From Bacteroidales bacterium (GTDB lineage Bacteria > Bacteroidota > Bacteroidia > Bacteroidales > B18-G4), in NCBI GenBank assembly GCA_018401355.1, contig JAGYLD010000018.1, positions 1 through 39,521 on the forward strand: a stretch of DNA of 39,521 bases, given 5' to 3'. The notes under the pieces were generated by a model. It saw only the letters and a list, made by a program, of their open reading frames with translations, did no database searches and was not told where the DNA came from. Numbering within the stretch: position 1 is the first letter of the stretch; the number at the start of each line of letters is the position of its first letter. Below are positions 1-39,521 of this stretch, in pieces. The position numbers were made by a program, and so were the translations under genes.

Positions 1-413
1 ACCTCTACTTTCACTTTGGCACCATCTTCTAAAAACCTAATGGCATGTTTGAGTTTAAAATTGAAATCATGGTCATCAATGTTCGGTCCGAGCCGTATTT
101 CTTTAACAACCACTTTAGCTGTTTTGGCCTTGATTTCTTTTTGTTTCTTTTTATTTTCGTACAGGAACTTTTTGTAATCTATGATCTTACATACCGGAGG
201 GTTTGCGCTTGGAGATATCTCCACAAGATCGAGCCCCAGCTCATCAGCCATTACAAGTGCCTCCTTGAGATTATAAATTCCTGTTTCAATATTTTCACCA
301 ACAACCCTTACCACCGGTGCTTTGATCCTGTGGTTTATTCTGTGCTGGTCTTCAGGTTTCTTGTAGCCTCTCCTGAAGTTTCTAAAATTACCTTTTCTTG
401 ATGGTGCAGCTAT
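1..413 (-). CDS. infC: Translation initiation factor IF-3 (3' end cut by window edge)
   Basis: IF-3 binds the 30S subunit, blocks 50S joining and checks start-codon pairing. The reading frame opposite 411-1 gives [20 protein letters not shown] followed by the typical IF-3 N domain ([49 protein letters not shown]) and the start of the C domain ([21 protein letters not shown]). About 137 codons are visible, so perhaps 30-60 C-terminal residues lie outside the window. No ATG, GTG or TTG exists between the upstream in-frame stop and the conserved sequence. The only sensible start is ATA at 413-411, preceded by a perfect AGGAGG with a 7-base spacer. It lies 33 bases downstream of thrS, as in the usual thrS-infC-rpmI-rplT operon. 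Confidence 0.93.
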
Positions 414-426
414 TGTTAATCCTCCT
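411..426 (-). promoter_or_regulatory. Perfect Shine-Dalgarno with AUA start codon of infC
   Basis: Read on the minus strand, AGGAGG (426-421) is followed by 7 bases and then ATA (413-411), which opens the IF-3 frame. A stop codon in the same frame sits just upstream, so no earlier start is possible. In other bacteria infC is known for rare AUU/AUC/AUA starts that IF-3 itself rejects, giving autoregulation. That this happens here is inferred. A strong Shine-Dalgarno is notable because Bacteroidota genes in this window mostly lack one. Confidence 0.8.
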
Positions 427-446
427 GTTGTTTAATGATTAAATAT

Positions 447-2384
447 TTAAGGTGCAATGGCTTCTTCAATTTCCTTATTTACCATTGTCACGAATTTTTC
501 AATACTCAGGGCGCCGAGATCCCCATCTCCTTGTTTTCGCACGGAGACAGTTTCATCACCTTCTTCCTTTTCTCCAACTATCAGCATGTAAGGTATCTTC
601 TTCAATTCAGCATCGCGGATCTTACGGCCAGTTTTTTCACTGCGCTCGTCTATGAGGGCGCGAATATCGTAATTATTTAGCAAATTTAAAACTTTTTTTG
701 CATAATTATGGTATTTCTCGCTGATTGGCAGGATGATAACCTGGTCAGGCGTCAGCCAGAGCGGGAATTTACCGGCACAATGTTCCAACAGTACCGCCAC
801 GAATCGTTCCATAGAACCAAATGGCGCCCTATGGATCATGATGGGTCTGTGCTTTTCATTGTCTGCCCCGATATATTCCATGTTAAACCTTTCAGGCAGA
901 TTATAATCCACTTGTATGGTGCCAAGCTGCCATTCCCTTCCGATGGCATCCTTAACCATGAAGTCCATTTTTGGACCGTAGAATGCAGCTTCACCAAGTT
1001 CTACAACAGCATCAAGGCCCTGCTCTTCTGCCACTTCCAGGATGACTTTTTCTGCCTTTTCCCAGTTTTCATCCGACCCTATGTACTTTTCCTTGTTATT
1101 GGGATCACGCAGGGATATCTGAGTTGTAAACTCTTTAAAATCCAATGCTTTAAAAATCTGCATCACAATATCCATAACTCCTATAAACTCATCCTTAAGT
1201 TGGTCTGAAGTACAAAAAATGTGTGCATCATCCTGTGTAAAGCCCCTGACCCTTGTAAGTCCATGCAATTCGCCACTTTGCTCATAGCGGTATACTGTCC
1301 CGAATTCTGCAAAACGCACCGGTAGATCACGGTATGATCTTGGCCTTGCTTTGTATATTTCACAGTGGTGAGGACAATTCATAGGCTTCAGGAAAAACTC
1401 TTCACCTTCAATGGGAGTAGATATCGGACGAAAACTATCTTCTGCATATTTTTGATAATGTCCTGAGGTTTTATAGAGTTCTGACTTCCCGATATGGGGT
1501 GTAATAACCTGTTCATATCCGGCTTTCTTCTGAATCCTTTTCAAAAAATCTTCCAGCCTGGCCCGTAGATCAGCACCTTTGGGCAACCACAGTGGTAATC
1601 CTGATCCAACGGCATCAGAAAAAGCAAAGATATCCAGCTCTTTGCCCAGCTTTCTGTGGTCCCGCTTTTTAGCCTCTTCAAGCATCTCCAGGTATTCAGT
1701 CAACTCCTTTTGTTTGGGAAAAGTGATGCCATAAATGCGAGTCAGCATTTTTCTGTTTTCATCACCCCTCCAGTAAGCTCCTGCCACATTAAGCAATTTG
1801 ACAGCTTTTATGGTGCCGGTATCAGGCAGATGGGGGCCACGGCAGAGATCAGTAAATGAACCGGATTCATAGAATGTTATTTCCCCATCTTCCAGTTCAC
1901 TGATCAACTCTACCTTGTACTCATCCCCTTTTCTATTGAAATAATCCAATGCTTCCTTTTTTGAAACTTCCCTGCGCCTGTACTCTTGTTTTTTCCGGGC
2001 CAGTTCCAGCATCATTTTTTCAATGTTGTGTAAATCGGCTTCGGTTATCTGCTTTTCACCTGTATCTATATCGTAATAAAAACCGTTTTCAATATCGGGG
2101 CCAATACCGAACTTAGCGCCAGGATATAACTGTTCAATGGCCTCAGCCATGAGGTGTGCAGAAGAATGCCACATGGTGGCCTTGCCCTCCTTATCATCCC
2201 AGGTGAGTAATTTGACTGTAGCATCCTTATATATGGGGCGGGTAGCGTCCCACACTTCATCGTCCACTTTGGCAGAAAGCACTTTCCGTGCTAGTCCTTC
2301 GCTAATGTCTCTGGCAACTTCCAGGGCTGTAACACCTTCCTCATATTGCCTCACAGAGTTATCCGGTAGTGATATGTTGATCAT
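447..2384 (-). CDS. thrS: Threonyl-tRNA synthetase
   Basis: Charges tRNA-Thr with threonine in the cytoplasm. The 645-residue protein has the full class II ThrRS layout: TGS domain at the N terminus ([17 protein letters not shown]), editing domain with [16 protein letters not shown] and the later DLCRGPHLP zinc/editing motif, the catalytic core with [16 protein letters not shown] (motif 2 region zinc cysteine) and [20 protein letters not shown], motif 3 [18 protein letters not shown], and the C-terminal anticodon-binding domain. A longer frame opens at a TTG 54 bases upstream, but the ATG at 2384 matches the family N terminus exactly and follows a good promoter by a short leader. It is the first gene of the thrS-infC operon. 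Confidence 0.97.
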
Positions 2385-2412
2385 TGTAATATTCTCTTCA
2401 AAAAATTGGCTG

Positions 2413-2444
2413 CAAAGGTATGGAATTCCAGCAACCAATACAAA
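2413..2444 (-). promoter_or_regulatory. Bacteroidota-type promoter of thrS
   Basis: Read on the minus strand, a TTTG box (2444-2441), a 20-base spacer and TACCTTTG (2420-2413) match the Bacteroidota housekeeping consensus TTTG-N19-TAnnTTTG. The predicted start point lies a few bases downstream, giving a leader of roughly 20 bases before the thrS ATG at 2384. Confidence 0.7.
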
Positions 2445-2476
2445 TTAAAGATCATTGATTCTAAAAGCACAGAGGA

Positions 2477-2593
2477 TCATTTAATCCTGGAAATGATATA
2501 CTCCAATACCGGATCCTGAGGGGCCGGCTTAATAGTGGAATCCGTTTCGGGATCCGTTTCATGCCACGGATACATGATAAATAGAATGTCCAT
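2477..2593 (-). pseudogene. 38-codon relic ORF resembling the N terminus of a glutathione-synthase-like ATP-grasp protein
   Basis: An ATG-to-TGA frame of 38 codons begins MDILFIMYPWHETDPETDST. This looks like the first strand of glutathione-synthetase-type ATP-grasp proteins (a hydrophobic strand, then a PW..DPE.DST-type segment), but the frame then turns into unrelated PAPQDPVLEYIISRIK and ends. The expected several hundred further residues are absent, since the thrS promoter follows at once. No clear ribosome-binding site is visible. It may be a deletion relic or a genuine small protein. The family match is from memory of motifs and is weak. Confidence 0.35.
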
Positions 2594-2611
2594 TTCTGGA
2601 TCTAATACAAG

Positions 2612-3190
2612 CTATTTACCCCTTCTTTGAAAAGGATTAAGAAAACCGAAAACAGAGCGCTCTTTCATAGGTTTGAAGTAACCCTCCTTAACACCTCTGA
2701 TTTCTTCAATAGTATAAAAAGCATTGGGGTTGAATTTATTGATAATTTCTACCACTTCCTTTGCATGCTTTCTTTTTATGATGGAGAACAACATTTTTCT
2801 TTTGCCCGTCCTTCCTTCTATATCAACAGCGGAAACCCCAAAATTGCTTGAGCGGAGAAAATCTATCAGGTTAGTGGTATCCTGTTGTGGAATCACCCTA
2901 ATAAGCACAGTGCCCAAAGAAAGCTTTTCTTCAAGGATCATCCCCACATAATTGCCCATCGCAAAACCGGCAGCATAAGCAATATAACACATTACATTAT
3001 CAAGATGCTGCATCACCTGCGCCACCACGACAATCCATATCAGTATCTCAAAGAATCCCAGAATGGGAACAAGTGTCTTATACCCTTTTGCGGCAAAGAT
3101 CAGTCGGATGGTACCGACGGTCTGATCAAAGATTCTTGCAACAAATATGATCAGGGGCAACACTACCCAGGAAAACAATTCTTCATTCAT
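2612..3190 (-). CDS. UPF0316 family membrane protein (DUF5698 + DUF2179)
   Basis: A 192-residue protein of unknown function. The first ~90 residues form about three hydrophobic segments (VVLPLIIFVARIFDQTVGTI, LVPILGFFEILIWIVVVAQV, and a short third containing YAAGFAMGNYVGM), typical of DUF5698. The C-terminal ~80 residues are a soluble DUF2179 domain (VLIRVIP, GKRKMLFSIIKRKHAKEVVEIINKFNPNAFYTIEEI). The start ATG at 3190 lies 15 bases after the deoxyhypusine-synthase-like gene, so it is probably the last gene of the polyamine operon. Its inner-membrane location is predicted from hydrophobicity, and nothing in the sequence gives its activity. Confidence 0.88.
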   Translation of the reverse strand: MNEELFSWVVLPLIIFVARIFDQTVGTIRLIFAAKGYKTLVPILGFFEILIWIVVVAQVMQHLDNVMCYIAYAAGFAMGNYVGMILEEKLSLGTVLIRVIPQQDTTNLIDFLRSSNFGVSAVDIEGRTGKRKMLFSIIKRKHAKEVVEIINKFNPNAFYTIEEIRGVKEGYFKPMKERSVFGFLNPFQRRGK

Positions 3191-3205
3191 CGTATTTTAT
3201 TAGAT

Positions 3206-4225
3206 TTATGATTTAAAAATCTTTGCCCAGCCTCTTCTTTCACGGTTTTTCCAATCGGCATTATGATAAAGGTAACTGGTAATAAGTGGAAGGACTGAAG
3301 TTGCTTCAGCATAGACCATCTGCTCATAAACAGTATCAACTTTTCCCCAGGATGCCGCCTCCTTCAGCGTGGAACTGGAGCATGCACCATCCCTGACATC
3401 TGCTACAGTAATCTGAATCGCATATTTGTGCATTGGAACATCCTTGCCAAGGATCTCAGCACAAATAACGGTATCCTGTGTGAAATTTTTTGGTACACCC
3501 CCTCCTATCATGAATAAGCCTGTGGTGCTGGCTTCCATTTTCACCATGGTAAGTTCCAGGAAATCCTTCACCGAATCAATGGATACATGCTTTTGGGGAT
3601 TCTCCCACTGGTGCTTTACAAGTCCAAACCCTGCACTGGAGTCGGAGAAAGCCGGACAAAAAATGGGAACATTATTTTCATAGCAGGCTTGTATCAGCGA
3701 ATCTTTCTTTTTTGAATTTTTCACAAGGTATTCCCCCATTTTTTCAATAAACTCCCTGGAAGAATAAGGCCTTGGTTCAAGTGTGTCAGCGATTGCCTTG
3801 ATGGTCATATCACAGGCCTGCAGTTCTTCTTCGTCGATATATGTGTCGTAGATCCTGTCGATATATAAATCCCTGAGTTCAGCATCATTGGCAGTTGGTG
3901 ACCCCTTATAATGCTTGTAACCAAGAGCTTCCAGGAAGTCCATATCAACAATGGAAGCACCGGTTGCAACAATGGCATCGATCATATTGTGCTTTACCAT
4001 ATCAACATAAACCTGCATGCATCCACCTGCGCTGGTACTGCCAGCCAGGGTAAGGATCACCGAACAATCCTTATCAGTGAGCATCCGCATATATATATCC
4101 GTAGCAGAAGCAACCTCCCTGGAGGTAAACGACATATCCCGCATGGCATTGATGATGGGGGTGCTGTCGAACGACTTGAAATCAATATGCTTGATGGTTT
4201 CTTTTAACACATCTTTCTTTTTCAT
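3206..4225 (-). CDS. Deoxyhypusine synthase-like NAD-dependent polyamine enzyme
   Basis: A 339-residue homologue of deoxyhypusine synthase. Seen features are the NAD-fold stretches LTLAGSTSAGGCMQVYVDMV and ATGASIVDMDF, GGGVPKNFTQD, and the SWGK motif whose lysine (about residue 295) matches the eukaryotic catalytic lysine that forms the aminobutyl intermediate. Bacteria lack eIF5A, so the protein-modification role is unlikely. Bacterial homologues are thought to move the aminobutyl group of spermidine to another amine, for example putrescine to give homospermidine. That substrate is inference here. A longer frame opens at TTG 4234, but the ATG at 4225 is preferred. It follows agmatinase by 20 bases in the same operon. 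Confidence 0.9.
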   Translation of the reverse strand: MKKKDVLKETIKHIDFKSFDSTPIINAMRDMSFTSREVASATDIYMRMLTDKDCSVILTLAGSTSAGGCMQVYVDMVKHNMIDAIVATGASIVDMDFLEALGYKHYKGSPTANDAELRDLYIDRIYDTYIDEEELQACDMTIKAIADTLEPRPYSSREFIEKMGEYLVKNSKKKDSLIQACYENNVPIFCPAFSDSSAGFGLVKHQWENPQKHVSIDSVKDFLELTMVKMEASTTGLFMIGGGVPKNFTQDTVICAEILGKDVPMHKYAIQITVADVRDGACSSSTLKEAASWGKVDTVYEQMVYAEATSVLPLITSYLYHNADWKNRERRGWAKIFKS

Positions 4226-4245
4226 AGCAAACAATTATTAATTGA

Positions 4246-5115
4246 TTATAACATTCCTTTTTTCTTATATATGGCGCCAAGGATCTGATATAATAGCTTG
4301 GACGCAAAGAAATCCGATGATTTGTCAGCGGGATTGGGACAAAGTTCCACAACATCAAAACCAACAACCTCAAATTTATCAACAACGGCTCTGACAAGGT
4401 TCATCACTTCATGGTAGTATAGTCCTGAGGGCTCCGGTGTTCCGGTGGAAGGAAGAACCGAAGGGTCAAACCCATCCAGGTCGATGGTAATGTATATCTT
4501 TCCTGAAAGCTTATTGCATACCTCGGCAATCCAGTCATGATATCTGTTGTTTCTAATATCTCTGGCATAAAACACTTTTCCTTCGGGAAGGCATTGTTTC
4601 TCTTCAACATCCATGCTGCGTATTCCCACCTGTACAAAAGGGCACCATTCCCTGACCCTTGCCATAACGCAGGCATGGTTGTATCGACTGCCTTCATATT
4701 CCTGCCTCAGATCTGCATGTGCATCTATTTGCAGAACCTGCAGATCCTGGAACTTCTCCCAATAAGCTTTGATGGCACCAATGCTAACCGAATGTTCTCC
4801 TCCTATCGTTACAACCATTTTTTCCTTTTTCAGCCAGGCGGAAGTTTTTGTATGAACGGCTTCAGCCATAGCCTCCGGGGATGCATCTTCCATTACATAA
4901 TCTGACGTATGGATGCCGACAAGAAAATTTTCCGCACCGGTATCCAGGTCATAAAGCTCCATATTTTCAGATGCCTCAAGCAAGGCATCCGGGCCTTTAT
5001 CAGCACCTTTGATCCATGTGCTGGTACCATCATAAGGAACCGGTAAAATAACCACGGCAGCATTTTCCGGATCACGGTATTGCAGGGGAATGCCACCGAA
5101 ATAAATTTTTTTCAT
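4246..5115 (-). CDS. speB: Agmatinase (ureohydrolase family)
   Basis: Hydrolyses agmatine to putrescine and urea with a two-manganese centre. The 289-residue protein carries all ureohydrolase metal motifs: GGEHSVS (His108), DAHADLR (Asp131, His133, Asp135) and TIDLDGFDPSVLPSTGTPEP (Asp212, Asp214). Length and motifs fit agmatinase rather than arginase, and the genomic position between arginine decarboxylase and a deoxyhypusine-synthase-like gene supports agmatine as substrate. The gaps are 30 bases after speA and 20 bases before the next gene. The related guanidinobutyrase or formiminoglutamase activities cannot be excluded by motif alone. Confidence 0.93.
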   Translation of the reverse strand: MKKIYFGGIPLQYRDPENAAVVILPVPYDGTSTWIKGADKGPDALLEASENMELYDLDTGAENFLVGIHTSDYVMEDASPEAMAEAVHTKTSAWLKKEKMVVTIGGEHSVSIGAIKAYWEKFQDLQVLQIDAHADLRQEYEGSRYNHACVMARVREWCPFVQVGIRSMDVEEKQCLPEGKVFYARDIRNNRYHDWIAEVCNKLSGKIYITIDLDGFDPSVLPSTGTPEPSGLYYHEVMNLVRAVVDKFEVVGFDVVELCPNPADKSSDFFASKLLYQILGAIYKKKGML

Positions 5116-5145
5116 GTCTATGGTATAAAATTAACTTCAAAAAGG

Positions 5146-6537
5146 TCAATAACCAAGAATTTTTAACATGGGCTTATAGGTTTGCTCTTTGGCAAATAAC
5201 TTCGTCAGGTATTCGCCATCCTCATCAAGATCTATAATGATATGCTTTGGAGCAGGGATGAGACAATGCTGGATTCCGCCAAAGCCGCCAATGGATTCCT
5301 GATAAGCACCGGTATGAAAAAACCCGATGTACAAAGGCTCCTCACGATTAAAAACAGGTAAGAAAACAGCGTTTGCATGGGATTCTGCATTGTAATAATC
5401 CATGCTGTCACAGGTAAGTCCACCCAGAAACACCCGCTGATACGCCTGATCCCATTTGTTTACAGAAAGCATGATGAAACGCTGGTTTGAAGCCCATGTA
5501 TCAGGCAAAGTGGTCATAAATGAGCTGTCGATCATATTCCAGCTTTCCCTGTCGTTTTGTTTCTTTTGATCCAGGATGGAATATAAAACCGCACCGGATT
5601 CACCAACAGTAAAGGATCCAAACTCTGTAAAAATATCCGGTTCAGGAACACCGTTGCGCTCACAGGTATTTTTGATCTGGGCAATGATCTCCTCAGTCAT
5701 ATATTCGTAGTCATAATCAAACGACAAAGAGTTTTTAATGGGAAATCCACCGCCAATATTCAGGGAATCCAGTTCGGGACAAATCTTCTTCAGCTCACAA
5801 TATACATTGACACTCTTGCTGAGTTCATTCCAATAATATGCGTTATCACGTATCCCCGTGTTGATAAAGAAATGAAGCATTTTTAACTCAAACAGGGGAT
5901 TTTTTTGGATTTCTTTCTGATAGAAAGGCACAATGTCATTATAACGGATACCAAGCCTTGAAGTATAAAAATCAAACTTTGGCTCCTCCTCTGAAGCGAT
6001 GCGGATCCCTAGCATGGCTTTCTTCTTGAAGGACTTTTTATAAGATTCTATTTCCTGCATATTATCCAGGATGGGGATGGTATTGATAAAACCAGAGTTT
6101 ACCAGATCCGCAATGTTTTCATGATACTGAGGCCTTTTAAAACCATTGCAAATGATATACTTATCCTTTTTGATCATGCCCTGTTCGAACAATTCCTGTA
6201 CAATATTGATATCAAAAGCCGAAGAAGTCTCGATATGCACATCATTTTTCAGAACTTCTTCAAGCACAAATGAAAAATGAGAACTTTTCGTACAGTAGCT
6301 GTAATGGTATTCTCCCTGGTAATCAGCCTTCGCCATGGCAACATTGAACCAACGTCTTGCCTTTTGTATTTGCTCTGCAATCTTGGGCAGATATGTTATT
6401 TTTAATGGTGTTCCATATTGTTTGATGATTTCCAATAAAGGAATATTGTGAAAAAATAACTGGTTCTCTTCAACATGGAACTCTTCCTGTGGAAAATCGA
6501 AAGTCTGTTCTATCAGATCAATATATTTGTTTTTCAT
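5146..6537 (-). CDS. speA: Arginine decarboxylase, fold-III PLP type (short Bacteroidota form)
   Basis: Probably converts arginine to agmatine with pyridoxal phosphate. The 463-residue protein has the alanine-racemase/ornithine-decarboxylase fold: candidate PLP lysine Lys84 in YHYSYCTKSSHF, a phosphate-binding GGGFP, and the active-site GLTCDSMDYY (Cys376, Asp380) of fold-III decarboxylases. It is much shorter than the ~650-residue enterobacterial SpeA. A diaminopimelate or carboxynorspermidine decarboxylase is the main alternative, but the following agmatinase gene favours arginine. It is the first gene of a four-gene operon and starts at the ATG at 6537, with a 266-base intergenic region upstream. 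Confidence 0.88.
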   Translation of the reverse strand: MKNKYIDLIEQTFDFPQEEFHVEENQLFFHNIPLLEIIKQYGTPLKITYLPKIAEQIQKARRWFNVAMAKADYQGEYHYSYCTKSSHFSFVLEEVLKNDVHIETSSAFDINIVQELFEQGMIKKDKYIICNGFKRPQYHENIADLVNSGFINTIPILDNMQEIESYKKSFKKKAMLGIRIASEEEPKFDFYTSRLGIRYNDIVPFYQKEIQKNPLFELKMLHFFINTGIRDNAYYWNELSKSVNVYCELKKICPELDSLNIGGGFPIKNSLSFDYDYEYMTEEIIAQIKNTCERNGVPEPDIFTEFGSFTVGESGAVLYSILDQKKQNDRESWNMIDSSFMTTLPDTWASNQRFIMLSVNKWDQAYQRVFLGGLTCDSMDYYNAESHANAVFLPVFNREEPLYIGFFHTGAYQESIGGFGGIQHCLIPAPKHIIIDLDEDGEYLTKLFAKEQTYKPMLKILGY

Positions 6538-6636
6538 GGCGTTAAGTTAAATGATCCAATTGCAAAATGTATGTATATTCTTACTGGGGCAAGCCCAATA
6601 ATCTCATAAAAACTGTCCTGCTTTAATTTGGGCGCG

Positions 6637-6644
6637 CAAATATA
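6637..6644 (-). promoter_or_regulatory. Candidate -7 box upstream of speA
   Basis: TATATTTG on the minus strand matches the Bacteroidota TAnnTTTG element about 100 bases before the speA ATG. No clear TTTG lies at the ideal distance upstream, since the nearest is about 30 bases away, so only half the promoter is supported. The rest of the 6538-6803 gap is AT-rich and shows no gene. Confidence 0.45.
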
Positions 6645-6803
6645 ATCCATTTAATTATTCACGATTAATTTTTACAAATTAATTTGATTGGATTAATATA
6701 AAAATAACAATGTAATAAATACAAATTGATAAAATTTCACCCAAACAGCATGAACAAAACAAGCTCAAATAACATATAAACCAGAGAAATAAATCATAAA
6801 AAT

Positions 6804-8801
6804 CTAATAATCAATAACTTTAAACTCTGTCCTCCGATTCAAACCCCTTCCTTCTTCAGTTTCATTGGTATCAATTGGTTGGTCGTAAGCATACCCAATA
6901 TAACTAAGACGGATCTGATCAATCCCATTCGAAACAAGGTAATCATATACGGCATGGGCCCTGTTTTCAGAAAGGGTCTTGTTGTATTTATAGCTCCCGA
7001 CATTATCGGTATGCCCACTGATTTCGATCTTAACTGTTGGATTATCATTGAGGAACTGAAGGATATGCTTTAATTCAATGATCGATTCATCTTTCAGGGT
7101 ATAGGTGTCGGTATCGAAGAAAATATTTTTCAGGATCACTTTACTACCTGCTTCAATGGGCATAAGAGGCACATCCTTTTCATAAGGTTCATGCACTTTG
7201 GTATTGCTTTTCAGGTCAAAATGATCGGAAAAAAAGAGATATCCCGGACGGCTGACGTTCAAAGCATATTCCATATTTGAGGGCAAACAAACCAAAAATT
7301 CACCATTAACGGGATTAGAAAGGGAGCGAACAATGCTGTTGCCTGTATTCAGGTCAATAAGGTCAAAGGATGCTTCCAGTGGTTTGTTCGTTTTGGCGTT
7401 ATAGACGATCCCTTTCAGGAATGTCACGGGAAGCGGCCTGAATTCATCGGGGATACGGATCTCGTATATATCATACATACCATCTTCACGATCGCTGCCA
7501 ATGCTTGTATATCCGGTTACACCTCCCACTCCGACTATCAGGTTGATTTCATCTGAATCGGTGTTGATGGGATAACCAAGGTTCTGTGGGGCTGTCCAAA
7601 TACCATTTTCATCCATCCTGCTTACAAAAAGGTCGAAGCCTCCCATACCCGTATGACCTTTTGATGAAAAAAATAAGGTTCTTCCATCCTGATGAATGAA
7701 AGGGGCCATTTCCGCTTTGGAAGTGTTAATCATTCCTCCAAGGTTAACAGGCCGGCTCCATGTGCCATCGGGCATCAGCACCGACTTCCATATATCGGAA
7801 CTACCTTTCCCACCGGGTCTGTGGCTGGCAAAATAAAGGGTCTTCCCATCGCTTGACAGGCAGGGCTGGGATTCCCAAGAACCTGTATTGATAGCAGGCC
7901 CGAGATTTCGTGGCATATCCCATTTCTCTCCGATTTTCCTGGTATAATAAAGGTCGCAACTACCAAAACCGCCCGGGGTATTACATCCTGTAAGGAAAAG
8001 ATATTGTCCGTCAGGGGAAAAAGAAACAGCGCCAATATTTCCGAAATTATTCAGAAATTCGTCCATTTCCAGGGCCTCGGACCATAAACTATCGTTTTTT
8101 GTCGACAGAAAAACACGTTCACGATACCGGTCCCTGAGGTTTGGATCCGGTTCTTTCCTGGTAAAGATCAACTCACTCCCATCTGTGCTAATGGAATTCA
8201 CATATTCATCAGCATCCGTGTTTATGCCCCCTTTAAAACGCCTTGGATTAATTTCATGAGGGTTTTCAAGTGCCTTTGCCCTGAAGATGCATGTGTTGAT
8301 CGCCTGTTGTACGGCTTTTTCCTGGACAGGTGCCAGGGCAGCCTTTTCCAGGTATACCTCGTAAATGCTTTTTGCCTTCCTGTAATTCTCCCTTTCAAAT
8401 TCCAGGTTTGCCAGAACAAACCATATGGCAGGATCAAAATCAGGATCAATCTGTGTTACTTTTATATAATACGCTGAAGCTTCTTCCAGCCTTTCCATTT
8501 CGGCAAGGATATCCCCTTTCAGGATGTATGGAAGCAGGAAGGCTGTGTCTTCTTCACTGGCATGACCGGCATACTCAAGAGCTGCTTCAAGATCCTGCTC
8601 CCTGAATGCATCCCTGGCTTTCAACATATATTTCCAGGCCTTTTTCGAAGAAGTATAATCCTGTTCCTTAAAATCCTGGGGAAAAGCTGACCCTGAAAAC
8701 AATATCAGCAGTAACACAACAAAGCAAACTGTTGGTAAAATTTGTTTCCGTTTGATCAGGGGATTCGCATGTATTTGTGACTTTGCAAAGATATCTGCCA
8801 T
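6804..8801 (-). CDS. PorE-like OmpA family protein (TPR, PD40 propeller, CRD, OmpA-C)
   Basis: A 665-residue envelope protein. In order it has a hydrophobic export segment (residues ~25-42), TPR-type helices (~48-165, e.g. YIKVTQIDPDFDPAIWFVLA), a PD40/WD40-like propeller (~205-445, with repeats such as LSSDGKTLYFASHRPGGKGS and QDGRTLFFSSKGHTGMGGFD), a carboxypeptidase-regulatory-like domain (~460-540) and a C-terminal OmpA peptidoglycan-binding domain (~555-665, SGHTDNVGS and NRRTEF). This exact order is that of PorE, the type IX secretion component tied to the cell wall. Related OmpA proteins share it, so the T9SS role is likely but unproven. The start codon at 8801 overlaps the end of queE by 46 bases and no later ATG would keep the export signal. 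Confidence 0.87.
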   Translation of the reverse strand: MADIFAKSQIHANPLIKRKQILPTVCFVVLLLILFSGSAFPQDFKEQDYTSSKKAWKYMLKARDAFREQDLEAALEYAGHASEEDTAFLLPYILKGDILAEMERLEEASAYYIKVTQIDPDFDPAIWFVLANLEFERENYRKAKSIYEVYLEKAALAPVQEKAVQQAINTCIFRAKALENPHEINPRRFKGGINTDADEYVNSISTDGSELIFTRKEPDPNLRDRYRERVFLSTKNDSLWSEALEMDEFLNNFGNIGAVSFSPDGQYLFLTGCNTPGGFGSCDLYYTRKIGEKWDMPRNLGPAINTGSWESQPCLSSDGKTLYFASHRPGGKGSSDIWKSVLMPDGTWSRPVNLGGMINTSKAEMAPFIHQDGRTLFFSSKGHTGMGGFDLFVSRMDENGIWTAPQNLGYPINTDSDEINLIVGVGGVTGYTSIGSDREDGMYDIYEIRIPDEFRPLPVTFLKGIVYNAKTNKPLEASFDLIDLNTGNSIVRSLSNPVNGEFLVCLPSNMEYALNVSRPGYLFFSDHFDLKSNTKVHEPYEKDVPLMPIEAGSKVILKNIFFDTDTYTLKDESIIELKHILQFLNDNPTVKIEISGHTDNVGSYKYNKTLSENRAHAVYDYLVSNGIDQIRLSYIGYAYDQPIDTNETEEGRGLNRRTEFKVIDY

Positions 8802-9385
8802 TGGGGATGGTTTTGTATATATTCAACGATGACGGGCATCATTTGTTTTGACTTACTCCATTCAGGCTGCAGGAAGATGTAACAATCGTTATTTACCATT
8901 TTCGCGTGATCTTCAGCCCATTGAAAATCATTTTCCTGTTCGATAATGATCTTCAGTTCATCAGCTGAAGGATAAATACTATCCAAAGGAGGGCTGTTCT
9001 TTTTTGGTGATAAGCAAATCCAGTCAAAAAACCCTGAGAGCTCATGTGATCCGGAAGTTTCCAGAAAAATCAAAAATCCATTTTTTCTGAACTGCCTGCA
9101 AAAATATTCCAGGTTATACATCAATGGCTCGCCTCCGGTAACAACCACGGACCGGGCTTTATGTTTTAAAGCATTTTCAACAGTTTCGTCTACATTCACA
9201 GGCGGGAAAACGGAAGCATCCCATGACTCTTTGATATCACACCAATGGCAACCGACATCACAACCACCGATCCTGACGAAGTAAGCCGCCTTGCCGGTAT
9301 GAAAACCTTCACCCTGCAAGCTGTAAAACTCTTCCATGATTGGCAGGTACCTGCCAGATGTTACTGATGGATCTGTGGATTTCAA
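8756..9385 (-). CDS. queE: 7-carboxy-7-deazaguanine synthase (radical SAM)
   Basis: Makes 7-carboxy-7-deazaguanine from 6-carboxytetrahydropterin in queuosine biosynthesis. The 209-residue protein has the QueE signature FYSLQGEGFHTGKAAYFVRI followed by GGCDVGCHWCD, whose CxxxCxxC cysteines (42, 46, 49) bind the 4Fe-4S cluster, and the SAM-binding TGGEPLMY. The start is a TTG at 9385 that overlaps the stop of the upstream gene (TTGA). An internal ATG at 9337 would leave only three residues before the conserved FYSLQGEG, so the TTG is preferred. No other queuosine gene is in the window. Confidence 0.93.
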   Translation of the reverse strand: MKSTDPSVTSGRYLPIMEEFYSLQGEGFHTGKAAYFVRIGGCDVGCHWCDIKESWDASVFPPVNVDETVENALKHKARSVVVTGGEPLMYNLEYFCRQFRKNGFLIFLETSGSHELSGFFDWICLSPKKNSPPLDSIYPSADELKIIIEQENDFQWAEDHAKMVNNDCYIFLQPEWSKSKQMMPVIVEYIQNHPQWQISLQSHKYMRIP

Positions 9386-10665
9386 TTTTTGATCAGTTTT
9401 CCTGTCTTAAACACGGGACCATATTGGACCTTAACGACGTAAAATCCTTCCTGTAAATGACTTACATCAATTGTGGTCCTGCATTTATCCTCCATTTTAG
9501 TAAAAATACGGTACATGATATCACAAACTGAGCCCATCTGATTATAGATGGCTATCTCCGGCTCCAAACCCTCAATACCCGGTGTCTCAATGATGAGTTT
9601 ATCATTTACAGGATTGGGGTTGATCTTAATTTCACTTTTTGTTGGGATCAGATTTGCAATCGAAGTAGCTGATCCCACCCACTGACCATAATCAACTTCA
9701 TATACCGATTGGTCAAACAGATCGGTTTTTTCAGCCGAAATGAGCAGATCATCCCCACTTGTGATACTGACACCTTCTGTTTGCGCACCCAGTAAGGCCG
9801 GCATATTAATTAACCGTTTATTGCCTGAGAAAAAATTATGACCCTGATAATCCCAGAGCATCCAGAACATGGGAATAAAGAAATTATAACCTGTTAGAGT
9901 AACAAACCCTGTTTCTTCAAAATAATCTGCTCCGGTAACCAGACAGTTCACATTCAGACTGTCAAGGACCACGGCCTGATAAGTACCCGGTTCTTTAGGC
10001 AGCCTGTATAGCCTTGTGTACCTGTTTACCCAGTTCTTTGAAAACAGATAGATACTGTCTTCTACTACGATCATCGCTTCACAATCATAATTATGGTTGT
10101 TCTGATTTGGAGAAAAAACTGTTTGATCTTCAAATGAAAACCAGATTTCTTCTCCCAGGATGTTAACTGTATCAGAGAAACTCAAAAGTATATTCTCCTT
10201 ATTAATCACCAGGATGTTCATGTCATCTCGGGTTCCTGCATTGTTACCAAAATCTCCAATATAAATACATTGCTCATCCTGGGCAATATCCTCCCAGTCA
10301 ACATTTAGTGCATTATCGATCATAACCCATTTGATAATTTCACCTGTGGAAGTATCGACTTTGTATAATATCGGGTCACCACCGGAGTCGTTGTGCGACC
10401 ATAACCCATTATCCCAATAGATTAAACCTGATGTTTCATTGATTTGGCCTGGCAGATTAAACAACACAGGGGGATTATATGGTGTGGGCTCATATTCACA
10501 GGAACCATCATTAATGATTGCCACAGGGTTATAATTATTGGCCTGTGGATCAGTACATCCTGCAACCTGTGACTTTGAATCCTTCCCTAACAGGAACATC
10601 ATTAACAAAACAAGGATGAAAGCTCCAGGGTACAATAATTTTATATGGAAAGAATTATTAAACAT
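9382..10665 (-). CDS. Secreted protein with T9SS type A sorting domain
   Basis: A 427-residue exported protein of unknown activity. It starts with a signal segment ([18 protein letters not shown]), then one calcium-loop-like repeat of the [18 protein letters not shown] kind that is common in Bacteroidota surface proteins. A propeller-like region follows ([40 protein letters not shown]). The last ~80 residues form a type IX sorting domain ([16 protein letters not shown] ... FYVVKVQYG ... GKLIKN). It overlaps folD by 8 bases upstream and queE by 4 bases downstream, so it is co-transcribed with housekeeping genes. The nearby PorE-like gene fits its export route. Confidence 0.85.
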
Positions 10666-11539
10666 AAATTTCCTTTTTCGCAGCTTTCAGGGTGTTCATC
10701 AGCAATGAAGCGATCGTCATTGGCCCGACACCTCCGGGAACCGGGGTGATGAAGGAGCACTTCTTTGACACTTCCTCAAACTTCACATCACCGATCAGTC
10801 TGAAGCCGGACTTGGTTTTTTCTGAAGGGATCCTGTGTATCCCAACATCGATCACAACGGCATCCTTTTTAACCATATCGGCTGTAACGAACTCGGGCTG
10901 GCCGATGGCAGCGATCAGTATATCAGCCTGTAAAGTGATATCCTTTATGTTTTGAGTGCGGCTATGACAAACGGTTACAGTACAATTTCCCGGATTCGAC
11001 TTCCTGGAGAAAAGAATGGAGACAGGTGTACCGACGATATTGCTCCTGCCCAGAACCACACAATGTTTGCCTTCTGTTTCAATGCCGGTTCGTTTTACCA
11101 ATTCAAGTATTCCCAATGGAGTAGCTGAGATAAAAGCAGATTTTCCCTGAACCATCCTGCCAATATTTACCGGATGGAAACCATCCACATCCTTGGAAGG
11201 CCTAATCCGTTCAATAATCATTTTCTCATCAATATGCTCAGGAAGAGGAAGTTGCACAATAAACCCATCAATATCATCATCATTATTCAGAAAATCAACG
11301 ATTTCCAGCAATTCCTTCTCAGAGGTATCTTTATCATGACGATAAACAGAAGACACTATTCCCACTTCCCTGCAGGCATTTTCCTTACTGTTGACATAAG
11401 TATGACTGGCCGGATTGTCACCCACAATGACCGCTGCCAGGTGTGGTGCATCCCGGCCGGCATCGATCATTGCCGCCACTTCTGCTTTGATCTCATTCCT
11501 GATGTCAGCAGCTATGGCTTTTCCATCGATAAGTTTCAT
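10658..11539 (-). CDS. folD: Bifunctional methylene-THF dehydrogenase / methenyl-THF cyclohydrolase
   Basis: Interconverts 5,10-methylene-, methenyl- and 10-formyl-tetrahydrofolate in one-carbon metabolism. The 293-residue protein has the family length and its key residues: [17 protein letters not shown] with catalytic Tyr48 and Lys52, [20 protein letters not shown], the Rossmann segment [14 protein letters not shown], and the C-terminal [18 protein letters not shown]. The start ATG at 11539 follows the ffh stop by 17 bases, so folD was probably part of an ffh-folD-T9SS-queE-OmpA run. Nothing in it looks damaged. Confidence 0.96.
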
Positions 11540-11556
11540 GTTATATTCTTCATATT

Positions 11557-12543
11557 TTATGGCTTGGGAACATTTTTCATATTTTGCATCATGCGCATCA
11601 TATTCCTGCCCTTAGATCCCGTCATCATGCGCATCATCTTGCTTGTTTCACCAAACTGTTTGATCAGCTTGTTTATTTCCTGGATATCCTGGCCGCTTCC
11701 CCTTGAAATTCGTTTCCTCCTGCTGCCGTCCAGTATCTTGGGATTAATTCTTTCTTCCGGGGTCATGGAGTATATGATGGCTTCAATGCCTTTGAATGCA
11801 TCATCATCAATATCAAGATTTTTTATGGCTTTTCCCATTCCCGGGATCATACCCATCAGGTCCTTAACATTCCCCATTTTTTTGATCTGCTTGATCTGGT
11901 TCAGGAAATCGTTGAAATCAAACTGATTTTTGGCAATTTTCTTTTGCAGCCGTTGGGCCTCTTTTTCATCAAATTGCTCCTGGGCCTTTTCAACCAGTGA
12001 AACAATGTCACCCATGCCGAGGATCCTGTCGGCCATACGTCCCGGGTAGAACATGTCGATGGCATCCATTTTCTCACCTATACCAACGAACTTAATGGGT
12101 TTGTTTACGATGGATTTAATAGAAAGGGCAGCACCACCGCGGGTATCTCCATCCAATTTGGTCAGGACAACGCCGTCGAAATTGAGCCTGTCGTTGAAAG
12201 CTTTGGCGGTATTGACCGCATCCTGTCCGGTCATGGAGTCCACCACAAACAAGGTTTCCTGGGGATTCAGGGTATCTTTTAATGATGAGATCTCGTTCAT
12301 CATCTGCTCATCAATGGCAAGACGGCCGGCGGTATCCACGATTACCACATTGTGACCTTTATCTTTGGCATGCTTGATGGCGTTTTTAGCAATTTTGACA
12401 GGTTCCTTGCTCCCCTCTTCTGTATATACTTCTACTGAACAAGTAAAATATAAAGAAAATAATAATGAAGCATTCTTAATCTCTTTAAAAGAATTTAGAA
12501 ATAATTTTACTAATGGCGGCGGGCCGGTAAACATCGCCGGCAA
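11557..12543 (-). pseudogene. ffh: ffh C-terminal fragment (GTPase G3-G5 and M domain)
   Basis: The genuine ffh part runs from 12435 to 11557. It holds VEVYTEEGSKEPVKIAKNAI, G3 VIVDTAGRL, G4 VLTKLDGDTRGGAALSI, the closing GIGEKMDAIDMF, and the methionine-rich M domain that binds signal peptides and 4.5S RNA ([20 protein letters not shown]). The residues encoded from 12543 to 12436 are not Ffh and come from an AT-rich replacement plus out-of-frame ffh sequence. The piece alone lacks the N domain and P-loop and has no proper start, so it cannot make a working signal recognition particle protein. Ffh is normally essential, so an assembly fault or a second copy elsewhere should be considered. Confidence 0.85.
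12436..12511. other. 76-base AT-rich segment replacing part of ffh
   Basis: Only 13 of these 76 bases are G or C, far below the flanking gene. On the ffh strand, sequence in one frame up to 12512 reads MMVAGDVYRPAAI and sequence from 12435 onward reads VEVYTEEG. An intact Ffh would have only about 11 residues between these, so the segment is both foreign in composition and about 40 bases too long. Read on the plus strand it gives EQVKYKENNNEAFLISLKEF, a protein-like string. It may be a captured scrap of AT-rich coding DNA or an assembly join. Confidence 0.6.
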
Positions 12544-12546
12544 CCA

Positions 12547-12945
12547 TCATGGGGCTTTTCCCCAATGTTTCTTTTTCAGGAAGTTGGCCAGCTTAGCGGA
12601 AAAAGTTGTTTTTCCGGAGCCCTGCAATCCTGAGATAAGGATAATGGCCGGATTGCCTTTCAGGTTAATGTCTGCTTTTTCCTCCCCCATCAGGGTTGCC
12701 ATCTCATCCCTTACGATCTTAATCATAAGCTGCCCGGGAGAAACCGCAGTCAGCACATCCTGTCCCAGTGCTTTTTCTTTTACCTGGTCGGTAAACTGCT
12801 TGGCGATCTTATAGCTTACGTCGGCATCTATCAATGCACGGCGAATTTCCTTCACGGATTCTGCTACATTGATCTCTGTAATATGACCACGCCCTTTTAA
12901 TATCTGAAACGATCGTTCCAGCTTTTCACTTAGTCCTTCAAACAT
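12547..12945 (-). pseudogene. ffh: ffh N-terminal fragment (N domain and P-loop)
   Basis: Begins MFEGLSEKLERSFQILKGRG, the normal Ffh start, and continues through the four-helix N domain to the G1 P-loop ISGLQGSGKTTFSAKLANFL. After KKKH the frame is lost: it reads WGKAP and stops, while the expected MMVAGDVYRPAAI continues in another frame at about 12550-12512. A two-base gain or one-base loss beside the inverted repeat TGGGG-CTTTT-CCCCA (12550-12564) explains this. Ffh is the SRP GTPase that guides nascent membrane proteins to FtsY. It is the first gene of the ffh-folD run. Confidence 0.85.
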
Positions 12946-12968
12946 AATATTTCATTCTTTTCAGGCTG

Positions 12969-12976
12969 CAAAATTA
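12969..12976 (-). promoter_or_regulatory. Candidate -7 box upstream of ffh
   Basis: TAATTTTG on the minus strand fits TAnnTTTG and lies 23 bases before the ffh ATG. No matching -33 TTTG is seen at the proper spacing, so confidence is limited. Confidence 0.4.
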
Positions 12977-13043
12977 ATAAATTATACAGAGCCATGTATT
13001 ATTGGATTATTCTATTCTTAACAAAATAATCATATCGTACATA

Positions 13044-13074
13044 TTGAACTCTTATGTAATTTATCGTATATTTA
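13044..13074 (+). promoter_or_regulatory. Candidate promoter of the tandem T9SS protein genes
   Basis: TTG (13044-13046), a 20-base spacer and TATATTTA (13067-13074) come close to TTTG-N19-TAnnTTTG, missing the final G. This would leave an unusually long leader of about 145 bases before the ATG at 13227. The leader is AT-rich and contains only a small hairpin (TGAC-AGGAT-GTCA near 13125). Confidence 0.35.
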
Positions 13075-13226
13075 CAATGACTTTGGATTATACGCCCATA
13101 AATCATCCTTAAAACGCATAATAATGACAGGATGTCAGCCAATTAACCACTTATCTATTCCATTTTACAATTACCCTTCATATCCAATATCGAGTAAAAT
13201 TATTTTTATTAAATAATAATTATATC

Positions 13227-15638
13227 ATGAAAAAAACAATTACCAGGTTTACATTGATGCTGACAAGCATTTGTCTGATATTATTTTCATATGCACAGGA
13301 TGCGCAAACCAATATCCTGGCAGGACAACAAGTTAACGAAGCTGTTAAGCAGACAAAACAGCTAAATCAGAATTCATTTGTCCAGGGAATCCCGTCCCGT
13401 CACAATTCAAACACAAACAGAGTGCTTACTGAAATCAATTTTGATGATATGTTTGGTGCACCTACTGGATTTTCCGCTGTTCTTCCGCTTCATAATGAAT
13501 ATACAGGATATGGGATAACATTTTGGGGACCGACTGCAGATGATGGGGGAGCAATACTTGATGAAGGTTCCTCTTTTGGAGTAACAGGGTATTCCCCACC
13601 AAACTTCCTGGCGTTCAATACAGGAGCAACCTTAGCCAATGGAGGAACACCACAAGGACCAGAGGACATTTATTTTGATCCTCCCGTTTCATATGTGGAA
13701 ATACTTGCTGGTTCATCTGCAGCCGGCACTATTGATATGTTCGCTTACGATGAAATGGATAACCTGCTGGATTTTGATCAATTAACAGGGTCTGATAATT
13801 TACAACTGATGTCTGTGTCCGGAGAAAGGATTGCAAAAGTAAACATCCAGTTCAGTGGAAACATCTTGGTTCTGGACAATCTTATTTTCGACACCTATCT
13901 TCCACCCGATAACCTTGAGATGCAATATTTACCGGGATCTCAAATGGCGAATTTTGAATGGAAATATGCCACCATCAACGGAATTAATGATGAATTTATG
14001 AATGATGCCTCCAATTGGATCCCTGTAACCGGTGACTGGTATATTGATCCGGGAACGTATGTTGCCGAAAATATAGATTTTCAGGTAGCAACTTCATTCT
14101 ATAATTATAACTTCTCCGGTTTTGACCTGGAAGTCAAAATGAAAAAAAGTCAGGGAAGTGGTTGCAATGTTGGAATATATTTCCATGGAGACCCATCCAA
14201 AATTAATGATACCGGTAATTGGATGAATGGATATCATTTAATTGTATGCAATAATGGTACTTATAATATTGTCCTTTATGAAAATGGAAGTTATTTTTTG
14301 ATTCAGGATATAACTTTCAGTGCAAACCTGAATACAGGAGCCGACACATATAACACCATCAGAATCATCCGTGACAATGGATACATTGAAGTGTTCTTCA
14401 ATGGTTTTCCGGAGGGCACCTGGTATGACGACACCTATAATTCAGGAAAAATCGGATTAAAGCTTTTTGATGGTAGTCCGGGAGCCGGAAAAGGATACTT
14501 CGATTATGTAAAGATCAATCCTTTAACTGACGGATTTACATTCCAGCCGGTGAACCAGGCAAAATACCGGAAAGCTTATACTGAAAACGATGATTGTGCC
14601 AATTGCAGTTCATGCACTTCGGAAGATTACACACTTGAGCTGGCCCCATACCCTCCTGAAAATCAATTTACATTTTTCGGCAACAGAGCTTTCCAGGGTT
14701 TTAATTTTTATATGAACGGCAATTTAATTGACCAAACCGGTGTTCCAAGCCATTCGTTAAACCTGACAGACTTCATGTTATATAACTTTTACGTTACGGC
14801 ACAGTATGATGAAGGTGAATCAAATACCACAAACAATGAACTGCTATGGATTATCGACAATCCATTATACAGCCAGATCCCTTACAATCCTTCTGAAGCA
14901 TGGGTTGCACATATCAGTGATGCTAACATTTTGGTACCCATGACAGTATATGATAACTTCACCAGCTCTGAAAGCATCTATGGACTTGAATTTTTGGGAC
15001 TAAATCTTGAATTCAACGGGTCATCGTATCAAACATGTAACAATGAAGATCCAATGGATTTTCTCATTAAGCTCTATGAAGATGATGGAGGCTCACCGGG
15101 AGCAGAGATAGCTTCTTTTTCACCTACGATAGAAAGAATTGAAACCAATGTAATATTTACCTTCAATAACGGAGATGCGCCGCTCTTCCACTACAGGTAC
15201 TATTTCCCAAGTCCGGTGGAACTAAATGAAGGATGGGTGTCGGTCCAGGGCACTTCCGAATCCACTCCTGATTGCCTGTTTTTATGGATGAGTTCCCCTG
15301 AAGGTGACGGTTTGGCTTACCAATCGGATGGATCTGTGATGATCCCTATTGACGACGCATCATTTGCCATTTTAGGCGAATCTTCCGTTGGGATCATAGA
15401 AGTTCCTGAAGATAATATCCGGATCTATCCTAATCCCGTCGCAAACCGTCTCTATATTGAATCTGAAATGGAGATACTGGAGGTTGCCATTTATAACCAT
15501 TTTGGTCAGGAAGTCTATCGTGAAAAATACCGGAGCAACAATATGGAAATAAATACATCTGCATTCGCTGCCGGTTTATACATGTTGAGCCTCTCTACCA
15601 GCGAAGGTAGCATTACAAAGAAGATAATTATTTATTAA
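13227..15638 (+). CDS. Large T9SS-exported protein, tandem paralogue A
   Basis: An 803-residue secreted protein of unknown function. It has a signal peptide (residues 1-23, ending near SYAQ). A beta-rich domain follows (~66-235, INFDDMFG..GFSAV, YGITFWGPT, PQGPEDIYFDPP, VLDNLIFDTYLPP), like modules often found in secreted adhesin-like proteins. Next is a concanavalin-like jelly-roll domain (~265-435, FEVKMKK-type strand, VGIYFHGD, GKIGLKLFDG). A short cysteine cluster, CANCSSC (~456), comes before a further beta region. The end is a type A sorting domain (~725-803, IRIYPNPVANRLYIES ... SITKKIIIY). It starts with ATG at 13227. The next gene, 40 bases downstream, is a close paralogue. No catalytic motif was recognised; glycan binding is only suggested by the jelly-roll fold. 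Confidence 0.85.
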   Translation: MKKTITRFTLMLTSICLILFSYAQDAQTNILAGQQVNEAVKQTKQLNQNSFVQGIPSRHNSNTNRVLTEINFDDMFGAPTGFSAVLPLHNEYTGYGITFWGPTADDGGAILDEGSSFGVTGYSPPNFLAFNTGATLANGGTPQGPEDIYFDPPVSYVEILAGSSAAGTIDMFAYDEMDNLLDFDQLTGSDNLQLMSVSGERIAKVNIQFSGNILVLDNLIFDTYLPPDNLEMQYLPGSQMANFEWKYATINGINDEFMNDASNWIPVTGDWYIDPGTYVAENIDFQVATSFYNYNFSGFDLEVKMKKSQGSGCNVGIYFHGDPSKINDTGNWMNGYHLIVCNNGTYNIVLYENGSYFLIQDITFSANLNTGADTYNTIRIIRDNGYIEVFFNGFPEGTWYDDTYNSGKIGLKLFDGSPGAGKGYFDYVKINPLTDGFTFQPVNQAKYRKAYTENDDCANCSSCTSEDYTLELAPYPPENQFTFFGNRAFQGFNFYMNGNLIDQTGVPSHSLNLTDFMLYNFYVTAQYDEGESNTTNNELLWIIDNPLYSQIPYNPSEAWVAHISDANILVPMTVYDNFTSSESIYGLEFLGLNLEFNGSSYQTCNNEDPMDFLIKLYEDDGGSPGAEIASFSPTIERIETNVIFTFNNGDAPLFHYRYYFPSPVELNEGWVSVQGTSESTPDCLFLWMSSPEGDGLAYQSDGSVMIPIDDASFAILGESSVGIIEVPEDNIRIYPNPVANRLYIESEMEILEVAIYNHFGQEVYREKYRSNNMEINTSAFAAGLYMLSLSTSEGSITKKIIIY

Positions 15639-15678
15639 TATCGAATAGCATAATATTTATTAACTAATACCTTTTGTC

Positions 15679-18087
15679 ATGAAAAAAACAATTACAAGGC
15701 TCACAATCCTATTTCTGGGGTTATTTCTTTTAAATATTTCCGGTGCACAGGAAGCCGGGGAATACTATCAGGCAGGAATACTTGTGCAAGAAGCTGTTAA
15801 ACCGGCAAACGAGGCCAGTCAAAACTCTTTTGTCCAGGGGATCCCTTCCAGGAATCAATCTTTTACCAACAGGGTTTTTACAGAAATCAATTTTGATGAT
15901 ATGTTTGGTGTACCTACTGGATTTTCTGCTGTTTATCCTCTTAATTACGAATATTCAGGCTATGGGATTACATTCTGGGGACCGACTCCAGATGATGGCG
16001 GGGCGGTACTCGATGAGGGTTCTAATTTTGGAGTCACAGGATATTCCGCACCGAACTTCCTGGCATTCAATACAGGATCAACCTTAGCCAATGGAGGAAC
16101 ACCGCAAGGACCAGAGGACATTTATTTTGATCCTCCGGTAGCTTATGTTGAAATTCTGGCCGGCTCAGCAAACGCAGGTACCATTGAAATGTTTGCTTAC
16201 GATGAATTGGATAACTTACTGGACTTTGATCAACTAACGGGGGCTAGTAATCTGCAACTGATATCTGTTGCCGGAGAAAGGATTGCCAAAGTTACCATTC
16301 AATTCAGTGGAAATGTGTTGGTTCTGGACAATCTGGTCTTCAACACCTATCTCCCACCCGATGATCTTGAAATGGATTATTTCCCGGGATCCCAGATGGC
16401 TGAATTTGAATGGAAATACGCAACCATGAACGGCATTGATGAGGAATTCATCTATGATGCAAACAACTGGATACCGGTAACCGGTGACTGGTATATTGAC
16501 CCGGGTGAATATGTGGCTGAAAATATTGATTATCAAACAGCTTCATCCTTTTATAATTACAATTTCTCAGGATTTGACATGGAAGTCAAAATGAAAAAGA
16601 ACACAGGCAATGAATGTAACGTTGGAATTTATTTTCATGGAGATCCGTCAAATATTAATAATAATGGTGGTTGGATGAATGGTTATCACCTGATCATTTG
16701 TTCAGATGGTCGCTATAATATTGTACTTTTTGAGAACGGAAGTCCTACGTTTATTCAAAACATAACTATAAGTCCAAATCTGAATACGGGATTAAATAAT
16801 TATAACACCGTAAGAATTGCACGTGAAAACGGCTATATTGAAGTCTATTTCAATGGGATTTATGAAAATACCTGGTATGACGACACCTATAATTCGGGAA
16901 AAATCGGACTAAAACTTTACGACCCTTCAGCAGGTGGGGGTCTGGGATTTTTCGATTTTGTTAAAATCAGTCCGGTCACAGACGGTTTTGCATTCCAACC
17001 GGTAAACCAACCAGAATACAGGAAGTATTTTGCTGAAACCGGAGAATGTGCAAACTGCAGTACATGTAATGATGAAAATTACACCCTTAAGCTTGCGCCA
17101 AATCCTCCTGAAAGCCAATTTACATTTCATAATGACAGGGTCTTCCAGGATTTTAACTTCTATATGAATGGCAATGTCATTGATCAACCCAATGTTCCAA
17201 ATCATTCATTGAACCTGACAGATTTCATGTTATACAATTTTTATGTATCGGCACAATACGATGAAGGAGAATCCAACCCCACCAACAATGAAATGCTTTG
17301 GTTAATAGATAATCCTCTGTACAGCCAGTTTCCTGCCAATCCGAGTGAATATTGGAACGCATATACCAGTGATGCCAATGCTACAGAGGCTTATCTTGTT
17401 TATGACAATTTTACCTCCACAAACGTAATACGGGGAATCGAGTTTCTTGGAATAAACCTTGAAAACGATGGTACATGGCATGTATGTGATGGCGAGGATC
17501 CAATGGATTTCATTATTAAATTCTACCAGGATGATGCAGGTATGCCGGGATCAGAAGTAGCATCATATAATGCAACACTGGAGAGGATTGAAACCAACAT
17601 TTATTATGGCCTTGGTTCCATGCAAATACCTCTTTATCATTACAGGTATTATTTCCCAACCCCTGTTGATCTTAGTGAAGGTTGGGTTTCAGTTCAGGGA
17701 AATTCTCTATCCTCACCAGATTGCTGGTATCTCTGGCTATCCTCACCTGAAGGAGACGGCCTGGCTTATCAATGGGATGGTTTTGATATGAACCCGATTG
17801 ATGACATTTCTTTTGCTATATTGGGAGAATCTTCCGTAAGCATTGAGGAAGTCATGCAAAACAGCATTAATATCTATCCCAATCCTGCAACCGATCACCT
17901 GTATATCGAATCCGAACTGAATACTGCAGAGGTGACCATATACAATCATTTCGGACAGGAAGTTTATCGTATAGAACATCCTGGGAACATATTGGAAATC
18001 AACACTTCAACATTTGCAAATGGTGTTTACCTTGTTCGCCTTTCAACCGATAAAGGAAGCGTTACAAGAAAAGTAATAGTCCAATAA
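15679..18087 (+). CDS. Large T9SS-exported protein, tandem paralogue B
   Basis: An 802-residue protein that aligns end to end with its upstream neighbour. By eye the ~170-residue N-terminal domain is about 85% identical, while the middle and C-terminal parts differ more. It has the same parts: signal peptide ending near SGAQ, INFDDMFGVPTGFSAV domain, jelly-roll domain with VGIYFHGD and GKIGLKLYDP, cysteine cluster CANCSTC, beta domain with RYYFPTPVDLSEGWVSVQGN, and type A sorting domain (INIYPNPATDHLYIES ... SVTRKVIVQ). A recent tandem duplication is likely. Both open frames are intact, so both are probably expressed as one transcript, perhaps ended by the inverted repeat that follows. Confidence 0.85.
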   Translation: MKKTITRLTILFLGLFLLNISGAQEAGEYYQAGILVQEAVKPANEASQNSFVQGIPSRNQSFTNRVFTEINFDDMFGVPTGFSAVYPLNYEYSGYGITFWGPTPDDGGAVLDEGSNFGVTGYSAPNFLAFNTGSTLANGGTPQGPEDIYFDPPVAYVEILAGSANAGTIEMFAYDELDNLLDFDQLTGASNLQLISVAGERIAKVTIQFSGNVLVLDNLVFNTYLPPDDLEMDYFPGSQMAEFEWKYATMNGIDEEFIYDANNWIPVTGDWYIDPGEYVAENIDYQTASSFYNYNFSGFDMEVKMKKNTGNECNVGIYFHGDPSNINNNGGWMNGYHLIICSDGRYNIVLFENGSPTFIQNITISPNLNTGLNNYNTVRIARENGYIEVYFNGIYENTWYDDTYNSGKIGLKLYDPSAGGGLGFFDFVKISPVTDGFAFQPVNQPEYRKYFAETGECANCSTCNDENYTLKLAPNPPESQFTFHNDRVFQDFNFYMNGNVIDQPNVPNHSLNLTDFMLYNFYVSAQYDEGESNPTNNEMLWLIDNPLYSQFPANPSEYWNAYTSDANATEAYLVYDNFTSTNVIRGIEFLGINLENDGTWHVCDGEDPMDFIIKFYQDDAGMPGSEVASYNATLERIETNIYYGLGSMQIPLYHYRYYFPTPVDLSEGWVSVQGNSLSSPDCWYLWLSSPEGDGLAYQWDGFDMNPIDDISFAILGESSVSIEEVMQNSINIYPNPATDHLYIESELNTAEVTIYNHFGQEVYRIEHPGNILEINTSTFANGVYLVRLSTDKGSVTRKVIVQ

Positions 18088-18095
18088 AACCCAAT

Positions 18096-18163
18096 AATCT
18101 GTGTTAATTTGTGTAATCTGTGGTGAAAAAAATCACCACGGATTACACAGATTTGCACAGATT
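18096..18163 (+). repeat. 31-base imperfect inverted repeat with A6 loop (REP/MITE-like, possible terminator)
   Basis: Two 31-base arms (18096-18126 and 18133-18163) pair with only four mismatches across a loop of six A. The arms are built from variants of AATCTGTG and GTGTAATCTGTGG. It starts 9 bases after the second T9SS gene and runs into a T-rich stretch, so it could end that transcript. Sequences of the ATCTGTGTAATCTGTGG type recur in intergenic regions of many Bacteroidota and other environmental bacteria as dispersed palindromes. Whether this copy belongs to that family needs a genome search. Confidence 0.75.
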
Positions 18164-18221
18164 TTTCTCCCTTCTCCCTTCTCCCCTCTCCCTTCTCCTT
18201 TCTCCCTTCTTTCCCCCTCCC
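18162..18221. repeat. 60-base pure pyrimidine tract, G-quadruplex motif on minus strand
   Basis: All 60 bases on the plus strand are C or T, mostly a degenerate CTTCTCC-type heptamer repeat. On the minus strand, 18192-18169 has four runs of at least three G with loops of three or four bases, which is a canonical G-quadruplex motif. Mirror-like purine/pyrimidine tracts can also form triplex DNA. No gene lies in it. Confidence 0.8.
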
Positions 18222-18272
18222 ACGCAACCAATACATATCCAAAAATGGCATTCTGCAATTTAATTAAAACCG

Positions 18273-18458
18273 TTGAATGATATTTTCGACATATCGATAA
18301 TAGGAGCAGGTCCTGCAGGATTGGCTTGTGCTGCAAAGCTTTCAGGAAAAGGCATGAGAATTGCCGTTTTCGAGAAAGAAGGATGTTCCGGCAACAAAGT
18401 ATGTGGTGATGTCCTCAGTCCGGATGCCCTCGGCCAGCCGAAAAAAATTGAAAGTTGA
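18273..18458 (+). pseudogene. N-terminal relic of a geranylgeranyl-reductase-type FAD oxidoreductase
   Basis: A 61-codon frame starting at TTG reads MNDIFDISIIGAGPAGLACA, with the GxGxxG dinucleotide-binding loop, then FEKEGCSGNKVCGDVLSPDA, which resembles the CGD-L segment of the geranylgeranyl reductase family. Family members are roughly 370-400 residues, but here the frame ends at PKKIES and a terminator follows within 60 bases. No downstream part of the gene is left. It is best read as a 5' remnant after a deletion. A short functional protein is unlikely since the FAD site would be incomplete. Confidence 0.6.
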
Positions 18459-18513
18459 CCGCAAAAACTACGAAATCCTCTAATCATTGGCAAACCATAG
18501 CTATCATTGAATG

Positions 18514-18545
18514 AAAAAAAAGCTCCCTTTCAGAAAAAGGGAGCT
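18514..18545 (-). terminator. Rho-independent terminator of gdhA
   Basis: On the minus strand a perfect 10-base stem (AGCTCCCTTT / AAAGGGAGCT) with a 5-base loop is followed by a run of eight T, counting the last stem base. It begins 23 bases after the gdhA stop. Confidence 0.93.
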
Positions 18546-18568
18546 ATGAATAAAGCAGTATTCTGGTG

Positions 18569-19906
18569 TTAAATTACACCCTGATCCAGCATCGCGTTGG
18601 CAACTTTTAAGAAACCGGCGATGTTCGCACCTTTCACGTAGTTAATGAATCCATCTTCCTCTTTTCCATGCTTTACGCATTGTTCGTGTATGCTTTGCAT
18701 AATGTGGTGCAGCCTGTCATCTACTTCTTCTGAAGGCCAATTTAGTTTCATAGCATTCTGAGACATTTCCAGACCGGACGTTGCAACGCCACCGGCATTT
18801 ACTGCTTTACCAGGTCCAAAAAGTATTTTGTTATCCAGGAAAACCTCCACGGCTTCCGGTGTACTTGGCATATTGGCACCTTCAGCTACGCATTTGCAAC
18901 CATTATTCACCAGGTTCTCAGCATCTTCTTTATTCAACTCATTCTGAGTAGCGCAAGGAATGGCCACATCACAAGGCACTTCCCATGGATGCTTACCCTG
19001 ATGGAATTGAGCGCCTGGGAACTCATATGAGAATGGTTTAACAATATCCTGGTTAGACGCACGGAGTTCTAGCATATAATCAACTTTTTCTCCGGAAATA
19101 CCATCCGGGTCATAAATATATCCATCGGGACCTGAAATGGTAACAACCATACCTCCCAGTTGATTGATCTTTCTTGCAGCTCCCCATGCCACATTGCCAA
19201 ATCCTGAAAGACAGAATTTTTTACCTTCAATATTCTCTCCTATCGTGGCGAGCATCTCCTTTGCAAAATAAACAGAGCCATACCCTGTAGCTTCAGGCCT
19301 GATAAGGCTTCCTCCCCAATTGACACCCTTTCCAGTGAGAACACCGGTATTTTCACGTGCCAGTTTCCTGTACATTCCATACATGTATCCAATTTCACGG
19401 CCACCAACACCAATATCACCGGCAGGTACATCGGTTTGAGGTCCGATGACTTTCCAAAGCTCAAGCATAAATGACTGGCAAAACCTCATGATCTCACCAT
19501 CAGACTTTCCTTTTGGATCAAAATCCGAGCCGCCCTTTGCGCCACCCATTGGCAGTGTAGTCAGGCTATTTTTAAAGATCTGCTCGAAGCCAAGGAATTT
19601 AAGTATGCTCAGGTTAACACTGGGGTGAAACCGTAACCCACCCTTATAAGGTCCAATGGCATTGTTATACTGTACCCTGTATGCAAGGTTCACCTGAACA
19701 TTGCCATTGTCACCTACCCACGGCACCTTAAATGTGTAAATCCTGTCAGGTTCAATCAACCTGTCAATAATACCTGCCGATTCAAAATGGGGATTCTCAT
19801 TAACCACCTCTTCAATCGATTCCAATACTTCCCTCACTGCCTGAAGATATTCGCTCTCACCCGGATGCTTTTTCTCCAGCTCATTCATAATTTTTTCAAG
19901 ATTCAT
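18569..19906 (-). CDS. gdhA: NADP-type glutamate dehydrogenase
   Basis: Catalyses 2-oxoglutarate + ammonia + NADPH to glutamate, a main ammonia-assimilation route. The 445-residue length equals that of hexameric bacterial GdhA. Seen motifs are GPYKGGLRFHPSVN (substrate lysine Lys88), LPMGGAKGGSDFDPKGKSDG with catalytic Lys124 and the KGKSDGE segment typical of NADP-type enzymes, DVPAGDIGVGGREIGYM, and the Rossmann loop LSGFGNVAWGAA. It is a single-gene unit with its own promoter, a perfect palindrome at the predicted transcription start and a strong terminator. NADP versus NAD preference is inferred from family similarity. Confidence 0.96.
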   Translation of the reverse strand: MNLEKIMNELEKKHPGESEYLQAVREVLESIEEVVNENPHFESAGIIDRLIEPDRIYTFKVPWVGDNGNVQVNLAYRVQYNNAIGPYKGGLRFHPSVNLSILKFLGFEQIFKNSLTTLPMGGAKGGSDFDPKGKSDGEIMRFCQSFMLELWKVIGPQTDVPAGDIGVGGREIGYMYGMYRKLARENTGVLTGKGVNWGGSLIRPEATGYGSVYFAKEMLATIGENIEGKKFCLSGFGNVAWGAARKINQLGGMVVTISGPDGYIYDPDGISGEKVDYMLELRASNQDIVKPFSYEFPGAQFHQGKHPWEVPCDVAIPCATQNELNKEDAENLVNNGCKCVAEGANMPSTPEAVEVFLDNKILFGPGKAVNAGGVATSGLEMSQNAMKLNWPSEEVDDRLHHIMQSIHEQCVKHGKEEDGFINYVKGANIAGFLKVANAMLDQGVI

Positions 19907-19953
19907 AGCGCAAAGGTTTTAAAGCATTTATATGTAAACACGTTAATTATTAA

Positions 19954-19975
19954 CACTGTTAAAAAATTAACAGTG
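19954..19975. promoter_or_regulatory. Perfect 9-bp palindrome at the gdhA transcription start
   Basis: Arms CACTGTTAA and TTAACAGTG are perfect inverted repeats separated by AAAA. The site begins right next to the candidate -7 box, so it covers the expected transcription start and early leader, about 50 bases before the gdhA ATG. It could be an operator for a dimeric repressor or a 5' mRNA hairpin. Nitrogen control is only a guess from the gene. Confidence 0.6.
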
Positions 19976-20008
19976 CAAATTTAAACGGAATAAAACAACA
20001 AATCCAAA
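19976..20008 (-). promoter_or_regulatory. Candidate gdhA promoter
   Basis: On the minus strand, TTTG (20008-20005), a 21-base spacer and TAAATTTG (19983-19976) fit the Bacteroidota consensus apart from spacing two bases longer than ideal. The -7 box abuts the palindrome described at 19954-19975. Confidence 0.55.
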
Positions 20009-20040
20009 TAATTTCACAAATATTTTTCAACGGCTTACGG

Positions 20041-20730
20041 TTATTCATCGGTTAGTTCATTCTGAAATTCAGCCATGTTGCCATTTTTATATCTTATGAC
20101 CTTCATGATCTCTCCCTGTTTATAGAAAATTTCTTTTCCATGCTTTTTGTTATTCTTGTATTGGATCCTTCGGATAAGATTTCCTTGAGCATCCCAGGCT
20201 TTCTGCTCACCAGATCCAGATGTGTAATTTCCTTCTCCGACTATATTTCCATAAGTATCATAGTACAACCATTTGCCATCGTATAAACCTTTGTAATACT
20301 GGCCACTTATCTGAATCTGCCTGTTATTGTACCATATTTTATATAATCCATGAAGGGTGTCATTTCTGTAATGCTTTTCAAGGGTTTTAAACCCATATGT
20401 ATTCCATTCAATGGAAGGTCCATTGAGCATATTGTTTTTGTAAAATTCCTCAGATTGCTTTTTCCCGTTAGCATACCAGCGAATAGCCATTCCCTCGAGA
20501 TTATTTTTAATATAGTTTACTTCATACTTTTTGGTTCCGTCTGCAAAATACCAGGTTGCCTTACCATGCAACATATCACCCCTATAAGATAATTCGGATT
20601 TTATGTTTCCGTTTGGCCAAAATGATTTTTCAACATTATGGCAGGAAACGAAAAGAAATACAATTACTATCGGAAACCAGAAACTTTTAATGATGGCATC
20701 AATTGAACGGTATGTCATATTATCGTTCAT
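20041..20730 (-). CDS. MORN-like repeat (YwqK-type) lipoprotein
   Basis: A 229-residue protein with a lipoprotein-like start (VIVFLFVSCHNVEK, likely lipidated cysteine about residue 30). It has around eight short repeats of the form G.A.WYFADGTKKYEVNYI.N, the variant MORN repeat also seen in YwqK-type proteins. Such repeats build a beta-sheet surface, and the name antitoxin in databases comes from one family and is not supported here. The start ATG at 20730 overlaps the end of the LysM gene by 11 bases; a second ATG at 20718 is possible. It is the last gene of the guaA-LysM-MORN run. Function unknown, probably envelope-associated. Confidence 0.82.
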   Translation of the reverse strand: MNDNMTYRSIDAIIKSFWFPIVIVFLFVSCHNVEKSFWPNGNIKSELSYRGDMLHGKATWYFADGTKKYEVNYIKNNLEGMAIRWYANGKKQSEEFYKNNMLNGPSIEWNTYGFKTLEKHYRNDTLHGLYKIWYNNRQIQISGQYYKGLYDGKWLYYDTYGNIVGEGNYTSGSGEQKAWDAQGNLIRRIQYKNNKKHGKEIFYKQGEIMKVIRYKNGNMAEFQNELTDE

Positions 20731-23095
20731 TTATTAAAATTGGAGAATAAAATCTGTAATTAACAATATTCCAGAATGTATTTTCAAAACCTTTACCTGG
20801 GTTAAAGTGAAAATCCAGGCGTGTCTGGATCAAATCACCATCATAATATGGGAGGCAGCTTTCAAAATCCCTTCCATATCTGTGAAGAGCTGTAAGAAAA
20901 TAGTACGCGACATCAAAGCCATCAAAAGCAAACCTGTCGGGTTCGGTATAATACATGCTTCGAAATTTCCTGACAAATTCCTTCACATTTTCATCTTCAT
21001 AATCTATATGATCATTACTCAGGATATGTACATTAAGATTCAGCAAATGATCTGTTTCTAAACCACTTAACTGATCCCAATGAGGCAATCCGATCAGTGT
21101 TAAATTAAATGTATCTTTCAGTTCATTGAGCCTGGTCAACAATTCGAAAACAAAAGCCTTGTTATCAGAGTATGCGACAACAACATTCGGTCTGATAATT
21201 GAAGCATGAGACTTAAGGCCTTCAATACCATCTTCCGTAAAAACTATTTCATCAACGCGGTTTTGAAAAGTAACACTGTCCTGAATATTTTCCTGAATAT
21301 AATCCCGGTATAACATAATGTTTTCGATGGTAAGACTTTCCAGGAATTCACCATTGGGGAGAGTGGTATCTGCCAGAGAATATTCGTTTATGATCTGATC
21401 AATAAATGAATTTGCTACAGATATTTTTTCGTCCAGGCCCATTTCCAGGTTTCTTCTCAAGTCAGAAAGGAAATGCTCATTTTGATATTTGTTATGTCTG
21501 ACCAGGATCACTTTAGATTCCGGGAAATTCCGTTTAATGAGATTTTCAACTGTCTTCAACTGGTTACTGTCGGAAGGAGTCAACTTAAAAACTTGTGAAT
21601 GATCCAGTATTTCATCTCTATGGGTTAAGGGATTTACGATATTGATCCCATACATTTCAGCAAAATTCGACACCATCCTGAAATTTCGCCAGTACAACGG
21701 ACCAATAATGAGGTCCATGTTTCGTAGCTCAGGTTGCTGCAAAACCTGAATGGTTTTTGATAAGTCTTCGTCAACGTCATATACATAAAGCTTCAACCTC
21801 AAGCCATCATTTAATAAGGAATCAACTGCCATTATAAACCCTTCATAAAACTGGATAAAATTGAACGGTTTTTTATAATTTTTTTTCGGATTATCTGTCC
21901 TTTTCACCATAGTGAGAGAATCCGCATATTCAAGAGATAATGGCAGCATCAGGGCAACCCGGTACAAATTATCACTATATAATTGTTTCTGATGACAGCG
22001 GACACTGTCAAGGTCTACAAGGCGCAATAATTCTTCAGGGATTTTTTTCAAACCGGGTGTGACCTCCTGATATTGCTCAGGCAATTCCACATCTTCCTCA
22101 GGCAAAGGGATCATGATCAGGTCTCCCCTCCTGGCCCTGCGTCCCACCCCTGGATTGGCATCTTCAAGAATATCTTCATCCAGTTGATACCTCTCTGCAA
22201 TCTTTTTAAGCCTGGTTCTTCTTTCCACTGTATGCTTTATAAATTCAGCTTCCATTTCAGGAAAAGGAACTTTCAACACTTCATCCTGGTAAATCTCATC
22301 CACGAGTCCCGGGTTCAAAGCCCTGATGCTGTCAATGCTTACCCGGTAATTTAAGGCTATACTGTAAAGGGTCTCTTTCGCTTTAACTGTATGTTTAATA
22401 TGCTTCAGTGTATCTTTGATCTGCTCTACCTCTTCCGGTTCCCTGTAAGGAATGTAAATGATCATTCCGGCTTTCAACACCTCTGCAGTTTCGGGATTGT
22501 ATTTCTTAATTTCCTCAATTCCAACACCATAAAATTTAGAAATACCATACAAGGTTTCACCATTTTCAACTTCGTGCTCTATTAACTTTGAAACACCTTG
22601 CTTTTCCTGCTTTTCTTCCTTTGGTATAACAGGAATCTTAATATATTGACCGGGCCTTATTGAATTTCCGGCATCCGGGTTCAGGTTTCTGATATCTTCA
22701 ATTTTGACATCGTAAATTCCGGATATCGTTGATAAGGTTTCTCCTTCCCGCACAACATGATATACAAAATCATAATCATCTTTTCGAATTTCGTCTGCAA
22801 CCTCAACATCACGACTGACAATGGGGATCCTGATTGATTGTCCAATCTTCAGATCATTTGTAAGTCCGGGATTTTCATACTTGATTTCTTCAATCGGGAT
22901 TCCATAAACTTTCGACAGAGAATACAAAGTATTGCCCTGTACTATGGTATGCATATAATAACTTTTGCCATCGAAATTCTCAATAATGTCAGACTTCTCC
23001 ACATTGCTTTGAGCCAAAGCCATGGAAAAGCTGAAGAAGATGGCAAAAAAACCCAGAGACCATGTTATCCGGGTGCCGGAACTGATTTTAATCAT
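20720..23095 (-). CDS. Protein with five LysM repeats and a type I periplasmic-binding-protein domain
   Basis: A 791-residue exported protein. A signal peptide (residues ~10-29, ending ALAQ) is followed by five LysM repeats across ~48-340, each with an H-T/V-V-GETLYSI-type opening and an NP...GQ.I.IP ending; the fifth is degenerate. The remaining ~430 residues (ALMLPLSLEYADSL, FIQFYEGFIMAVDSLLNDGL, DLIIGPLYWRNF, FDGFDVAYYFLTAL) match the type I periplasmic-binding fold of amino-acid ABC receptors and LpoA-like proteins. LysM repeats bind peptidoglycan, so the protein probably senses or organises the cell wall. No transport genes lie nearby. It starts 10 bases after the guaA stop. Confidence 0.87.
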   Translation of the reverse strand: MIKISSGTRITWSLGFFAIFFSFSMALAQSNVEKSDIIENFDGKSYYMHTIVQGNTLYSLSKVYGIPIEEIKYENPGLTNDLKIGQSIRIPIVSRDVEVADEIRKDDYDFVYHVVREGETLSTISGIYDVKIEDIRNLNPDAGNSIRPGQYIKIPVIPKEEKQEKQGVSKLIEHEVENGETLYGISKFYGVGIEEIKKYNPETAEVLKAGMIIYIPYREPEEVEQIKDTLKHIKHTVKAKETLYSIALNYRVSIDSIRALNPGLVDEIYQDEVLKVPFPEMEAEFIKHTVERRTRLKKIAERYQLDEDILEDANPGVGRRARRGDLIMIPLPEEDVELPEQYQEVTPGLKKIPEELLRLVDLDSVRCHQKQLYSDNLYRVALMLPLSLEYADSLTMVKRTDNPKKNYKKPFNFIQFYEGFIMAVDSLLNDGLRLKLYVYDVDEDLSKTIQVLQQPELRNMDLIIGPLYWRNFRMVSNFAEMYGINIVNPLTHRDEILDHSQVFKLTPSDSNQLKTVENLIKRNFPESKVILVRHNKYQNEHFLSDLRRNLEMGLDEKISVANSFIDQIINEYSLADTTLPNGEFLESLTIENIMLYRDYIQENIQDSVTFQNRVDEIVFTEDGIEGLKSHASIIRPNVVVAYSDNKAFVFELLTRLNELKDTFNLTLIGLPHWDQLSGLETDHLLNLNVHILSNDHIDYEDENVKEFVRKFRSMYYTEPDRFAFDGFDVAYYFLTALHRYGRDFESCLPYYDGDLIQTRLDFHFNPGKGFENTFWNIVNYRFYSPILINER

Positions 23096-23105
23096 GATTC
23101 AAATA

Positions 23106-24635
23106 TTATTCCCATTCAATGGTTGCAGGTGGTTTTGAACTAATATCATATACGACCCGATTAACCCCCCTGACCTTATTAATAATATCACTGGATATTT
23201 TCGATAAAAACTCATAGGGCAGGTGGGACCAGTCTGCAGTCATTCCATCAGTGGATGAAACAGCCCTCAAAGCGACCACGTTCTCATATGTCCGCTCATC
23301 GCCCATTACACCAACTGACTGCACAGGAAGCAATACCGCTAAAGCCTGCCAGACTTCATCGTATAATCCATATTTTTTTAATCCTTCAACGAACAAATAA
23401 TCCACATCCTGTAATATTCTGACTTTCTCTTTTGTCACCTCACCAAGTATTCGGATTCCAAGTCCGGGGCCAGGAAAAGGATGTCTTCCCAGAATATTAG
23501 GAGGCATGCCAAGCTCTTTCCCTATCCTTCGTACTTCATCTTTAAACAACGATTTCAGGGGTTCGATTATTTTCAGCTTCATATAGTCTGGGAGCCCCCC
23601 TACATTATGATGGGACTTGATGGTTGCAGAAGGGCCGTTTACAGAAACAGACTCAATTACATCGGGATAAATGGTCCCCTGTGCAAGCCACTGCACATCA
23701 GTGATCTCATGAGCAGCCTGATCAAAAACATCAATAAAAGTCTTTCCGATGGCCTTTCGCTTTCCCTCAGGATCGGTTACACCATTGAGGGCCGCATAAA
23801 ATTGTTCTTTCGCGTCTACTCCCCTGACATTTAACCCGAGCGACTTATATGAGTCAAGTACAGATTCATATTCATATTTTCTCAAAAGGCCATTATCTAC
23901 AAAAATGCAATAAAGGTTGGTTCCAATAGCCTTGTGCAACAATAGTGCAGCAACAGATGAGTCGACACCTCCTGACAACCCCAAAACGACCTTTTCTTTA
24001 CCCAGGATATCTTTTAATTCAGCGGTTGTTGCATCGACAAAAGAACCTGGAGTCCAGCTTTGATTGCATTTGCAAATATTTACCACAAAATTGTGCAACA
24101 GCAATTTACCTTCGGTAGAATGGTATACTTCCGGATGGAATTGCAGTCCATAAGTTGGTTCAGATTCACTCATATATCCCGCAACCTCAACATCATTGGT
24201 GGATGTTATGACCCTGAACCCTTCGGGGAGTTTACGCATGGTGTCACTATGAGACATCCATACCTGGCATCCCTTTGTCATGCCTGCTGTCAATGGATTG
24301 TCACCATCAATGTGTGAAAGATTTGCCCTTCCATATTCCCTGATGGCAGAGGCTTCCACATCTCCTCCACTTTCAAGAACAACATATTGGGCACCATAAC
24401 AAACGCCAAGAACAGGATATTTACCCCTGATACCAGATAGATCCGGGATGGGTGGATCGTCATCTCTAACTGAAGATGGACTACCTGATAAGATTACCCC
24501 TTTTATCCATGGTCCCGCTTCAGGGATCTTATTGTAAGGATGGATTTCACAATACACATTCAACTCCCTGATCCTACGGGCAATAAGCTGAGTGTACTGA
24601 GATCCGAAATCGAGAATTAAAATCATTTCTTCCAT
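23106..24635 (-). CDS. guaA: GMP synthase (glutamine-hydrolysing)
   Basis: Converts XMP to GMP with ATP and glutamine. The 509-residue protein has an N-terminal class I amidotransferase domain with nucleophile Cys79 (LGVCYGAQY) and triad partners His167 and Glu169 ([10 protein letters not shown]). The PP-loop ATP pyrophosphatase SGGVDSS (221-227) follows, then the C-terminal dimerisation domain with [17 protein letters not shown] and the family ending [10 protein letters not shown] longer frame opens at TTG 24686, but the ATG at 24635 ([16 protein letters not shown]) matches the family start. The promoter -7 box is only 5 bases upstream, so translation may instead begin at the ATG at 24626. 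Confidence 0.97.
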
Positions 24636-24640
24636 GGTGA

Positions 24641-24648
24641 CAAAGATA
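24641..24648 (-). promoter_or_regulatory. -7 box immediately before guaA
   Basis: TATCTTTG on the minus strand matches TAnnTTTG, with only 5 bases before the guaA ATG at 24635. Transcription would start about at that ATG, giving a leaderless message or a 9-base leader to the next in-frame ATG at 24626. No clear -33 box is visible. Confidence 0.5.
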
Positions 24649-24780
24649 GTAAAATAGGATTTAGCGCCCTGACCATAGAATTGCATGAAACTTTTTTAAC
24701 AAACATTATTTGATAATTTAGGAAGAAGAAATTTGAATATGCGAAAGGATTCATAGTAATTTTACCAAAAATACCATCCC

Positions 24781-26142
24781 ATGGCAAAAAAGACATCCAA
24801 AAGAAAACCGGCAAAAAAAGCAAAACACAGCAGGGCCAATAGGTTTATGGCCATTTTGGCCATTATAATAATCGTCCTGATTGTTGTGTCTTATCTCTTT
24901 TATTCATCCTGGAAAAACAATGCGCAGAACCATTTGGAACAAAATGCCATGATTGTTGAAACTCCCATGGGTGAAGTTCATTACGCTAGTATTGGCGAAG
25001 GTGATGTAATCCTTGTTTTACATGGAATTTTCACTGGTTGGGATTTTATCAATGTATTTAAGCCTTTTGCTTCATCAGGATTTAAGGTAATATGTCCTTC
25101 AAGGCCAGGATATCCAGGCACTCCCCTTTCTTCCGGCCCCTCTTTTCAGGACCAGGCTGATCTGATCAAAGAGTTCCTGGATGCATTGAAAATCCAACAA
25201 AAGGTTTACATCATCACTACATCAACTGGAGGCCCCGTGGCCTATTATTTTGCAACTAAATATCCCAATCGATGCAAAGGAATTATTTTTCAGGATGCCA
25301 ACCTGAGAAGCACTGCCTCCTCTTTATATCATCCTGAAACAAATGGACAACCATTTGATTTTATTGATTCTGAAGGCTTAAACAGCTGGTTTAACATCAT
25401 TGCAGCAAGGTACAAGCCCACTTCATATATGAACCGTATGCTCAACAAGTCAACTTTTTATGAAAAAAGCAAAAGTGCAAAAATCGCTGCCAACCTGATG
25501 AACAATAAAGAAGAAAAGGAGAAACTAAAAGAATGGGTTGATTTAATAACTCCTTCATCATTGAGAAAAGCCGGAACAGAAAATGACCTGAGAAACCTGG
25601 AAAGCTTTGAAGTAATATATTTATCAAAGCTCAACATGCCAACGATGGCAATACACAGCCGGGTCAACCGCTTAACATCCCCCGGTCTTCCGGAATGGAT
25701 GCAAAAGCAGAACCCAATGATTGAGGTATACAGTTATGAGGGATTGGGACCTTATTTCTGGATGGGAGATGAATGGGAGGGCCTGCAACATAAAATGCTG
25801 GAGTTTTTAAAAAGTTCTTCGGAGTTTAAAGTTATACCGGGAATTTCTCCATTCGGCAAAACCTGGGTAAGCCGGGCCGACGGTGCCATGCTTTCAATCG
25901 ATCAGAACGGTAATTACACTCTTGACTTTCCTTCAGTAGAAGATACGGACCCCTGGAAAGGATCAATCAGACTGGACAACAACAAGATATACATAAGTCT
26001 TGAAAACCACAGAGATCTTTGCAATAAAGATGAAGGAATTTATACATTCAAAATTCAGGAAGGAGAATTAATGTTATCTGCTGCAAAAGACCGATGCAAA
26101 ATCAGAAAGGAAAGATTCACAGATACCTGGTTTCAGCTATAA
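24781..26142 (+). CDS. Membrane-anchored alpha/beta-hydrolase-fold protein
   Basis: A 453-residue protein with a lysine-rich N terminus (MAKKTSKRKPAKKAKHS), one membrane segment (~23-42) and an alpha/beta-hydrolase domain (~55-345). The oxyanion HG (81-82) and a nucleophile-elbow serine (Ser148 in ITTSTGGP) are present. The usual Asp position reads IHSRVNRLTS (Asn296) and the usual His position reads GLGPYFWM (Pro324), so the triad looks incomplete. The last ~100 residues form an extra domain (DGAMLSIDQNGNYTLDF, GIYTFKIQEGELML). The basic N terminus suggests the enzyme domain lies outside the inner membrane. It is divergent from guaA, and no substrate can be assigned. Confidence 0.8.
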   Translation: MAKKTSKRKPAKKAKHSRANRFMAILAIIIIVLIVVSYLFYSSWKNNAQNHLEQNAMIVETPMGEVHYASIGEGDVILVLHGIFTGWDFINVFKPFASSGFKVICPSRPGYPGTPLSSGPSFQDQADLIKEFLDALKIQQKVYIITTSTGGPVAYYFATKYPNRCKGIIFQDANLRSTASSLYHPETNGQPFDFIDSEGLNSWFNIIAARYKPTSYMNRMLNKSTFYEKSKSAKIAANLMNNKEEKEKLKEWVDLITPSSLRKAGTENDLRNLESFEVIYLSKLNMPTMAIHSRVNRLTSPGLPEWMQKQNPMIEVYSYEGLGPYFWMGDEWEGLQHKMLEFLKSSSEFKVIPGISPFGKTWVSRADGAMLSIDQNGNYTLDFPSVEDTDPWKGSIRLDNNKIYISLENHRDLCNKDEGIYTFKIQEGELMLSAAKDRCKIRKERFTDTWFQL

Positions 26143-26147
26143 GTTGA

Positions 26148-26513
26148 TTAACATGTTACATGAAACATGGCCACAACACGATCATTTGACAAATGATTAT
26201 AAAACACAATGGCCTTTCTTGTATTCATGGCTTCTACTCTGCATTTACAACTGTCAAAATAGTCCTTTGCTGCCTCTGTCAAACACAATTCACCGTATTG
26301 TCCGGTTCCAATAACAACAATTTCTGCACCTTCCTGGTAAATAAATTGTGCTTCTTCCCCAGACATCTTATGGGAATTTCCAAAAATCTTTTTGGACAGC
26401 TTTTTATTTCTCCTGGTTATAGTTCCATCAAGAGAAATAATGACATCATGATCATATTTTTCACCATCAATGGTAATGCAACCAAATTCAGTATGATCCA
26501 CCTTAGGTTTCAT
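26148..26513 (-). CDS. Mth938-like domain protein
   Basis: A 121-residue single-domain protein of the Mth938/NDUFAF3-like family (DUF498). Typical segments are the opening FGCITIDGEKYDHDVIISLDG, then EGAEIVVIGTGQYGELCLTEAAKDYF and the closing TRKAIVFYNHLSNDRVVAMFHVTC. In other organisms relatives are assembly factors or unassigned small proteins; no bacterial activity is established, so only the fold is called. The stop codon is 5 bases from that of the convergent hydrolase gene. Its start faces the crotonase-like gene across 162 bases, so those two may share a divergent regulatory region. Confidence 0.85.
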   Translation of the reverse strand: MKPKVDHTEFGCITIDGEKYDHDVIISLDGTITRRNKKLSKKIFGNSHKMSGEEAQFIYQEGAEIVVIGTGQYGELCLTEAAKDYFDSCKCRVEAMNTRKAIVFYNHLSNDRVVAMFHVTC

Positions 26514-26675
26514 GATCTTTAAAATAAATACTTTATCCGGAAATTACTTATGCACCTGTAAATCAAAATTAATATAATTATATACATTAAAGCAAATCAA
26601 CAGGGATTTATTTTGACCTTGTAAGGTATCCATTATTTTGTTAATTTGGTATGTCATTATAAAACATTCGGACAT

Positions 26676-27434
26676 ATGGATTACAACGTTGACAGAGAGT
26701 CTTTTAAGACTTACCAGGATAATCAGGTAGCCATTATCAAAATAAAAAGTGATGTTTTCGACCTGGTTACTGACCTTGAAGAAAGCGAGTTGATCCTGGA
26801 TTACATTAAAAAAACTGAATACGATCCGGAAATAAAGGCCTTATTAGTGATCAACGAGCCGGGATCTTTCAGAGAAGAAGAATATGACAAGTTTATAAAA
26901 GAGATCATTGAGCATGATCATCAACCTGATCAGAATGTTAACCCAAATTTTATTCAAAAAAACACACGCTTCAGGGAAATAAACATCATTAATAAGATAA
27001 TTAAGGGCATCATAGATTACCATAAACTATCTTTTGCTGCCATTAATGGTGATGTTGTTACGCCGTTTTTCGGATCCAGCCTGGCAGCTGATTTCAGATA
27101 TATCACCCAGGGGTCGGAGATCATTATGGCGCATAAAAAATTCGGATTGTACCCATCAGGTGCTTTACCATATTTCCTCGCCCATTATCTGGGACATTCC
27201 AGTGCCCTTGAATTTCAATTGGCTGAAAAGGTAAGTGCTGAAAAAGCCCTGGAGATGGGATTGGTCAGCAAGATCCTTGAACACGATGGGTTTGAGAATA
27301 GTTGTCTTGAACAAATTCATTCTTTACTGGAATGCAGGACCTGTACCATTCGAAGGACAAAACAACTAACGTCATTCAGCTTCAGGGACCTGACAGATTA
27401 TTTCCAATTTGAAGCCAGTTTACTGAACCTATAA
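26676..27434 (+). CDS. Crotonase-fold protein lacking both catalytic glutamates
   Basis: A 252-residue protein of the enoyl-CoA hydratase/isomerase superfamily. The core (AAINGDVVTPFFGSSLAADF, IIMAHKKFGLYPSGALPYFL, SAEKALEMGLVSKIL) aligns without gaps to the hydratase signature. However, the two catalytic glutamates (in GGGCELA and QPE of the rat enzyme) are Ser135 and Lys155 here, with the same 20-residue spacing. A true hydratase is therefore unlikely; a different crotonase reaction or a non-catalytic role is possible. A longer frame opens at TTG 26646, but the ATG at 26676 is the better start. It is divergent from the Mth938-like gene, and no fatty-acid genes are nearby. Confidence 0.8.
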   Translation: MDYNVDRESFKTYQDNQVAIIKIKSDVFDLVTDLEESELILDYIKKTEYDPEIKALLVINEPGSFREEEYDKFIKEIIEHDHQPDQNVNPNFIQKNTRFREINIINKIIKGIIDYHKLSFAAINGDVVTPFFGSSLAADFRYITQGSEIIMAHKKFGLYPSGALPYFLAHYLGHSSALEFQLAEKVSAEKALEMGLVSKILEHDGFENSCLEQIHSLLECRTCTIRRTKQLTSFSFRDLTDYFQFEASLLNL

Positions 27435-27477
27435 TCATAAAAATCCAAAAAACGAAGAAAAGAATCCGGAAGCAATA

Positions 27478-27506
27478 AGGTGCTGTTGCTCTATAACTCA
27501 GCACCT
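27478..27506. terminator. Possible bidirectional hairpin between convergent genes
   Basis: AGGTGCTG and CAGCACCT form an 8-base perfect stem with a 13-base loop between the convergent crotonase-like and phosphoesterase genes. There is no strong T-run on either side, so a terminator role is only suggested by position. Confidence 0.4.
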
Positions 27507-27508
27507 CT

Positions 27509-28357
27509 CTACACCAATGTTTTCACAGCTTTTTCAGGATCACTCAAATCTATCCTTACCAGAGATAATTCCTTCCCGTTCCATGCGCCATTAATGGCTG
27601 TAGTTTTCCTGAATGACTGTTTCCAGTTCCCGGTTATCGAAGATGATTCATGAATATGACCATGAAGTGTCAACAATGGTTGTCTTTCTTCAATAAACCG
27701 CATTATTGCTATACTTCCCACATGCACATCAAGTGGAACATGATCTATTGACTGACCATCAAGAGCAGCCCTGTCCAGGTCCGTCTTATATGGCGGTGAA
27801 TGAAATAAAAAAACAGCATTTGACAAATCATCCCCATTGGAAAGTTTTTCCAAATCGCTTTTTATGCTGGCGTATTCAATATCGACTTCCGGTTCCACAG
27901 AAAAAAATCCGTCTGTAGGATGGATACAGCCAGGATCAACATACCTGGAAACATCATATCTTTCCCAGTCCTTTAACCTGAAAGGCGTAGGAGGAACATG
28001 CGCATACCCATAAAAAGTAAAATCGCCTGAAACATGCTTTTCCATATGCAAATATTTCCAGACCCCTTCCTTTTCTGCCATTTGAAATCTTTGTTCATTG
28101 ACCCGTGGATCATCATTCCCCAGAATAACCATAACCTCAGGGTATTGACCCTTCATATTTTTTCTTAATAAAAGAAAATTTTTCAACAAGTATTCCTGAA
28201 AGAAATCATCGTAATCCGATTTTATTCCAAATCCATGAGGCAAAAGGTCTCCGCCCAATAAAACATACAGCGGTTTTTCCTTTTCTATTAAGGCAAAAAG
28301 TTTATTATACCGGCTTTCGCTGCCATGAAGATCGGTTACAAAAAAACAATTATGCAT
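27509..28357 (-). CDS. Calcineurin-like metallophosphoesterase
   Basis: A 282-residue cytoplasmic-looking protein with all metallophosphoesterase metal motifs in order: TDLHG (Asp9, His11), LLGGDLLP (Asp37), ILGNDDPR (Asn81), FLFHSPPYKTDL and LHGHIHESS. It should cleave a phosphoester with two metal ions, but the substrate is unknown. It starts 4 bases after the stop of the sensor-nucleotidyltransferase gene, itself 2 bases after an M23 peptidase gene, so the three form a tight operon. The pairing suggests the esterase may undo a product of the nucleotidyltransferase; this is inference. Confidence 0.88.
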   Translation of the reverse strand: MHNCFFVTDLHGSESRYNKLFALIEKEKPLYVLLGGDLLPHGFGIKSDYDDFFQEYLLKNFLLLRKNMKGQYPEVMVILGNDDPRVNEQRFQMAEKEGVWKYLHMEKHVSGDFTFYGYAHVPPTPFRLKDWERYDVSRYVDPGCIHPTDGFFSVEPEVDIEYASIKSDLEKLSNGDDLSNAVFLFHSPPYKTDLDRAALDGQSIDHVPLDVHVGSIAIMRFIEERQPLLTLHGHIHESSSITGNWKQSFRKTTAINGAWNGKELSLVRIDLSDPEKAVKTLV

Positions 28358-28361
28358 ATGG

Positions 28362-29222
28362 TTATGTATTCAATTTCAATGGCCTGGCCCTGTCACTTAC
28401 AGCATTGATCATCGAAGCATAGCTGTCCCTATTCTCAATATCTTCATCTGTAACTATGTGAACATCAATAAGGCTTTCGTTGGAACGATATCCTGTCCTT
28501 GCATAGTTCATTTCATCAAGGCATAATCCCCATCCTTCCATCCATGCTTTCAACTCCGTCTTTTGACCATCATTTCCATCAAAGTGCACTATAAAGTCAA
28601 GATCACTTGCAGGACCGGCAGTTGCATTTTTTGTACTTCCGATCAAATACAATCCTTTAACACCAAATCTTTCCAGATTCATCAAACGGGCAATGTTTTC
28701 AGCTATCTTTTTTCTCCATTTCCAGTGCTCATCGGTTTCCGGCCCTAAAATCATCTTTCCGTTCGATTCCTCAACAATCTTGTCGTTTGACTTTTTAAGA
28801 AAATCAAGTGATGAGATAAGCTGCCGCTTAAAAACAGTTCTTCCAATGCTCCCAGAAATTGTATTAAGAAGCTTTTGCTCTTCAGGCAGAAATGCACTGC
28901 CCCGATGAAGCCTGATGAGTTGAGTATATGCTACTTGCACACTTCCAGCAACATGCTCATCAACAACTATATCAGCACTTTGCATCCATTCTGTTTCCCT
29001 GAAATCAGGTGTGATGTGTGACTCATCTTCAAATATTATCCTTGCCTCACAAACTGTTGTATACTGATATCCCATGGGTATCACCTCAACAACTTTTCGA
29101 AAAATATCCTTTAAAGCAAGTTCATCATTTTGAAGGAACTTTTCTACATCATATAAGCAGTTTAATTCCTTTTCCCTTTCTTTTAGCTTTTCCAAGCTAA
29201 CATTTCTAATTTTATCCTGCAT
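28362..29222 (-). CDS. Sensor-like (GAF-type) domain fused to a nucleotidyltransferase
   Basis: A 286-residue protein. Residues 1-25 form a charged helix, and ~20-135 (EKELNCLYDVEKFLQNDE, PMGYQYTTVCEARIIFED, EEQKLLNTISGSIGRTVFKR) resemble the GAF-like module found ahead of histidine kinases and PEP-synthase-like proteins. A linker helix leads to a polymerase-beta-type nucleotidyltransferase at ~165-286, with GST (195-197), Asp207 and Asp209 in SDLDFIVHF, and Asp253 in LIDVHIVTD as the third metal ligand. All three acids are present, so it is probably active. There is no export signal. It could add nucleotides to a protein, RNA or small molecule; the target is unknown. Confidence 0.8.
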   Translation of the reverse strand: MQDKIRNVSLEKLKEREKELNCLYDVEKFLQNDELALKDIFRKVVEVIPMGYQYTTVCEARIIFEDESHITPDFRETEWMQSADIVVDEHVAGSVQVAYTQLIRLHRGSAFLPEEQKLLNTISGSIGRTVFKRQLISSLDFLKKSNDKIVEESNGKMILGPETDEHWKWRKKIAENIARLMNLERFGVKGLYLIGSTKNATAGPASDLDFIVHFDGNDGQKTELKAWMEGWGLCLDEMNYARTGYRSNESLIDVHIVTDEDIENRDSYASMINAVSDRARPLKLNT

Positions 29223-29224
29223 GA

Positions 29225-30931
29225 CTAATTATGTATTTCTAGGGTAAAAACAGATTTATTTTCTTTTTCATCTTCCACTTCCAGGACAAATTCATTTATG
29301 CCTGGCTTAAGCATATCATCCCTCCGGTATATCAGCATATCGTTCTTCAGGTCATATTCCATTAATATCCAATCCCCGTTCATAAAAGCTTTGTATGATT
29401 TGATTCCTGAAAGGTCATCCGTTATATAACATCTTATCATACCCGTTTTCAAAATAGATAAACCCTGATCTTTGACTTTTATTTCCGGGGGGGTTGTATC
29501 CACCGCAACAGCATATTTCCCAAATTCTCTGATGCGTGCATTAACAAATCCCTGACAATATTCCCCTCCGGCACTTTCAGGATTTCCTTCCTCATCCAGC
29601 CTCACCAAAACAGCCTTGCTTTGAAGACTATCTGGAAGATCAACTACCCTTAAAGAAAGACCTGCGTACTTATGCAAGGGAATTGCATTATTATTAATGG
29701 TGTGAATATGAGAAAAATATCCATCACATTGATCTTCAACAGTATAAACAAAATCAACATGATCATACAAAGCATATGCAGGAACTTCGAGCCGCATATT
29801 ATTGGTGTCAATTACGGTCTCATCCCTCCAGGAAAGAAGGGTTAAAGGTTCCTGGGTTTTAACAAACAATGAACTGTCAGGATTTCCCTTTTTAGCAACA
29901 AAAAAAGTTAATTCTGTGTTATTTCCTGAAATATCAGATGCAATAATGGAAATTTTATGAGGTTGATCATCCTTCAGTTTAATTATCCCATCATCATGGA
30001 TCTTTCTGTAAACCCTGAGTTTGTTATTCGGATCTACTTTAGTTCTTATAAACCGCCGTTTACTTTTAACATATTCTCCATAATCAATCAAGCTGTTTAT
30101 ATACCTTGTATCCCCGAATCTAAAACGATCCATTCGTTGATCATAAAAAACTTCTGAATCAATTAAAACCGTCAGGCTGTATATACCGTTTTTATTAGCA
30201 GTCCTGTTTGCCTGATCGTAAACATCAACGCCCAGGTAAAAATCACAGGAAACATAAATGGTATCTTTTTCTTCAAGGAACTGCCGGATACCATTCTTTC
30301 TCACACGGAATTCCATTGGGTTTATTAAATAACCTTTCAGTGAATCATCCTGCTGATATAACCTTATGGATCTGAATATGGGACGAACCCGGTCTTCATT
30401 CAGAAACCCGAATAGTTGCGGGTTAAGAGGTTCCTGGGTATCATCATCCCGTATTTCAAAATGCAGGTGAGGACCAAAGGAGTAACCGGAATTTCCGGAA
30501 CGTGCAATGATTTGTCCTCTTTTTACAGGAAATCTGTCCTTTTCAGGAAATAGATTTACAGAAAAACTTTCCTGGCGATACTGTTCCAATCTGACATATT
30601 CCTCAATATTTTTGTTAAACTGATCAAGGTGAGCATAAACAGACATATAACCATTGGGATGTGATATGTACAGAGTTTTTCCAAAACCACCAGGAGATAC
30701 TTTTATCCTTGCAATGTGTCCGTCAGCAACAGACCTTATTGGATGACCTGATGAACCACTGGTACGGATATCCATCCCTGAATGAAAATGATCTGTTCTG
30801 AGTTCTCCGAAAGTTCCTGAAAGGAAAATTTTAAAATCAACCGGAGAAGAAAAAGCATGTTTTTTTTCAGGCCCCTGGGCATTGACCCATAAATTTAAAA
30901 ATAGTAAAAGCAATATTCCAATTTTTCGCAT
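29225..30931 (-). CDS. M23 family peptidoglycan endopeptidase-like protein
   Basis: A 568-residue exported protein with signal peptide MRKIGILLLLFLNLWVNAQG. The LytM/M23 domain spans ~30-170 with zinc-site motifs DHFHSGMDIRT (HxxxD), YMSVYAHLDQF and GPHLHFEIRD, all present, so it should cut peptide cross-links in peptidoglycan. The remaining ~400 residues are beta-rich domains (SLTVLIDSEVFYD, INEFVLEVEDEKENKSVFTL) usual in the Bacteroidota form of the family. It is the first gene of a three-gene operon with the nucleotidyltransferase 2 bases downstream, an unusual partner for a periplasmic enzyme. Confidence 0.92.
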   Translation of the reverse strand: MRKIGILLLLFLNLWVNAQGPEKKHAFSSPVDFKIFLSGTFGELRTDHFHSGMDIRTSGSSGHPIRSVADGHIARIKVSPGGFGKTLYISHPNGYMSVYAHLDQFNKNIEEYVRLEQYRQESFSVNLFPEKDRFPVKRGQIIARSGNSGYSFGPHLHFEIRDDDTQEPLNPQLFGFLNEDRVRPIFRSIRLYQQDDSLKGYLINPMEFRVRKNGIRQFLEEKDTIYVSCDFYLGVDVYDQANRTANKNGIYSLTVLIDSEVFYDQRMDRFRFGDTRYINSLIDYGEYVKSKRRFIRTKVDPNNKLRVYRKIHDDGIIKLKDDQPHKISIIASDISGNNTELTFFVAKKGNPDSSLFVKTQEPLTLLSWRDETVIDTNNMRLEVPAYALYDHVDFVYTVEDQCDGYFSHIHTINNNAIPLHKYAGLSLRVVDLPDSLQSKAVLVRLDEEGNPESAGGEYCQGFVNARIREFGKYAVAVDTTPPEIKVKDQGLSILKTGMIRCYITDDLSGIKSYKAFMNGDWILMEYDLKNDMLIYRRDDMLKPGINEFVLEVEDEKENKSVFTLEIHN

Positions 30932-30957
30932 AATATTATGAAAACATGGATTCTCAA

Positions 30958-30965
30958 CAAAATTA
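30958..30965 (-). promoter_or_regulatory. Candidate -7 box upstream of the M23 operon
   Basis: TAATTTTG (within TATAATTTTG) on the minus strand fits TAnnTTTG, 26 bases before the ATG at 30931. No convincing -33 box was found. Confidence 0.35.
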
Positions 30966-31093
30966 TAGGTTCTTTGTCAGACTGTGGGTGTCAATGGCAA
31001 TAATTTTACAAACAATGTTTTAATTACATTAGTGCCCTGATTTTTATCTTTACAATTAAGAATGGCAGAAATGAACATTCAACAAGACTTTGC

Positions 31094-31678
31094 ATGAAAG
31101 ACCTGAGCAAAGGTAAAGAAAGCCGCCTGATACTGCATTTCGCAACACCAATGCTGCTGGGCAATATATTTCAGCAGATGTATAATGTTGTTGACAGCAT
31201 TATCATTGGAAACGTCATCGGAAAAGAGGGTCTGGCTGCTGTTGGAGCATCTTTTCCCATTCTGTTCACGATGATTTCACTGATCATTGGAATCGCTATC
31301 GGATCAACTGTCATCATATCTCAATATTACGGTGCGAAGGACATTGAAAAAGTAAAAAAGGCCATTGACACCCTTTACATCTTTATATTTTTTGCTTCAA
31401 TTTTCATATCGGTTGTTGGTATATTATCGAGTGATGCTATATTCAGGCTCATTAAGCTTCCTGAGAATGTTATTCCCCAGGCCAGCCTTTATCTGAAGAT
31501 ATATTTTTCAGGAATGTTACTTTTTTTCGGTTTCAACGCAACCAGTGCCATTCTCAGAGGGCTTGGCGACTCCAAAACACCCCTTTATTTCATGATCATA
31601 TCAACAATAACAAACATTGTTCTTGATCTGTTATTCATTGTTGGATTTGGATGGGGAGTGGCAGGAGCAGCCATTTAG
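31094..31678 (+). pseudogene. MATE efflux transporter, intact N-terminal part of a decayed gene
   Basis: Opens MKDLSKGKESRLILHFATPM and continues as a normal MATE transporter through about five membrane segments (NIFQQMYNVVDSIIIGNVIG, GIAIGSTVIISQYYGAK, ILRGLGDSKTPLYFMIISTI). It stops at TAG after GWGVAGAAI. The expected continuation ATIIAQGG resumes at once in another frame, so a two-base gain or one-base loss ended it. MATE proteins export cationic drugs or metabolites with Na+ or H+ and need about 12 segments, so this half is not expected to work. Confidence 0.88.
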
Positions 31679-32404
31679 CTACGATAATTGCCCAGGGCGG
31701 AGTTAAGCCGACTGCCATTATTTATCTTAACAAAAACTTCCACTGTATAAAACCTATCCTGAGGAAACTGTATTTTGTCCGTGACATATCCATAAAAAAC
31801 ATCCGTACGGATTTCCCATTGGGTTTCAGCAAGCCTTTGTTGCCTTGGCATGACTGTTATGTACTGGCTTAGAATCCATTTGGCACGGAAACTGTGGCTG
31901 CCTATAGTGTTGTTTTCAGGATTGACCTTTGCAGCTATGCCGGCAATGAACTTTGCTGCAGCATTTTCCACTTTCGTCGGTCAAAACCTGGGAGCCAATA
32001 AACCCCACCGTATCAAAACAGGTTTGATTGCTACATTCAGGATGACGTCTTTGCTTGCTGTTACCATATCCATCATTAACATTGTATTTTGCAAAAAACA
32101 TTATAGGTTTTTTACATCCGATGCAGAGGGTAAAGATCGTGCCGAATACCTGATTGTAAGTCCGTTTTACATAACCTTTACTGCCATGTTCGCTGTCGGT
32201 GGGGTTATGAGAGTAGCAGGAGATACGAGGAAGTACCAATGGTCATTGGTATCTACTTTATGTCGCGATACCTGCCTGCTACCTGCTTCCAAATCATATG
32301 GAGCTGTTGGAATCTAGGGCATCCCGCTGGCCTGGCTCACCTGGGTTGATACTTTTATACATTTACTACCTTTCCAAGAAATGCATGTTCCAAAGCTTTG
32401 GTAA
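31679..32404 (+). pseudogene. MATE transporter, frameshifted C-terminal remainder
   Basis: Recognisable MATE pieces follow in changing frames: ATIIAQGG and IIYLNKNFHCIKP (to ~31830), then VMYWL, then PFGTETVAAYSVVFRID, then the longest piece FAAMPAMNFAAAFSTFVGQN through MFAVGGVMRVAGDT (31918-32230), then VPMVIG, PACYLL and GIPLAWLT. Near 32317 an in-frame TAG stands where relatives have Trp. At least five small insertions or deletions are needed to restore one frame. Order and content are kept, so decay by point lesions rather than rearrangement is likely. From 32405 to 32612 no gene was seen. Confidence 0.8.
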
Positions 32405-32612
32405 AACATAATCTTGTTGTTTCTGAAAAAAAGAATAAACTTTTTCAATCCTTTTCCGAATGTAAATCCTGAAGCCTGATTCCTAGCTTTCAACACATAC
32501 ACAAAACTTAATGTCATTTATTAATCATTCTGTCACTTATTTATTTATTTTTGAATCCTGTTGGCAAGCACCTGTTTATCAACGAAAATATAAACCATAA
32601 TCCCTTAAAAAC

Positions 32613-34736
32613 ATGAAAAAATTATTTTATTTATCTTTTATTCTTATTATGATGATATTCGCAGGATGTCAGGAAGGGGCCAAAAAGGTCAACTACCCCG
32701 TCACAGAAAAAGTGCAACAAATTGACAATTATTTTGGAACTGACGTGCAGGATCCTTACCGATGGCTTGAAGACGACAATTCCGAGAAAACGGAAGCCTG
32801 GGTCCAGGCTCAGAATATCGTCACAGAAGCATACCTTTCTGAAATCCCCTACCGGGAAAAGATCCAGGAAAAGCTTACCAAAATGTGGGATTATCCCAAA
32901 TACGGTTTACCATACCGTGAAGGAAAATACTATTTCTTCTCCAAAAATGATGGTTTGCAGAACCAGAGCGTCCTTTACATCCAGGAAGGATTGGATGGAG
33001 AACCCAGGGTCATCCTGGATCCGAATACACTTTCGGAAGACGGTACTGTAGCCTACACCGGATCTTCGGTATCCCACGATGGTAAATACCTGGCATATAA
33101 GATCGCTCGCGGGGGATCAGACTGGAACGAGATCTACATAAAAGATATCGAAACCGGAGAATTACTTGATGACCATATCGAATGGGTGAAATTTTCAGGG
33201 ATTTCCTGGAGAGGAGATGGTTTCTTTTACAGTGCCTATGATGCTCCTGTAGAAGGCGAAGAACTCAGCGACAAAAATGAGTTTCATAAAGTTTATTACC
33301 ATAAGATCGGGACTTCCCAGGCTGATGATAAATTGATCTATGAAAACAAAGATTATCCTTTAAGAAATTACTATGTAGGAACTACTGAAGACGAAAAATA
33401 CCTCATACTTTACGAAGTAGAATCCACAAGTGGCAATGCGCTGTATTTCAAAGACCTGGATAAAAAGAACAGTAAATTTATCATGATAGCCGAAGGTTTT
33501 GAAAATGATTATGGTATCATAGATAATATTGGCGATAAATTTTTAATGGCTACCAATTTTGAAGCACCTAAGAAGAGAGTCGTGCTTGTTGACAGCAAAA
33601 ATCCATCGAAAGAAAACTGGAAAACCATACTTCCTGAAAAAGACGAAGTATTAACCTCCACCAGCCTTGCAGGCGGTATGCTCGTGGCAGAATATATGAA
33701 AGACGCCAACAGCAAAACTGAGATCTACACGATTGACGGCAAATATCAGCATGACCTTGAACTGCCCACCCTCGGCACACTGGCAGGCTTCAGCAGCAAA
33801 CCTGAAGACAATATCGCCTTTTACGGCTTTACATCCTTTACATATCCGACAACCATTTTCAAATACAACATAAGGGAAAATAAGTCAGAAGTTTTCAGAC
33901 AACCTGAAATAGACTTCAATGGTGACGAATTTAATGTAGAACAGGTGTTTTATGAAAGTAAGGATGGTATGAGAGTACCTATGTTTATTGTCCACAAAAA
34001 AGGCATCAAAATGGATGGTAACAATCCAACCCTTTTATATGGCTACGGTGGTTTTGACATCAGCGTCACGCCCGATTTCAGCATCAGCAGGCTCATCTTC
34101 CTGGAGAACGGAGGCATTTTTGCGATAGCAAACATCAGAGGTGGCGGAGAATATGGAGAAGAATGGCACAAAGCAGGCACCAAACTTCAGAAACAAAATG
34201 TATTTGACGATTTCATTGCAGCAGCAGAGTATCTTATAGATAAAAAATATACTTCATCAGATAAACTTGGTATCATGGGCGGATCCAATGGTGGATTGCT
34301 CGTTGGTGCATGTATGACACAGCGTCCTGAATTATTCAAAGTGGCATTACCTTTTGTAGGAGTGATGGACATGCTCCGCTACCATAAGTTTACCATTGGC
34401 TGGGCCTGGGCAAGCGACTATGGAACGAGTGAGGACGACAGCACCATGTTCAACTACCTGTTGGGCTATTCCCCGTTACACAACATTGAACAAGGAGTTA
34501 GCTATCCGGCAACCCTGGCTTTTACAGCAGATCATGATGACAGGGTCGTTCCGGCACATACCTTTAAGTTCATGGCAACGCTTCAGGAAAAAAATGACGG
34601 GCCAAACCCTGTACTTATAAGGATCGAAACCAAAGCAGGACACGGAGCCGGTAAACCTACATCCAAAAGAATCGAAGAAGCTACGGATATGTGGTCATTT
34701 GTTTTCTATAACCTGGGTGTCAGCCCTGAGTTTTAA
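32613..34736 (+). CDS. Prolyl oligopeptidase (S9A), lipoprotein
   Basis: Cleaves peptides after proline, probably in the periplasm or at the outer membrane. The 707-residue protein starts with a lipoprotein signal (ILIMMIFAGCQEG, lipobox cysteine ~19), then the S9 N-terminal segment TDVQDPYRWLEDDNSEKTEAW, a seven-bladed propeller (~75-420) and the C-terminal alpha/beta-hydrolase domain. The catalytic triad is visible: Ser558 in GGSNGGLLVGA, Asp643 in ADHDDRVVP and His677 in KAGHGAGKP. All parts match porcine-type prolyl oligopeptidase in order and length. It starts at ATG 32613 and is followed by a clear terminator, so it is a single-gene unit. Confidence 0.95.
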   Translation: MKKLFYLSFILIMMIFAGCQEGAKKVNYPVTEKVQQIDNYFGTDVQDPYRWLEDDNSEKTEAWVQAQNIVTEAYLSEIPYREKIQEKLTKMWDYPKYGLPYREGKYYFFSKNDGLQNQSVLYIQEGLDGEPRVILDPNTLSEDGTVAYTGSSVSHDGKYLAYKIARGGSDWNEIYIKDIETGELLDDHIEWVKFSGISWRGDGFFYSAYDAPVEGEELSDKNEFHKVYYHKIGTSQADDKLIYENKDYPLRNYYVGTTEDEKYLILYEVESTSGNALYFKDLDKKNSKFIMIAEGFENDYGIIDNIGDKFLMATNFEAPKKRVVLVDSKNPSKENWKTILPEKDEVLTSTSLAGGMLVAEYMKDANSKTEIYTIDGKYQHDLELPTLGTLAGFSSKPEDNIAFYGFTSFTYPTTIFKYNIRENKSEVFRQPEIDFNGDEFNVEQVFYESKDGMRVPMFIVHKKGIKMDGNNPTLLYGYGGFDISVTPDFSISRLIFLENGGIFAIANIRGGGEYGEEWHKAGTKLQKQNVFDDFIAAAEYLIDKKYTSSDKLGIMGGSNGGLLVGACMTQRPELFKVALPFVGVMDMLRYHKFTIGWAWASDYGTSEDDSTMFNYLLGYSPLHNIEQGVSYPATLAFTADHDDRVVPAHTFKFMATLQEKNDGPNPVLIRIETKAGHGAGKPTSKRIEEATDMWSFVFYNLGVSPEF

Positions 34737-34751
34737 ATCCTAATAAGCCAT

Positions 34752-34798
34752 ATCCCTGTAACACAAAAATCCTTTATCTTTGAGTTACAGGGATTTTT
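34752..34798 (+). terminator. Rho-independent terminator after prolyl oligopeptidase
   Basis: An 11-base perfect stem (ATCCCTGTAAC / GTTACAGGGAT) encloses a 21-base loop with a further CAAA/TTTG pairing, and is followed by TTTTT, starting 15 bases after the stop codon. Confidence 0.85.
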
Positions 34799-34828
34799 AT
34801 ATCATCTCAAAACCAATAAACTTTTATC

Positions 34829-36385
34829 ATGAGCAAGCCTTCCAGATCATTTGTCATCAATGTCAGTTTATTAATCCTCGGATTGGTTTTCCCTCTGATA
34901 CTGATATTTACTTTTCTCAAAAACCCACAGGAACCGCTTATTTTTCCCAGGCCATTTGCTATGGTTATAGATGATATGGGATGGAACCAGGGATCATCCC
35001 TGGAATCCATCAATGGTCCTTACCGGTTGAATCTCGACCGCAAAATGGATACCAAATATTATTATCCTATCGTAGATATTGCCAAAGAACTCGGTATTCG
35101 CTTCCAGGGCAGTTTTATCCTGGGGGAAATGGACAGGGAAAACATTTGTGCTCGTTATCCAACCACAACCTGGATGGGTAAACATTGGGATAATTCAGTT
35201 AATATAGACAGTTCACAGATCAGAACTATGAACTATCTGGTTAAGAATACAGCTTTCCTGGAATTTGGCATGCATGGCATTGGACATGAATATTGGGACA
35301 GCGGCAGGCGGGTACGTGCAGAATACTACAATACTGAAGACCGCCATCCCTGGCCGGAAGATACATTAAGAGGACATTTTGAATGTTTCAGGAAAATTAT
35401 GGCACAATATGGTTTGAGCCGGGAAAACGGCCATTCATTTCCTGAAAGCTTTGTGCCTACTGCCCATTCATATTACTGGAATACAGGAAATGGATACAGT
35501 CTGGGAGAAATACTAAAAGACAATGGTGTCAAATATGTAAACCTGAAACTGGACCTTATCAGGTATCAAAATCCACCTGACACTTATGGCGGAGGCTTCG
35601 ACCACGGGGTTCACATAATAGACAGGGACAAATACGGATTAAAATGGGATGCACTCAATGCACGCCCCTCTGATGACATCTACAACTTCACTACATACCC
35701 TGTTGAATCGCACTGGACGAATTATTTGTCTTTAAATGATTCCACTCAGCATAGGACAACTGCAACATGGATTGATTACCTGTCAAAAATCCAGTCCAGC
35801 AGGGGTTTCTACCTTGCAAAAAATACAGAGCAGTTACATTCACAATGGCTTTATAAACACTATACAACCATCTCTAAAAAAAAGAACGGGAAATACATTA
35901 TTGATAACAGAAAAATGCCTGATGAAGCATATGAAAATAATGGATCTCCCGGGAATATGGTCCTGGCTGTTGAATTTGACAAGGCTGGGGAAATTCCCTT
36001 GTTGATCCTGGATAGTAAATCAATCAGGACGTTTCACGATGTAAACGGTTACCGTCATTATTACCTGCCCCCATTAGAACAAAAATTATACACACTTGAG
36101 CTAAAAAAACAGCATGCCCCAATGCAAACCTATCTTGATATTGCAGGAACATACAACATCTATGACTTTTCTGCCGGAGAAGACAAATTAAAATTTGAAA
36201 TTAAGATGTATGGCACCCAAATTCTGAAGATCAATTGCCCTGAAACCGTTTCCATCATTTCTGACAATCCTCATTTAAAAATTCTCGGACATAATTATAA
36301 CGAAGATTATGAAGTCCTTGAACTTGAATTATCAGGAAGGGATATTCAGGGAGAAAGGGGATGGATAAATATATTGTTTGAATAA
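34829..36385 (+). CDS. NodB-like (polysaccharide deacetylase-fold) membrane-anchored protein
   Basis: A 518-residue protein with one N-terminal membrane segment (~10-30). Residues ~42-300 show polysaccharide-deacetylase-like motifs: FAMVIDDMGWN (Asp48/Asp49, motif 1), RFQGSFILGEMD, and MHGIGHEYWD whose His148 and His152 fit the HxxxH metal motif. The C-terminal ~150 residues are beta-rich (DAGEIPLLILDS-type and KLYTLELKKQ segments). The order agrees with a metal-dependent deacetylase, but other motif residues are not certain, so substrate and activity are open. Lines such as HPWPEDTLRGHFECFRKIMA recall extracellular carbohydrate-acting families. It lies 31 bases after the upstream terminator and stands alone. 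Confidence 0.65.
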   Translation: MSKPSRSFVINVSLLILGLVFPLILIFTFLKNPQEPLIFPRPFAMVIDDMGWNQGSSLESINGPYRLNLDRKMDTKYYYPIVDIAKELGIRFQGSFILGEMDRENICARYPTTTWMGKHWDNSVNIDSSQIRTMNYLVKNTAFLEFGMHGIGHEYWDSGRRVRAEYYNTEDRHPWPEDTLRGHFECFRKIMAQYGLSRENGHSFPESFVPTAHSYYWNTGNGYSLGEILKDNGVKYVNLKLDLIRYQNPPDTYGGGFDHGVHIIDRDKYGLKWDALNARPSDDIYNFTTYPVESHWTNYLSLNDSTQHRTTATWIDYLSKIQSSRGFYLAKNTEQLHSQWLYKHYTTISKKKNGKYIIDNRKMPDEAYENNGSPGNMVLAVEFDKAGEIPLLILDSKSIRTFHDVNGYRHYYLPPLEQKLYTLELKKQHAPMQTYLDIAGTYNIYDFSAGEDKLKFEIKMYGTQILKINCPETVSIISDNPHLKILGHNYNEDYEVLELELSGRDIQGERGWINILFE

Positions 36386-36425
36386 ACCAGGAAGGATCTT
36401 ATTAGTATTAGTAAATCCCATCCGA

Positions 36426-37595
36426 TCATTCATCAGGAAATTTCTCAGGTTTTGAAAACTCCGGGTTCGCAATAAATTCCTCATCCCTCAGTGTTTTAAT
36501 AAATGCGATCAGATCTGCTTTTTCCTGGGCAGTAAGCTGGGTACCCCCATTGGCGATATGATGCATCAGTGGGTCGATTTGAGGAGACCAAACCAGGTGA
36601 TGAGAGTAAAATTCAACTACTTCCTCCAGGGTCTTGAACCTGCCATCATGCATATATGGTGCAGTATATTCAATATTTCTCAGGGTAGTAGCTTTGTATG
36701 CACCTTTATCATTGGGATCTCCTGTAATGGAATACCGGTCCAGCGGATCATTAAAAACCGAATCTTTCCCATTATTATAATATAAATGTGTTGTAAACAA
36801 TGGGTTTCCTGCTGCACCGTGGCAATGAAAACAATCTGCTCCCTCTTCTGTAGTAAAAAGCACATAGCCATTTAGCTCAGAGCCTGTCAGTTGGACTTCA
36901 CCACGCATGAACTTATCAAATTTTGAATTGGCGGATATCAGGGTTCTAATAAATTGTGCAATGGCTTTGCTCATATTTTTAACTGTCACCTGATCTGATC
37001 CAAAGGCTTTTTTAAATAATTCAGGATAACCGGGTGTATTTTGAATGACAGCTTTGGCCTTGTTGGTATCACTGTTCATCTCATGAGGTGCAACAATGCC
37101 CATCCATACAAGATCTTCAATATTCCTGAATTTGGGATCCGGGTTATTGGGATTCACCTTCCCATTCCAAAGATAGCCGGTGTGATTCCAAACAAGATTC
37201 ATCAAAGGAAGCATAACATGATGGGTTGGGATACCGGTAACTCCAAAGGTATATCCTCCGGTATATTTGGGATGGTTGATGCCACATTCAAAAGAGTTTT
37301 CCTGTATATGGCATGTGGCACAACTCATCATGGAGTCAGGATGGGTTCGGCCTGAGATCCTTCCATCATAAAACAGATAACGCCCAAGTTCCAAACCTTC
37401 CACAGTCATAGGATTGTCTTCAGGAATATTCAGTTTGGTGGGAAAACCAAAAGGAATGTCGATTTCGTATGGAGTAGGTTCATATCCTGATGGTAGTGGT
37501 TCCGGATCATCAGATTTTTTACAGGAGATTATCAGAAAGACAATTAATCCTGCAATCAGTATTAAAAATAGCCTGTGATCAGAAAAACTTTTCAT
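36426..37595 (-). CDS. Di-haem cytochrome c peroxidase / MbnH-MauG-like lipoprotein
   Basis: A 389-residue exported protein with lipoprotein signal (LIVFLIISCKK, cysteine 25). Two c-haem sites are visible, CATCH (Cys92, Cys95, His96) and CFHCH (Cys255, Cys258, His259), with family segments GRYLFYDGRISG, TLRNIEYTAPYMHDGRFKTLEEVVEFYS and QEKADLIAFIKTL. The family contains peroxide-reducing cytochrome c peroxidases and MauG/MbnH, which oxidise residues of partner proteins. It overlaps the MbnP-like gene by 4 bases (ATGA), which favours the MbnH role: making a copper ligand from tryptophan in MbnP. Peroxidase function cannot be excluded. Confidence 0.88.
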   Translation of the reverse strand: MKSFSDHRLFLILIAGLIVFLIISCKKSDDPEPLPSGYEPTPYEIDIPFGFPTKLNIPEDNPMTVEGLELGRYLFYDGRISGRTHPDSMMSCATCHIQENSFECGINHPKYTGGYTFGVTGIPTHHVMLPLMNLVWNHTGYLWNGKVNPNNPDPKFRNIEDLVWMGIVAPHEMNSDTNKAKAVIQNTPGYPELFKKAFGSDQVTVKNMSKAIAQFIRTLISANSKFDKFMRGEVQLTGSELNGYVLFTTEEGADCFHCHGAAGNPLFTTHLYYNNGKDSVFNDPLDRYSITGDPNDKGAYKATTLRNIEYTAPYMHDGRFKTLEEVVEFYSHHLVWSPQIDPLMHHIANGGTQLTAQEKADLIAFIKTLRDEEFIANPEFSKPEKFPDE

Positions 37596-38392
37596 TTTGT
37601 CACCTCCATGTCAAAAACATTCCAGCCATTTTCACTGGCGATCTTCATGGCTTCCTGGTTCTGCATAATATATCCTCCCCAGATATCGTGATCATATAAA
37701 TGAGGATCCTTAAACCAACGCTCTATGTTCATAGTAAGGGTAAAATCCAATACCTGGTTTTCAGAAATGCTGAAAGCAAGATCAGGAAAACCTACCTTAA
37801 AATCATTATGAACAAACCCAACTATTTGTCCGGCAGTATCCAGTATCTGGCCTATTCCAAGATGAAAATCAAAAGGCTCCACGATCTCGTCCTGATTGTC
37901 CCATTTACCGTTAAGTTTCATGTAATGGTAACCACCACCAAGATATTCCGGCCAAAACATGAATGACTCCGGGGGATTGACAAACATAAAAGACTGGTTT
38001 TTTTCCTGACTGATACCAAAAATAAAAGATATTGAATCATAAACTCCTGCAGGAATCTCATCAGGGATATCCCAATAATGTGTTGAAGGCAGGTCAGTGT
38101 CAATATAATGAATATCCTTCCAGGCCCTGATAAGAATATCTTTTCCATTGCTGCGATGAAGTGTGAGATCAGAAATAAAATACTGGATTTCATTTATGAG
38201 ATATTGGTTTCCGGCTTCATTAAAATACATAAGTGTATCTATAACCAGATCCTTTCCATCAACATAGTGTCTGAAATGCAGGCTGATTTTTCCGGTTGGT
38301 TCAATATCATTGGACTCTTCACTTTCTTTCTTACAGGAAGAAAGGACAAGTAAGATCACGACAATAAGCAGATATGGAAATAGTTTCTTCAT
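37592..38392 (-). CDS. MbnP family lipoprotein (copper-binding candidate)
   Basis: A 266-residue protein with lipoprotein signal (VVILLVLSSCKKE). The body has MbnP-family segments: KISLHFRHYVDGKDLVIDTL, YLINEIQYFISDLTLHRSNG, SISFIFGIS, FWPEYLGGGYHYMKLNGKW and FDFHLGIG, ending in LTMNIERWFKDP.LYDHD. In methanotrophs MbnP binds copper through histidines and a kynurenine made from tryptophan by the di-haem partner MbnH. The overlapping downstream gene is just such a di-haem protein. Which tryptophan would be modified cannot be told here. Copper is inferred from the family; another metal is possible. Confidence 0.85.
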   Translation of the reverse strand: MKKLFPYLLIVVILLVLSSCKKESEESNDIEPTGKISLHFRHYVDGKDLVIDTLMYFNEAGNQYLINEIQYFISDLTLHRSNGKDILIRAWKDIHYIDTDLPSTHYWDIPDEIPAGVYDSISFIFGISQEKNQSFMFVNPPESFMFWPEYLGGGYHYMKLNGKWDNQDEIVEPFDFHLGIGQILDTAGQIVGFVHNDFKVGFPDLAFSISENQVLDFTLTMNIERWFKDPHLYDHDIWGGYIMQNQEAMKIASENGWNVFDMEVTK

Positions 38393-38437
38393 TATTACTC
38401 CTTACCATAAGACAAATATTGTGGCTTTGGCGTTGCT

Positions 38438-38800
38438 TTATTCAAAGGGGACTGTTCCCGAAACAGTGACATACCTCAAAGTATCGTTCATACTGGAGCC
38501 TTGCTTGAATATCTTTCCGTCAATGAATATCTGAACTTTTATTCCATCGGTTGGATTTTTATACAAAGCGGACATAAACACAATATCTCCCTGCTCACCC
38601 TGAAAGGAATACTGCCAGACATCTTCTCTACTTTCAGGGATTACCTGGGTTTTGATCAAGTGACTTTTGACATCCCTGTAATTCAGAAAGAAACCGGTAC
38701 TGTTATCAGAAACCTGATAAACAATATCTTTTTTTTCCTCTTTATTGCAAGCCAGTAATGAAAGCGTCAGGAAAACTATAAGTATGTTCATTATTTTCAT
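38438..38800 (-). CDS. Small lipoprotein of unknown function
   Basis: A 120-residue protein with a clear lipoprotein signal (MKIMNILIVFLTLSLLACNK, lipidated Cys18). The rest is beta-strand-like (DNSTGFFLNYRDVKSHLIKT, GDIVFMSALYKNPTDGIKVQ) and ends in a DTLRYVTVSGTVPFE segment. No family was recognised. It lies 5 bases after the TonB receptor stop and 45 bases before the MbnP-like gene, so it is probably part of the same surface metal operon, perhaps as a surface or periplasmic accessory of the receptor. Confidence 0.8.
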   Translation of the reverse strand: MKIMNILIVFLTLSLLACNKEEKKDIVYQVSDNSTGFFLNYRDVKSHLIKTQVIPESREDVWQYSFQGEQGDIVFMSALYKNPTDGIKVQIFIDGKIFKQGSSMNDTLRYVTVSGTVPFE

Positions 38801-38805
38801 ATAAC

Positions 38806-39521
38806 TTACAATTTAAAAATTAGATTAACATAAAACGATCTTCCAGGTTCATAAAGGTTTTTCATGCTTCCGATGATCCTTCTGTTCAGATGCTCATAAT
38901 ATGCTTTATCAAAAAGATTGTTGATACCTCCGGCCACCGTAAGATACTCATTGAAATTCCATTTCATTGAAGCGCCTGCTGTAACAAAACCAGGTGTCTC
39001 CTCTTCATTATAAGAAGCAGAGGGACGATCCTGTTTTGCAACCATCCTTACATTTATTCCCGGCACCAGGCTTCCCTTGAAAAAGCTATAATCCAATTCA
39101 ATCCGGGCCTCCAGTGGAGGTATTTCAGGTAGCGGATCGTTATTAACTTTTTTGATTTCCTGAAGATTGCCACTTTCAAAGATGTACTCTTCCGCTTCGG
39201 GATTGATGCCACAAGTCCTTGCCACAGACAATCCTCCTGACCAATTATAAACTGCAGGAGACCGGTAAGTCAATTCCCAACCCCACAAGTAAGCTTCGGG
39301 AATATTCTCAAACTGTTTGACGCCAAGAACACCTGCAGTTTGAGGTTTAGCAATAGATGGGGGAACATACATCCCTGTGATGTAATCATTCACATATGAA
39401 AAGAACCCGGTGACTCCTATGTATCCGGCTCTGTTGTTTTTATATTCGAATTTCAGGTCGGCTTCATGATTTACTTCAGGCTTAAGCTGCGGATTACCCA
39501 GGTAATCATACCTGTCATATC
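38806..39521 (-). CDS. TonB-dependent outer-membrane receptor (C-terminal part)
   Basis: The frame is open to the window edge, so the first part of the gene lies outside. About 238 residues remain. They read as the last strands of a TonB receptor barrel: YDYLGNPQLKPEVNHEADLK (the LGNP-LKPE motif), then VNDYITGMYVP, SYNEEETPGFVTAGASMKWN, VAGGINNLFDKAYYEHLNRR and the terminal GRSFYVNLIFKL with a closing aromatic/hydrophobic strand. Such receptors import metal complexes or other nutrients with ExbBD-TonB energy. Its operon with MbnP- and MbnH-like genes suggests a metal or metal-chelate substrate. An internal GTG at 39393 is not the true start. Confidence 0.93.
   Translation of the reverse strand, partial: YDRYDYLGNPQLKPEVNHEADLKFEYKNNRAGYIGVTGFFSYVNDYITGMYVPPSIAKPQTAGVLGVKQFENIPEAYLWGWELTYRSPAVYNWSGGLSVARTCGINPEAEEYIFESGNLQEIKKVNNDPLPEIPPLEARIELDYSFFKGSLVPGINVRMVAKQDRPSASYNEEETPGFVTAGASMKWNFNEYLTVAGGINNLFDKAYYEHLNRRIIGSMKNLYEPGRSFYVNLIFKL

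Follow-up and report, generated by a model that had tools for sequence, protein, structure and literature searches.

A GAF-nucleotidyltransferase linked to a metallophosphoesterase looks like an undescribed switch of nitrogen metabolism

Two adjacent genes in the window (the whole 39,521-nucleotide stretch of Bacteroidales DNA analysed here) encode a GAF-nucleotidyltransferase fusion (GAF-NTase) and a metallophosphoesterase (MPE), and together they resemble a switch, so far undescribed and with a predicted chemistry, that would turn nitrogen metabolism on and off. There is strong support for NTase and MPE working as a unit, because the genes are linked over ~15 phyla and because the surroundings of the NTase active site are altered where the MPE is missing. 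The chances are about even that the GAF-controlled NTase writes nucleotidyl groups and the MPE is dedicated to erasing them, in a glutamate dehydrogenase (GDH)-linked system of GlnE-like logic, a reading supported by the linkage, the covariation, the GDH neighbourhood and the precedents of MntA and GS-ATase. The initial annotation had likewise proposed a nucleotide writer and eraser; the linkage and the constraint on the NTase fit that proposal, and its chemistry stays at the level of prediction.

The two proteins and their surroundings

The features of the window that matter here are as follows.

28362..29222, minus strand: GAF-NTase fusion, 286 aa (ORF, Pfam, AlphaFold2 and VIA)
28779..29222, minus strand: N-terminal coiled coil and GAF sensor domain, residues 1-148 (AlphaFold2 model, VIA)
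28365..28736, minus strand: pol-beta NTase domain, residues 163-286 (Pfam NTP_transf_2, invariance, covariation)
27509..28357, minus strand: MPE, 282 aa, intact (Pfam Metallophos, AlphaFold2, VIA, conservation)
18569..19906, minus strand: GDH, 445 aa (PF00208, 294.8 bits)
29225..30931, minus strand: M23 peptidase adjoining GAF-NTase, judged to lie outside the core (Pfam Peptidase_M23, neighbourhood)

An ORF check gave intergenic gaps of 2 bases from M23 to GAF-NTase and 4 bases from GAF-NTase to MPE, as initially annotated, and the window M23 gene matched Peptidase_M23 above cut-off (E 6.8e-21). The wall-stress link once suggested through this peptidase is not supported as part of the core, since M23 precedes the pair in three families only (f1, f157 and f130). 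Besides M23 on one side, an enoyl-CoA hydratase is also found near the pair in the window, and no HEPN (HepT) toxin gene is.

The NTase domain matched NTP_transf_2 (PF01909; E 1.2e-6, 29.3 bits against a cut-off of 21) and carries the motif GSX10DXD followed by a third Asp (GS195-196, D207, D209 and D253), so that the GS and the three acidic residues read from the sequence at the outset are indeed kept; the GS-X10-D spacing was found in 140/140 NTase relatives. The sensor region had no sequence match in a Pfam search. The AlphaFold2 model of residues 8-153 matched GAF domains, with a VIA Z of 13.0 to DosP GAF (124 aligned, 2.8 A) and of 12.9 to 3cit (126 aligned, 2.6 A), and on this model the N-terminal domain is a GAF fold, in line with the GAF-like sensor first proposed. 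Homologues of the window GAF domain were found in histidine kinase-sized and PPDK_N proteins. The structure-match lists for GAF-NTase consisted mostly of GAF domains and are therefore not used to assign the NTase to a subfamily. A sequence search of the PDB gave no useful relative of either GAF-NTase or the MPE, and the viral structure library returned nothing useful.

The MPE matched Metallophos (PF00149; E 6.6e-9, 36.9 bits against a cut-off of 21.5) and its metal site is complete (DLH, GGD, GNDD, H186 and GHIH), which agrees with the complete enzyme initially annotated, with ligands that are invariant in 102-103 of 103 relatives. Its AlphaFold2 model (pLDDT 90.9) reached a VIA Z of 22.7 against 2yvt, and the closest folds were phosphodiesterases and nucleases of the MPE superfamily. 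The class III metallophosphoesterases aq_1956, TT1561, MPPED2 and Mre11 share its fold and metal ligands, but they are only 13-18% identical to it and have GNHD where it has GNDD; the MPE is a subfamily of its own, tied to the NTase.

Linkage across phyla and the large form

Among 395 genomes of the phylum, the NTase was present in 18/18 MPE-positive genomes (hypergeometric p 1.5e-23), and the two genes were adjacent in 62 of the 72 loci with room to test, in ~15 phyla and in both relative orientations. A lack of conserved association had been named initially as the outcome that would speak against the pair; the neighbourhood survey instead found it conserved over families and phyla, far beyond chance. 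Five loci (L096, L074, L077, L222 and L223) retain the NTase and MPE pair without the GAF domain. Some large-form loci (see below) have no MPE, and therefore the eraser is not universal; these loci and G004, which kept the MPE and lost the NTase, weigh against the writer and eraser reading.

The presence of the MPE leaves a mark on the NTase itself. K198 and H255 are both retained in 104/106 NTases with an MPE as against 6/22 without one, and what conservation the large protein loses at MPE-less loci is lost chiefly from the NTase domain (0.15 versus 0.03 elsewhere, p 3e-8), with the PPDK and GDH parts remaining conserved. Since constraint on the NTase domain drops where the MPE is absent, the MPE is tied to the product of the NTase. 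The MPE-negative rows come largely from two Bacteroidota families, so that the independent losses are few, which tempers this argument for a writer and eraser. In GDH, a comparison of MPE-positive with MPE-negative loci gave no clear acceptor residue, which also counts against this reading, and none is claimed; the best column was a Tyr at position 299 (L217 GDH frame; 95% versus 69%).

Elsewhere, the window-type GAF and NTase domains are the two ends of a ~1065-aa GAF-PPDK_N-NTase protein, usually in the gene order GDH > PPDK_N > GAF-PPDK_N-NTase < MPE. The PPDK_N ATP-grasp domain (PF01326) scored 207.3 bits in one large relative (L081) and was not found by Pfam in the window protein. Of 89 large-form loci, 63 have GDH, in most cases just upstream, and a second PPDK_N gene lies immediately upstream in 45 of the 55 that could be tested; four loci (L082, L087, L205 and L206) have GDH and the fusion without this upstream gene. 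In L095, L101, L113 and L219 the short form shares its operon with genes for GAF-RR-PPDK_N and RR-PPDK_N proteins. GDH and PPDK_N (ATP-grasp) proteins are the conserved partners of the pair, which the initial annotation had no means of seeing. GDH lies within 10 kb of the pair in 7/27 short-form genomes, and in most of them GAF-NTase and GDH are distant or on separate contigs, which counts against a GDH-directed writer. The window genome has two GDH genes, one of them inside the window on the strand of the MPE and 7.6 kb from it, and this GDH is a candidate member of the pathway of the pair.

In an NTase tree (130 columns, poorly resolved), all the large forms fell into one supported group (97/91) that includes two GAF-less or cut rows, while the short forms were mostly unresolved outside it. 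The idea that the short form arose when parts of the large form were deleted was considered, and this poorly resolved tree left the direction undecided.

Predicted mechanism and alternative readings

The window pair would be the compact Bacteroidales form of this widespread system. Its GAF domain may bind a small metabolite and thereby set the activity of the pol-beta NTase, which would transfer a nucleotide, most likely AMP from ATP, to a hydroxyl group on a partner that takes part in glutamate metabolism; the MPE would then cleave the phosphodiester and reset this partner protein, most likely GDH and otherwise a PPDK_N protein. The analysis shows the domains and their intact catalytic residues, the link between the two genes, their link to GDH and PPDK_N, and an NTase constraint that depends on the MPE; which nucleotide is moved, that a protein accepts it, which protein this is, what the GAF domain binds and in which direction control runs are predicted parts of the scheme. 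A phylum-spanning, undescribed covalent switch, in which a GAF-controlled NTase reversibly nucleotidylylates GDH or its PPDK_N partner and a dedicated MPE acts as de-nucleotidylylase, is put forward as a tentative prediction that is rather more doubtful than secure.

The writer and eraser may instead act on the PPDK_N partner and not on GDH, the large form modifying itself in cis and the short form a separate protein in trans, with GDH being a co-regulated metabolic gene. The direct fusion, the frequent upstream PPDK_N gene and the short-form operons would all suit this, but the PPDK_N columns stay conserved after loss of the MPE and the four loci without the upstream gene do not fit, and I consider it somewhat unlikely. 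A second-messenger reading, with the NTase producing either a free signal nucleotide or a small molecule carrying a nucleotide, and the MPE degrading it, is improbable. Pairing with a phosphoesterase would be expected of such a system, and GAF domains of known proteins bind ligands including nucleotides and amino acids; however, the recurrent neighbours are GDH and PPDK_N genes only, with no effector or receptor gene among them, the PADLOC matches include no CD-NTase profile, and the NTase core of ~120 aa has no further helical domain. For the same reasons of PADLOC matches and effectors, a CD-NTase/CBASS identity was rejected.

An RNA or DNA end-processing pair, with the NTase adding nucleotides to RNA and the MPE trimming them, would draw on the closeness of the MPE model to Mre11, SbcD and MPPED2 and on a weak, sub-cut-off Pfam match to the poly(A) polymerase central domain, yet the neighbours are metabolic and include no recurrent RNA-binding or nuclease gene, which makes this very improbable. 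Lastly, an aminoglycoside- or antibiotic-modifying NTase that sits beside a housekeeping phosphoesterase by chance can hardly be correct: such enzymes share the NTP_transf_2 fold and one Foldseek match was AAD(9) (6xz0, rank 47, E 0.02), but the linkage to the MPE is near-strict over many phyla and no curated resistance family in NCBIfam matched at E up to 1. An established unrelated substrate, the other counter-case of the initial annotation, did not emerge either, as no NCBIfam family with a known substrate scored above cut-off for GAF-NTase. No role in defence is claimed either, the PADLOC matches being only to the candidate families PDC-S09 and PDC-S10, weak and confined to the generic motifs.

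Comparison with known systems

In the open-access papers searched, neither a GDH-PPDK-NTase nor an NTase-MPE system was found described; the initial annotation, too, knew of no described system with this arrangement. To my knowledge, few systems are known that nucleotidylylate metabolic enzymes, and I know of no bacterial GDH under such control. If the main reading is true, the pair would join GlnE and GlnD as another circuit that controls nitrogen metabolism through an NTase, and metallophosphoesterases could be added to the protein de-nucleotidylylases; the large-form gene order is conserved in about a dozen phyla, of which many are uncultured, and would give these bacteria a common nitrogen/carbon switch.

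GS-ATase, whose fold is pol-beta-like, AMPylates a nitrogen-metabolism enzyme, and the likeness of the proposed system to GlnE extends to a pol-beta-type NTase that lies next to or acts on an ammonium-assimilation enzyme, to writing and erasing, and to a metabolite-sensing layer (PMC12409994). GlnE, however, combines two NTase domains, one of them serving for the phosphorolytic removal of AMP, and takes its signal through PII, whereas in the window system there is one NTase, joined to a GAF sensor, with the MPE as a protein of its own, and the setting is beside GDH and PPDK_N and not glutamine synthetase. Identity with GlnE was rejected, as Pfam found a single NTase domain per protein, whether in the 286-aa form or in the ~1065-aa relatives. 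MntA, from the type VII toxin-antitoxin system HEPN/MNT, is a small GSX10DXD-bearing pol-beta NTase that AMPylates a protein tyrosine (PMC7641770). It resembles the window NTase as a small NTP_transf_2 protein with this motif and a third Asp, but the latter has a phosphoesterase partner and a sensor in place of a HEPN partner; with 18.4 bits against an NCBIfam cut-off of 60 and no adjacent HEPN (HepT), identity with MntA was rejected as well. SidM/DrrA and SidD of Legionella are encoded by adjacent AMPylase and deAMPylase genes, the AMPylase having an NTase fold (PMC12409994), and are thus similar to the window pair in the adjacency of writer and eraser; they differ in being secreted effectors of unrelated biology, and that source does not call SidD a metallophosphoesterase.

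The large relatives share their PPDK_N domain with PEP synthase and pyruvate phosphate dikinase. The phosphohistidine swivel domain of PEP-utilising enzymes was not detected in them by Pfam, nor by HHalign (probability <1% against 14 swivel sequences from relatives), and they differ further in carrying GAF and NTase at their ends. If the proposed function is true, PPDK_N proteins that lack the usual phosphohistidine domain would gain a role.

Domain architecture and active sites of the pair

The initial annotation had described a GAF-like sensor fused to a nucleotidyltransferase (NTase), followed by a metallophosphoesterase (MPE) and preceded by an M23 peptidase gene, and open reading frames, Pfam searches and structure models bore out every detail. 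The three genes are separated by only 2 and 4 bases, respectively, and each matches its Pfam family above the gathering score:

30931-29225, minus strand: M23 peptidase (Peptidase_M23)
29222-28362, minus strand: GAF-NTase, 286 aa (NTP_transf_2)
28357-27509, minus strand: MPE, 282 aa (Metallophos)

Pfam returned no match in residues 1-150 of the 286-aa protein. The N-terminal part of its AlphaFold2 model (mean pLDDT 82, pTM 0.50) matched GAF domains, which supports the suspected sensor fold: VIA Z was 13.0 for DosP, 12.9 for 3cit, 11.2 for NifA, and 10.7 and 10.4 for the PEP phosphotransferase PtsP, near-tied values that point to no particular ligand for the modelled domain. The MPE model (pLDDT 90.9) was closest to aq_1956 (VIA Z 22.7, 227 residues, 3.5 A), TT1561, Mre11 and MPPED2. 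Its residues D9, H11, D37, N81, D82, H186, H234 and H236 were retained in 102-103 of 103 relatives, and its third motif reads GNDD where that of Mre11 reads GNHD.

The NTase residues G and S and all three Asp were invariant in a set of 140 relatives, apart from a D to N change at one locus (L076), one truncated row, and three relatives with T in place of the S of the GS motif. The first Asp follows GS at a spacing of exactly ten residues, and the resulting GSX10DXD is common to the GAF-NTase and MntA, which uses it to AMPylate a HepT tyrosine (PMC7641770). This motif is widespread in small NTases and cannot on its own name a substrate. Identification as MntA failed (profile score 18.4 bits, cut-off 60).

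Linkage of NTase and MPE, and NTase constraint with and without the MPE

Searching 395 genomes of the phylum gave 18 with the MPE and 30 with the NTase, and all 18 MPE-positive genomes were among the latter (hypergeometric 1.5e-23). Within the order, 42 of 295 genomes carried the NTase, and the MPE adjoined it in most of those examined; a recheck of 18 NTase genomes found the MPE encoded in 15, mostly adjacent. A scan of named genomes with the NTase profile was then evaluated through its best 80 loci, which are the closest matches and no random sample, come nearly all from metagenome-assembled genomes, and are labelled as about 15 phyla, some of these deposited labels being doubtful. The MPE was adjacent in 62 of the 72 loci with room for it, so that the neighbourhood survey suggested in the initial annotation did find a conserved association.

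Most phyla carry these two domains, GAF and NTase, at the ends of a large protein of ~1065 aa whose middle part is a PPDK_N ATP-grasp domain (PF01326, 207 bits); a phosphohistidine swivel was not detectable in this protein. The short form, as in the window, shared its strand with the MPE in 13/13 cases while the large form was convergent with it in 46/47, and proximity therefore outlives rearrangement. NTases lacking the GAF domain still lie beside an MPE (loci L096, L074, L077, L222 and L223), making NTase plus MPE the minimal unit. A rare counter-example is genome G004 (locus L097, G004:C54, 2067-3163), where an intact MPE adjoins a sensor stub of 101 aa and the NTase was not found.

Two further NTase residues, K198 and H255, located two positions after GS and after the third Asp, respectively, were both retained in 104 of 106 NTases with a neighbouring MPE vs 6 of 22 without (Fisher 1e-13). 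The large protein served as its own internal control: over the 273 columns that are conserved among MPE-positive proteins, MPE-negative ones showed a mean conservation loss of 0.15 in NTase columns vs 0.03 elsewhere (p 3e-8), and NTase identity relative to PPDK identity dropped from a ratio of 1.00 to 0.88 (p 0.006). These p-values ignore relatedness, many MPE-negative rows stem from two Bacteroidota families and thus represent few independent events, and a highly diverged MPE could have escaped detection. GDH (glutamate dehydrogenase) columns scarcely changed. Since loss of the MPE accompanies an altered NTase and barely altered PPDK_N and GDH, this pattern of conservation links the MPE to the product of the NTase.

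Glutamate dehydrogenase and PPDK_N partners

GDH accompanies the system more constantly than any other metabolic gene. Directly upstream of the large form lies a second PPDK_N gene of ~590 aa (45/55 testable cases), and neighbour clustering gave GDH as third constant partner (63/89 large-form loci), where it mostly precedes either the PPDK_N gene or the fusion directly. Typically the arrangement is GDH > PPDK_N > GAF-PPDK_N-NTase < MPE. The assignment as GDH was verified with Pfam, NCBIfam and hits to solved structures of the enzyme: the large operons encode the Pyrococcus type, Bacteroidales the NADP type. Neighbours in a Bacteroidota/Ignavibacteriota group resemble the histidine biosynthesis genes hisG, hisD, hisC, hisB, hisH and hisA (L081, L083, L119, L125, L151, L181, L204-L206, L209, L212, L213).

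Among 27 short-form genomes, GDH lay within 10 kb of the pair in seven, from five families, with ~0.3 expected if two GDH genes per 3.5-Mb genome are assumed; in the others it was not near the pair, or the contig was too short to tell. Bacteroidales also encode large GAF-response-regulator-PPDK_N proteins without an NTase, often next to GDH. The window's own genome has two strong GDH matches, one beside such a protein (G000:C137) and one in the window:

18569-19906, same strand as the MPE, 7.6 kb away: second GDH

At four loci (L095, L101, L113, L219), a single operon encodes proteins of this type, the short GAF-NTase and the MPE; the L219 operon additionally holds a 374-aa protein with the same sensor domain. 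Together with 996-aa response regulator-PPDK_N proteins, those of ~1155-1168 aa constitute a widespread, uncharacterised GDH-linked family (members at these four loci and, in the own genome, L089:3932-7435), with a G(T/S)HFF motif conserved in the ATP-grasp C-terminal part and without a known phosphohistidine domain.

A candidate control circuit and neighbouring genes

Taken together, the domains, intact active sites, linkage and MPE-dependent constraint suggest that the GAF domain would read a metabolite and set the NTase, which would attach a nucleotide to some protein involved in glutamate metabolism, and that the MPE would take it off again. MntA is a precedent for an NTase acting on a protein (PMC7641770), and the glutamine synthetase AMPylase is pol-beta-like (PMC12409994). 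The logic of an NTase writer and an eraser in nitrogen metabolism is already known from GlnE. The present system is no GlnE member: it has one NTase domain, a GAF sensor and a separate MPE, and adjoins GDH, not glutamine synthetase. No NCBIfam or PADLOC family covered it convincingly, and no description was found in the open-access papers searched. That it is a new covalent control circuit of GDH or its PPDK_N partner is a tentative reading, to which I would give well under an even chance.

The main alternative to GDH as acceptor is the PPDK_N protein, as favoured by the fusion of PPDK_N between GAF and NTase. A free nucleotide as product, the other possibility raised initially, ranks lower because the neighbourhoods contain no recurrent gene for an effector or receptor. 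The suggested link to wall stress did not hold up well, as it rests on an M23 gene beside the pair in only three families.

In several Bacteroidales families, M23, (GAF-)NTase, MPE and guaA are found in close proximity (L074, L077, L091, L102; window 23106-30931), with an alpha/beta hydrolase and an enoyl-CoA hydratase present or absent between MPE and guaA. Other genes in the window were:

31094-32317, plus strand: MATE-type efflux gene in two frames (31094-31678, 31850-32317), probably frameshifted or misassembled
11557-12543, minus strand: 328 aa from TTG resembling just the C-terminal part of Ffh (signal recognition particle), with an upstream frameshift or assembly error likely
3206-6537, minus strand: polyamine-like cluster of three adjacent genes (deoxyhypusine synthase-like, agmatinase-like, carboxynorspermidine decarboxylase-like)
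13227-15638 and 15679-18087, plus strand: tandem, closely similar proteins of 803 and 802 aa, a recent duplication, with a C-terminal tail resembling a secretion sorting signal

Follow-up and report, generated by a model that had tools for sequence, protein, structure and literature searches.

A candidate copper-uptake operon of Bacteroidales that combines a TonB receptor, a small lipoprotein and MbnP/MbnH homologues

The DNA analysed here, referred to as the window, is a stretch of 39,521 nt from Bacteroidales bacterium (B18-G4; assembly GCA_018401355.1, contig JAGYLD010000018.1), whose genome is 83% complete. At the contig end, ORF calls and profile matches report four genes on the minus strand, in the order TonB receptor fragment, small lipoprotein, MbnP-like and MbnH-like. 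The first (38806-39519; PF00593, 82.4 bits) encodes the C-terminal 237 residues of a TonB-dependent receptor, the 5' part lying beyond the contig end. Five bases downstream starts the gene of a 120-residue lipoprotein (38438-38800) with Cys18 (C-N-K-E-E after the lipobox) and a predicted MmpS5-like β-sandwich. After a gap of 45 bases follows a putative copper-binding, MbnP-like lipoprotein of 266 residues (37592-38392; Cys20, C-K-K-E-S-E-E; PF20243, 84.8 bits), the stop of which overlaps by 4 bases (37592-37595) the start of the last gene. The latter encodes an MbnH-like di-haem c enzyme of 389 residues (36426-37595; PF03150, 128.5 bits; TIGR04039, 213.7 bits), again a lipoprotein, with Cys25 (C-K-K-S-D-D). 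The coordinates, the shared strand, the family profiles and the MbnP/MbnH overlap confirm the preliminary description of these four genes as one operon. Among 77 MbnP loci from the window, its family and its order, a set that leaves out the order matches G226 and G194 and in which contig ends cut some loci, 22 have the complete set of four at a distance of at most three genes from MbnP, and the identical uninterrupted order is found in 17 of these; the grouping is therefore not due to chance. A promoter and terminator scan returned no excess above shuffled sequences. The adjoining 518-residue gene was rejected as a member of the operon: it lies on the opposite strand and, among the loci searched, homologous pieces occur only in L086.

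The MbnP-like protein is above the PF20243 gathering cut-off of 27 bits. With the MbnP_like_WxW equivalog TIGR04052 it reaches 20.2 bits, below the cut-off of 140, and it is devoid of the second Trp of WxW, reading M-F-W-P-E instead. PDB sequence and profile searches returned no relative, weak chance matches at most; only the structure model found one. The AF2 model (pLDDT 94.9) superimposes on the solved MbnP of M. trichosporium (7l6g; Z 16.6, 214 residues aligned, rmsd 3.5), the next entry having a Z of 7.5, and hhalign aligns the protein with MbnPs of other phyla (probability 97.9, E 4e-13). PF20243 is present in 101 of the 392 phylum genomes sampled (the 11 phylum matches left out of the fetched set all score at most 82 bits), while no match came from plasmids, queried with the window MbnP, or from a scan of viral contigs. 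The preliminary description had proposed to look for a conserved Trp/His site in MbnP homologues, and such a site is indeed present. Met145 and Trp147 (Met145-Phe-Trp147 codons, 37952-37960), a candidate Met ligand and a candidate kynurenine precursor, align with the M-x-W of MbnPs from other phyla, Trp147 matching the first W of WxW. The candidate copper ligand His177 (FHLG; codon 37862-37864) aligns with the His of their HLGS motif, present in 6 of 7 of them, and His156 (GGGYHY; codon 37925-37927) is a lineage-specific candidate for an extra ligand. All four residues are kept in 75 of the 76 homologues from the order whose sequences span this region. Elsewhere in the phylum, 108 of 112 homologues have Trp147, all 112 have His177 and 8 have His156.

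The MbnH homologue stays below the TIGR04039 equivalog cut-off of 362.85 bits, which is exceeded in none of the 295 order genomes. Its closest solved structure is 6e1c (E 1.1e-48), which we take to be the MbnH of M. trichosporium. The two CxxCH motifs (residues 92-96 and 255-259), Trp143, Tyr330 and Cys25 are each found in 47 of 47 order MbnHs. Trp143 is presumably the inter-haem Trp, and Tyr330, aligned with Met258 of the di-haem peroxidase 1IQC, presumably the Tyr that replaces the peroxidase Met. Since bit scores alone fail to separate MbnH from other di-haem peroxidases, order MbnHs were counted with a criterion chosen after viewing the list, namely a TIGR04039 match that extends at least to model position 327. 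So counted, 68 of the 295 order genomes have both MbnP and MbnH, 4 have one alone, 4 the other alone, and 219 neither; MbnH thus accompanies MbnP in 68 of 72 genomes. Across the phylum, an MbnH-like ORF lies within 400 bases in all 112 MbnPs examined. The view that an MbnP with no MbnH next to it lacks a partner was rejected, as 27 of 31 such loci have an MbnH match elsewhere in the genome; by hand count, the remaining ones are G002, G072 and G121, without a genome match, and G006, which was outside that search.

The pairing bears on the modification of Trp147. Val occupies this position in four MbnPs from beyond the order (L265, L276, L279 and L281), which keep both His positions, and the adjoining MbnHs have intact haem, Trp143 and Tyr330 positions; MbnH is therefore not always tied to Trp147. 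The idea that loss of the Trp accompanies loss of MbnH was discarded: the sole site-less MbnP of the order (L110), in genome G072, which gave no MbnH match, fits it, and the four phylum cases do not. These four cases would suit an uptake of copper without Trp modification, in which Met145, His156 and His177 bind the metal and MbnH acts at the surface as a peroxidase, or as a copper reductase/oxidase that adjusts the redox state of copper for import, all the more as the His156 gained in the lineage of the order could mean that Trp147 is no longer needed as a ligand. The near-invariance of Trp147 in order and phylum, together with a Tyr330 present in every order MbnH where the peroxidase has Met, speaks against this alternative, which we regard as unlikely.

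The receptor of the window is a C-terminal fragment. Taken alone, it scores highest with TonB-hemin (96.5 bits), followed by hemlactrns (84.2) and TonB-copper (TIGR01778, 81.5). The receptors of the genus mates L085 and L086 are full-length (700-702 residues), have TIGR01778 as best match and carry the CxxxM-HxM motif of OprC, in a part that the window fragment ends short of. Of 35 MbnP-linked receptors longer than 600 residues, 34, these two included, have the motif at corresponding alignment positions. None of the 14 other receptors of the window genome has it, although three of them (L192, L195 and L203) are 5'-truncated by the limits of the retrieved DNA and may lack part of the plug. The spacing from Cys to His is 182 residues in L085, as compared with 180 in OprC (Cys143, His323; PMC8610252). 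TIGR01778 is also the best match, ahead of the haem models, in 6 of 6 MbnP-linked full-length receptors scanned (174-249 bits, these receptors and the window fragment alike staying below the cut-off of 472.45), and is not among the matches at E≤1e-20 for any of 10 other receptors scanned. An OprC-like receptor with the motif is described from another member of Bacteroidota, Bizionia (PMC11213822). Judged by sequence, the OprC motif of the MbnP-linked receptors thus points to copper. A different ligand, such as haem, B12, a siderophore or a chelated metal, with MbnP and MbnH recruited for some other purpose, would agree with the haem-like scores of the fragment, with the 37 of 77 MbnP loci that have no recognised TonB gene nearby, and with the fold of the small lipoprotein, MmpS proteins being partners of mycobacterial siderophore exporters. 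The distribution of the motif, the ranking of the copper model in full-length receptors and the copper genes that adjoin MbnP in other phyla (see below) make this quite improbable.

The AF2 model of the small lipoprotein (pLDDT 93.6) resembles MmpS5 (8em5; Z 12.5, rmsd 2.0, 90 aligned residues of 92), the next unrelated entry reaching 9.0. This predicted fold is common to MmpS4 and MmpS5 (8EM5, 9MVZ, 2LW3), whereas a sequence match does not support membership of the MmpS family: the window protein has no PF05423 hit, and among 32 relatives the model matches 2, weakly (best E 0.0025). With the best 15 candidates scored per genome and a query built from MbnP-linked proteins, 36 of the 295 order genomes contain a strong match, and MbnP is present in 34 of these; the line for a strong match, 82 bits, was set afterwards, the next match (68.5 bits) being in G166, an MbnP genome. 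The small lipoprotein would probably be a docking or lid subunit dedicated to the system. The N-termini of MbnP, MbnH and this protein resemble the lipoprotein export signal, C-X-K-(D/E)2, exemplified by KKEVEEE in MucG (PMC5080379), and at most about half of the members of each lipoprotein set show the strict pattern. This resemblance suggests that the three proteins are probably located on the outer membrane beside the receptor.

The claim that nothing in the organism indicates methanobactin agrees with the search for MbnB: the genome, 83% complete, contains no PF05114 match, from which it would follow that the system does not need methanobactin. Conservation of the MbnP/MbnH pair far beyond methanobactin producers, with isolated pairs near TonB transporters, has been reported (Kenney and Rosenzweig 2013, PMC3621798), and its occurrence outside methanobactin is therefore not new. 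In other phyla, MbnP adjoins copper genes, encoding PCuAC and SCO or CopC and CopD. The CopC/CopD neighbourhood, found in Deinococcus, can mean resistance, as would be expected if MbnP and MbnH sequestered or oxidised excess Cu(I) at the surface without feeding an importer. The operon shared with an OprC-type receptor argues for import instead, as does the copper repression of OprC/NosA, CorA and BfrG, which their published descriptions tie to copper uptake (PMC8610252, PMC3912023, PMC9426467); defence is the least probable of the explanations considered. A supply of copper to heme-copper oxidase was rejected: no such oxidase was found in the window genome (83% complete) or in the genus mate G007, and the association of MbnP with COX1 in the order is weak (odds ratio 2.07, p 0.009, Fisher test ignoring genome relatedness).

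Several known systems share parts of this organization. The methanotroph MbnP/MbnH genes of Methylocystis parvus (L129) have the same order, TonB, MbnP and MbnH, with a 4-base overlap. Methanotroph MbnPs have the fold and the M-x-W ... HLG site of the window protein, and methanotroph MbnH has the haem, Trp and Tyr positions of the window enzyme. The window system differs in the missing methanobactin genes (by the MbnB search), a single Trp in place of WxW, the added His156, the extra lipoprotein, an MbnH that is itself a lipoprotein, and an OprC-type receptor, as judged from the motif in relatives; the Methylocystis parvus receptor adjoining the canonical pair is devoid of CxxxM-HxM. As compared with OprC/NosA, receptors of the window type score below the TIGR01778 cut-off and are encoded in an operon with lipoproteins and MbnPH. 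By description, MopE/CorA with SACCP/CorB is also alike, combining a kynurenine and two-His copper site with a co-transcribed di-haem protein; in the account of these methanotroph systems, CorA, MopE and SACCP are located at the cell surface and CorB is said to be mainly periplasmic (PMC3912023). Lastly, BtuB-BtuG of Bacteroides pairs a TonB transporter with a ligand-capturing surface lipoprotein, as proposed here, and differs in its ligand, B12, and in that the abstract describing it mentions no modifying enzyme (PMC10404256).

We consider it probable that the operon encodes a lipoprotein-assisted copper importer of the OprC type together with a copper site matured by MbnH. As suggested by the relatives of the window receptor, copper would be taken across the outer membrane via the CxxxM-HxM site. 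If the homology with the M. trichosporium proteins extends to function, MbnP would bind a copper ion with Met145, His177 and probably His156, around Trp147, and MbnH would oxidise this Trp either ahead of copper loading or in the course of it, kynurenine being the most likely product. From beside the receptor, MbnP, MbnH and the MmpS-fold protein may trap copper and pass it on, in the way that BtuG serves BtuB. The earlier proposal of copper uptake with a modified tryptophan is thus supported in part, by the conserved Trp/His site and, as to copper uptake, by the OprC motif of the relatives' receptors, and is weakened by the four Val147 MbnPs with an intact MbnH. More tentatively, and at less than even odds in our judgement, the system may be the copper counterpart of BtuBG, an outer-membrane importer assisted by surface lipoproteins. 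One of these would bear a third type of enzyme-made kynurenine copper site (Met, two His and Kyn), intermediate between those of MbnP and MopE/CorA, which a di-haem enzyme with a lipid anchor would mature at the cell surface, and a dedicated lipoprotein of MmpS fold would be the lid or docking subunit.

According to a 2026 abstract (PMC12914433), the ways in which bacteria acquire copper are poorly characterised. If the proposed function is true, a copper protein of the MbnPH kind and its enzyme partner would be present in roughly one in four of the phylum genomes sampled and, in one order, would be coupled to an OprC-type importer and to lipoproteins. Three questions could be put to the test with this module: which role MbnP has in bacteria other than methanotrophs, whether every MbnH is a Trp oxidase, for which the Trp-less clade offers a natural control, and whether lipoprotein-assisted TonB uptake reaches bare metal ions.

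At the right end of the window, four genes on the minus strand encode a truncated TonB receptor (38806-39519), a lipoprotein of 120 residues (38438-38800), a protein resembling MbnP (37592-38392), and a di-haem protein resembling MbnH (36426-37595). The operon claimed in the preliminary description, with a 4-base overlap between the MbnP and MbnH genes, is genuine. The window is the entire contig C90 of a 2.93-Mb genome that is 83% complete. Family searches assign the MbnP to PF20243 (84.8 bits, cut-off 27) and the MbnH to PF03150 CCP_MauG (128.5 bits). Both fall below the narrower NCBI cut-offs (213.7 versus 362.85 bits with TIGR04039 MbnH; 20.2 versus 140 bits with TIGR04052 MbnP_like_WxW), and are therefore members of the wider families rather than NCBI equivalogs. 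The nearest named relatives of the MbnP belong to Bacteroidales and Bacteroidota metagenome-assembled genomes. Of 77 loci from the family and order, 22 hold all four genes together, 17 of them in exactly the window order; L054, L064, L083, L084, and L115 deviate from it. Elsewhere in the window, inspection by eye suggests an Ffh-like SRP protein (11557-12945, minus), whose 132 N-terminal residues (12547-12945) and ensuing 325-residue ORF lie in different frames, an apparent frameshift and perhaps an assembly error. A MATE-type transporter, also recognized by eye (31094-32317, plus), seems split into ORFs of 194 and 155 residues, and two tandem genes (13227-18087, plus; 803 and 802 residues) with similar starts are probably duplicates.

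The MbnP structure model, built from 41 homologues (pLDDT 94.9), returns as first match the solved M. trichosporium MbnP, 7L6G (Foldseek E 4.7e-9), with a Z-score of 16.6 over 214 residues (rmsd 3.5), the next entry reaching 7.5. Profile comparison with seven plasmid MbnPs of other phyla (probability 97.9, E 4e-13) places Met145-Phe-Trp147 opposite M-x-W, whose Trp is the first of the WxW motif, and His177-Leu-Gly opposite HLGS. WxW is found in all seven, the Met in six, and the HLGS His in six, the Deinococcus protein being devoid of it. Manesis et al., in PNAS in 2021, are reported to have found this first Trp converted to kynurenine in M. trichosporium MbnP, the copper being bound by His and Met. 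The conserved Trp/His site expected by the preliminary description is indeed present: Met145, Trp147, His156, and His177 are all kept in 75 of the 76 MbnPs covering this region, out of 77 from the family and order. The set for the rest of the phylum comprises 112 proteins from 110 loci, 11 of the 124 PF20243 matches, each at 82 bits or less, having been left out and 2 further weak ORFs dropped. It retains Met145 in 91, Trp147 in 108, His177 in 112, and His156 in 8, and 101 of the 112 exhibit WxW within the site region. With its single Trp instead of WxW and its added His156, the window site is thus distinct.

The nearest solved structure to the window MbnH is the di-haem enzyme 6E1C (E 1.1e-48), as it is for the Methylocystis parvus MbnH. 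All 47 MbnHs of the order that lie near an MbnP and score above 400 bits keep both CxxCH motifs, Trp143, Tyr330, and Cys25 of the lipobox; the four MbnHs compared from other phyla all keep the haem motifs, the Trp, and the Tyr, and a single one has the lipobox Cys. The 119 di-haem ORFs near MbnP in the phylum all possess the CxxCH motifs, with Tyr330 in 108 and Trp143 in 90. In the alignment with the di-haem peroxidase 1IQC, Tyr330 falls on Met258, a haem ligand in that enzyme; MauG and MbnH use a Tyr instead. Support comes from PMC6405878, which describes a conserved ligand Tyr. In four phylum loci, L265 (G402), L276 (G387), L279 (G608), and L281 (G676), Val replaces Trp147 in MbnP while the adjoining MbnH is well conserved, which argues against a strict coupling of MbnH to the Trp.

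PF20243 is present in 72 of the 295 genomes of the order, and MbnH, called where the TIGR04039 match extends to at least model position 327, also in 72: both occur in 68, MbnP alone in 4, MbnH alone in 4, and neither in 219. Among the MbnP-only genomes, the MbnP is truncated by the contig end (G002), lies on a 5.2-kb contig and is followed by a 675-residue ORF (G121), is matched as a fragment alone (G194), or belongs to L110, the sole MbnP of the order devoid of the whole site (G072). A second subtype within the order (L078, L080, L089, L097, L105, L117, and L125) has an OprC-motif TonB receptor and then an MbnP with Met159 rather than Lys159, with no small lipoprotein between them and MbnH encoded elsewhere. 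Of 17 MbnPs with Met159, one has an MbnH neighbour, and the remaining 16 genomes all return an MbnH match. More generally, 27 of the 31 loci without MbnH within three genes have a match elsewhere in the genome, and 20 separate loci for MbnH, sampled across genomes of the two subtypes, each contain an ORF matching the MbnH model. Across the phylum, a same-strand MbnH-like ORF lies within 400 bases of all 112 MbnPs examined. In L044, L106, L115, and L124, a protein of 214-224 residues is encoded between mbnP and mbnH, with a surface Ig-like domain (PF16403) in L044 and L115, the two that were scanned.

The window TonB fragment reaches its top scores with haem models. The TonB-copper model TIGR01778 is the best match for all six full-length MbnP-linked receptors scanned from relatives (174-249 bits, all under its cut-off of 472), and matches at E<=1e-20 none of the ten scanned among this genome's 14 other receptors. 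The OprC copper ligands, Cys143, Met147, His323, and Met325 (CxxxM-HxM), are given in part of PMC8610252. The aligned positions are filled in 34 of the 35 MbnP-linked receptors longer than 600 residues, as CPNRM or CPSRM followed by H-x-M; L091 is the sole exception, and both genus mates, L085 (motifs 182 residues apart) and L086, are among the 34. This motif pair is absent from the genome's 14 other receptors, three of which have their 5' end cut, and from the M. parvus receptor. For Bizionia argentinensis, a species of Bacteroidota, PMC11213822 already reports an OprC-like receptor that carries the motif.

The small lipoprotein returns no Pfam family at its cut-off. Its structure model (pLDDT 93.6) resembles MmpS5 (8EM5; Z-score 12.5, rmsd 2.0, 90 residues aligned). 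Strong matches, of at least 82 bits, occur in 36 of the 295 genomes of the order, 34 of them with MbnP (exceptions G057 and G069), so that within the order this protein is tied to MbnP. A strong match is missing from 38 of the 72 genomes with MbnP, and from the 110 phylum loci within their short flanks. The mature N-termini read C-K-K-E-S-E-E (MbnP), C-N-K-E-E (small lipoprotein), and C-K-K-S-D-D (MbnH). Excerpts of PMC5080379 report K-(D/E)2 near the Cys as the minimal lipoprotein export signal of Capnocytophaga, KKEVEEE for MucG, and an SDDDD consensus for B. fragilis. A simple search finds a K-(D/E)2-like pattern in 24/58 MbnPs, 11/28 small lipoproteins, and 21/40 MbnHs with a recognised lipobox (out of 74, 32, and 47, respectively), so that surface exposure is an inference. 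A BtuB-BtuG study (PMC10404256) puts forward TonB uptake aided by lipoproteins as a general mechanism in Bacteroides, and a lid-type capture at the surface is plausible here.

Related loci differ in their neighbours: TonB, MbnP, MbnH, mbnA, mbnB, and mbnC in M. parvus; MbnP, MbnH, PCuAC, and SCO in Paracoccus; MbnP, peroxidase, CopC, and CopD in Deinococcus; DUF2946, MbnP, MbnH, and TonB in Ideonella, whose receptor has both OprC motifs 199 residues apart, a motif-level match outside the alignment. DUF2946 genes head operons with MbnPH-like genes, and the Bordetella member of DUF2946 is copper-responsive, according to PMC9426467. The plasmid-record di-haem genes of L129 (M. parvus), L164, L165, and L166 are labelled 'methanobactin export MATE transporter MbnM', a misannotation given their alignment with MbnH and two CxxCH motifs.

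PMC3621798 already describes the MbnPH pair, its occurrence outside methanobactin systems, and its proximity to TonB receptors. A literature search, with most subscription papers outside it, found no paper naming OprC and MbnP together, and none on MbnP in Bacteroidota. Within the reach of these searches, four features are new: the conserved module of four genes, which spans 12 families of a single order; its OprC-type receptor; its dedicated lipoprotein of MmpS fold; and the MbnP site with one Trp and an added His. Copper is very likely the ligand of this operon, and kynurenine is a likely, predicted modification of its MbnP. The Trp-less MbnPs with an intact MbnH represent a natural control for MbnH function.
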